DNA of 38,690 nucleotides, from positions 1 through 38,690 of the forward strand of contig JAGWYB010000011.1 in assembly GCA_018969585.1 (NCBI GenBank), read 5' to 3'. Positions within the stretch are counted from its first letter, which is position 1. Each line of letters starts with the position of its first letter. The translations under genes and the position numbers were made by a program. Of this stretch, positions 1 through 38,690 are shown piece by piece. Below the pieces are notes generated by a model. That model saw nothing but the letters and a program-made list of their open reading frames with translations. It did no database searches and had not been told where the DNA came from. Source of the stretch: Actinomycetales bacterium (lineage in GTDB: Bacteria > Actinomycetota > Actinomycetes > Nanopelagicales > Nanopelagicaceae).

Positions 1-123
1 TACGGGAAAACGCGCTCTTTACTATTTTCTAACAAGTCATTAATTTCTATTGAAACGAAAGCAAAAGTAAGTCGAACTCACAGGAACAGATCTTTTGTAA
101 TTGGAGGTGAGAGGAACTCGTGA
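1..123 (+). CDS. C-terminal end of an unidentified upstream gene (partial)
   Basis: Frame 1 is open from the window edge to a TGA at 121-123, while the other two + frames hit stops within about 45 bases. The stop overlaps the GTG start of the next gene as GTGA, the same coupling seen between most genes in this window. The 40 visible residues are basic and end in GGERNS; I do not recognise them. In related actinobacteria a histidine-phosphatase (phosphoglycerate mutase-like) gene precedes DUF3090, so that is the positional expectation, but the peptide does not prove it. A 40-codon open frame could still arise by chance. Confidence 0.42.
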   Translation, partial: YGKTRSLLFSNKSLISIETKAKVSRTHRNRSFVIGGERNS

Positions 124-617
124 ATCGTTTTTTGGGCGAGATAGAACTTCTAGTTTTGGGAACAGTAGGCGCTCCCGGAGAAAGAGAGTTCTTTCTGCAG
201 GTTCACAAAAACGGGGTTCTCTCATTTGCTCTCGAAAAAAGCCAGGCAGCATCCTTGGCTGAGAAAGTGATTCAAATAGCTCGCGAGGTAGGAGAATCCG
301 TAACGCGCCGGGAAGTTAATATGCCTATGTTGGAGATGCCGATAGAACCCGAATTTAGCGTTGGTGTTATTTCCTTAACTTGGCTACCTAATGAGTCGAA
401 TATGAGAATCGAGATAAATGCTATTGACGAGGAAGACGGCGCAGAAGCGCCTGCGAGTGTGAGTTTTGATTACGACGTAAAAAGAGCCATTGAATTCGCA
501 TTAGGCGCTATCAGCGTTGTGGCAGCCGGTCGACAACCTTGCATTTTCTGCGGTGGACCAATTAATGCAGATGGACATCTTTGCCCTAGGGCGAATGGCT
601 ATCGAAGGCAGATATGA
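120..617 (+). CDS. DUF3090 family protein with C-terminal zinc-ribbon-like motif
   Basis: This 165-residue protein of unknown function belongs to the actinobacterial DUF3090 family (SCO1665/Rv2134c-like). It starts MNRFLGEIELLVLGTVGAPG. The body is a mixed alpha/beta domain, and the C-terminus holds C141-x2-C144, H153 and C155, which look like a small zinc-binding knuckle. The GTG start is supported by a strong Shine-Dalgarno GGAGGTGA at 103-110, nine bases upstream. The next gene overlaps it by four bases (ATGA), and the SCO1664-type gene plus mshC follow, as in Mycobacterium and Streptomyces. The conserved neighbourhood suggests a joint function with the kinase-like protein; no reaction is known. 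Confidence 0.85.
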   Translation: MNRFLGEIELLVLGTVGAPGEREFFLQVHKNGVLSFALEKSQAASLAEKVIQIAREVGESVTRREVNMPMLEMPIEPEFSVGVISLTWLPNESNMRIEINAIDEEDGAEAPASVSFDYDVKRAIEFALGAISVVAAGRQPCIFCGGPINADGHLCPRANGYRRQI

Positions 618-1315
618 GTATCACTTTTGAACAATTAATTGAAACTGGGCCAATTGAAATAGCCGGTAGATTAGTTGACGCCTCTAATGCAACATTATTT
701 GGAAAAATTAAGGCGCAAGCAGGCGAAGTCTCAATTGTTTACAAACCAATAGCAGGTGAGAGACCCTTATGGGATTTTCCTGAGGGAAATCTGGCTTCGC
801 GAGAAGTTGCCGCCTATCAAATTAGTAGAAACGTTTTCAACATAGTTCCCTTTACGGTACTTCGTGACGGACCATTTGGTCCAGGCGCAGTCCAACTTTG
901 GATTGATACCCCAGATGATTTTGACCCAGTCGAATTCGGATCCTCTCTAAATCCGGAATTACGTAATATGGCGCTATTTGATGTTGTCATAAACAACACA
1001 GATCGAAAATTCGGCCACATACTTCTTGATGAGAACCGCAATCTTTTCGGTTGCGATCATGGCGTTTCGTTACATAAGGACTGGAAGTTACGGACAGTTC
1101 TCTGGCAATTTGCTGGAGAGAGATTAACGTTGGAAGAAGTTGATGCACTTGAAAAGACCAAAGAATCAATAGATAGCGGAGAATTACATTTAGAAAACTT
1201 GCTTCAACCTTCTGAAGTTCACGCTCTCTCAGAACGTATAAATCGTCTACTGAAAGAGAGGACCTTTCCGTCACCAGATCAAGAATGGCCCGCAGTGCCG
1301 TGGCCACCAGTTTGA
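614..1315 (+). CDS. SCO1664 family protein, PI3/4-kinase-like fold
   Basis: A 233-residue protein of the SCO1664 family, which is distantly related to phosphatidylinositol 3/4-kinase-like enzymes. Visible kinase-like landmarks are a VYKP lysine (K44), a catalytic-loop-like NNTDRKFGH at 127-135 and a metal-binding-like CDHG at 147-150. The C-terminus is proline- and tryptophan-rich. The ATG at 614 overlaps the DUF3090 stop, implying translational coupling. It is followed after 24 bases by mshC. The substrate is unknown; activity on a protein or small molecule connected with the DUF3090 partner is only a guess. The family assignment rests on motifs and gene order. Confidence 0.82.
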   Translation: MSITFEQLIETGPIEIAGRLVDASNATLFGKIKAQAGEVSIVYKPIAGERPLWDFPEGNLASREVAAYQISRNVFNIVPFTVLRDGPFGPGAVQLWIDTPDDFDPVEFGSSLNPELRNMALFDVVINNTDRKFGHILLDENRNLFGCDHGVSLHKDWKLRTVLWQFAGERLTLEEVDALEKTKESIDSGELHLENLLQPSEVHALSERINRLLKERTFPSPDQEWPAVPWPPV

Positions 1316-1327
1316 TTCCGGGATAAG

Positions 1328-1333
1328 TACGCT
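1328..1333 (+). promoter_or_regulatory. -10 box for leaderless mshC transcription
   Basis: TACGCT fits TANNNT and is followed by exactly six bases (ACATTC) before the ATG of mshC, so transcription should begin at the start codon itself. No Shine-Dalgarno sequence precedes the ATG. No convincing -35 is visible. Confidence 0.5.
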
Positions 1334-1339
1334 ACATTC

Positions 1340-2560
1340 ATGGAAAGCTGGGCTCAACCGTATCTGCCACCAACGAAATTTAGGCTGCCACCTTTAGAGT
1401 TGCGGGATAGTTACTCTGGAAAATTGGTTCAAATTCGTGATGGCGGAATTTACGTATGCGGTATTACTCCATATGACGCTACTCATCTAGGTCATGCCGC
1501 AACATATTTATCATTCGATTTAATTTCTAGGTTCTTGATTGCAGCCGGTCGCAAGGTGAACCGTTCACAAAATGTGACCGATATTGATGATCCTCTGTTG
1601 GAGCGAGCGACAAGAGATTCCGTAAAGTGGCAAGAATTAGCAGAGAGTCAGGTACAACTCTATCGAGATGATATGACCGCGCTACGAGTGTTGCCTCCAG
1701 ACCATTTCCTCAGCGTCATTGAAAACATGGAACTCATAATTTCTTATATCGAAAAATTGATTTTGACTGGCAAAACTTACTCGATCGATGGAGACGTTTA
1801 TTTGGATATCTCACTGGTGGAAGGAGCCTTGGAAAATCTTCCGCTTTCTAACGAAGAAGCAAATCGAGTATTTAAAGAACGAGGCGGCGATCCTGATCGA
1901 CCAGGCAAACGTAATCCACTTGACACTTTGATTTGGATGAAACGACGACCGGACGAGCCCGGCTGGAATAGTCCTTTCGGTGAAGGAAGGCCAGGTTGGC
2001 ATATTGAATGCGTCGCGCTTGCGCTTTCGTCTTTAGATAAGAAATCGGATTTCTCCATAGAAATTCAAGGCGGTGGCAGCGATCTTCGATTCCCGCATCA
2101 TTACATGACTGGAGTTCAGGCTAAAGCAATTACAGGCAGAACTTTTAGTTCCGTTTATGTGCACGCAGGAATGATTGGATTAGATGGCGAGAAGATGAGT
2201 AAAAGTCGGGGCAATTTAGTTTTTGTCTCCGATTTACTGAAGAATGGCGTTGATTCAAATGCATTGAGAATTGCACTTCTAAAGCGTCACTATTCAGAGG
2301 ATCTAATGTGGTCTGACGAAAAATTGACTGATTCAGAGAAATTTTTGGAACGGTTAAAAGAGTGCTTATCGCGACAGGAAGTGGCATCTACAGATGATTT
2401 GATCAAAAATATTTCTCAAGCTCTTGCAAAGGATCTTGATACAGTGTCCGTCTTCTCGCTTCTAGAGTCCTGGTGTGTAGCTACGGAATCCGGAGAGAAG
2501 GGCGGAAACGCCGGGGAGTTATCAAGAGAGCTGGATTTATTGCTTGGCCTGGCTTTATAG
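1340..2560 (+). CDS. mshC: cysteine:1D-myo-inosityl 2-amino-2-deoxy-alpha-D-glucopyranoside ligase (mycothiol synthesis)
   Basis: MshC joins cysteine to GlcN-inositol using ATP, the third committed step in making mycothiol, the actinobacterial counterpart of glutathione. At 406 residues it has the length of MshC rather than of cysteinyl-tRNA synthetase. It carries the MshC hallmark CGITPYDATHLGH (40-52), containing the HxGH nucleotide-binding motif, and KMSKS at 285-289. The conserved DITDVDDP-like stretch reads NVTDIDDP. The start is ATG with a leaderless -10 box. Its TAG stop abuts the TAG stop of the convergent pac2 gene with no spacer. Other mycothiol genes are not in this window. Confidence 0.95.
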   Translation: MESWAQPYLPPTKFRLPPLELRDSYSGKLVQIRDGGIYVCGITPYDATHLGHAATYLSFDLISRFLIAAGRKVNRSQNVTDIDDPLLERATRDSVKWQELAESQVQLYRDDMTALRVLPPDHFLSVIENMELIISYIEKLILTGKTYSIDGDVYLDISLVEGALENLPLSNEEANRVFKERGGDPDRPGKRNPLDTLIWMKRRPDEPGWNSPFGEGRPGWHIECVALALSSLDKKSDFSIEIQGGGSDLRFPHHYMTGVQAKAITGRTFSSVYVHAGMIGLDGEKMSKSRGNLVFVSDLLKNGVDSNALRIALLKRHYSEDLMWSDEKLTDSEKFLERLKECLSRQEVASTDDLIKNISQALAKDLDTVSVFSLLESWCVATESGEKGGNAGELSRELDLLLGLAL

Positions 2561-3400
2561 CTAAATATTATCGCGCAGAAAACGCTCTACTTCTCTGGCT
2601 ATGGAGTCTCCAGTAGCTAGTGGAAGTTCAGCATCATCTTTTGATTTTTCTAATTCCTTAACGTAGTCGCCAACTTCACTATCTTCCAACGCAAGTTTAT
2701 TAACTTGGGATTCCCAGGCATCAGATCGGTCCGATAGATCGCCATGTGGAATTGAAATATTTAAGAAATCCTCAAGCGAGTTAATTAAAGCCAGAGTAGC
2801 TTTAGGACATGGCGGCGTAGATACGTAATGCGGCACAGAAGCCCAAAGTGAAACTGCGTCGATATCTCTGCGGAACGCAGAATCTTGGAGAACTCCGATA
2901 ATCCCGGTTGGTCCTTCATATCTGGAAACTTCAACACCTAGTCTTTTTGCAACATCAGGGTGAGCACCGCTTCCTGTTACAACTATCGGTCTTGTGTGAG
3001 GAACATCTGCAAGAAGAGAGCCAAGGGCTATAGACATGCCCACCTCGTAATCATCGGCCAGATCCAAAAGTTGTCGAGTAAATGTTCGCCACTTCATTGA
3101 AGGTTCAATTCCCTTAACAATCAAAAAATCATGAGGAAGTTGAGGGGCAGAAACTTCAAAAATTACTGTATTGGGCCAGATAATTTCTCTGACAACTCTG
3201 GCGTCAAGAGAAATCGATGGTCGATTTACTTGAAAGTCGTAATATTCCTCTGGGTCCATCATCGCCAATTTATGATGAGACCAAGAGGCTAGAAGGTGAT
3301 CTAGAGCTCCAGTCGCTGCTTCACCAGCATCGTTCCACCCTGAGAATGCTGAAATCATGATTGGGTTGCGTAACGTAAATCGGCTTTCGAAAAGATGCAC
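2561..3400 (-). CDS. PAC2 family protein
   Basis: A 279-residue protein of the PAC2 (proteasome assembly chaperone 2-like) family, homologous to Rv2125. The N-terminal SGWNDAGEAA (20-29) is the typical PAC2 signature, followed by repeated glycine-rich turns such as VTGSGAHPDV. The C-terminal 50 residues are acidic and helical. The GTG start is supported by a TAAGGT box six bases upstream. The gene is divergent from metH across only 28 bases and convergent with mshC with no gap. Its biochemical role in bacteria is unresolved; the family name does not imply a proteasome partner, and no proteasome genes appear nearby. Confidence 0.85.
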   Translation of the reverse strand: MHLFESRFTLRNPIMISAFSGWNDAGEAATGALDHLLASWSHHKLAMMDPEEYYDFQVNRPSISLDARVVREIIWPNTVIFEVSAPQLPHDFLIVKGIEPSMKWRTFTRQLLDLADDYEVGMSIALGSLLADVPHTRPIVVTGSGAHPDVAKRLGVEVSRYEGPTGIIGVLQDSAFRRDIDAVSLWASVPHYVSTPPCPKATLALINSLEDFLNISIPHGDLSDRSDAWESQVNKLALEDSEVGDYVKELEKSKDDAELPLATGDSIAREVERFLRDNI

Positions 3401-3406
3401 AACGTA

Positions 3407-3412
3407 ACCTTA
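3407..3412 (-). promoter_or_regulatory. -10 box for leaderless pac2 transcription
   Basis: On the minus strand TAAGGT is followed by six bases (TACGTT) and then the GTG start of pac2. There is no room for a conventional leader, because the metH start lies only 28 bases away. Confidence 0.5.
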
Positions 3413-3415
3413 CGA

Positions 3416-3421
3416 TAAACT
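3416..3421 (+). promoter_or_regulatory. -10 box for leaderless metH transcription
   Basis: TAAACT is followed by seven bases and the ATG of metH. A leader this short leaves no space for a cobalamin or SAM riboswitch, so metH control by such an element at this promoter is unlikely. Any -35 contacts would lie inside the pac2 coding sequence. Confidence 0.5.
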
Positions 3422-3428
3422 TGAAACA

Positions 3429-6400
3429 ATGGCCGAATTAAGAAACTCATTTCGTGAGGCCCTGAAGAGTCGCACCCTTGTCGCCGATGGTGCAATGGGA
3501 ACCATGATCCAGGCCGCAGCACCAGCGCTTGAGGATTTTCAAGGACACGAAGGGTGCAATGAAATTCTCAATGTAACAAGACCCGACATCATCGCAGATA
3601 TTCACCGGGCGTACCTTGACGCGGGTGTCGATGCAATCGAGACCAATACCTTCGGAACCAATATTGGAAATCTTGGAGAGTACGGAATTGTCGATCGAAC
3701 CTATGAATTAGCACGGGCTGGGGCTGAGATTGCGAGAAAAGTTGTCAGCGAATATTCGGAACCAAAATGGATTTTAGGATCTTTAGGACCGGGAACGAAA
3801 TTACCAACGTTAGGTCACATTACATTTAGCGAGTTAACGGATTCTTACCGCGTCGCCGCGTCAGCACTTATTGATGGCGGCGTCGATGCGCTGTTAATTG
3901 AAACTACTCAGGATCTTCTCCAGGCTAAAGCTGCGGTAATAGGAGCGCGTCAAGCTATCGGAAGTCGAGATATCGTATTAATAGTCCAAGTCACGATTGA
4001 AACAAATGGAACCATGTTGGTTGGTTCTGAGATTGGTGCGGCCCTCAACTCGCTCGAAAATTTAGGTGTGGATTTAATTGGATTAAATTGCGCAACTGGT
4101 CCAACCGAGATGAGTGAGCATCTTCGCTATCTTTCCCAGAATTCGAGGGTTGGGATCTCTTGCATGCCTAATGCAGGATTGCCAATTCTCAAAGAGGGCA
4201 GCGCGCACTATCCCTTGACGCCTGAAGAATTAGCTATTTCACTTGAAAAATTTGTAGAGCAATACGGCGTTCGATTAGTTGGCGGATGCTGTGGAACGAC
4301 TCCCGAACATTTAAAAGCAGTAGTACATAAATTCAAAGGGAAGAGTGGTAAAGAGTTAGTTCGAAGCAGTGAACCTGGAACCGGAGTTTCCTCTCTTTAT
4401 CAATTTGTTCCTTTCAAGCAAGACCGCACCTATTTGGCTATTGGTGAACGAGCAAATGCGAATGGCAGCAAAGCATTTAGAGAATCACTTCTACGCGAGG
4501 ATTGGGATGGCTGTATTGAAATAGCGAAAGAACAAATCCGTGATGGCGCTCATATCTTGGATCTTTCAGTGGATTATGTGGGTCGGGATGGAGTTCAAGA
4601 TATTTCTATCCTGTCAGCGAGATTAGCCACCGCTTCAACTTTGCCGATCATGATTGATTCGACTGAGCCTGCGACTATTCAAGCGGCACTTGAACATCTC
4701 GGTGGTAGGAGCGTCATAAATTCTGTTAATTATGAAGATGGCGTCGGTCCGGAATCTAGATTTGCGAAAATTATGCCGCTGGTGCAATCTCACGGAGCCG
4801 CGGTTGTGGCGCTCACGATTGACGAAGAGGGCCAAGCAAGGACACGGGATTGGAAGATGCGTGTAGCGCGAAGGCTAATCTCCGATCTCACCCATAACTG
4901 GGGTATGAAAGTTGGCGACATAATCGTCGATTGCTTAACTTTCCCGATAACAACAGGGCAAGAAGAGACACGTAGAGATGCAATAGAAACCTTAGAAGCC
5001 ATTAAGCTGTTGAAAGCGGAATTTCCAGAAGTTTTAACAACCCTAGGTGTAAGCAATATTTCATTTGGGCTCAAGCCGACTGCACGCAAGGTTTTAAACT
5101 CGGTCTTCTTGTCTGAAGCGGTCAAGGCTGGCCTCGACTCAGCGATTATTCACCCCTCAAAAATTTTGCCATTAAATCGAATCCCTGATGAACAGATTAC
5201 TGGTGCGCTTGCTTTGATTTATGACAAACGTGAATATCAAGGCGAAATTACAACGGTTGATCCACTCGCGAACTTTCTAAATTTGTTCACTGACGTTGAA
5301 TCGGATTCGAACCCTCTCTCTAGAGCTGAAGAATTAGCAGCGTTACCTCTTAATGAACGCCTTAGAAGAAGAATTATCGATGGCGAGAAAAATGGTTTAG
5401 AGAAAGATTTGAAAGAGGCTATTGATCAGGGCAAGAGTGCGATTGCCATAATAAACGAAGATTTATTGGATGGAATGAGGGAAGTTGGTGAACTTTTCGG
5501 CAGAGGCGACATGCAATTACCGTTTGTTCTGCAATCAGCTGAAACCATGAAAGCCTCAGTTGCGTATCTTGAGAAGTTTATGGAGAAGACAGATATGAGC
5601 AATCGAGGCTCGATTCTTTTAGCGACCGTAAAGGGTGACGTACACGATATAGGTAAGAATCTCGTCGACATTATTCTTTCGAATAACGGATACCGCACCG
5701 TAAATATTGGAATCAAGCAGACGATAAATCAAATTATTGATTCTGCAATAGACGGTGGTGTTGATGTAATTGGGATGAGCGGATTGCTGGTTAAGTCCAC
5801 CGTAATAATGCGGGAAAACCTGGAAGAGCTAACTGCCCGAGGACTTGCCGATAAGTGGCCAGTCTTGCTGGGAGGCGCAGCACTTACTAGGTCTTACGTA
5901 GAGGATGATTTGGCAAAAATGTTTCCCGGAACCGTCCGTTATGCTCGAGATGCATTCGAGGGCTTAAGTTTGATGGAGAAACTTGTTGCGGCAAAAAAAT
6001 CCGGTACTCGTCCTGATTTACCACCATTGAAAGAGCGAGTTACTAGGAGAAATGCCCATCAGAATTTAGAGATTGACAACAAGCGCAGTGATGTCGCAAC
6101 GGATGTAAAAGTTCCTATCCCGCCATTTTGGGGAAGTAAGGTAATCAAAGGCATTCCTCTATCTGATTACTCAAGAATGCTTGATGAAAGAGCGCTCTTT
6201 GTCGGCCAGTGGGGGATGAAGGGCAATAAGTCCGGGTACGAAGAAATGCTTATCAATGAGGGAAGACCACGATTGCGCGAGCTTTTAGATAGCGCTCAGA
6301 GCGGGAGTTGGTTAAAACCAAGCGTTGCTTATGGATACTTCCCCTGCCAGAGCGATGGAAATAGATTGATTATTTATGACTATAAGAAACTTCCAGAGCG

Positions 6401-6905
6401 GAAGGAAATTGCATCGTTTACTTTCCCGCGACAACGACGTGATCGAAGGCTATGCATCTCGGATTTTTTCAAAGATGTTTCTTCAAATGAAATTGACGTT
6501 ATCGCACTACAGATTGTCACTATGGGTGATCGCATCGGTGAAATAACTCAAGATTTGTTCCAGAAAAATGATTATCGCCGCTACCTAGAAGTTCATGGCT
6601 TATCGGTTCAGTTGACAGAGGCGTTAGCAGAGTACTGGCATGCACGCATTCGCGAAGAGTTGGCCATTGGACTTGAAGATAAATCTGATATACAAGGGAT
6701 ACTTGATCAGGGTTATCGAGGATCTCGCTACAGTTTTGGGTATCCTGCGTGCCCAGACCTTGAACAACAGGTAGCACTCTGCAGATTGCTCGAGTCAGAA
6801 CGAATCGGAATATTACTCTCTGAAGAGTTCCAACTCCATCCAGAGCAATCCACCTCTGCGATTGTTGTACATCACCCAGAAGCCAAGTATTTCAATGCCA
6901 ATTAA
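3429..6905 (+). CDS. metH: cobalamin-dependent methionine synthase
   Basis: MetH moves a methyl group from 5-methyltetrahydrofolate to homocysteine through cob(I)alamin. At 1158 residues all four modules are present: the homocysteine domain (about 1-310) with zinc ligands C221, C287 and C288 (GGCCGT); the pterin domain (about 330-600, beginning AIGERANANG); the B12 cap and Rossmann domain (about 640-870) with DVHDIG at 737-742, H739 being the lower cobalt ligand; and the SAM-dependent reactivation domain (about 900-1158) with RGSRYSFGYPACPD. It lies between pac2 and a HAD gene, with whose ATG its 3' end overlaps by 11 bases. The cell therefore needs cobalamin, by synthesis or uptake. Confidence 0.97.
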   Translation: MAELRNSFREALKSRTLVADGAMGTMIQAAAPALEDFQGHEGCNEILNVTRPDIIADIHRAYLDAGVDAIETNTFGTNIGNLGEYGIVDRTYELARAGAEIARKVVSEYSEPKWILGSLGPGTKLPTLGHITFSELTDSYRVAASALIDGGVDALLIETTQDLLQAKAAVIGARQAIGSRDIVLIVQVTIETNGTMLVGSEIGAALNSLENLGVDLIGLNCATGPTEMSEHLRYLSQNSRVGISCMPNAGLPILKEGSAHYPLTPEELAISLEKFVEQYGVRLVGGCCGTTPEHLKAVVHKFKGKSGKELVRSSEPGTGVSSLYQFVPFKQDRTYLAIGERANANGSKAFRESLLREDWDGCIEIAKEQIRDGAHILDLSVDYVGRDGVQDISILSARLATASTLPIMIDSTEPATIQAALEHLGGRSVINSVNYEDGVGPESRFAKIMPLVQSHGAAVVALTIDEEGQARTRDWKMRVARRLISDLTHNWGMKVGDIIVDCLTFPITTGQEETRRDAIETLEAIKLLKAEFPEVLTTLGVSNISFGLKPTARKVLNSVFLSEAVKAGLDSAIIHPSKILPLNRIPDEQITGALALIYDKREYQGEITTVDPLANFLNLFTDVESDSNPLSRAEELAALPLNERLRRRIIDGEKNGLEKDLKEAIDQGKSAIAIINEDLLDGMREVGELFGRGDMQLPFVLQSAETMKASVAYLEKFMEKTDMSNRGSILLATVKGDVHDIGKNLVDIILSNNGYRTVNIGIKQTINQIIDSAIDGGVDVIGMSGLLVKSTVIMRENLEELTARGLADKWPVLLGGAALTRSYVEDDLAKMFPGTVRYARDAFEGLSLMEKLVAAKKSGTRPDLPPLKERVTRRNAHQNLEIDNKRSDVATDVKVPIPPFWGSKVIKGIPLSDYSRMLDERALFVGQWGMKGNKSGYEEMLINEGRPRLRELLDSAQSGSWLKPSVAYGYFPCQSDGNRLIIYDYKKLPERKEIASFTFPRQRRDRRLCISDFFKDVSSNEIDVIALQIVTMGDRIGEITQDLFQKNDYRRYLEVHGLSVQLTEALAEYWHARIREELAIGLEDKSDIQGILDQGYRGSRYSFGYPACPDLEQQVALCRLLESERIGILLSEEFQLHPEQSTSAIVVHHPEAKYFNAN

Positions 6906-7584
6906 ATCGAAAGTTTTTCGAACAGTTCTTTGGGATATGGATGGAACGTTGATTGATAGCGAACCAATTTGGCAGGAAGAAGAGTTGGAATTAGCACGTG
7001 TAAATTCAATTCCTTGGAGTGAAGCTGATTCTCAAAACTGCATCGGAGGACCAATCAGCCGAGTGGATTCATATATGAGAGAGCGAGCACCAGGGAGATT
7101 TAAAGAGGCGGAACTATCGAACAAGTTGATTGCAAGGATTGCAGATCGGCTATCAGAAGGCGTGGATTTTGCTCCTGGAGCCAAAGTTCTAATTGACGAG
7201 ATGATCTCGCTTAATCTAAAACTAGGTTTGGTAACTGCAAGCGCTCGCGTAATTGTTGATGCAGCGTTACCGAGTATTGGGCATATTTTTCAGACTGTAG
7301 TTAGCGCAGACGATGTAGCGTTACCGAAACCAGATCCAAGTGGTTACATTAAAGCTGCAGCCGATCTTGGCGCTCCAATCGAGGAATGTTTGATTATTGA
7401 AGATTCGCCAAATGGAATGAAGGCGGCTATCGCTTCAGGGGGTTGGGTGCTGGGATTGAGCCACGGGAAAGAACTTCCTCGGTCGCCGAGAGCTCGCTAT
7501 GTTCCATCTTTGGACGGGGTAACCTTCGAGCGCATCTGCAACCTATTCGGTGAGAGTCAGGATGATAGTGAAACAGAATATTGA
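6895..7584 (+). CDS. HAD superfamily hydrolase, beta-phosphoglucomutase-like
   Basis: A 229-residue HAD-IA phosphatase or phosphomutase. Motif I is DMDGTLIDSEP with nucleophile D14 and acid/base D16; motif II is the VTAS threonine/serine; the motif III lysine is in LPKPDP; motif IV is IIEDSPNGMKAA. The helical cap follows motif I. I chose the ATG at 6895, which overlaps the metH stop, over a TTG at 6862 that would overlap metH by 44 bases. The specific substrate cannot be read from sequence; sugar phosphates are typical for the subfamily. It is coupled to trmI downstream by a 23-base overlap. Confidence 0.85.
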   Translation: MPIKSKVFRTVLWDMDGTLIDSEPIWQEEELELARVNSIPWSEADSQNCIGGPISRVDSYMRERAPGRFKEAELSNKLIARIADRLSEGVDFAPGAKVLIDEMISLNLKLGLVTASARVIVDAALPSIGHIFQTVVSADDVALPKPDPSGYIKAAADLGAPIEECLIIEDSPNGMKAAIASGGWVLGLSHGKELPRSPRARYVPSLDGVTFERICNLFGESQDDSETEY

Positions 7585-8434
7585 GCTTCAGGAAGGTGAT
7601 CGTGTTCAGCTCACTGATGAAAAAGGCAAACTCTATTCCTTCTATTTAAAATCCGGATCTCAATGGCATTCCCATAAAGGATGGATAAACCACGATTCAA
7701 TTATTGGACTCCTTGAAGGAAGCGTCGTTCTATCAAGCAATGGAACTAAGTATCAAGTCATGCGACAACTGCTCAATGACTACATATTGTCGATGCCTCG
7801 AGGGGCCACGATTGTTTATCCTAAAGATAGCGCCTTGATTGTTGGATATGCCGATATCTTCCCGGGCGCAAAGGTCCTCGAAGCCGGAGCTGGCAGTGGC
7901 GCTCTTTCAATTTCACTTTTGCGAGCGATTGGAACTGAAGGAAAGCTAGTTTCCATTGAAGCGCGGGACGAATTTCTTGAGATTGCAAAGGAAAACGTTA
8001 GGAAATATTTTGGAGCGGCCCCATCAAATTGGCAGACGTATCACAGCCAAGTACAGGATCTCGAAGTTGATTCCGACTTTGATCGAGTCGTTTACGACAT
8101 GTTAGCTCCGTGGGATGCCCTAACTGTTGCTGCAAAAGCTCTCAAGCCCGGAGGCGTAATCTGTTGCTATGTAGCCACCACTACGCAATTGTCGAGAACA
8201 GCGGAAGCAATAAAGGAATCAGGACTTTTCTCCGAGCCAGAAAGTTTTGAATCTTTAATTAGATATTGGCATCACGAAGGTTTGGCAGTAAGACCACAAC
8301 ATTCTATGAATGCCCATACTGGTTTCCTTCTAATTGCGCGAAAAATGGCCGAGCCTCCGATTAAACGAAGACGGCGACCAGCAAAGGGCGCCTACTCGTT
8401 ATTGGACGGAGATGAGGTCAACGACAAAGATTAA
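7562..8434 (+). CDS. trmI: tRNA (adenine(58)-N(1))-methyltransferase
   Basis: TrmI methylates N1 of A58 in the T-loop of tRNA using SAM; the family is tetrameric. The N-terminal small beta domain is followed by the Rossmann methyltransferase domain with motif I VLEAGAGSGALS (around residues 104-115) and the catalytic-region motif VVYDMLAPWDAL. The C-terminal tail IKRRRRPAKG is basic, fitting RNA binding. The ATG at 7562 has GGTGAG at 7549-7554, seven bases upstream, and gives 290 residues; a GTG at 7550 is the alternative. The 3' end overlaps the convergent FKBP gene by 36 bases. The M. tuberculosis homologue is Rv2118c. Confidence 0.93.
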   Translation: MIVKQNIELQEGDRVQLTDEKGKLYSFYLKSGSQWHSHKGWINHDSIIGLLEGSVVLSSNGTKYQVMRQLLNDYILSMPRGATIVYPKDSALIVGYADIFPGAKVLEAGAGSGALSISLLRAIGTEGKLVSIEARDEFLEIAKENVRKYFGAAPSNWQTYHSQVQDLEVDSDFDRVVYDMLAPWDALTVAAKALKPGGVICCYVATTTQLSRTAEAIKESGLFSEPESFESLIRYWHHEGLAVRPQHSMNAHTGFLLIARKMAEPPIKRRRRPAKGAYSLLDGDEVNDKD

Positions 8435-8881
8435 GGTTTCGTTTGGCCCAGAGCCGATATCTTGCTGTCCGTAACCTTTATCTGGCGGAATAATTAACAA
8501 GCGACGACCACCTTCTTGCATTCCAGGAATACCTTCTTGCCATCCTTGAATAAGTCCACTCAACTCAGATGTAAAGGGACTCGATCCCCAGGAACTTTGC
8601 AAAACTTCGCCGTTAGACCAAGCCATTAATGTGTAGTGCACCGTCACTACCGAATTCGCAGCGGCACTCTTTCCACTGCCAACGATTACATCTTGTGAGA
8701 CTAATTGAGATGGAGGATCCCCAGCAGGCTTGGATATTGATGGCGCATCACCGGCGTTATTACTCACGGTTGGAAATCCGGAGCTCTGAGCTTCAGGGGC
8801 TTGAGCAGGCGCTCCGCCATCCGTAGTACAGCCAGCTAGAAGTAACGCAACAACGGGGAGGAGAATCTTTATGGTTTTCAT
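8399..8881 (-). CDS. FKBP-type peptidyl-prolyl cis-trans isomerase, lipoprotein
   Basis: A 160-residue membrane-anchored FKBP. The signal peptide has a clear lipobox LLAGC ending at C18, then a Pro/Ser/Ala-rich linker to about residue 55, then one FKBP domain with VTVHYTLMAWSNGEVLQSS, IPGMQEGGRRLLIIPP and a YGQQDIGS loop. The family catalyses prolyl isomerisation, here outside the membrane on exported proteins. It starts six bases after a TAAGGT box and is divergent from pafB over 40 bases. In Streptomyces an FKBP gene lies between pafA and pafB, so this gene seems to be what remains of the Pup-proteasome neighbourhood. Confidence 0.9.
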   Translation of the reverse strand: MKTIKILLPVVALLLAGCTTDGGAPAQAPEAQSSGFPTVSNNAGDAPSISKPAGDPPSQLVSQDVIVGSGKSAAANSVVTVHYTLMAWSNGEVLQSSWGSSPFTSELSGLIQGWQEGIPGMQEGGRRLLIIPPDKGYGQQDIGSGPNETLIFVVDLISVQ

Positions 8882-8887
8882 ATGGGC

Positions 8888-8893
8888 ACCTTA
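8888..8893 (-). promoter_or_regulatory. -10 box for leaderless FKBP transcription
   Basis: On the minus strand TAAGGT is followed by six bases (GCCCAT) and the ATG of the FKBP gene. The hexamer is identical to the one in front of pac2. Confidence 0.5.
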
Positions 8894-8909
8894 CACAACC
8901 TACAGCGGC

Positions 8910-8915
8910 TAATCT
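8910..8915 (+). promoter_or_regulatory. -10 box for leaderless pafB transcription
   Basis: TAATCT, six bases (CGCCCT), then the pafB ATG. It shares a 40-base intergenic region with the divergent FKBP promoter. Confidence 0.5.
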
Positions 8916-8921
8916 CGCCCT

Positions 8922-9875
8922 ATGTCCAGTGCAAAAACAGAGCGATTGATTAACCTCACAATGGCGCTCTTGGCTTCTAGGCGATTTATGCCAAAGAGTG
9001 AAATTTTCCGAAGAGTTGCGGGTTATGAGGGTACCTCGGAAGCTATGGAGCGGATGTTTGAGCGCGACAAAGACGAATTGCGAAGTATGGGAATAGAGAT
9101 TGAAGTTGCCAGCCATGATCCGCTTTTCGAAGACGAGGTCGGCTATCGAATTTTGGCTGAACGTTATCGTATGAAACCAAATTTCAACGCAAGAGAGTTA
9201 GGGCTTTTATCAGTTGCCCTAGCAGTAGTAGGAAATGATCTAGACGCAACGGGCTCAAATATTGCACAGAGATTAAATTCTCTTAACGTCACCCCAATCA
9301 ATCCAGATGAGATTTATCTTTTTTCTCCTCGAACCATAGAAGGAAATCTCGTTGCATTGACGCGCGCCATCGCAGATCGCTCCAAAATCCATTTCGAATA
9401 CCAGAAAAGTGGGAGTCAAGAAAAAGAAATACGTGAGGTCTATCCATTTGGACTTGGCGGATGGCGTGGTGATTGGTACTTAGTTGGCGAGGATCTCTCA
9501 CGCGATGATGTAAGAGTCTTTAAACTTAGTCGAATTTCCACCTCCATAATCGTTGATAAGAAGCGAAATTCTTATGAGCTTCCAGAAGACTTTCGCGTCC
9601 GTGACTATCTAATAATGTTGAAAACTCCGGAGTATCGGACAGTGATAAAGATACGAAATGGGTCTGGTCAAGCTCTTCTAGCGAAGCATGTTAATCATGT
9701 GGTAGAAATTGGCGAAGAAGACGATTGGCGTCTTTTTGAAATATATTTTGAGGATATCAACGATGCTTTAGCGGCGATTGCAACTTACGGGCCGGACGTT
9801 GTCGTCCAACAGCCTTTAGAATTGAAACAATTACTGATTGAGAACTTTAAGAAATTGAGTGAAAATCATGTCTGA
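8922..9875 (+). CDS. pafB: WYL-domain transcriptional regulator PafB
   Basis: PafB (317 residues) acts with PafC as a WYL-domain activator of the mycobacterial LexA-independent DNA-damage response. An N-terminal winged helix-turn-helix covers about residues 1-70 (LINLTMALLASRRFM...SEAMERMFERDKDELRSMG). A central WYL domain (about 145-220) contains FEYQKSG, YPFGLGGWRGDWYLVGED and VFKLSRI. A WCX-type C-terminal domain follows. The FKBP gene is divergent and pafC overlaps the 3' end. The Pup-ligase and proteasome genes usually found immediately upstream are absent, consistent with PafBC acting independently of the proteasome. Confidence 0.92.
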   Translation: MSSAKTERLINLTMALLASRRFMPKSEIFRRVAGYEGTSEAMERMFERDKDELRSMGIEIEVASHDPLFEDEVGYRILAERYRMKPNFNARELGLLSVALAVVGNDLDATGSNIAQRLNSLNVTPINPDEIYLFSPRTIEGNLVALTRAIADRSKIHFEYQKSGSQEKEIREVYPFGLGGWRGDWYLVGEDLSRDDVRVFKLSRISTSIIVDKKRNSYELPEDFRVRDYLIMLKTPEYRTVIKIRNGSGQALLAKHVNHVVEIGEEDDWRLFEIYFEDINDALAAIATYGPDVVVQQPLELKQLLIENFKKLSENHV

Positions 9876-10770
9876 TGCAACCGGGCGGGCTATTCGACTA
9901 CTGGATTTAGTTCCGTTTTTGCGGGCCAATCCCGGGATGAATATCAAAGAAATTGCAACGGAATTCAAAGTTTCGGTATCGGAAATTGTTTCGGATCTAG
10001 ACCTATTGATGGTATGCGGACTTCCTGGATATACCCCGTTAGAGCTAATTGATCTCTCGACTGACGAGGGATATGTAACCTTGAGGGATCCGCAGAATCT
10101 AGAATATCCAAGGAATTTCACTATTCACGAATTGCTAATCCTAAAGATTGCTTTATCAGCACTACTTGTCGATAGCCCACCGATGCTCCATTCTGAGATT
10201 GGAAGCTTAATTTCGAAACTGGATCACCAGATGCCGAACCAAATCTCAAGTGAGGGCATACTTTTTGTCCCCGATAATATTTTGAATCTCCGTCGAATCG
10301 GAGAAGAGGCTCTTGTAAAAAATCAACAAGTGGAAATTTCTTATAGAAATGATACGAAAGACGAATTAACCAATCGAAAGATCAGCTTAATAAGAGAATA
10401 TGAAAGTGAGGGTGAGTATTTTTGGGACGCTTGGTGCCACCTTGCAAATGCCAAGCGAACTTTTAATCTGGAAAAGATTTCCTCAGCAACATTATCTATG
10501 GACCCGTCATCAATAGGAGATCTCTCAGGAGAAAGTGCAGCGTTGACGGTCAGATTGCGAATCAGGCAAAAATCACAATTTTTCGCTAAGCATCAAAATA
10601 TTCTCAAGCAGACTGAAGAACCGGAGATCTATGAAGCGCGGATTTATCAGAGAGAATGGTTGGTGCGGGAAATACTCTCAGCTGGCGAAACGGCAACCGT
10701 AATTACCCCTAATGACCTTAAAGTCCAGGTGAAAAAGAGAGCAACTCAAGCGTTATCTCAGTACCAATGA
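9868..10770 (+). CDS. pafC: WYL-domain transcriptional regulator PafC
   Basis: A paralogue of PafB (300 residues) that pairs with it to activate DNA-repair genes. The N-terminal HTH includes NIKEIATEFKVSVSEIVSDL (about 27-46). The central WYL-like domain (about 145-215) contains VEISYRND and GEYFWDAWCHLANAKRTFNL, and a C-terminal WCX-like region follows. The ATG at 9868 overlaps the end of pafB by eight bases and is preferred; a GTG three codons earlier is possible. No good Shine-Dalgarno is visible, so translation is probably coupled to pafB. A separate promoter for tatA begins at its stop codon. Confidence 0.9.
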   Translation: MSDATGRAIRLLDLVPFLRANPGMNIKEIATEFKVSVSEIVSDLDLLMVCGLPGYTPLELIDLSTDEGYVTLRDPQNLEYPRNFTIHELLILKIALSALLVDSPPMLHSEIGSLISKLDHQMPNQISSEGILFVPDNILNLRRIGEEALVKNQQVEISYRNDTKDELTNRKISLIREYESEGEYFWDAWCHLANAKRTFNLEKISSATLSMDPSSIGDLSGESAALTVRLRIRQKSQFFAKHQNILKQTEEPEIYEARIYQREWLVREILSAGETATVITPNDLKVQVKKRATQALSQYQ

Positions 10771-10795
10771 CCTTCTCGGGTATGCGTGATAGCGT
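10767..10795 (+). promoter_or_regulatory. candidate promoter for tatA-tatC operon
   Basis: ATGACC at 10767-10772 (four of six matches to TTGACA) is separated by 17 bases from TAGCGT at 10790-10795, which is preceded by an extended TGA. The -35 overlaps the pafC stop codon. Unlike the leaderless promoters here, this one would give a leader of about 20 bases containing the tatA Shine-Dalgarno AAGGGG. Confidence 0.42.
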
Positions 10796-10823
10796 ATGTC
10801 CGAGATCCTAGAAGGGGAATTAA

Positions 10824-11012
10824 ATGTTCGGCTTACGTGAACCATCTCATTGGTTGCTCCTGATCTTGGTAGTCATACTTCTTTTCGGCGCTAAACGCTT
10901 GCCGGACTCAGCCCGCGCCCTTGGTAGATCTCTCCGGATATTCAAGAGCGAAGTAAAAGAATTGAATAAGGATGAGAAGAAGAGTGATGAAGAGGGCAAG
11001 TCAGGGAGCTAA
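10824..11012 (+). CDS. tatA: Sec-independent translocase subunit TatA
   Basis: TatA (62 residues) is the pore-forming subunit of the twin-arginine pathway that exports folded proteins. It has the standard layout: a short N-terminus, one membrane helix (about residues 10-22, [13 protein letters not shown]), the conserved hinge [11 protein letters not shown], an amphipathic helix, and a charged tail rich in K, E and D. A Shine-Dalgarno AAGGGG sits five bases upstream of the ATG. tatC follows after 28 bases. No tatB is in the window; TatA could serve both roles in a minimal system, or tatB lies elsewhere as in mycobacteria. Confidence 0.94.
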
Positions 11013-11040
11013 CTCTCACCGCGCAAGGTAGGAGTAATTA

Positions 11041-11847
11041 ATGTCAAGCCGTGGAACTATGCCGCTTCTTGACCATCTCAGGGAACTCCGCTCTAGAGTA
11101 ATCAAAGCAACCTTTTTCATCTTAATTTTCTCGGCTTTAGGTTGGATCAACTACAACGAAATAATCACACGTCTCTCGGAACCAGTTTGCGATCTAAAAC
11201 TCGCACAAGAATCTGGGTTGAGTCAGTGTGGGGCGCTATTTATATCCGGCGTTCTTGGGCCTCTTAACCTCCAGCTCAAAGTTTCATTTCTTTCTGGCTT
11301 AATTTTCGCTGCACCTTTTTGGCTGTATCAAATTTGGGCATTTGTTGCTCCAGCTCTTTCTAAAAAAGAAAAGCGAAATTCGGTATTTTTCATCATCGCC
11401 GCAACTCCATTCTTCGCTGCCGGTGCGTATTTAGCTTTCTATATACTTCCGATGGCAATACGGGTTCTTTTTGGATTTACTCCAGAGGCTCTCGGAAACC
11501 TCGTACGATTTGATGATTACCTTGATTTTGTTCTTAGACTAATCATTGTTTTCGGCCTAGCATTCGAATTGCCGGTATTTCTGGTTTCCTTAAATCTGGT
11601 TGGCGTACTTTCCGGTAAATCAATTCTTAGACCGTGGAGATTTGCAATCTTTGGAATAACTTTCTTTGTTGCAGCATTTTCGCCAACTGCCGATCCATTA
11701 TCGATGGCCGCATTAGCTCTTCCGTTAATCGCTCTGTATTTTGGTGCCGGCGGTATTGCGATTCTTGTCGATAAAAAACGCGACCGAAAAAAATCCAAAA
11801 TATCGATAGATGAAGCTGCTCCGATTGACCGCCCCGAATCGATTTAG
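11041..11847 (+). CDS. tatC: Sec-independent translocase subunit TatC
   Basis: TatC (268 residues) is the receptor for twin-arginine signal peptides. The N-terminus MPLLDHLRELRSRVIKA carries the family signature HLRELR. Six hydrophobic segments can be picked out, including FILIFSALGWI, FLSGLIFAAPFWLYQIW, FFIIAATPFFAAGAYLAF, LIIVFGLAFELPVFLVSL, FAIFGITFFVAAFSPTADP and LALPLIALYFGAGGIAIL. The basic cytoplasmic tail is DKKRDRKKSK. AGGAG lies seven bases before the ATG. The downstream lipid kinase gene begins two bases after the stop, and the whole run to lnt is tightly packed. Confidence 0.96.
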   Translation: MSSRGTMPLLDHLRELRSRVIKATFFILIFSALGWINYNEIITRLSEPVCDLKLAQESGLSQCGALFISGVLGPLNLQLKVSFLSGLIFAAPFWLYQIWAFVAPALSKKEKRNSVFFIIAATPFFAAGAYLAFYILPMAIRVLFGFTPEALGNLVRFDDYLDFVLRLIIVFGLAFELPVFLVSLNLVGVLSGKSILRPWRFAIFGITFFVAAFSPTADPLSMAALALPLIALYFGAGGIAILVDKKRDRKKSKISIDEAAPIDRPESI

Positions 11848-11849
11848 TT

Positions 11850-12704
11850 GTGCATCTGTTATTGATTAACCCTACTTCTGGTGGGGGTAAAGGCGCCAAA
11901 ATAGGTGATTTGGTCCGTAAAAAACTTCGTGAGGACAGAAGACCATTTAGCGAGATCCCGACTACAAGCGCAGAGAGCGCAATCGCGGCCCTTAATGACG
12001 CAATATCGCGAGGGGGCATTAGTGGGGTAATAGCAGTTGGTGGAGATGGCTTAATGAATATTGCCATGCAAATTCTTGCTTTAAAAAAGATTCCATTGCT
12101 CCCAATCGCAGCGGGCACCGGTAATGATTTTGTGCGCACCCTGGGGGTTCCCATGGATTTATCAGCTCTAGATCTATTAGGTGATCCGCCGATTAGTGTC
12201 GACTTGGGTAAAGTTAATAATCGATATTTTGGAAATATTCTAAGTACTGGATTTGATTCTTTAGTTAATGAAAGAGCTAACCGGATGAAAATTCAAAATC
12301 GCGTCAAGTACAACTTGGCTATGATCATGGAACTCCCGCTATTTAAGCCAAAGATGTATAGATTCAATGTCGACGGAGAATCTTTTGAGAGCGAAGCAAT
12401 GCTGATCGCAATAGGTAACGGTCGTTCATATGGAGGAGGCATGCTCGTAACCCCGCAAGCCGATATCCACGACAACACACTGGATCTTATGGTTCTTGCT
12501 CCGGTTTCGAAGTTCGAGTTTCTCCGCGTGTTTCCAAGAGTTTATAAAGGATCTCATATTTCGCATCCCAAGGTTTCGATCATCCGTGGTTCTAAAATTG
12601 AAGTTTCTGCGGACGCTGTTGCGTATGCCGATGGCGAGAGAGTAGGGGAACTTCCTATTAGCGCGTATTCTGTTGCAGATGCTCTTCTTACCTGGACAGC
12701 GTAA
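11850..12704 (+). CDS. diacylglycerol/lipid kinase family protein
   Basis: A 284-residue soluble lipid kinase of the DagK/YegS family, which phosphorylates diacylglycerol or related lipids with ATP. The nucleotide-binding signatures are NPTSGGGKG near the N-terminus, GGDGLMN around residue 65 and GTGNDF around residue 90; GNGRSYGGGM follows in the C-terminal lipid-binding domain. The GTG start lies two bases after the tatC stop, and the stop overlaps the helicase start as TAATG. The position between tatC and a helY-like helicase recurs in other actinobacteria. The lipid substrate cannot be told from sequence. Confidence 0.9.
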   Translation: MHLLLINPTSGGGKGAKIGDLVRKKLREDRRPFSEIPTTSAESAIAALNDAISRGGISGVIAVGGDGLMNIAMQILALKKIPLLPIAAGTGNDFVRTLGVPMDLSALDLLGDPPISVDLGKVNNRYFGNILSTGFDSLVNERANRMKIQNRVKYNLAMIMELPLFKPKMYRFNVDGESFESEAMLIAIGNGRSYGGGMLVTPQADIHDNTLDLMVLAPVSKFEFLRVFPRVYKGSHISHPKVSIIRGSKIEVSADAVAYADGERVGELPISAYSVADALLTWTA

Positions 12705-15052
12705 TGTCAAAAACCCCAGCGGAGAAATTTGCAGAATCTAAACTGCGTACAAAATATTCAAACTTTAGAACATTCTCGGAAGGTTACGCTTTTCCTCTTG
12801 ATGATTTTCAAAATATCGGATGTCGGCATCTCGAGGATGGTAAATCGGTGTTAATTGCGGCGCCAACCGGGGCCGGTAAAACGATTGTTGGTGAGTTTGC
12901 AACATATTTAGCAACGCAACAAGGCGTTCGCTGCTATTACACAACACCAATCAAAGCGCTTTCTAATCAAAAGTACCAAGAATTCGTAGCAAAATATGGC
13001 GAGGGACGTGTTGGCCTACTAACTGGTGATTCTTCGATAAATTCTTCTGCGGAGATCCTCGTGATGACGACGGAAGTATTAAGAAATATGATCTATGCGA
13101 AATCTCCTGATATTGAGAGTCTCGGATATGTAGTTTTGGATGAAGTTCACTACCTCGCAGATAGATTTCGAGGCGCTGTGTGGGAGGAGATTTTGATTCA
13201 TCTCCCGGAGCGAATTCAGGTTGTCGCCCTCTCGGCGACGGTGTCGAACGCGGAAGAATTTGGCGAATGGTTAGGGAAAGTGCGTGGTGATACGGAAGTT
13301 GTACTTAGCGAAATACGTCCAGTACCGCTGTATCAGCACATCCTAATCAGTGATCGACTTCTGGATCTCTTCGTAGATGAAGGTCGAGTAAACCCAGAAA
13401 TCATACGTCTTGAAAAAAGATCTCGAACAGGCCATCGAGGAAATTGGAGAGAGCGAAATAGTCAGATTAGGCAGTTAGCTCGACCAGAGATCATCGATAT
13501 CCTTAATGAGCGCAATTATCTACCAGCTATATATTTCATCTTTTCACGTGCCGGATGTGATGCTGCGGTTGAGCAAGCTTTAAGAGCAAATATCAATCTA
13601 ACGAATCGCGATGAGAAAATATTAATTCGCGAGATTATCGATCGAAAAACGGCCGAACTTTCCAGCGAAGATTTTGGCATCCTAGGCTTTGATGCTTGGT
13701 GCGAATCTGCGGAACGCGGGATTGCTGCTCATCACGCCGGTTTGCTTCCGATGTTCAAAGAGGCAATTGAAGAGCTTTTTCAAAAAGGGCTTCTGAAAAT
13801 TGTTTTTGCTACAGAAACTCTGGCTCTCGGAATAAACATGCCCGCTCGCACAGTTTTCCTTGAAAAGTTAATCAAGTGGAATGGCGAAGCTCACGCACCG
13901 ATTTCCCCTGGAGAATACACGCAGCTAACTGGTCGAGCCGGGCGCAGAGGAATTGATATAGAAGGTAATGCGGTTGTTATGTGGAGTGACCAAATTGATA
14001 GTTCGATGGCGGCAAGTTTAGCTAGTACGCGAACATATCCTTTGAGGTCGTCATTTAATCCAACATATAACATGTCAGCAAATTTGATTTCACGTTTCGG
14101 AAGAGATCGAGCTAGATCATCCCTTGGCGCATCATTTGCTCAGTTTCAAGCGGATCGTTCAGTTTCTGGTTTACTGCGTCAAATCAACAAAAACCGTGAA
14201 GCAATTGAATCACTTCGCCAGTCTGAGGTTTGTCATCTTGGTGATTTCGCTTCGTACGCGAAAGCACGTGAAGAAATTGCCACCCTTGAACGTTCATATC
14301 GATCACGAGAAGAGCGGAACCGAGTTGAAATTGATCGCAAGATTGGCGAACTACGCAAAGAACTAAAATCGCATCCGAGTCATCAATGCCCAGAACGTGA
14401 AAATCACGCTCGAAAATATGAGAAGGCCTTTCGATTAGAAAGGGAAACTAATGGTTTGTTGGAGCGAGTGAATTCAAGAACGAATGTAATCCCAAGAACG
14501 TTTGATCGAGTTGTGAATGTTTTACGTGAGATGCAATATCTTCAGGAAGAGAAACTCAGCGATAAAGGTAAAACTTTGATTCGAATCTATGCTGAATCGG
14601 ACCTTTTATTGGCTGAGATTATTCATTCAGAGGTCTTTGAGAAACTCACAGCTCCCGATCTGGTAGCGGTTCTGTCCGCGCTTGTTTACGAAGGTCGCGG
14701 TGAAAAGAGCAAGATTCCAAGGATTCCAAAGAGCGTTGAAACACCTATGAAAGAGGTAGTTTCGACCTGGAGAAAAATCATTGATCTAGAGGATGAATAT
14801 GGACTTTCCAGCCAACGAGAACCAAATTTCGACTTAGCTTGGAGCGCGTATAGATGGGCCAACGGTTACCAGTTAAATTCGATTTTGAGAGAGACCGAAA
14901 TTCCGGTCGGAGATTTTGTTCGAAATATGCGGCAAATAATCGACTTACTTGGTCAGTTGAGAAATGCAAACATCGCTTTAAAGCCTATTGTTGAAGATGC
15001 AATACATCGAATTGATCGAGGCGTAATTGCATACTCTTCGGTGGTTTCATGA
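12704..15052 (+). CDS. helY: Ski2/Mtr4-type DEAD/DEAH-box helicase (HelY-like)
   Basis: A 782-residue superfamily 2 RNA helicase related to HelY (Rv2092c). RecA1 carries Walker A APTGAGKT (53-60), the box TTPIKALSNQ, DEVH (146-149) and SAT (LSATVSN); RecA2 carries HHAGLLP, ATETLALGINMP and QLTGRAGRRGID. A coiled-coil-like arch (about 475-600) and a DSHCT-like C-terminal domain follow. It is about 120 residues shorter than M. tuberculosis HelY as I recall its length. Bacterial members are thought to act on structured RNA, but the substrate is unproven. It is translationally linked to its neighbours by TAATG and ATGA overlaps. Confidence 0.9.
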   Translation: MSKTPAEKFAESKLRTKYSNFRTFSEGYAFPLDDFQNIGCRHLEDGKSVLIAAPTGAGKTIVGEFATYLATQQGVRCYYTTPIKALSNQKYQEFVAKYGEGRVGLLTGDSSINSSAEILVMTTEVLRNMIYAKSPDIESLGYVVLDEVHYLADRFRGAVWEEILIHLPERIQVVALSATVSNAEEFGEWLGKVRGDTEVVLSEIRPVPLYQHILISDRLLDLFVDEGRVNPEIIRLEKRSRTGHRGNWRERNSQIRQLARPEIIDILNERNYLPAIYFIFSRAGCDAAVEQALRANINLTNRDEKILIREIIDRKTAELSSEDFGILGFDAWCESAERGIAAHHAGLLPMFKEAIEELFQKGLLKIVFATETLALGINMPARTVFLEKLIKWNGEAHAPISPGEYTQLTGRAGRRGIDIEGNAVVMWSDQIDSSMAASLASTRTYPLRSSFNPTYNMSANLISRFGRDRARSSLGASFAQFQADRSVSGLLRQINKNREAIESLRQSEVCHLGDFASYAKAREEIATLERSYRSREERNRVEIDRKIGELRKELKSHPSHQCPERENHARKYEKAFRLERETNGLLERVNSRTNVIPRTFDRVVNVLREMQYLQEEKLSDKGKTLIRIYAESDLLLAEIIHSEVFEKLTAPDLVAVLSALVYEGRGEKSKIPRIPKSVETPMKEVVSTWRKIIDLEDEYGLSSQREPNFDLAWSAYRWANGYQLNSILRETEIPVGDFVRNMRQIIDLLGQLRNANIALKPIVEDAIHRIDRGVIAYSSVVS

Positions 15053-15951
15053 CACTTCTGCTTATAGATAGCGCTTCACTTTGGTATCGGGCTTATTACG
15101 GCATGCCAGACACCCTCGTTTCTCCAACAGGTCAGCCAGTTAATGCAATACGGGGTTTTCTCGACATGACAGCCCGCCTGATCAATTCATACAACCCGAA
15201 TCGAATTGCGCTTTGTTTAGATGGAGACTGGCGCCCTTCGTGGCGCGTTGAACTCTTCCCTGAATATAAGAGTAATCGGCTGGGTGATGGTGATGAAGAG
15301 GAAGAGCCGGATACTCTCACTCCTCAAATACCCGTAATTATTGATCTTTTTGACTCCTTGGGTTTTCCGATACTTGGCGCAGACGATTATGAAGCTGATG
15401 ATGTGATTGCGACATTAGCAAAAACTCAACGCGGTCCGGTGAGAATCGCAACGGGAGATCGAGACCTTTTTCAAGTTGTTTCAGATAAACAGGATGTAAA
15501 AGTTATCTATCTCGCTAAAGGAATTTCGTCTCACGACCTTGTTGATGAAAATTGGATAACAGAAAAATATCAGATACCCGGAAATCGCTATGGGTTTTTC
15601 GCCGCTATTAGGGGAGACGCCTCAGACGGTTTACCTGGAATCAAAGGGATAGGGGAGAAGGGCGCTGCTCTAATAGTCAATCAATTTCAGGATATGGATT
15701 CGCTGATTACTGATGTCACTAGCCCTACACCAAAATCACCAGAAAAGTTTGTAAAGAAGATTCTCAGCGACCTTGACTACGCCAAAAAAGCAACAAAATT
15801 GGTCTCTTGCGCTGCCGATGTCAGGCTGCCAGACGTCAATCTTCAAATACCTACTAAACCAGTGAATCCCAAGAAGTTAGAAGATCTAGAGACCGTATAT
15901 GGATTAAAGACAAGCATTCAGCGAGTTAAGAGCGCTCTGAAATGGCTCTGA
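15049..15951 (+). CDS. 5'-3' exonuclease, FEN/Pol I N-domain family
   Basis: A 300-residue stand-alone 5'-3' exonuclease like that of DNA polymerase I. Metal-binding acidic clusters are visible: LLIDSASLWYRAYY at the N-terminus, LCLDGDW, DDYEADDVIATLA and ATGDRDLFQVV. A helix-hairpin-helix segment LPGIKGIGEKGAA follows, as in the family. Such enzymes remove RNA primers and flaps. The ATG overlaps the helicase stop (ATGA) and the 3' end overlaps lnt by ten bases. The homologue is Rv2090. It does not carry a polymerase domain. Confidence 0.93.
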   Translation: MTLLLIDSASLWYRAYYGMPDTLVSPTGQPVNAIRGFLDMTARLINSYNPNRIALCLDGDWRPSWRVELFPEYKSNRLGDGDEEEEPDTLTPQIPVIIDLFDSLGFPILGADDYEADDVIATLAKTQRGPVRIATGDRDLFQVVSDKQDVKVIYLAKGISSHDLVDENWITEKYQIPGNRYGFFAAIRGDASDGLPGIKGIGEKGAALIVNQFQDMDSLITDVTSPTPKSPEKFVKKILSDLDYAKKATKLVSCAADVRLPDVNLQIPTKPVNPKKLEDLETVYGLKTSIQRVKSALKWL

Positions 15952-17330
15952 TTCTCTCCGTTATTTCGGGTATCTTTCTAAATTTGGCGTTTGCTCCTTT
16001 TAATTTCTGGCCGGCGGCGTTTGTTTCTCTCGGAGCTCTCTTTCTTGTTCTATCAAATCGAGGTTTTTGGAAACGTATGTTGATTGCGTTCATATTTGCT
16101 CTTTCGTTCTTCTTATTATTGCTTCATTGGTCAGGAAGTTATGTCGGATGGTTTCCCTGGATTTCACTCGCTTTACTTCAAGCAGGAATTTTTGCTCTTA
16201 TTGGTCTAATTCGGTTTGAGAGAGATTTTTTGGGAGCAATTGGTTTTGCGGGCTGGTTTTTATTGATTGAACTGCTTAGGATGAAAATGCCCTTTGGTGG
16301 TTTCGGTTGGGGCCGAATTGGTCATACTCAGACTTATTCGCTTTCATCTTTATATCCAATTATTGGAATTGCCGGAATCTCTTTCCTTGTGGTGCTAGTT
16401 TCGGTTCTTTTCTCATTGCGAAAATGGAAAGCGCTATCACTTCTGGCTTTGGTGGCATCAATATCTTTCATCATGCCAGCACATCTCAGAGAAACCGGCA
16501 AAATCAATGTTTTAGCCGTCCAAGGGGGAGTCGATCAACTTGGCCTAGAATTCAATCAAAGAGCGCTTAGCGTGCTTCGCAGGCATATTGCGGCCACTAA
16601 TCCGAAAACATCTAATTTGGATCTTGTGGTGTGGCCGGAGAATGCATCTGATTTGGATCCCGAGAAGAATCCGATAGCAAAGAAGGAAATTTCCGATCTG
16701 TTAGTAAGAATAAACAAGCCGATTCTGGTTGGTGCGGTTGAGAGATCAAATGCGGGGCCATTAAATGTTTCGATACTTTACAAGCCCGATGGGAACAAAA
16801 TTAGATATGTAAAACAAGATTTGGCGCCCTTTGGTGAATATATTCCACTACGGTCCTTGGCTGAGAGGATCGAGCCAACTGCTAAGCGGGTTGTGGATTT
16901 CCAACCAGGTCGCGAACCGGTTTTTTTCCAAATAGAGAAAGACACCTTTGCCACGCTTATTTGCTTTGAAATCTTGGATGACGACCTTGTCAGACGATCT
17001 ACCCGAGGAGCATCTTTTCTGATTAATCAGACCAATAACGCTACTTTTGGTAAGAGCAATCAAGCGGCACAACAACTGCAAATTGCTTCGGCAAGAGCCG
17101 CCGAGCTTCAAAAGAGTCTGCTTGCCGTTAGTACGACCGGGTTTACTTCCTATATCGATAGTTCTGGAAGATCGATTGCAACTCTGCCTCAGTTTCAACC
17201 CGGATCGTTAAGCGCTGAAGTGGTAACAAACGAAGGTAGAAGCTTGGCTAGTTCGCTGGGGAGTTTTTTCTGGTTCGGCTTTGGAGCGCTCGCGCTAGGC
17301 CTTCGCAGGCTGCGGTACTTAAACCGATAA
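15942..17330 (+). CDS. lnt: apolipoprotein N-acyltransferase
   Basis: Lnt N-acylates the lipid-modified cysteine of lipoproteins, the last maturation step; the FKBP gene here is a likely client. The first 180 residues hold six or so membrane helices, followed by a nitrilase-type catalytic domain with the triad E233 (VVWPEN), K291 (YVKQDLAPFGEY) and C341 (LICFEI). A final hydrophobic segment lies near 440-452. At 462 residues it lacks the fused polyprenol-mannose synthase domain of mycobacterial Ppm1. The ATG overlaps the exonuclease stop by ten bases. Its TAA stop is part of the putative dif site. Confidence 0.93.
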   Translation: MALILSVISGIFLNLAFAPFNFWPAAFVSLGALFLVLSNRGFWKRMLIAFIFALSFFLLLLHWSGSYVGWFPWISLALLQAGIFALIGLIRFERDFLGAIGFAGWFLLIELLRMKMPFGGFGWGRIGHTQTYSLSSLYPIIGIAGISFLVVLVSVLFSLRKWKALSLLALVASISFIMPAHLRETGKINVLAVQGGVDQLGLEFNQRALSVLRRHIAATNPKTSNLDLVVWPENASDLDPEKNPIAKKEISDLLVRINKPILVGAVERSNAGPLNVSILYKPDGNKIRYVKQDLAPFGEYIPLRSLAERIEPTAKRVVDFQPGREPVFFQIEKDTFATLICFEILDDDLVRRSTRGASFLINQTNNATFGKSNQAAQQLQIASARAAELQKSLLAVSTTGFTSYIDSSGRSIATLPQFQPGSLSAEVVTNEGRSLASSLGSFFWFGFGALALGLRRLRYLNR

Positions 17331-17347
17331 TTGACATTATGTAAACT
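17320..17347. other. dif: putative dif site (XerC/XerD recombination, replication terminus)
   Basis: A 28-bp site with an 11-bp XerC-type arm TAAACCGATAA (17320-17330), a 6-bp centre TTGACA (17331-17336) and an 11-bp XerD-type arm TTATGTAAACT (17337-17347). It contains the blocks CCGATAAT and ACATTATGT of the actinobacterial dif consensus as I remember it, separated by the correct two bases. It overlaps the lnt stop (17328-17330) and two bases of the gcvP stop (17346-17348). The coding-strand bias of the window flips exactly here, and xerD lies 13 kb away. Together these make dif very likely; a genome-wide skew plot was not possible. Confidence 0.88.
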
Positions 17348-20195
17348 AATTAATGGCTAAAGCAGAGATAGGCTCGCACGAACAAACCAGGTTCCTATCC
17401 CCGTAAGCGCTATCGATCCGCCCGCTGGTTGGCCAATACTTGCCGCGGCGACCGATCCCAAAAGATTCTGAGATTGGAAACGCTGCCTGTTCTCTGGAGT
17501 AAGGCTTATTCCATTCGCCAGAAAGAACCGAGCCTATGGTGTGCGGAGCGTGTCGTAGAGCTGAATCTTCAACAGCAACTTTACCGTTTTCTATTTCTCG
17601 AATTTCATCACGGATGCTCTTCATTGCAGAAATGAAGCGATCTAATTCGGCGATATCTTCACTTTCGGTGGGTTCAATCATCAAAGTACCAGGAACCGGG
17701 AAACTCATAGTTGGTGCATGGAAACCGAAATCCATTAATCGTTTCGCGATATCGTCAACAGTTACGCCCGTTTCTTTTGTGATGCCACGAATGTCAATGA
17801 TGCATTCATGTGCAACTAAACCCTTATCCCCTGTGTAAAGCGTCGGATAATCATCAGAGAGTTTCTTTGAGATGTAATTTGCGGAGAGAATGGCAACTTG
17901 AGTTGCGCGTTGGAGGCCAGCCGCACCCATCATCCGGATATAACTCCAAGAAATCGGAAGAATTAACGCTGATCCAAAGGGTGCAGCGCTAATTGGCCCC
18001 GGACCGGTTGCCGGGCCAGCGCTTGAATCAAGTGGATGATTTGGAAGAAATGGTCCTAAATGCCTTCGCGCGATTACTGGTCCAACACCAGGTCCGCCAC
18101 CTCCGTGTGGGATGCAGAAAGTTTTATGGAGATTTAGGTGAGAAACATCTGCGCCGAATTTGCCTGGTTTAGCCAAGCCCACAAGAGCATTGAGATTAGC
18201 GCCGTCAACATAAACCTGTCCCCCAGCATCGTGCACAAGTGCACAGATATTTGTTATCTCGGATTCGAAGACGCCATGTGTAGATGGGTAAGTAACCATT
18301 AGCGCCGCTAGTTGATTACCGTATTCATTAATCTTGGACTTGATGTCGTCAATCGAAACATTTCCTTTTTCGTCACATTCGATTACTACGACTTTCATTC
18401 CAGCCATTACTGCGCTCGCAGCATTAGTTCCATGAGCGCTCGATGGAATAAGACAGATATCGCGATCTGTTTCGCCAATTGAATTAAGGTAATTCTTTAT
18501 CGCCAACAAACCAGCGAATTCTCCTTGAGATCCCGCGTTAGGTTGTAGCGATACTGCTTCATACCCAGTTATCTCTAGTAACCATTGCGATAACTCGCGA
18601 ACAATTCGACGCGTGCCAGCAGAGTGAGCCATTGGTGAAAACGGGTGAAGATTTGCAAACTCTGGCCAAGTAATAGCCTCCATCTCAGTAGTTGCATTTA
18701 ATTTCATGGTGCAAGATCCGAGTGGAATCATGGTTCTGTCCAACGCTAAATCGCGATCGGAAAGGGTCCTCAGATAACGAAGCATCGCCGTTTCTGATTG
18801 ATAAGAATTAAAAATAGGATGGTTCAAGTACGCAGTTTTTCGAAGAACAGGTAGTGAACCGATTCCTTCTTTAGCTTCATATCGAAGCGCCCAGGCTTTC
18901 GCTAATCTCTGAAGAAGTTCTTCATCTACCGTTTCATCCATCGCAATAGAAATACCATCTTGAATTTTGCGCACATTAATTCCTGCACGGAGCGCGCTCT
19001 CAACGAGGGCATCGGCATTACTTGCTTTGAATGAAATGGTGTCGAAGAAATGGTCGCTTAATAACTCAAAACCGCCGGCCCGCAGCGCGGCCGCAAATGT
19101 TCTAGCTAGTCGATGAACTCGATAGGCAATCTCTCGTAATCCCTCAGGGCCATGCCAAGCTCCGTATAGAGCAGCTATATTCGCAAGTAGAACTTGAGCG
19201 GTGCAAATATTGCTCGTTGCTTTATCTCTTCTAATATGTTGTTCGCGAGTCTGTAGCGCTAGTCGCAGCGCCGGATTACCATGGCTATCAACGCTCTGCC
19301 CCACTAATCGCCCTGGAAGAGCTCGTTCGAATCCTTCTTTGACAGACATAAAGCCAGCGTGGGGACCGCCAAAGCCCATCGGCACGCCAAATCTCTGCGC
19401 CGAACCGACAGCGATATCCGCACCCATTTCTCCTGGAGTTTTAATCAGCGTTAGGGCAAGTAGATCTGTTGCAACGATAACAATCACATCTCGAGCTTTG
19501 GCTCGAGCAATCAACTGATCTAAATCAAGTGCTCTTCCGTATGTATCCGGATATTGAATCAATAGCGCAAAACTTCTCTCCAAAGCCTCATCGGAAACCT
19601 CTCCAAGAATGTTTTCGACTACTTCGATACCCAAAGGTTTGGCTCGAGTTGTGATTACTGCAGAATTTTGGGGATGACAATTTTTATCAATGATAAATAC
19701 CGCATCATCATTCTTTTTGGAAACTCTTCTTGCTAAAGTCATTGCTTCTGCAGCTGCTGTTGCCTCATCAAGCATGGAAGCGTTTGAAATCGCCAAACCA
19801 GTGAGATCTGAGACCATTGTTTGAAAAGCAAAGAGCGCTTCTAATCGACCTTGAGAAATTTCAGGTTGGTATGGAGTGTATGCGGTGTACCAAGATGGAT
19901 TCTCCAAAACGTTTCGAAGAATTACTGGCGGGGTCACCGTTCCGTAGTAACCCATTCCAATAAGAGAGTTATTCACTTGATTTGATTTTGCGATTTCGCG
20001 TAGCTCAGCGATTACTTTAGTTTCAGAGAGCGGCGCTGGAAGATTTGTTCCAAAAACTTCATTTAGCTTAATTGAATTAGGAAGAACATCGGCTGTGAAA
20101 CTCTCTAGATCGGAGTAACCAAGCTCATGGAGCATGGTTGCAATCTGTTCGTTAGAAGGACCAATATGTCGGTCCGCGAATTCTCGTCTAATCAC
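17346..20195 (-). CDS. gcvP: glycine dehydrogenase (decarboxylating), P protein
   Basis: The P protein of the glycine cleavage system decarboxylates glycine on PLP and passes the aminomethyl group to the lipoyl arm of GcvH. It is 949 residues, the full single-chain form with paired halves. The N-terminus [17 protein letters not shown] is diagnostic; [18 protein letters not shown] carries the PLP lysine K691. The GTG start has a leaderless box TATTCT six bases upstream. gcvH lies 2.3 kb upstream on the same strand, separated by garA, two MerR genes and bfn, as in Mycobacterium. gcvT is not in the window. The stop codon overlaps the putative dif site. Confidence 0.97.
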
Positions 20196-20201
20196 ACGAT
20201 A

Positions 20202-20207
20202 AGAATA
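20202..20207 (-). promoter_or_regulatory. -10 box for leaderless gcvP transcription
   Basis: On the minus strand TATTCT is followed by six bases (TATCGT) and the GTG start of gcvP. This suggests gcvP has its own promoter, apart from the gcvH operon. Confidence 0.5.
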
Positions 20208-20222
20208 GAGGGCAGATGCGCC

Positions 20223-20717
20223 TTATGCGCCGCGAAGTTTCCTTCTTTGAGCGAGCTCATCGTTGGCCCCGTCGGCAACAATCTCGCCTTGGGAATCTTC
20301 ACCTTGGAGATGGGTCAAACTACCTTCAACCTCATTCCATACTTTCCCGATGGCGATACCGAATACGCCTTGACCGCCTTGAAGGAGGTCGAATATCTCT
20401 TCGGAACTAGTGCATTCATAGATAGATGCACCATCGCTCATCAGAGTGATCTTTGATAGATCCTCTGCTCCCCTGTCGCGAAGATGGGTAACTGCGCTTC
20501 GGATGTTCTGAAGGGAGACGCCGGCATCAAGCAGGCGTTTAACAATTTTCAAAACCAAGATATCTCTAAATCCATACAATCTTTGAGAGCCTGAACCAGT
20601 TGCTGATCTAATTGTTGGTTCCACTAAACCCGTTCGTGCCCAATAATCCAGTTGACGATAAGAAATTCCGGCGGCCGAACAAGCGGTAGCTCCGCGATAG
20701 CCAATTTCCATACTCAT
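20223..20717 (-). CDS. MerR family transcriptional regulator (Rv1830-like)
   Basis: A 164-residue MerR-type regulator. The N-terminal winged helix reads YRGATACSAAGISYRQLDYW (7-26), then LVEPTIRSATGSGSQRLYGFRDI, followed by the helical LKIVKRLLDAGVSLQNIRSAV. The C-terminal part is acidic and has no cysteine cluster for metals, so a metal sensor is unlikely. Position and length match Rv1830, a regulator linked to cell division in mycobacteria. Starts at 20717 and 20711 are both ATG; GGAAGG lies nine bases before the first. It is preceded by a 96-base spacer with palindromes and followed by gcvP. Confidence 0.87.
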   Translation of the reverse strand: MSMEIGYRGATACSAAGISYRQLDYWARTGLVEPTIRSATGSGSQRLYGFRDILVLKIVKRLLDAGVSLQNIRSAVTHLRDRGAEDLSKITLMSDGASIYECTSSEEIFDLLQGGQGVFGIAIGKVWNEVEGSLTHLQGEDSQGEIVADGANDELAQRRKLRGA

Positions 20718-20793
20718 AGGGGGAAGCCTTCCACGTCAGTGCGATAACGTTAGGTCACTTAAGGCATAGATACCAGTATCGACACACTCTAAA
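20718..20793 (-). promoter_or_regulatory. candidate promoter/operator region of the Rv1830-like merR gene
   Basis: The spacer upstream of merR contains a perfect palindrome GATAC-CA-GTATC (20769-20780) and a second, TAACGTTA (20742-20749). MerR proteins bind palindromes within or near promoters, so autoregulation is plausible. I could not settle on one -10/-35 pair. Confidence 0.35.
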
Positions 20794-20812
20794 TCTCAAG
20801 TAGCCATTGAGA
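20794..20812 (-). terminator. hairpin just after bfn, possible weak terminator
   Basis: TCTCAA and TTGAGA form a 6-bp stem around a 7-base loop, one base past the bfn stop codon. It is followed by only three Ts, so termination would be partial at best. It separates the gcvH-garA-ftsR-bfn run from merR. Confidence 0.33.
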
Positions 20813-20813
20813 G

Positions 20814-21284
20814 TTATGCCTGGAAATCTTCGGGATTTATCCCCTCTAAAAACTCTTTGAAGCGCTCGACTTCATCGTCTGCCTGGTCCGGAATCTCTAT
20901 CCCAGCCTCGGCTAGTAACTCTGAACTACCAAAAATTGGGCTCCCGGTTCGAAGCGCGAGGGCGATTGCATCGCTTGGTCTCGCCGAGACGCTCCGGCCC
21001 CCTTCAAACTTGATTGCTGAGTAAAAGACGCCTTCCTTTATCTCGGTTATCTGAATTGAATCAATCTTGGCATTTAGAGAGTCAAGTAAATCTTTCATCA
21101 GATCGTGAGTTAAGGGACGAGGCGGTGTCACTCCTTGTTGCGCAAAGGCAATCGATGTTGCCTCAACCGCACCTACCCAGATTGGTAGATAACGTGTTCC
21201 ACCGATTTCTTTGAGAAGAACGATTGGTTGATTAGAGGGCATTTCAACTCGAACACCAATTACATCGAGCGCGAGAAGATTCAT
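20814..21284 (-). CDS. bifunctional nuclease family protein (DUF151)
   Basis: A 156-residue protein of the DUF151 bifunctional nuclease family (Rv1829-like). The conserved core is present: MNLLALDVIGVRVEMPSNQP, ILPIWVG-like YLPIWVGAVEA, TPPRPLTHDLMKDLL, and a segment ending in SVSARPSDAIALALR. The acidic C-terminus after about residue 130 is typical of actinobacterial members. Nuclease activity was shown for plant and Thermotoga homologues; the role in actinobacteria is unclear. The ATG overlaps the ftsR stop (ATGA), so it belongs to the gcvH operon. Confidence 0.92.
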   Translation of the reverse strand: MNLLALDVIGVRVEMPSNQPIVLLKEIGGTRYLPIWVGAVEATSIAFAQQGVTPPRPLTHDLMKDLLDSLNAKIDSIQITEIKEGVFYSAIKFEGGRSVSARPSDAIALALRTGSPIFGSSELLAEAGIEIPDQADDEVERFKEFLEGINPEDFQA

Positions 21285-21988
21285 TTTGCGCGATGAAGAC
21301 CTGCGCGTACCAGCGCAGCATGCAGCCTTACCGATAATGAAGCTATCTCGCGAGAAACTTCTTCGGCTCGCGCCTTTGAGTCGGTATTCTTTTGACGTAG
21401 AAGTGGCGTTATAACTTGTTCGACTAAACCAACCTCACGATCCGCAGCTGATTTAAACGCTCTTAGATGTCGTCCTTCGATACCAAATATTGATAACTCC
21501 GAGACAACCTTAGCAATCATTAAAGCGTCCCCATCAAAATATCTACCTTTTATTTCAATTAGACCATAACTCTCTAGTTCGGTTAATTGCTCATCAGAGA
21601 TACCGGAGGTTTCCAAAAGTTCTTGTCTTGATAGACGAAGTTCGCTCTGTTCGGCAAAAGAGGAGGGGGCAATAGCTGTTTCTAGTGCAACCATCCGTGG
21701 CTTGGGAGTGGATCCCGGAGAAGGCTCTAATCCTCTATCAAGAGCGTCTAGGTTCTCTTTTATTACTTTGAGCGGAAGATACTGGTCTCGTTGCGCTAAT
21801 AAAACGTATCGCAATCTTTCCAAATCAACACTAGTGAATTTTCGATAACCACTTGGAGTTCGCTGTGGATCTATAAGTCCCTCAGATTCCAAAAATCTGA
21901 TCTTTGAAATTGTCACATCCGGGAAATCCCCGCGCAATTTGGCAAGAACTTCGCCGATGCTGAGGTAAGCGCGGGCGGGAATACTCAT
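21281..21988 (-). CDS. ftsR: MerR family regulator FtsR (Rv1828-like)
   Basis: A 235-residue MerR-type protein with an N-terminal winged helix (about 8-75: LSIGEVLAKLRGDFPDVTIS, KIRFLESEGLIDPQRTPSGY, RKFTSVDLERLRYVL) and a long C-terminal region. FtsR, the Corynebacterium orthologue, activates ftsZ. An internal LSRQELLETSGISDEQLTEL looks like a second HTH-like segment, as in this family. The ATG overlaps the garA stop and its own stop overlaps bfn, forming a tightly coupled run. The symbol is assigned from gene order and length; the target genes cannot be judged here. Confidence 0.88.
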   Translation of the reverse strand: MSIPARAYLSIGEVLAKLRGDFPDVTISKIRFLESEGLIDPQRTPSGYRKFTSVDLERLRYVLLAQRDQYLPLKVIKENLDALDRGLEPSPGSTPKPRMVALETAIAPSSFAEQSELRLSRQELLETSGISDEQLTELESYGLIEIKGRYFDGDALMIAKVVSELSIFGIEGRHLRAFKSAADREVGLVEQVITPLLRQKNTDSKARAEEVSREIASLSVRLHAALVRAGLHRAK

Positions 21989-22419
21989 GATCTACTCCCC
22001 TTAAAGAAATGCATTCGATACTTTCCGATTTGTATCTCATCGCCGTCTGTTAACGCAGAATCTAAAACTAGTGAGCCATTTAAATATGTGCCATTTAAAC
22101 TTCCTGAGTCTTTCAGTAGATAACCGCCATTTGCGCGGCTGATGAGTGCGTGATTGCGCGAGACAGTGATGTCATCAAGAAAAATTTCGCTCTCCGGGAA
22201 GCGGCCAATAGTGGTGCTCTCTTTATCGATTAGGTAGCGGGAGCCTCGATTAGGGCCAATTAGCGAAATCAACATCGCTGAGTTTGCATCAAGTTCTTTT
22301 AGCACGGATAAAACTTCGGGGCCAGCTTGTTGCAAAAGGGAGTGAACCGGTTCTGCAACCGATCGCAGCGAAGTGAGATGAATTGTGCTCGTTAAATCAG
22401 GGTTGGGAGCTGTATTCAT
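21985..22419 (-). CDS. garA: FHA-domain protein GarA
   Basis: GarA-type FHA proteins switch 2-oxoglutarate and glutamate metabolism according to phosphorylation by Ser/Thr kinases. The C-terminal FHA domain is clear: TTIGRFPESEIFLDD, TVSRNHALIS and LNGTYLNG. The N-terminal tail has threonines and serines (DLTSTIHLTS) where GarA carries its phosphorylated TT pair, though the exact ETT motif is not present. I chose the ATG at 22419 because AGGAG sits four bases upstream; a TTG at 22482, overlapping gcvH, would add 21 residues. It gives 144 residues, close to the usual size. It links the glycine cleavage operon to kinase signalling. Confidence 0.9.
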   Translation of the reverse strand: MNTAPNPDLTSTIHLTSLRSVAEPVHSLLQQAGPEVLSVLKELDANSAMLISLIGPNRGSRYLIDKESTTIGRFPESEIFLDDITVSRNHALISRANGGYLLKDSGSLNGTYLNGSLVLDSALTDGDEIQIGKYRMHFFKGSRS

Positions 22420-22478
22420 GTCGCTCCTATCCGTGTTGATGACCTTAGGGCTCACCTTAGAGTGGAGGTTGAAGTGAG

Positions 22479-22853
22479 TCAAGCAGTAAGGGCTTGGTAC
22501 TCATCGCTGGAAAGTAGTTCTCCGGCTGCCGAAACTTCAACTTCGGCAATCCAGCCTGAACCATAAGGATCAGAATTTATTGTTTCAGGAGCGCTATCGA
22601 GTGATGAGTTAACACCAACTATTTTGCCGGAAACCGGCGCAAAGATCTCTGAGACGCTTTTAGTTGATTCAACTTCGCCGCAAACTTTTCCAGCTTCTAT
22701 GACATCTCCGACTTTCGGAAGTTGTACATAAACAATATCTCCAAGAGCTCCCTGAGCATAATCGGTAATTCCAAACCGAATCAATTTCTCTCCGCGCTCT
22801 TCAATCCATTCATGCTCTTTTGTGTATTTCAAGTTCCCAGGAGTGTTTGTCAT
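22479..22853 (-). CDS. gcvH: glycine cleavage system H protein
   Basis: GcvH (124 residues) is the lipoylated carrier that shuttles the aminomethyl group between the P and T proteins. The N-terminus carries KYTKEHEWIEE, and the lipoyl attachment lysine is K65 in VESTKS, followed by EIFAPVSGKIVGVN. GSGWIAEVEV near the end is also conserved. AAAGG precedes the ATG, which lies one base after the pgsA stop, so both genes share a transcript. gcvP is 2.3 kb downstream. Confidence 0.97.
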   Translation of the reverse strand: MTNTPGNLKYTKEHEWIEERGEKLIRFGITDYAQGALGDIVYVQLPKVGDVIEAGKVCGEVESTKSVSEIFAPVSGKIVGVNSSLDSAPETINSDPYGSGWIAEVEVSAAGELLSSDEYQALTA

Positions 22854-22854
22854 G

Positions 22855-23397
22855 TTAAGCCTTTCGTAATCTCCTTACGCCGGTCATTCCGTACTGAATC
22901 CCGGTAACTAGGTATAAACCTATCCCCCAACCGGCAAAAGCCCAACCCAAAATATAGGAAATTTCACTTAATGCGTCAGAAGTTTGAGTAAGGAGCAGAA
23001 GCGGTAGCGCATAAAGCAGGTTAAAGGTCGCAGCCTTCCCTAGATATGTCACTTCAAAAGGCGGCATTTTTGCCATTTTTAACATTAAGAGCAGGACACC
23101 TAGGGCTATATCTCTAGCCACAATTGACAGGAGCAACCAAACTGGCAAAAGTGACGATACAAACATCGCAATAAGAACACTCGCGATGTAAAGTCGATCG
23201 ACGGCGGGGTCGAATAACTCGCCGAATCTACTTTCTTGTTTTAGAGCTCGAGCCAATTTCCCATCTAGATAATCAGTAGCCCCGCCTATCATCAACGTTA
23301 CTACCGCCCAGCCGTAGCTTTCGTTGAAAATCAGGTAGAGAAAAATCGGGATACCTAACGCCCTTGCCAAGGTTAAAAGATTGGGAATGGTGACCAT
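22855..23397 (-). CDS. pgsA: CDP-alcohol phosphatidyltransferase, PgsA-like
   Basis: A 180-residue integral membrane enzyme with the complete CDP-alcohol phosphotransferase motif: D42, D45-G46, A49-R50, G59, D63 and D67 in DYLDGKLARALKQESRFGE and LFDPAVD. Four or more further hydrophobic helices follow. The family transfers a phosphatidyl group from CDP-diacylglycerol to an alcohol; phosphatidylglycerophosphate synthase is likely, but cardiolipin or phosphatidylinositol-phosphate synthases share the motif. The M. tuberculosis gene in this position is pgsA2 (Rv1822). A TAGGTT lies nine bases before the ATG, and tRNA-Pro is 32 bases upstream. Confidence 0.85.
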   Translation of the reverse strand: MVTIPNLLTLARALGIPIFLYLIFNESYGWAVVTLMIGGATDYLDGKLARALKQESRFGELFDPAVDRLYIASVLIAMFVSSLLPVWLLLSIVARDIALGVLLLMLKMAKMPPFEVTYLGKAATFNLLYALPLLLLTQTSDALSEISYILGWAFAGWGIGLYLVTGIQYGMTGVRRLRKA

Positions 23398-23429
23398 AGA
23401 TTGGCAAACCTATCTCAATAGATCCTGCG

Positions 23430-23503
23430 TCGGGACGACAGGATTTGAACCTGCGACCACATGACCCCCAGCCATGTGCGCTACCAAGCTGCGCTACGTC
23501 CCG
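23430..23503 (-). tRNA. tRNA-Pro (anticodon GGG)
   Basis: A 74-base cloverleaf folds on the minus strand: acceptor CGGGACG with CGTCCCG; D arm GCGC/GCGC; anticodon stem CATGG with TCATG (one G-U) and loop CTGGGGG, giving anticodon GGG for CCC/CCU; T arm GCAGG-TTCAAAT-CCTGT; discriminator A. CCA is not encoded. It lies in the 129 bases between cmk-der and pgsA and, with only 26 bases to the cmk-der stop codon, may be processed from that transcript. Confidence 0.97.
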
Positions 23504-23526
23504 TGTTGAAATAGTACCGCCGCGGA

Positions 23527-25497
23527 TTAATTCCTCAATCGAACCGAGATTCGGATTGGCGAACCTGAAAACCCAAATTCTTCGCGCAATCGTCGTTCGA
23601 TGAATCGCCTATACGAAGGTTCTATGAAATCAGACGCAAAGAGAATAAAGGTTGGGGGCGCAATTCCAGCCTGGGTTGCAAAGAGAATCTTTGGTTGCTT
23701 TCCACTTCTTATTGGCGGTGGATTCGCTCCTACTAGTTGACCGAGGAAAGCATTGAGCTTCGCAGTAGGTATTCGAGTCTCCCATCCTTGAAGGGACCGG
23801 ATCACTGCAGGAATGAGTCGATCTCTATGCCACCCAGTTTTTGCAGAAACATTGATCCGTTCGGCCCATTCAACTTGATCTAGATTTCGGTCGATCTCGC
23901 GTTCTAGTTGGACTCTTCTATCTTCATCCACCATATCCCATTTATTCATGCAAACCAGTAGGGCTTTTCCAGAATCTTCGGCAAGAGAAATAATTCTCAA
24001 ATCTTGTTCTGTCATTATTTGCGAAGCGTCAATCACAATAATTACGCATTCCGCATTATCGATTGCTCTCTCAGTCCTAAGAGTCGCGAAATAATCAATG
24101 CCATCTGCATGATGCGAACGCCTTCTGATTCCTGCTGTGTCGATAAAGCACCATGACTTTCCATCAATCTCAACTATTTCGTCAATTGGATCTCGCGTAG
24201 TTCCTTCCGCATCATCAACTAAAGCTCTCGTCTCGCCAGCAAAAGAATTTAGCAAGCTGCTCTTACCAACATTTGGTTTACCGACAATAGCTATTCGTCT
24301 TGCGTAATCTGACGCATGCGCTTGACCATACTCGGGAAGAAGCTCTACTAATTTGTCCAATAAATCGCCTGCTCCCCTACCATGGGCTGCCGAAACAAAA
24401 ATTGGTTCTCCTAACCCGAGATTCCAAAGTGAGTGTGCATCCATTTCATCTCGCTCGGAATCAACCTTATTTCCTATCAGAAGTACTTTTCGATTAGATT
24501 TTCGTAGAAGATCAACGAGTGCTAAATCATCGCTCTGAATTCCCACCTTCGCGTCAACCACCAGAAGGATTAAATCTGCATCATAAATAGAAGCGGCAGC
24601 AGAATCTGCGATTTTGATTTCAATACCTTCACCTGATGGCAGCCAACCGCCAGTATCAATCAGACAGAATCTCTTACCGTTCCACTCAGCTTCATAACGA
24701 ACTCGATCCCTAGTTACGCCTGGGGTATCTTCGATAATTGCTTCTCGCGATCCCAAAATTCTATTTACAAGGGTCGATTTCCCGACATTCGGTCTTCCTA
24801 AAATGACTGCAGTAGGTAGTCCAATTAGACCCCTCTGTTTGAGAATATTCCAAATATATTCAACGGTTTCTTCGAGAGAGAGCAGCGTTGAATCAACAAC
24901 AATGGCGTCTTCAGCCTGGCGTAATGGCGAGATAGCCCTAGTGCTATCGAGACTATCTCGTTGTTCAAGTTCTCGTGCCACCTCTTGATCTAGCTCCAAC
25001 AGATTTAGGTTTTCTAACTCCGATTTACGTCTCATCGATCTTGCCTGGAGATCTGCTGATAGATAAATCTTCATATCAGCTTCAGGTGCAACTACCGTTC
25101 CGATATCTCTACCCTCAACAACTATTCCGCGAGATGTTTTTTCGATAAAAGAGCGTTGCAACCGAAATAAAAACTTTCGCACTTCTGGTAGTGCGCTTAT
25201 CTTGCTTACTGAATCAGTAACACTTTTGGTACGAATATCTTGACTTACATCTTTGCCATTGATTCGAGTTATTGGATTCTTAGGGTCGGCAGAAAAATCA
25301 ATTTTCGATTGTTCAAGAATTTTTGATATTTCATTCGATGGCGAATTTGAATGGCTACCTAATGCAATTGTTGCAGCGCGGTACAAAGCTCCGGTATCTA
25401 AATAGTCAAAACCACCCATGATCGCAAGCGAACGTGATGTAGATGATTTTCCAGAACCGCTTGGTCCATCAATTGCAATTACTAGTGGTTTTCTCAT
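23527..25497 (-). CDS. cmk-der: bifunctional cytidylate kinase / ribosome-assembly GTPase Der
   Basis: One 656-residue frame fuses two enzymes. Residues 1 to about 222 are cytidylate kinase (CMP/dCMP phosphorylation) with P-loop GPSGSGKS (11-18), LDTGALYRA and VVEGRDIGTVV. Residues from about 228 on are Der (EngA), a 50S assembly GTPase with two G domains: G1 GRPNVGKST (234-242), DTGGW and NKVD; then GKPNVGKSS (406-414), DTAG and NKWD; and a KH-like C-terminus. No stop or frameshift lies at the joint. Mycobacteria keep two adjacent genes; the fused form is known from some other actinobacteria. The ATG overlaps the tyrA stop. Confidence 0.95.
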   Translation of the reverse strand: MRKPLVIAIDGPSGSGKSSTSRSLAIMGGFDYLDTGALYRAATIALGSHSNSPSNEISKILEQSKIDFSADPKNPITRINGKDVSQDIRTKSVTDSVSKISALPEVRKFLFRLQRSFIEKTSRGIVVEGRDIGTVVAPEADMKIYLSADLQARSMRRKSELENLNLLELDQEVARELEQRDSLDSTRAISPLRQAEDAIVVDSTLLSLEETVEYIWNILKQRGLIGLPTAVILGRPNVGKSTLVNRILGSREAIIEDTPGVTRDRVRYEAEWNGKRFCLIDTGGWLPSGEGIEIKIADSAAASIYDADLILLVVDAKVGIQSDDLALVDLLRKSNRKVLLIGNKVDSERDEMDAHSLWNLGLGEPIFVSAAHGRGAGDLLDKLVELLPEYGQAHASDYARRIAIVGKPNVGKSSLLNSFAGETRALVDDAEGTTRDPIDEIVEIDGKSWCFIDTAGIRRRSHHADGIDYFATLRTERAIDNAECVIIVIDASQIMTEQDLRIISLAEDSGKALLVCMNKWDMVDEDRRVQLEREIDRNLDQVEWAERINVSAKTGWHRDRLIPAVIRSLQGWETRIPTAKLNAFLGQLVGANPPPIRSGKQPKILFATQAGIAPPTFILFASDFIEPSYRRFIERRLREEFGFSGSPIRISVRLRN

Positions 25498-26549
25498 TGC
25501 TTATGCGCTTTCCAGCCCCGTGCCAGAAGATGCTTAAATAGCAATTCCGCGTCGTTACTGGAGAGTGCTAGGCGAATCAGACCGGTCTCTTGTTGAGGCG
25601 AATGTTCTAAAGATAAATCTTCAATATTTACTTTGATACTTCCGCACTCGTCAAAGAGCGATGCTAATTGTCCCGGTTTATCGTCAATAACCACGTCGAC
25701 AAATGTATATTCTCGCCGCTTCATTCCATGTTTACCACCAATTTTTTCCGGAACGAAATTTGCGTCATCGAACATGTCTTTTATTCGAACTCCATCCTCA
25801 TCCTCGATGGAATCGCGAAGGACATCTAGAAGCTCTTGGAAATCATCAATACTGGCAAGCACATCATCCTTGTTATCAAGAATAATTTCGCTCCAGAGCA
25901 ATCCGTCTGAAGAAGCTAAACGCAACATGTCGCGTAGTCCTTGTCCGGCTAGAGAAATCTCCGGACCAAGTTCAGAGATGCTGCTTGCTAGAGCCACGCT
26001 AATCAATTGCGGCAGATGAGAAATCTTGGCAAACAAAGCGTCATGTAGTTTTGTAGACATTTGATAAGGAGTGGCGCCCATAGCGGAGATAAATTCCGTC
26101 ACTGTTTCTAATCGCCAAGAATCAACATTTTCAGACGGTGTTAATACCCAAGCCCTCCCCATGAACAGATCGCTACGCGCCGCTTGCGGTCCATTCTTCT
26201 CACGGCCAGCGATCGGATGAGTGCCAACAAACCTCTTATCTAAATCCGATATTTCACTAACCTTCGCTTGAACTTTAGTTTTTATACTGCTTACATCTAT
26301 AACTGTTGCTGCAGGATGAGATTCGGCGATCTTAGGAATAAGCGTTATCGCCGCGTTAGGTGTCGTTGCGATCACGATGAGATCCGGCTCTGCTATTTCT
26401 CGATTTGAAGGAATGAGATCTTTCGCTATCTGTAGCGGTCCATCCGCCGAGTCAATTAATGAGATTGGCCAAGCCAACTCCGCGGCACGTAATCCGATTG
26501 ACGTTCCTATCAGACCGGTTCCGTAAATTTTTACAGATAACGGTTTCAT
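25494..26549 (-). CDS. tyrA: prephenate dehydrogenase with C-terminal ACT domain
   Basis: TyrA oxidatively decarboxylates prephenate to 4-hydroxyphenylpyruvate for tyrosine. This 351-residue protein has an N-terminal Rossmann motif YGTGLIGTSIG (9-19), the conserved FVGTHPIAGREKNG segment, the helical dimerisation domain, and a C-terminal ACT domain (about 283-351, VIDDKPGQLASLFDECGSI) expected to sense an aromatic amino acid. Its ATG overlaps the aroH stop as ATGA, so chorismate mutase and the dehydrogenase are translated as a coupled pair for two consecutive steps. Confidence 0.94.
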   Translation of the reverse strand: MKPLSVKIYGTGLIGTSIGLRAAELAWPISLIDSADGPLQIAKDLIPSNREIAEPDLIVIATTPNAAITLIPKIAESHPAATVIDVSSIKTKVQAKVSEISDLDKRFVGTHPIAGREKNGPQAARSDLFMGRAWVLTPSENVDSWRLETVTEFISAMGATPYQMSTKLHDALFAKISHLPQLISVALASSISELGPEISLAGQGLRDMLRLASSDGLLWSEIILDNKDDVLASIDDFQELLDVLRDSIEDEDGVRIKDMFDDANFVPEKIGGKHGMKRREYTFVDVVIDDKPGQLASLFDECGSIKVNIEDLSLEHSPQQETGLIRLALSSNDAELLFKHLLARGWKAHKQ

Positions 26550-26908
26550 TGAGCTAAATCGTTACGGAGTTTGTTGGTACCGCGGAGGTAGACATGAACC
26601 ATCTGCTTCTGGCTTCTAGTCGTTCGGCAATGGATTAACGTCCTGATAACTCGCTGCATACCTCCGGGTACTGCAATCTCAACAGCGCAGAGAAGTGGAA
26701 CATCTCCTAGCCCCATCGCTCTCGCTGATGCCGCCGGGAAGTCCGAGACGAGATCCTGAGTAGCTGTAAAAATGACGGAGATTAGATCTTGACTCTGTAG
26801 CGCATTCGCTCGGAGGATTTCAGCCATCAACTCGACGACGGCTTCCCTCATCATCTCTGGGTTGTCTTCCGCAATCTGGGTGGCGCCTCGAATCGCCTGA
26901 ATTTCCAT
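26546..26908 (-). CDS. aroH: chorismate mutase, AroH type
   Basis: AroH rearranges chorismate to prephenate. This is the trimeric Bacillus AroH fold, not the helical AroQ type: 120 residues with AIRGATQIAEDNPEMM carrying the active-site R7-equivalent, DLISVIFTATQDL, FPAASARAMGLGDVPL with a second arginine, and CRTTRSQKQMVHVYLRGT at the end. Product flows to TyrA, encoded directly downstream. The ATG has a leaderless -10 box and no Shine-Dalgarno, so the aroH-tyrA-cmk-der transcript probably begins here, after the AT-rich gap. Confidence 0.93.
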   Translation of the reverse strand: MEIQAIRGATQIAEDNPEMMREAVVELMAEILRANALQSQDLISVIFTATQDLVSDFPAASARAMGLGDVPLLCAVEIAVPGGMQRVIRTLIHCRTTRSQKQMVHVYLRGTNKLRNDLAQ

Positions 26909-26914
26909 GTATCA

Positions 26915-26920
26915 AGTTTA
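26915..26920 (-). promoter_or_regulatory. -10 box for leaderless aroH transcription
   Basis: On the minus strand TAAACT, six bases (TGATAC), then the ATG of aroH. The hexamer is the same as at metH. The box upstream lacks a recognisable -35. Confidence 0.52.
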
Positions 26921-27192
26921 CGCAGGAGGAACGATTTCTCGGGGAAGCCACTTAAACATTTGATTATTTATAGATAAAAAGTTTTATATACATGCAATTC
27001 TCCATCGATTTTGAATGTCGACTTTTTCATAGATCGGGTTTATCCCAGCAAATGTCGACAAAACGCTTTTTCATCTGATTTTTGCGCACAAAATTATCGA
27101 TAAACCGGTATTTCAGTAACCACATGATTATCAATTTATGGATTTATTGTTATTGCTTTAATATGTATAAACATATTTATAGATATATCAAT
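26921..27192. other. AT-rich gene-free gap between rluB and aroH
   Basis: This is the longest spacer in the window. From about 26955 on it is strikingly AT-rich compared with its neighbours. It holds short inverted repeats, notably AATATGT-ATAA-ACATATT at 27160-27177 and several copies of TTTAT(A/C)GAT-like words, plus a direct repeat described separately. Only tiny open frames occur (32 and 20 codons on the minus strand, both lysine-rich, with no recognisable start signals). No tRNA, strong terminator or riboswitch fold is apparent. It could be a decayed gene, a structural or protein-binding element, or an extended control region for aroH. Confidence 0.6.
27014..27073. repeat. imperfect direct repeat in the AT-rich gap
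   Basis: The 17-base AATGTCGACTTTTTCAT at 27014-27030 recurs at 27051-27073 as AATGTCGAC followed by seven extra bases and then TTTTTCAT. Each copy contains the palindrome GTCGAC. The origin is unknown. Confidence 0.55.
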
Positions 27193-27882
27193 TTATAGTT
27201 TTAACGTTTCGACGTCAGATAGATATCTCCACTTACCGGCTTTTAACTCGCCTAGCTTGATTGAACCTATCTCGGTTCTTATAAGCGCTAAAACCTCAAT
27301 ACCTAGCGCTTCCATCATTTTCCGAATAATCTGATTGCGCCCTTCATGAATCGCGATCTCGACACCTTCCGGTATCCGCTTGGCTGAAATAGCTCGCGCT
27401 ACTCCATTCTCTATCTTTACACCCGCTTTGAGTTGGTCAATTTCACGCGCGCTCAAGGCTCGGTCTGTAGCAACTCGATACTTCTTAACAAGACCAAATT
27501 TGGGGTGAGCTATCTTTTGCGCCCAATCACCGTCGTTGGTTAAGAGAATCAAGCCCTCGCTCTCTTTATCCAGCCTGCCAACGTGAAAAAGTCGCTCACT
27601 CCAGTCGGAAAAAAATGACGAAAGTGAGCTTCGACCGGAGGGGTCTGACATGGTAGACAGAACGCCTCTAGGTTTATAAAACGCTATATAAGTCTTGGTG
27701 TTTTTTGGTTTGATTGCCTTACCATCAAGTGCAACTCGAGCGTTTTCCGGATTAATTTTGGTTCCAAGCTTCGTTACAATTTTTCCGTTTACTGAAACTC
27801 TTCCGCTTACAATCAATTCTTCGCAAGCTCTTCGGCTGGCAACGCCGGCATCAGCTAAGTATTTCTGGAGGCGGATTTCCAC
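27193..27882 (-). CDS. rluB: 23S rRNA pseudouridine synthase RluB-like
   Basis: A 229-residue pseudouridine synthase of the RsuA/RluB family, which modifies 23S rRNA near the peptidyl-transferase region. An N-terminal S4 RNA-binding domain (RLQKYLADAGVASRRACEEL) precedes the catalytic domain with D105 in GRLDKESEGLILLTNDGDW; EGRNQIIRKMMEALG is also typical. The GTG start lies 18 bases after the scpB stop. The scpA-scpB-rluB-cmk-der order is widespread in actinobacteria, but here the AT-rich gap and aroH-tyrA sit between rluB and cmk-der. Confidence 0.92.
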   Translation of the reverse strand: MEIRLQKYLADAGVASRRACEELIVSGRVSVNGKIVTKLGTKINPENARVALDGKAIKPKNTKTYIAFYKPRGVLSTMSDPSGRSSLSSFFSDWSERLFHVGRLDKESEGLILLTNDGDWAQKIAHPKFGLVKKYRVATDRALSAREIDQLKAGVKIENGVARAISAKRIPEGVEIAIHEGRNQIIRKMMEALGIEVLALIRTEIGSIKLGELKAGKWRYLSDVETLKL

Positions 27883-27900
27883 TCCCCCACAGTAGTTGGA

Positions 27901-28467
27901 TTATTCGGTCAGCGAAGCGATGATCTCATCCAGGCCCTCGATATCGGGCAAGAATGGGGCAAGTGCGGGAAGATCAGAGACAGAATTTAAACCAATCCGC
28001 TCGAGAAAATAGTTTGTAGTTCGGTAAAGGAGTGCACCGGTTTCATGCTCAACGCCGCATTCTTCAACCAATCCGCGATTGACTAGGGTCTTCATAACCG
28101 CCTCGACATTCACGCCTCGAATAGCTGAGACCCTGGCTCTAGAAATCGGCTGGCGGTATGCAATTACAGCTAGAGTTTCAAGCGCTGCTTGGGTCAACTT
28201 CGCCTGTTGGCCATCAAGAACGAATTTTTCAACGAGCGGAGCTAAATCTGGATGGCTGTAGAAACGCCAACCCCCAGAAACCTGCTTGAGCGTAAATCCT
28301 CTGTCCTGGTTCTCATATTCTTCAGATAATTGGCTTAGCGCTGCTGTGATCTCTTCGGTGGGTCTCTCAATAATCTGGGCCAAGACAACCTCCGATAGAG
28401 GTTCTTCAACCACCATGAGAATCGCTTCGATTGAGCGTTCCAACTCACGATTATTCATCGCCACCAT
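27901..28467 (-). CDS. scpB: segregation and condensation protein ScpB
   Basis: ScpB (188 residues) is the winged-helix kite subunit that, with ScpA, bridges SMC heads for chromosome compaction and segregation. It shows the typical ELERSIEAILMVVEEPLS start and the conserved LTQAALETLAVIAYRQPISRARV and GVNVEAVMKTLVNRGLVEECG segments. The ATG at 28467 overlaps scpA by 17 bases; an ATG three codons further on (28458) is equally possible. An acidic C-terminal tail follows. Confidence 0.94.
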   Translation of the reverse strand: MVAMNNRELERSIEAILMVVEEPLSEVVLAQIIERPTEEITAALSQLSEEYENQDRGFTLKQVSGGWRFYSHPDLAPLVEKFVLDGQQAKLTQAALETLAVIAYRQPISRARVSAIRGVNVEAVMKTLVNRGLVEECGVEHETGALLYRTTNYFLERIGLNSVSDLPALAPFLPDIEGLDEIIASLTE

Positions 28468-29368
28468 TTTCCGTTCTTACCGCGCTGTCGTCTCCAAGGC
28501 TATCTGCTTCGGGGTTTGGCAAACGATCAAACTCATCACTTACCGATACTGCCCCAGAATCCGATCCAGTCCACGTGATCTGCAATTCCCCAAGCGCTAG
28601 GACTTGCTCAAATCGCACCTGACCGTCTTTGTATAGCTCCAGAAGAGCCAAAAATCGGGCAACGACAATCAAGGTGTTTTCGGCGTCGGAAACTAAAGCT
28701 CGAAAAGTAAGGCTCTTCTGTCGACGGAGAGCGGAAACCACTAAATGCGCCTCTGCGGCAACGCTAACCATCGCCTGGTGTAAATGTTCGGTTGAGAGTT
28801 TAGGGGCAACTTTAGGGGTAAGCACCCGGTTAGCTACTGCGGCAAATCGTTCCGGAGTAACTCCAATAAGAACTTCCGGCAACAGCGCAGCGAGATGAGG
28901 CTCTAGCGATACCGATCTGGCAAAAGTTTTCTCCTGAATCTCGATTCGATCTGAGATTATCCGCGCAATCTCCTTAAATGCTCGATATTGAAGCAATCTG
29001 GCAAATAACAGATCCCGAGCTTCGAGAAGCGCGAGGTCGGCTTCATCATCCACCTCACCACTCGGAAGAAGACGCGCTGCCTTGAGATCGAGCAACGTGG
29101 CCGCAACTACTAAGAATTCCGTCGCTTGGTCGAGCCGCCAACCTTCTTCGGTGGCTTCCAGAGCGCGAATATGGGAAATGAATTCATCAGTTACGGTTGC
29201 CAGCGCAACTTCAGTAATTTCCAATTTATGGCGCGAAATAAGCTGTAGCAGTAGATCGAAAGGTCCATCGAAATTCTCTAGTTTTACGGAAAAACCGGAG
29301 ACGCGGCCTTCGAGTGCAGATTGTGGCAACACTGAACCACTACTTGAGACTTCTGCGCTATCGGACAT
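28451..29368 (-). CDS. scpA: segregation and condensation protein ScpA
   Basis: ScpA (305 residues) is the kleisin of the SMC complex. The N-terminal VKLENFDGPFDLLLQLI is the hallmark SMC-neck binding region, then EITEVALATVTDEFISHIR and the conserved EFLVVAATLLDLKAARLLP. The C-terminal winged helix includes RALVSDAENTLIVVARFLAL. About 45 extra acidic residues lie at the C-terminus. The ATG has a TAGAGT nine bases upstream. It is divergent from parA over 62 bases and overlaps scpB, placing two segregation systems side by side. Confidence 0.94.
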   Translation of the reverse strand: MSDSAEVSSSGSVLPQSALEGRVSGFSVKLENFDGPFDLLLQLISRHKLEITEVALATVTDEFISHIRALEATEEGWRLDQATEFLVVAATLLDLKAARLLPSGEVDDEADLALLEARDLLFARLLQYRAFKEIARIISDRIEIQEKTFARSVSLEPHLAALLPEVLIGVTPERFAAVANRVLTPKVAPKLSTEHLHQAMVSVAAEAHLVVSALRRQKSLTFRALVSDAENTLIVVARFLALLELYKDGQVRFEQVLALGELQITWTGSDSGAVSVSDEFDRLPNPEADSLGDDSAVRTENGGDE

Positions 29369-29418
29369 GATTAGCGAACTCTACGCGTGTCGTTGCTAAG
29401 TTTCCCAATTCCCGTGCG

Positions 29419-29424
29419 TAAAGT
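29419..29424 (+). promoter_or_regulatory. -10 box for leaderless parA transcription
   Basis: TAAAGT, six bases (CGCCGC), then the ATG of parA. It lies in the 62-base spacer shared with the divergent scpA gene. Confidence 0.5.
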
Positions 29425-29430
29425 CGCCGC

Positions 29431-30360
29431 ATGGCAAATAGTGCTTCAGAGATTTCTCGATTGACTGCTAAATCGACATTTACAAAAAGTAAACCAAGTC
29501 GAAACGAAGAAGTTGTCACCACATCTTCTGTGCTGAATCTTCCAACTCCAATTTTCGCGGAACCAAAACCGCTAGAAATTCATGGCGATGCTCGCATCAT
29601 CTCCGTTGTTAATCAAAAGGGTGGTGTTGGAAAAACAACAACCACAATCAACCTTGGAGCGGCGCTGGCCGAATTAGGCAGAAGGGTGCTCTTAGTTGAC
29701 TTTGATCCTCAACATTCCCTCTCAGTCGGCCTAAATGTTTCCACTCGCGAGATCGAAGGTTCGATATACGACTTGATGATGGACGAATCAACGAAGATTG
29801 ATGACTTCTTACTTAAGACCAGCGTTCCTGGAATGGACATGATCCCCGCTCATGAAAACTTGGCTGGCGCTGAAGGCGGTCTGGTTAATGTCATTGCCCG
29901 CGAAAAGGTGCTAAAACGAGTACTGGCCTCAGTCGTTGATTTTTACGATGTAATCCTTATTGATTGCCAACCCTCTCTTGGACTTTTGACTGTTAATGCC
30001 CTGACAGCGTCTCATTACGTCCTCGTGCCACTGGAATGCGAGTACTTTGCGCTGCGTGGTGTCGCACTTCTAGATGACATCATCAAGAAAGTTCAATTGA
30101 ATACCAATCCTGATCTTCAACTACTCGGAATTTTGCCGACCATGTTTGACAGAAAGACGGTGCATAGCCGAGAGGTCTTAGAGAGAATTAATGAAGCTTT
30201 TCCTAAAAAGGTTTGTGACACCACAATAGCTCGAACTGTTCGCTTCCCCGAAACTACTGTTGCTGGAGAGCCAATAACTTCTTACGCGAGCTCTTCCGCT
30301 GGCGCGGCTTCTTATCGAAGACTCGCCCGTGAACTAATTGCAAATGGAGGTATTCGATGA
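29431..30360 (+). CDS. ParA family ATPase
   Basis: A 309-residue P-loop ATPase of the ParA/MinD class (Rv1708-like). About 50 N-terminal disordered residues precede the deviant Walker A KGGVGKTT (63-70), the switch region VDFDPQHSLS and Walker B VILIDCQPSLG. Such proteins position cargo or DNA using a partner that stimulates ATP hydrolysis. It is the second ParA type in actinobacteria, separate from the origin-linked parAB operon. Its stop overlaps the start of the next gene (ATGA). This pair is the only + strand transcription unit right of the putative dif site. Confidence 0.9.
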   Translation: MANSASEISRLTAKSTFTKSKPSRNEEVVTTSSVLNLPTPIFAEPKPLEIHGDARIISVVNQKGGVGKTTTTINLGAALAELGRRVLLVDFDPQHSLSVGLNVSTREIEGSIYDLMMDESTKIDDFLLKTSVPGMDMIPAHENLAGAEGGLVNVIAREKVLKRVLASVVDFYDVILIDCQPSLGLLTVNALTASHYVLVPLECEYFALRGVALLDDIIKKVQLNTNPDLQLLGILPTMFDRKTVHSREVLERINEAFPKKVCDTTIARTVRFPETTVAGEPITSYASSSAGAASYRRLARELIANGGIR

Positions 30361-30773
30361 GTCGCAGAATCAGTCTTCCTGGTGCGGATGAGTTATTCCG
30401 TAAGACCACACTTAGCGCGGTACCAGACACCGTTGAAGAAACAGCGGAGGTTGTTCACACCAACCGTCCAACAACGGCGGTAGCTGCAAAACCTGCACCA
30501 AAAGGCAATGCGGTTCGTCAGACGCCAAGACGGAGATCGACCGGCATAGATCGCGCCCCATCTGGTCGAGAAAGACATGATGAAAAAATTACTGTTTATC
30601 TATCTCCCGATGAGTTATTTGATTTGGAACAAGCTCGCTTACATCTCAGAGGAGATATCGGCTTAGCGGTTGATCGAGGTCGCATTGTGCGAGAAGCGCT
30701 CGCAATTGTTATCGCGGATTTAGAATCGAAAGGCGACCAATCAATTATTGCCCGCCGATTAAAGGGACGGTAA
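30357..30773 (+). CDS. conserved hypothetical protein, possible ribbon-helix-helix partner of ParA
   Basis: A 138-residue protein conserved next to this ParA in actinobacteria (from memory). The first 70 residues are probably disordered and rich in T, P, A and R (TPRRRST). The C-terminus, EKITVYLSPDELFDLEQARL (76-95) followed by RGRIVREALAIVIADLES, reads as a beta strand and two helices, the pattern of ribbon-helix-helix DNA-binding proteins. By analogy with small ParA partners of plasmids it could bind DNA and stimulate ParA. This is inference; no binding site is evident. It converges on xerD with a three-base gap. Confidence 0.75.
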   Translation: MSRRISLPGADELFRKTTLSAVPDTVEETAEVVHTNRPTTAVAAKPAPKGNAVRQTPRRRSTGIDRAPSGRERHDEKITVYLSPDELFDLEQARLHLRGDIGLAVDRGRIVREALAIVIADLESKGDQSIIARRLKGR

Positions 30774-30776
30774 AAC

Positions 30777-31676
30777 CTACTTCGCCCTCGGGTGCGCTGA
30801 TATGTAGCTCTCCCTAATTTTTTCGATCGTAATCATCGTGTAAATCTGGGTCGTTGTAACTGATGAATGCCCTAGTAATTCTTGAACAATGCGAATGTCT
30901 GCTCCTCCATCCAAAAGATGAGTGGCGAATGAATGACGTAATGAATGTGGCGATATGGAGTTAATGCCCGCTCGTTGCGCTGTTTCGCAGACGATCTTCC
31001 AAGCGCTCTGACGACTTAGTCTTCCGCCACGGGAGTTTAAAAAGAGTGCATCAGTTCGATTCCGACTCTTCTCACTCAATGACGGGCGGATTGTTACTAA
31101 GTACTGCTCGAGTTCATGTCGAGCGAGTTTTCCAATTGGTACAACTCTCTCTTTACGGCCTTTACCGTAAAGTTTGACGGTTTGGATGTCTTCGCCATCA
31201 GATTTCAAATCAGTCAGATTTAATGCAATCACTTCACTCACCCGAGCTCCGGTGGCGTAGAGAAGTTCTAAAAGCGCTCTATCTCTTAACCCATGTCCAG
31301 AGTTTGGTGCCGATTCAATTAATTTCGTTACATCTGTTATCGAGAGCGCCTTAGGAAGCCTTCGGGGCAACTTTGCGGGTTTCAAATCGCGAGCCGGATT
31401 CTCAACTCCTGTCTCCTTGGCGTAAAACTTGAAAAAGCTTCGTAGAGTGACAGCTAATCTTGCAGTTGAGGATGGTGACAACTCTCGGCGCCGGCTTTCG
31501 GAGATAAATTTCTCTAAATGCTCGAGTCTCACATTTTCCAAGTTGATAACTTCTCTAGTGAGGAATTGAGAGAAGTTCGACAAGTCTCGGCGATAGGCGG
31601 AAGTCGTATTTAGGCTTAAACCTCGTTCAACTGAGATATGACTAAGGAATTCTTCGAAAAAGCGAACGTTAGCCAC
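30777..31676 (-). CDS. xerD: tyrosine recombinase XerD
   Basis: XerD acts with XerC at dif to resolve chromosome dimers at the septum. This 299-residue protein has an N-terminal SAM-like DNA-binding domain and the full catalytic set: R145 (ATGARVSEV), K172 or nearby ([10 protein letters not shown]), H244 and R247 ([12 protein letters not shown]), H270 ([10 protein letters not shown]) and nucleophile Y279. The GTG start overlaps the pyrG stop by eight bases. The pyrG-xerD link and length point to the housekeeping XerD rather than a phage integrase. A putative dif lies 13.4 kb to the left. Confidence 0.94.
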
Positions 31677-33300
31677 GATTAATTGCTGCGCGAATTAGAC
31701 CAGCAAAAAGAGGGTGCGGATTTGTTGGTCTGGAGCGAAATTCCGGATGTGCTTGAGTTCCTACATAATATGGATGAATAGATCTAGGAAGTTCAATGAA
31801 TTCAACTAACTTTCCATCGGGTGAGAGTCCACTAAAAATTAAACCGGCCTTGCTAATTGATTCTCTATATTTATTATTTACCTCGTAGCGATGCCTATGG
31901 CGTTCCGAAATTTCATCTGAGCCATATGTTTCCGCAACCAAAGATCCTGACTGCAAAAGGGCTTTGTATAGACCCAAACGCATTGTCCCACCCATGTCGG
32001 CTTCACCAGAAACTATTTTTTCTTGACCTTCCATGGTTGCAATTACTGGATTAACTGAGGTTGGATCAAACTCGGCAGAGTTAGCGTCTTTGATTCCTGC
32101 TAATGACCTAGCAACCTCAATCACCATGCATTGTAAGCCGAGACATAATCCAAGGGTTGGTATTTTATTTTCGCGCGCAAACTTCAGCGCTCCAACTTTG
32201 CCCTCGATTCCACGAACTCCAAATCCACCGGGGACGCAAATAGCGTCTACATCTCCAAGTTGTTCTCTAGCAGCATCCAACTTTTCACACTCATCGCTGA
32301 CTACCCATTTAATTTCAACTTTGGCATCGTTGGCAAATCCGCCAGCTCGAAGCGCTTCCGTCACTGAAAGGTATGCATCAGGTAGATCAACATATTTACC
32401 TACAAGGGCGACTCTTACAGTGTGCTTCGGTTTGTGTACTCGCTCAAGCAGGCGATCCCACTCACCCCATTCGACATCGTGAAAAGGCAGTCCTAAGCGA
32501 CGAACTATGTAAGCATCTAAACCTTCTCTATGAAGAACCTTTGGGATGTCGTAGATCGAAGGCGCGTCGACAGCGGCGACGACTGCCTCTTGATCGACGT
32601 CGCACATGAGTGAAATTTTCTTCTTTACTGCGACTGGGATTTCGCGATCGGATCTAAGAACTACTGCATCAGGCGAAATACCGATGGAACGAAGCGCTTG
32701 CACCGAATGCTGAGTTGGTTTTGTTTTCAGTTCGCCGGAAGGTCCAATGTATGGGACAAGGGAAACATGGAGATAGAAAACATTCTCTCGTCCTACCTCT
32801 TGTCGGATCTGTCTAGCAGCTTCAAGGAACGGCAGGGATTCGATATCACCGACAGTGCCTCCGATCTCGGTTATGACTAGATCAATATCCGGCGCTGCCA
32901 TTGCTCGGATCCGATCTTTAATTTCGTTAGTGATGTGGGGAATTACTTGCACGGTGTCGCCCAAGTACTCGCCCTTTCGTTCTCGGGCGATAACTCTTGA
33001 ATAGACCTGACCAGTAGTCACATTTGCAGAGCCATGAAGGTTTGTGTCAAGAAACCGCTCGTAATGACCTATGTCGAGATCCGTCTCCGCTCCATCATCC
33101 GTGACAAATACCTCACCATGTTGGAAAGGATTCATGGTTCCGGGATCAACATTTATATATGGATCCAACTTCTGCATAGTAACTCGTAAGCCTCGAGCTC
33201 TTAATAGTCGACCTAGGCTGGAAGCGGTAAGACCTTTACCAAGACTTGAGGCGACTCCGCCGGTGACAAAAAGATGCTTCGTCACATGAGGGGCGGTCAT
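31669..33300 (-). CDS. pyrG: CTP synthase
   Basis: PyrG aminates UTP to CTP using glutamine and ATP. The 543-residue protein has the synthase domain with [16 protein letters not shown] at the N-terminus and the glutaminase domain with nucleophile C386 (LGLCLGLQC) and GTQAHPEF near the end, carrying catalytic H and E. The ATG lies 23 bases after recN and has TAAGTT eight bases upstream. XerD overlaps it downstream. The order recN-pyrG-xerD follows mycobacteria, with the intervening small genes removed. Confidence 0.97.
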
Positions 33301-33308
33301 GGAGCACT

Positions 33309-33314
33309 AACTTA
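33309..33314 (-). promoter_or_regulatory. possible -10 box upstream of pyrG
   Basis: On the minus strand TAAGTT lies eight bases before the ATG, which would give a leader of only one or two bases. The spacing is slightly longer than at the other sites, so support is weaker; pyrG may also be read through from recN. Confidence 0.33.
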
Positions 33315-33323
33315 TCATCCAAC

Positions 33324-35066
33324 TTAAGCTTTACCTAAATCTAACAACTCTCGTGCGTGCTCTTGGGCGTGTTCTGAGTCAGATATTCCAGAGAGCATCC
33401 TGGCTATTTCAGATTCTCTCGCTAGTCCAGTTGCTATCGAGATAGAACTCTCACTTATTGAACCAGAAGAATCTTTATTCACTATCAAGTGGCGATCAGC
33501 CCAGATTGCCACTTGCGGCAAATGTGTGACGACAATAACTTGCGAATCTAGCGCTAGTTTCTTTAATCGTTTGCCAACTTCAAGCGCCGCTTTTCCTCCG
33601 ATTCCGGAATCAACTTCATCAAATAAATACGTTCCAAGCGGAGAGTTCCCGGCTGCTACGACTTCAATGGCGAGCATCAACCTAGAGAGCTCTCCCCCGC
33701 TCGCGGCCTTAGAGATCGGCAAAAGTTCACCATTTTGATGGGCGGAGAACTTCATAGAGATTTCATTAATCCCGGTGGCATCAAAATCTTCGTCTTTGGG
33801 ATTATCTTGCGCAGAAACTTCGCAGGCGAAACGAGCGTTTGGCATAGCCAATTCAGCTATTTCTTTATTGACTGCGGTGGTTAGTCGTACGGCTGCTTCA
33901 ACTCTCACATCACTTAAGAATTTCGCTGCTTTAAGAAGCTCTTTACGAGCGTCATTTAATTCGGATTTCAAAGCTGCAACTCTTTCTTCGCCACCACTTA
34001 GATCTGCAATCTCATTTTTTGCTGCTTTTGCGCGTTCTAACGCACGTGGTAGTTGCTCAGCTAAATCTCCGTCACCGCCATATTTTTTAGCAAAATTTCG
34101 GAGTGCGGCCTTTCTAGTCAGTAGGTCATCTAGCGGCGCTAAATCTTCTCCAAAGCTTTCTAGAAGCGTTGCGCTCTCATTGGCTAGATCGCTCAAATCA
34201 AAGAAGGCGCTATCTGCACGCTTTGACTGCTCCAGAAATCTTTCATCTTTAGCCGACAGTGCGTTGAGAGCTTTTCGAGCGCGATCAATCAGTACCAGGG
34301 CCCCTATTTCCTCAGCTGAAAGTGTCGAAACCACTTCGCCTAGATTAATTCTTAATTCCTCAACATTTTCCGAGAGAGCAATTTTTCGTTCTAAATCCTC
34401 AAACTCACCTATTTTGGGTTGAAGTTTTGCAGCATCTTTCAGAAGTTGTTCCAGTTCTTGAATCTTTGAAAATCTGGAGCTCTCGGATTTATTAAGGTCA
34501 AAAAGTCGCCGCCTAATTTCGCGAAAATTCTCGTAAGCAACCTGGTATTTTGAAATGGCATCCAGGGCGCGATCTCCAGAAAAATTGTCTAACAGGTCCC
34601 TTTGGCGCGAACCCTTTGTTAAAGCTAACGCGCCATGCTGACCATGTATCTCGATTAACTCACTGGCAAACGAAGCTAAGGTTGATGAGGTTGTGGGAGC
34701 ACCGGAAAGGCTCGCCTTAGATTTACCCTCTCTAGTTATTGTTCTTGTTAGGATTATTGAATCGTCTTCAATTTCTGGATCGTGCTCAGATAAGAGATTT
34801 TCCAAATTTGTCTTGGGCCGTTCAGGTAAGGCAAAAGTTCCGGCAACGCTAAGTCGTTCGCAACCTAATCGAATTAAATCGCTATCTGTTTTTCCGCCGG
34901 CAATTAGTGATAACGCGGTGACCACCATCGTCTTTCCGGCGCCAGTTTCGCCGGTTAAAACATTTAGGCCCGGAGCAAATTCAATCGCCGCCTCTTCAAT
35001 CACCCCCAAGTTACGTATTGTGAGTTCATTGAGACGTGATCGTCCTGATTTCTTGCTATTTGCCAC
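33324..35066 (-). CDS. recN: DNA repair protein RecN
   Basis: RecN is an SMC-like ATPase acting at double-strand breaks. The protein (580 residues from the chosen start) has the N-terminal half-site LNELTIRNLGVIEEAAIEF with Walker A GETGAGKT, long coiled coils in the middle, the ABC signature ASGGELSRLMLAIEV, and Walker B with YLFDEVDSGIGG. The start is uncertain: GTG at 35066 overlaps the nadK stop by 11 bases, while a TTG at 35078 adds four residues. The tlyA-nadK-recN order is standard for actinobacteria. Confidence 0.95.
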   Translation of the reverse strand: MANSKKSGRSRLNELTIRNLGVIEEAAIEFAPGLNVLTGETGAGKTMVVTALSLIAGGKTDSDLIRLGCERLSVAGTFALPERPKTNLENLLSEHDPEIEDDSIILTRTITREGKSKASLSGAPTTSSTLASFASELIEIHGQHGALALTKGSRQRDLLDNFSGDRALDAISKYQVAYENFREIRRRLFDLNKSESSRFSKIQELEQLLKDAAKLQPKIGEFEDLERKIALSENVEELRINLGEVVSTLSAEEIGALVLIDRARKALNALSAKDERFLEQSKRADSAFFDLSDLANESATLLESFGEDLAPLDDLLTRKAALRNFAKKYGGDGDLAEQLPRALERAKAAKNEIADLSGGEERVAALKSELNDARKELLKAAKFLSDVRVEAAVRLTTAVNKEIAELAMPNARFACEVSAQDNPKDEDFDATGINEISMKFSAHQNGELLPISKAASGGELSRLMLAIEVVAAGNSPLGTYLFDEVDSGIGGKAALEVGKRLKKLALDSQVIVVTHLPQVAIWADRHLIVNKDSSGSISESSISIATGLARESEIARMLSGISDSEHAQEHARELLDLGKA

Positions 35067-35916
35067 GCCAACCGTCAACAGGTAATTTGAATTTCGCGAC
35101 TAATCGATCAGTGAAAGTCACATTATCAATATGAGCCAATGAGATAAAACTTCTCTCAGAAGTTAGTACGACTCGATCTCCCTCGAGCAGCTGGACCTTT
35201 CGAAGTCCATCCGCAGAAATTACGCCGACTTCACTCTCCACGTCTATTGCGATAACTGATTGTGGAGATACAACCATAGGATCCGAGAAGAGAGCGTGCG
35301 CAGCTAACGGTAGTAGTACGAGCGCATCTACATCTGGCCACACAACGGGACCGCCCGCTGAAAATGCGTAAGCCGTTGAACCGGTTGGTGTTGCGCAGAT
35401 GACGCCATCACAGCCCCAGCGCGATAGCGGCCTCTGATCGATCTGGACAAAGAGTTCAATCATGGATTCAGTATTTCGCTCGATTGCAACTTCATTGAGC
35501 GCCCAACCTTCGGAAACAACCTTCTCTTTTCGTTCAACACGATAAGAGAGCGTCATTCGCTTCTCAACTTGATAAGACTTGCTCTCAATAGCCTTGATCA
35601 ATTCTGAATTTGAAGGTCTTTCAATTTGAGCAAGGAATCCCACATGACCGAGGTTTATTCCCAGCACTGGAGTTTGCGATCCGTGAGCCAGTTCGGCACC
35701 TCGAAGAATTGTGCCATCACCGCCGAGAACAAGTATTAGTTCAGCGTTCTTCGCCACAGACAAAATCTCAATCTCACTAAGTTTTTCTGTCTCGTTAATC
35801 CCCTCAGAGGTCGTTGCAACTTCAAATCCGATTTTTCTCAAGTTAGGAACTAATTCGTTGGCTAATTGATGGGCTTCTTTACGCGACGGGTGTAGTACGA
35901 GAACTATCTTTCTCAT
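35056..35916 (-). CDS. nadK: NAD kinase
   Basis: NadK phosphorylates NAD to NADP. At 286 residues it has the diagnostic GGDGT (65-69), followed by NLGHVGFLAQ, an NE motif in WALNEVAIER, and the NAD-binding loop GSTAYAFSAGGPVVWP. The ATG overlaps the tlyA stop as TAATG, and recN overlaps its end, so the three genes form one translationally coupled unit. Confidence 0.97.
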   Translation of the reverse strand: MRKIVLVLHPSRKEAHQLANELVPNLRKIGFEVATTSEGINETEKLSEIEILSVAKNAELILVLGGDGTILRGAELAHGSQTPVLGINLGHVGFLAQIERPSNSELIKAIESKSYQVEKRMTLSYRVERKEKVVSEGWALNEVAIERNTESMIELFVQIDQRPLSRWGCDGVICATPTGSTAYAFSAGGPVVWPDVDALVLLPLAAHALFSDPMVVSPQSVIAIDVESEVGVISADGLRKVQLLEGDRVVLTSERSFISLAHIDNVTFTDRLVAKFKLPVDGWRGK

Positions 35917-36704
35917 TACGCCGGCCCCTTTGCTATCGCTTCACTTAAATCAGAATCCGCAAGTGCGGGCGATCCCCTCCGTAACCAGAGGAAATATTCC
36001 ACATTTCCTGAAGGTCCGGGTAGGGCGCTAGCAACTACTGATGCAACACCTAAGCCGAGCGAATATGCCGAATCGGCCACCATTCGTACCGCTTCGAAGC
36101 GCAGGTTTGGTTCACGAACTACTCCGCCAGCGCCTAATTTTTCTCTACCAACTTCAAATTGAGGCTTGACCATCAATAGGAAATCACACTCCTTTGTTGC
36201 GAGGCCAATGAGGGCGGGCAACACTGTTCTTAGGGATATGAAGGAGAGATCGGCAACGATTAGATCTGCTGGATCTCCAATATCAACTAGCTTCGCATCT
36301 CTGACGTTAAGCCGATCTTTTACTGTCACTCTTGAATCCTGTTGCAAACTCCAAGCTAGCTGACCGTATCCAACGTCCATTGCGATAACTTCCTTAGCGC
36401 CATTTAAGAGTAATACCTCTGTAAATCCCCCGGTTGAGGCGCCCGCATCAAGAGCTCTGCGCCCTTCTACTTTAATACCGGGAATGGCTTTAAGAGCGCC
36501 CGCGAGTTTATGGCCTCCTCTTGAAACGAAATCCTTTTCGTCAGATTCAACTACTATTGAAATCTCCGCATCAACTTGAGTTGATGATTTTTTTGCGGGA
36601 AGACCGCCTACTCTAACTTTCCCGCTCTCAATTAAATCTTGCGCATTCTCTCGAGATCGAGCCAGTCCACGGCGAACTAATTCGCTATCGAGTCGCTGTC
36701 GCAT
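35916..36704 (-). CDS. tlyA: TlyA family rRNA 2'-O-methyltransferase
   Basis: TlyA methylates ribose 2'-OH groups in 16S and 23S rRNA (C1409 and C1920 in mycobacteria) and affects capreomycin sensitivity there. The 262-residue protein has an N-terminal S4 domain (RLDSELVRRGLARSRENAQD) and an FtsJ-like domain with SRGGHKLAGAL, SAM motif I ALDAGASTGGFTE (84-96) and the motif LIVADLSFISLRTV. It begins four bases after the stop of a small 47-codon gene and overlaps nadK. Confidence 0.95.
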   Translation of the reverse strand: MRQRLDSELVRRGLARSRENAQDLIESGKVRVGGLPAKKSSTQVDAEISIVVESDEKDFVSRGGHKLAGALKAIPGIKVEGRRALDAGASTGGFTEVLLLNGAKEVIAMDVGYGQLAWSLQQDSRVTVKDRLNVRDAKLVDIGDPADLIVADLSFISLRTVLPALIGLATKECDFLLMVKPQFEVGREKLGAGGVVREPNLRFEAVRMVADSAYSLGLGVASVVASALPGPSGNVEYFLWLRRGSPALADSDLSEAIAKGPA

Positions 36705-36708
36705 TTAT

Positions 36709-36852
36709 TTAGTTAGAGATTCCCTCAACTCTGGAGAGTTGATCGGTTAGTTCACCATTAATCTCTTCAAAAAGTTTTCCATGTTCAGGTAGAGGAGCAA
36801 GAGCGATTTCATTGACTCTCTTCTTAATTTCTGAGATCTCTTCTATGCTCAT
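36709..36852 (-). CDS. small conserved-position protein, 47 residues
   Basis: A short open frame beginning MSIEEISEIKKRVNEIALAP and ending VEGISN, largely helical and acidic. Its ATG overlaps the stop of the upstream coiled-coil gene as ATGA, and its stop lies four bases before tlyA, so it is embedded in a coupled operon. M. tuberculosis has a similarly small gene (Rv1693) directly before tlyA. Function is unknown. It is too short for many gene finders. Confidence 0.75.
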   Translation of the reverse strand: MSIEEISEIKKRVNEIALAPLPEHGKLFEEINGELTDQLSRVEGISN

Positions 36853-37172
36853 TTCTTTTCTCTCCCTTTTGCCTTACTTGCCTTTTTCTTTGGCGCTTTA
36901 TTTGTAGGGGATTTTTTGGCGGCGCCATTTTTTTTGGCAATTTCCTTCTTTAGCTCTATGAGCTCAGCTTCAAGGCGCTTTAAATCACTCTCTTTTGCAA
37001 AACCCATTTTGGAGACGCTTCTCTTAACTTCCTCCTCGACGCGACTTTTAATCGCCTCACCGCTCTCCCTAGCCCAAACATTTAAAGCGGCAGCTAACTC
37101 CTGTGGGCTCTTCTCGCCATTACCGAGTTTCATGAGGTAGGTACGAAGCGCTGAAAGTAAATCATTGGCCAT
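36849..37172 (-). CDS. coiled-coil protein with lysine-rich tail
   Basis: A 107-residue protein I cannot name. Residues 1-50 form a helical region (LLSALRTYLMKLGNG, SPQELAAALNVWARES), 50-82 a probable coiled coil (LKRLEAELIELKKEIAKK), and the last 25 residues are almost all K, A, P and N. The layout recalls phasin-like or histone-like proteins, in which the basic tail contacts DNA; either is a guess. It starts a run to xerD and has a leaderless box TACCTT six bases before its ATG. Confidence 0.75.
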   Translation of the reverse strand: MANDLLSALRTYLMKLGNGEKSPQELAAALNVWARESGEAIKSRVEEEVKRSVSKMGFAKESDLKRLEAELIELKKEIAKKNGAAKKSPTNKAPKKKASKAKGREKK

Positions 37173-37178
37173 ACCCGA

Positions 37179-37184
37179 AAGGTA
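37179..37184 (-). promoter_or_regulatory. -10 box for leaderless transcription of the coiled-coil gene operon
   Basis: On the minus strand TACCTT, six bases (TCGGGT), then ATG. It lies in the 13-base spacer after the SSB-like gene, so it would start the run through tlyA-nadK-recN. Confidence 0.48.
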
Positions 37185-37185
37185 C

Positions 37186-37503
37186 CTAAACCCTTCTAAG
37201 TTCGCGCGCTTCGACCTGCCACCGACTGGCTAACTTTGCTCCCGAGCGCCAGAACCTGCGCCGAATTACTCCGGATACAGAAATCCACTCTTGATCTTTC
37301 AATGCAAGAGTTCTTCTTTTCAATTGCGCGCTCCAAGAGGCTACATCGAGCGTATCTACCCCGCTCCGATTATCTCGATCTACAACTAGGCGAATTTCAA
37401 CAACCTCATCGCCGCTGGGTAACCGTTTTACTTTCGGTTCGCCACTTACTCTTCCTACTAAACTGACTTTATTCTTCGGTCTTGGCTTCTTCGGTCTTGG
37501 CAT
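37186..37503 (-). CDS. short SSB-like OB-fold protein
   Basis: A 105-residue protein resembling the OB fold of single-stranded DNA-binding proteins: KVSLVGRVSGEPKVKRLPSG, VVEIRLVVDRD and WISVSGVIRRRFWRSG match the strand order. The N-terminus MPRPKKPRPKNK is strongly basic. There is no acidic C-terminal tail of the DF-F type used by replication SSB, so it is not the main SSB. GAAGGAG lies eight bases before the ATG. A role in repair or recombination would fit the neighbouring genes but is inference. Confidence 0.75.
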   Translation of the reverse strand: MPRPKKPRPKNKVSLVGRVSGEPKVKRLPSGDEVVEIRLVVDRDNRSGVDTLDVASWSAQLKRRTLALKDQEWISVSGVIRRRFWRSGAKLASRWQVEARELRRV

Positions 37504-37541
37504 GAACTTTCTCCTTCTTTTAGCGAAGGGGAAGAATCCTG

Positions 37542-38408
37542 CTAGCGCTGACCGACATCTCCTTCAGAACTTTCTGCCAACTGTGGATACTTTTGGAGAA
37601 ATTTTTCAACGTTAGTCTCGTCTCCTACAGCTTTAAGAGCCTCTAAATATGCATTTCTCAATCTCCGACTCCAAGCTGGTGAATCTTCATTCAATTCTGA
37701 ACAAGTAAGTGTTACAACGGCAGCCGCAGACTGACCGAGGGTTAGCCTTGCCTTCGCTGCAGCAATTCTCATCTCCACGCGCCCTTCTTTAGAGAGAGCG
37801 CTCTCCTTTATGGAACCCGCAATTTCCAAGGCTTTACGTGCATTTCCGAGAGCGGCCTCGCACTGTGCAATATATGGCTTTAATTCAATCGAACCGGTAA
37901 TTCGCTCAGCTGCACGAAGATCCTTCAGCGCTTCTTTATATTCGCCGGCTCTCAAAGCTGCTATTCCTGCTTTTTCTCGAACCACACCAAGGCGCCCCGC
38001 TCTATAAACAATTTCTTTTCCATGCTGATGTGCTTCTTTTGGATTAGTCTCAAGACTATTGATTAATGAAACCATGTGACGGGCAACGCTTTTTGCGTTT
38101 CCAGGGGTTAATGACTCAAGTTGAAAAATGATTTTCTTATCTAACTCTTCACCGGTTACTTCATCATTTACCCATGGTCGATCAAAGTTTCTCGTTCGCT
38201 CATGAGGGCCAGTGATCTTGGGGGGCCGCTCCTTAATCGGGCGGCTTTTTATCGGTCCAGTTCTTCTCTTCTCTTCTTTTCTCGTATTATCTTTTCTCGT
38301 ATTATCTTTTCTCGTATTGTCTTTTCTCTTATCGTCTTTTCTAAAGTTCTTCTTATCGCGTGAATTTTTTGCGCCAGATTTTTTCTCAGAAAATGAAAAA
38401 GGGGCCAC
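37542..38408 (-). CDS. TPR-like repeat protein with charged N-terminus (Rv1691-like)
   Basis: A 288-residue protein. Residues 1-75 are extremely charged and contain RKDNT repeats; from about 85 to 270 helical pairs resemble tetratricopeptide repeats (AGIAALRAGEYKEALKDLRA, YIAQCEAALGNARKALEIAG). Gene order points to Rv1691, a TPR protein of unknown role. The GTG start at 38408 lies inside the right arm of the rRNA terminator hairpin, and its AAAGGGG Shine-Dalgarno forms part of the left arm. No other in-frame ATG or GTG is close by, so the arrangement appears genuine. Confidence 0.75.
   Translation of the reverse strand: MAPFSFSEKKSGAKNSRDKKNFRKDDKRKDNTRKDNTRKDNTRKEEKRRTGPIKSRPIKERPPKITGPHERTRNFDRPWVNDEVTGEELDKKIIFQLESLTPGNAKSVARHMVSLINSLETNPKEAHQHGKEIVYRAGRLGVVREKAGIAALRAGEYKEALKDLRAAERITGSIELKPYIAQCEAALGNARKALEIAGSIKESALSKEGRVEMRIAAAKARLTLGQSAAAVVTLTCSELNEDSPAWSRRLRNAYLEALKAVGDETNVEKFLQKYPQLAESSEGDVGQR
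38276..38335 (-). repeat. 15-bp tandem repeat, four units, within the TPR gene
   Basis: Units CTTTTCTCGTATTAT (plus-strand sequence) at 38276-38290, 38291-38305 and 38306-38320 (one mismatch), and a diverged fourth unit at 38321-38335. The period is five codons, giving RKDNT three times, so changes in copy number keep the frame. Confidence 0.85.
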
Positions 38409-38423
38409 TTTCGTAACCCCTTT
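38396..38423 (-). terminator. rRNA operon intrinsic terminator overlapping the next start codon
   Basis: On the minus strand AAAGGGGTTAC pairs with GTGGCCCCTTT through 11 bp (two G-U) around a GAAA tetraloop, followed by further Ts. It begins about ten bases after the 5S end. The right arm contains the GTG start of the TPR gene and the left arm its Shine-Dalgarno. Confidence 0.8.
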
Positions 38424-38433
38424 CTCTAATTTA

Positions 38434-38552
38434 AGTCCGGCGGCGTTCTACTCTCCCACACAGTGACCCGTGCAGTACCATCGACGCTGAGAGGCTTAAC
38501 TTCCGGGTTCGGAATGGGACCGGGTGTTTCCCTCTCGCTATGACCGCCGAAA
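38434..38552 (-). rRNA. rrf: 5S ribosomal RNA
   Basis: About 119 bases on the minus strand beginning TTTCGGCGGTCATAGC and containing the conserved CCCATTCCGAACCCGGAAG and the loop GGTACTGCACGGGT. The ends TCGGCGG and CCGCCGG pair as helix I. The exact mature ends may differ by one or two bases. It follows 23S by about 100 bases. Confidence 0.95.
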
Positions 38553-38556
38553 CGCT

Positions 38557-38627
38557 ATTGAGATGTCAATCAAAACTAGATTGAAAATTTCTTCTCAATC
38601 TTTAGTTCCCGACCGTATCTCGGGAAC
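38557..38627 (-). other. 23S-5S spacer with three hairpins
   Basis: Inverted repeats ATTGA/TCAAT (38557-38570), AGATTGA/TCAATCT (38578-38601) and an 8-bp GTTCCCGA/TCGGGAAC (38605-38627) follow one another. They are likely processing structures in the precursor rRNA. No tRNA is present. Confidence 0.55.
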
Positions 38628-38655
38628 CACACAGTGGACGCGTAGCAACTTTGTA

Positions 38656-38690
38656 GTTAAATCCTCGGCCTATTAGTACCGGTCAGCTCC
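38656..38690 (-). rRNA. rrl: 23S ribosomal RNA, 3' end only
   Basis: The last 35 or so bases on the minus strand, GGAGCTGACCGGTACTAATA followed by GGCCGAGG, are the universal 3' end of 23S rRNA. The rest lies beyond the window, which is cut inside the gene. Confidence 0.92.

Follow-up and report, generated by a model that had tools for sequence, protein, structure and literature searches.

The window, the whole stretch of DNA analysed here (38,690 bp), is the entire contig C14 of a MAG (67 contigs totalling 1.10 Mb, with 81% completeness and 3% contamination). It belongs to a Nanopelagicaceae (acI) bacterium and holds the replication terminus together with the terminus-side end of the sole rrn operon. 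Named loci with similar TlyA proteins come from freshwater Actinobacteria, several of them labelled Nanopelagicaceae, Nanopelagicales, or Ca. Planktophila, and the top named match, VGAE01000023, is 97% identical to the window tlyA. The features that run from the terminus to the operon are listed below, with the relatives (G024, G026, and G103) in which each arrangement recurs.

15942–17330, plus strand: lnt, the final gene on the opposite replication arm, which adjoins dif in G024, G026, and G103 too
17320–17347, plus strand: dif site of 28 bp (TAAACCGATAA-TTGACA-TTATGTAAACT), overlapping the lnt stop codon, as called from its sequence, the family motif, and GC skew
17346–30773, strand unassigned: the remaining conserved dif-to-rrn block, with protein-gene order equal in G024, G026, and G103; a tRNA was also detected
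30777–31676, minus strand: xerD-like tyrosine recombinase gene between dif and rrn, syntenic
31669–33300, minus strand: pyrG, syntenic, 81 to 82% identity
33324–35078, minus strand: recN, syntenic
35056–35916, minus strand: nadK, syntenic in G024 and G103
35916–36704, minus strand: tlyA, marker of the conserved rrn site, found 3' of the 5S gene in many named loci
37186–37503, minus strand: ORF for a short SSB/OB-like protein (named from sequence reading), syntenic in G103
37542–38408, minus strand: ORF for a TPR-like protein (named from sequence reading) directly 3' of the 5S gene, with an equally placed homologue in G103 and G026
38435–38551, minus strand: complete 5S rRNA gene (Rfam RF00001), the last gene of the sole rrn operon found
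38653–38690, minus strand: 23S rRNA gene, 3' end only, interrupted by the contig end

G024 and G103 share this gene order all the way from lnt to rrn, and G026 shares it across the dif-side part. The block at 17346–30773 comprises gcvP, merR, a nuclease gene, a second merR, fha, gcvH, pgsA, the tRNA gene, cmk-der, tyrA, aroH, rluB, scpB, scpA, parA, and a small gene after parA. The cmk-der ORF (23527–25497, minus strand; 656 aa) is an apparent fusion of cmk and the GTPase gene der, both named from sequence reading, and it aligned nearly full length in G024, G026, and G103. In the TPR-like gene beside the 5S gene, nearly identical short repeats (38276–38345, minus strand) encode KDNTRKDNTRKDNTR close to the N terminus.

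The 5S gene was identified with a score of 110.5 bits against a gathering score of 38 (E value of 1.2e-23). The last ∼37 bases of the 23S gene lie in the window, of which positions 38653 to 38688 aligned to the 3' end of the G024 23S gene (blastn, 97% over 36 bases). The contig breaks inside the 23S gene, so that the 16S gene falls outside the window, and a search of the 81%-complete MAG yielded neither a 16S gene nor a second 5S gene. A complete 16S-23S-5S operon was present at the equivalent locus in five relatives, with one 16S gene truncated at the end of the extracted stretch. The first-pass annotation had placed the end of an rrn operon about 21 kb from a dif candidate and co-directional with replication, and both statements held: the 5S gene is 21.1 kb from dif and, because it lies rightward of dif and on the minus strand, is transcribed toward dif in the same direction as the fork.

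The full dif candidate sequence, TAAACCGATAATTGACATTATGTAAACT, has one mismatch to the motif. The motif is weak alone, as matches at ≤3 mismatches arose in 43 of 100 shuffled versions of the window. A family-adapted dif pattern matched all 46 family genomes scanned, mostly with a single match each, while a reversed control pattern gave few matches. GC skew on the plus strand was mostly positive to ∼17 kb and mostly negative beyond, and cumulative skew reached its maximum at 18142, less than 1 kb from dif; in G024, G103, and G026, this maximum lay 0 to 2.4 kb from dif. In single-contig genomes, dif was opposite dnaA, at 0.94 to 1.00 of half the chromosome (most lengths were rounded to 0.1 Mb). 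The call is convincing because the family-wide motif matches and the skew peak coincide at this site. Judged by sequence, the site at 17320–17347 is thus a dif of the XerC/XerD type, essentially single-copy and at the GC-skew switch, where the earlier annotation had put it. In being a 28-bp site at the skew switch and opposite dnaA, it resembles known dif/XerC/XerD termination systems, with nothing unusual here. The site is wedged between the convergent lnt and gcvP genes with zero free space: dif contains the lnt stop codon (17328–17330), and its final bases are shared with the 3' end of gcvP (17346).

Copy number and placement were then compared across the order, using 67 genomes (G000 and genomes at least 95% complete). 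Exactly one 5S gene was found in each of the 49 members with any 5S gene, including 17 single-contig genomes, and a second rrn operon near the origin was absent from all 17. In every one of these 17, the operon lay 19.6 to 25.5 kb from dif, at 0.965 to 0.970 of the arm from dnaA to dif, and its side and strand relative to dif were constant, with transcription toward dif. In 23 further assemblies (window included), the 5S gene and dif were on one contig, 20.2 to 67.3 kb apart, which gave a median of 21.9 kb over all 40 assemblies with both on one contig; the two were on separate contigs in 6 of the 46 genomes, which are uninformative on distance. Spacing in G026 and G094 was wider than in other relatives, as it was in the sister-family genome G037 (45 to 69 kb in these three), where a single tlyA-linked rrn operon is 69 kb from a dif-like site. 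Placement of the sole rrn operon beside dif is therefore family-wide in Nanopelagicaceae. The earlier suppositions that this might be the only copy and that related genomes might share its placement were both borne out, the first by one 5S gene in the 81%-complete MAG and securely by one in each of the 17 single-contig relatives. The dif call in G037 is a weak one (operon and dif-like site at G037:C7:381709 and 450792), as the site has two mismatches and GC skew lacks a clear switch.

Next, the genes that flank the operon were examined. In the window, tlyA is 3' of rrn on the same strand, a feature of the actinobacterial tyrS-rrn-tlyA locus (the mycobacterial rrnB site). The genes 5' of 16S in G024 are tyrS, argH, argR, argB, argC, pheT, pheS, an rRNA methyltransferase gene, and rplT (named from their sequences). 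In the window, this region is beyond the contig end; tyrS is 5' of 16S in G024, G032, G067, G103, and IMCC26103, and the complete IMCC26103 chromosome (CP015604) reads argH-tyrS-16S-23S-5S-tlyA-recN. Because mycobacterial rrnB has been described downstream of tyrS (PMC10218544), linkage to tlyA (rrn within 18 kb, same strand) was tested in 39 single-contig outgroup genomes that represent 14 further families of the class. A tlyA-linked, co-oriented rrn operon was present in 35 of the 39 genomes, covering 13 of the 14 families, and it was usually accompanied by further copies. These operons lay at 0.45 to 0.98 of the distance between dnaA and the far end, with a median of 0.78; lengths were rounded to 0.1 Mb and circularity was assumed, which is untrue for Streptomyces. 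At the sequence level, outgroup genomes from seven families (f3, f4, f17, f31, f32, f34, and f41) had the order tyrS-16S-23S 5' of tlyA. Judged from this synteny, the Nanopelagicaceae operon occupies an old actinobacterial rrn locus and was not relocated, and the other copies were apparently lost; any suggestion of a move away from the origin does not fit the linkage seen in 13 families.

The mycobacterial rrnB operon is alike in occupying the tyrS-tlyA site on the same strand and in being terminus-proximal: in f4, which is probably the mycobacterial family, it lay at 0.81 to 0.98 in eight of nine tlyA-linked genomes (the ninth, G341, at 0.62). The two groups differ in what else they keep. All mycobacteria retain rrnA, which lies downstream of murA and accompanies rrnB wherever the latter is present (PMC10218544), whereas Nanopelagicaceae retain the tyrS copy only. 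In three one-copy outgroup genomes (two of f4, G147 and G269, and one of f13), tyrS and tlyA had no rRNA between them, and the sole copy was at 0.50 to 0.62. One-copy lineages have thus kept different copies, since these f4 genomes retain the origin-nearer one and Nanopelagicaceae the terminus one.

To assess what the terminal position costs, rrn dosage relative to the origin was calculated as 2^-(C × position/doubling time), with chromosomes of 1.22 to 1.55 Mb, assumed fork speeds of 100 to 1000 bp/s, and the doubling times of 28 to 72 h reported for Nanopelagicales (PMC9878933). Calculated dosage was 0.95 to 0.998 of that of the origin, a difference of ∼5% or less, and it was 0.87 to 0.90 even at 10.7 h (a gRodon estimate) and 100 bp/s. 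With a small chromosome and slow growth, position is thus nearly neutral for dosage, and by this calculation an origin position would bring hardly any gain. The first-pass annotation had read the placement as a surrender of replication-linked rRNA dosage that fitted very slow or non-overlapping replication. The slow growth agrees with the published doubling times; non-overlapping replication is compatible with the position but is not demonstrated by it, because so small a dosage difference means that rrn position says little about replication mode. Generally, rRNA genes lie close to oriC, a pattern that is stronger in fast growers (PMC8659690; Vieira-Silva and Rocha, PMC2797632), and slow growers still tend toward this arrangement (PMC8659690). 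The rule is predicted to loosen where growth is slow and genomes are small, and to that extent the family conforms; it differs in that the average slow grower keeps its rRNA genes near oriC, whereas the entire family Nanopelagicaceae has its operon at the far end.

Very probably, then, the family retained the ancient tyrS-tlyA copy while the others were lost in genome reduction, at a terminus position that is nearly cost-free. The sole operon is the long-established actinobacterial copy at the tyrS-tlyA site, and the outgroups suggest ancestors with this copy and further ones, of which genome reduction would have removed all but the tyrS-tlyA copy. In all descendants, the conserved tyrS-to-dif gene block has kept rrn at ∼21 kb from dif. 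The tight rrn-dif distance follows from conservation of this block, and selection on rrn itself is not needed. The operon is transcribed in the direction of the fork and would function like any other rrn operon. Replication would be a small part of a doubling of 1 to 3 days, and because the terminus position would then lower dosage by no more than a few per cent, there may have been no pressure to retain an origin-side copy; with that pressure absent, the identity of the surviving copy would be largely historical. The loss of the other copies is drawn from outgroup comparison. Two points count against this explanation: neutrality alone leaves unexplained why the terminus-side copy survived, as slow growers favour oriC (PMC8659690), and the single-rrn f4 genomes G147 and G269 kept the other copy.

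Alternatively, the operon could have moved to the terminus and been held there by selection, low or late rRNA dosage suiting an oligotroph. Its near-constant position along the arm in 17 genomes and the usual location of rrn near oriC in slow growers elsewhere would agree with this. We consider it very unlikely: an rrn-tlyA site in 13 of 14 other families implies no move, conservation of the entire 21-kb block accounts for the constancy of rrn with no selection of its own, and the dosage effect at published doubling times is slight. Relocation to the terminus was rejected as a candidate, as the outgroups have rrn at the equivalent tyrS-tlyA site.

It is also conceivable, though even less probable, that strongly transcribed rrn pointing at dif forms a one-way barrier to forks overrunning dif and keeps termination near it. 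Transcription toward dif at a spacing of 20 to 25 kb in 17 of 17 complete genomes would suit such a barrier, and a fork past dif would meet rrn head-on. However, co-orientation of rrn operons with replication is near universal (PMC1285363), and this orientation is expected anyway; rrn is on one arm only, GC skew flips at dif and not at rrn, and the spacing is wider in G026, G094, and G037. A termination role for the lone operon ∼21 kb from dif, in which it stops overrunning forks and fixes their meeting point, is thus improbable to the same degree, but if true it would explain why the terminus-side copy was kept. An assembly artefact, with the rrn end joined to the wrong contig or extra copies collapsed, might be suspected in a fragmented, incomplete MAG with 3% contamination, no 16S gene, and a contig that ends inside rrn, but it has next to no probability and was rejected for the family, given equal placement with one 5S gene in 17 single-contig genomes and the gene order of the complete IMCC26103 chromosome.

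Returning to retention of the tyrS-tlyA copy, the rrn operon and its site are of known kinds, and we did not find family-wide fixation of a sole rrn operon beside dif described in the literature searched. These searches found no report of terminus-located rrn in Nanopelagicaceae, which does not prove absence. This fixation stands out because the average slow grower keeps its rRNA genes near oriC (PMC8659690). It provides a clean natural case of an abundant free-living family whose sole rRNA operon sits where the chromosome is replicated last, and it supports the view that keeping rRNA genes close to the origin is a trait of fast growth that decays with small genomes and slow growth. It also sets the order of events right, in that the tyrS-tlyA copy is old and it was apparently the other copies that went. 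In practice, 16S copies per chromosome should hardly vary with growth phase in Nanopelagicaceae.

The outgroups also bear on mycobacteria. The suggestion that mycobacterial rrnB is younger than rrnA (PMC10218544) sits badly with a tyrS-side rrn operon across 13 families, though gene conversion could mask the history. The apparent empty tyrS-tlyA sites at L134, L135, and L136 (in G147, G269, and G048), where rrn was lost or never there, bear on whether rrnB is truly the younger. At L132 (G124, f28; 1032–8747), the best rRNA matches beside tlyA read 23S and then 16S, an order that probably arises from two tandem operons at the tlyA site (two 5S genes, 8 kb apart).
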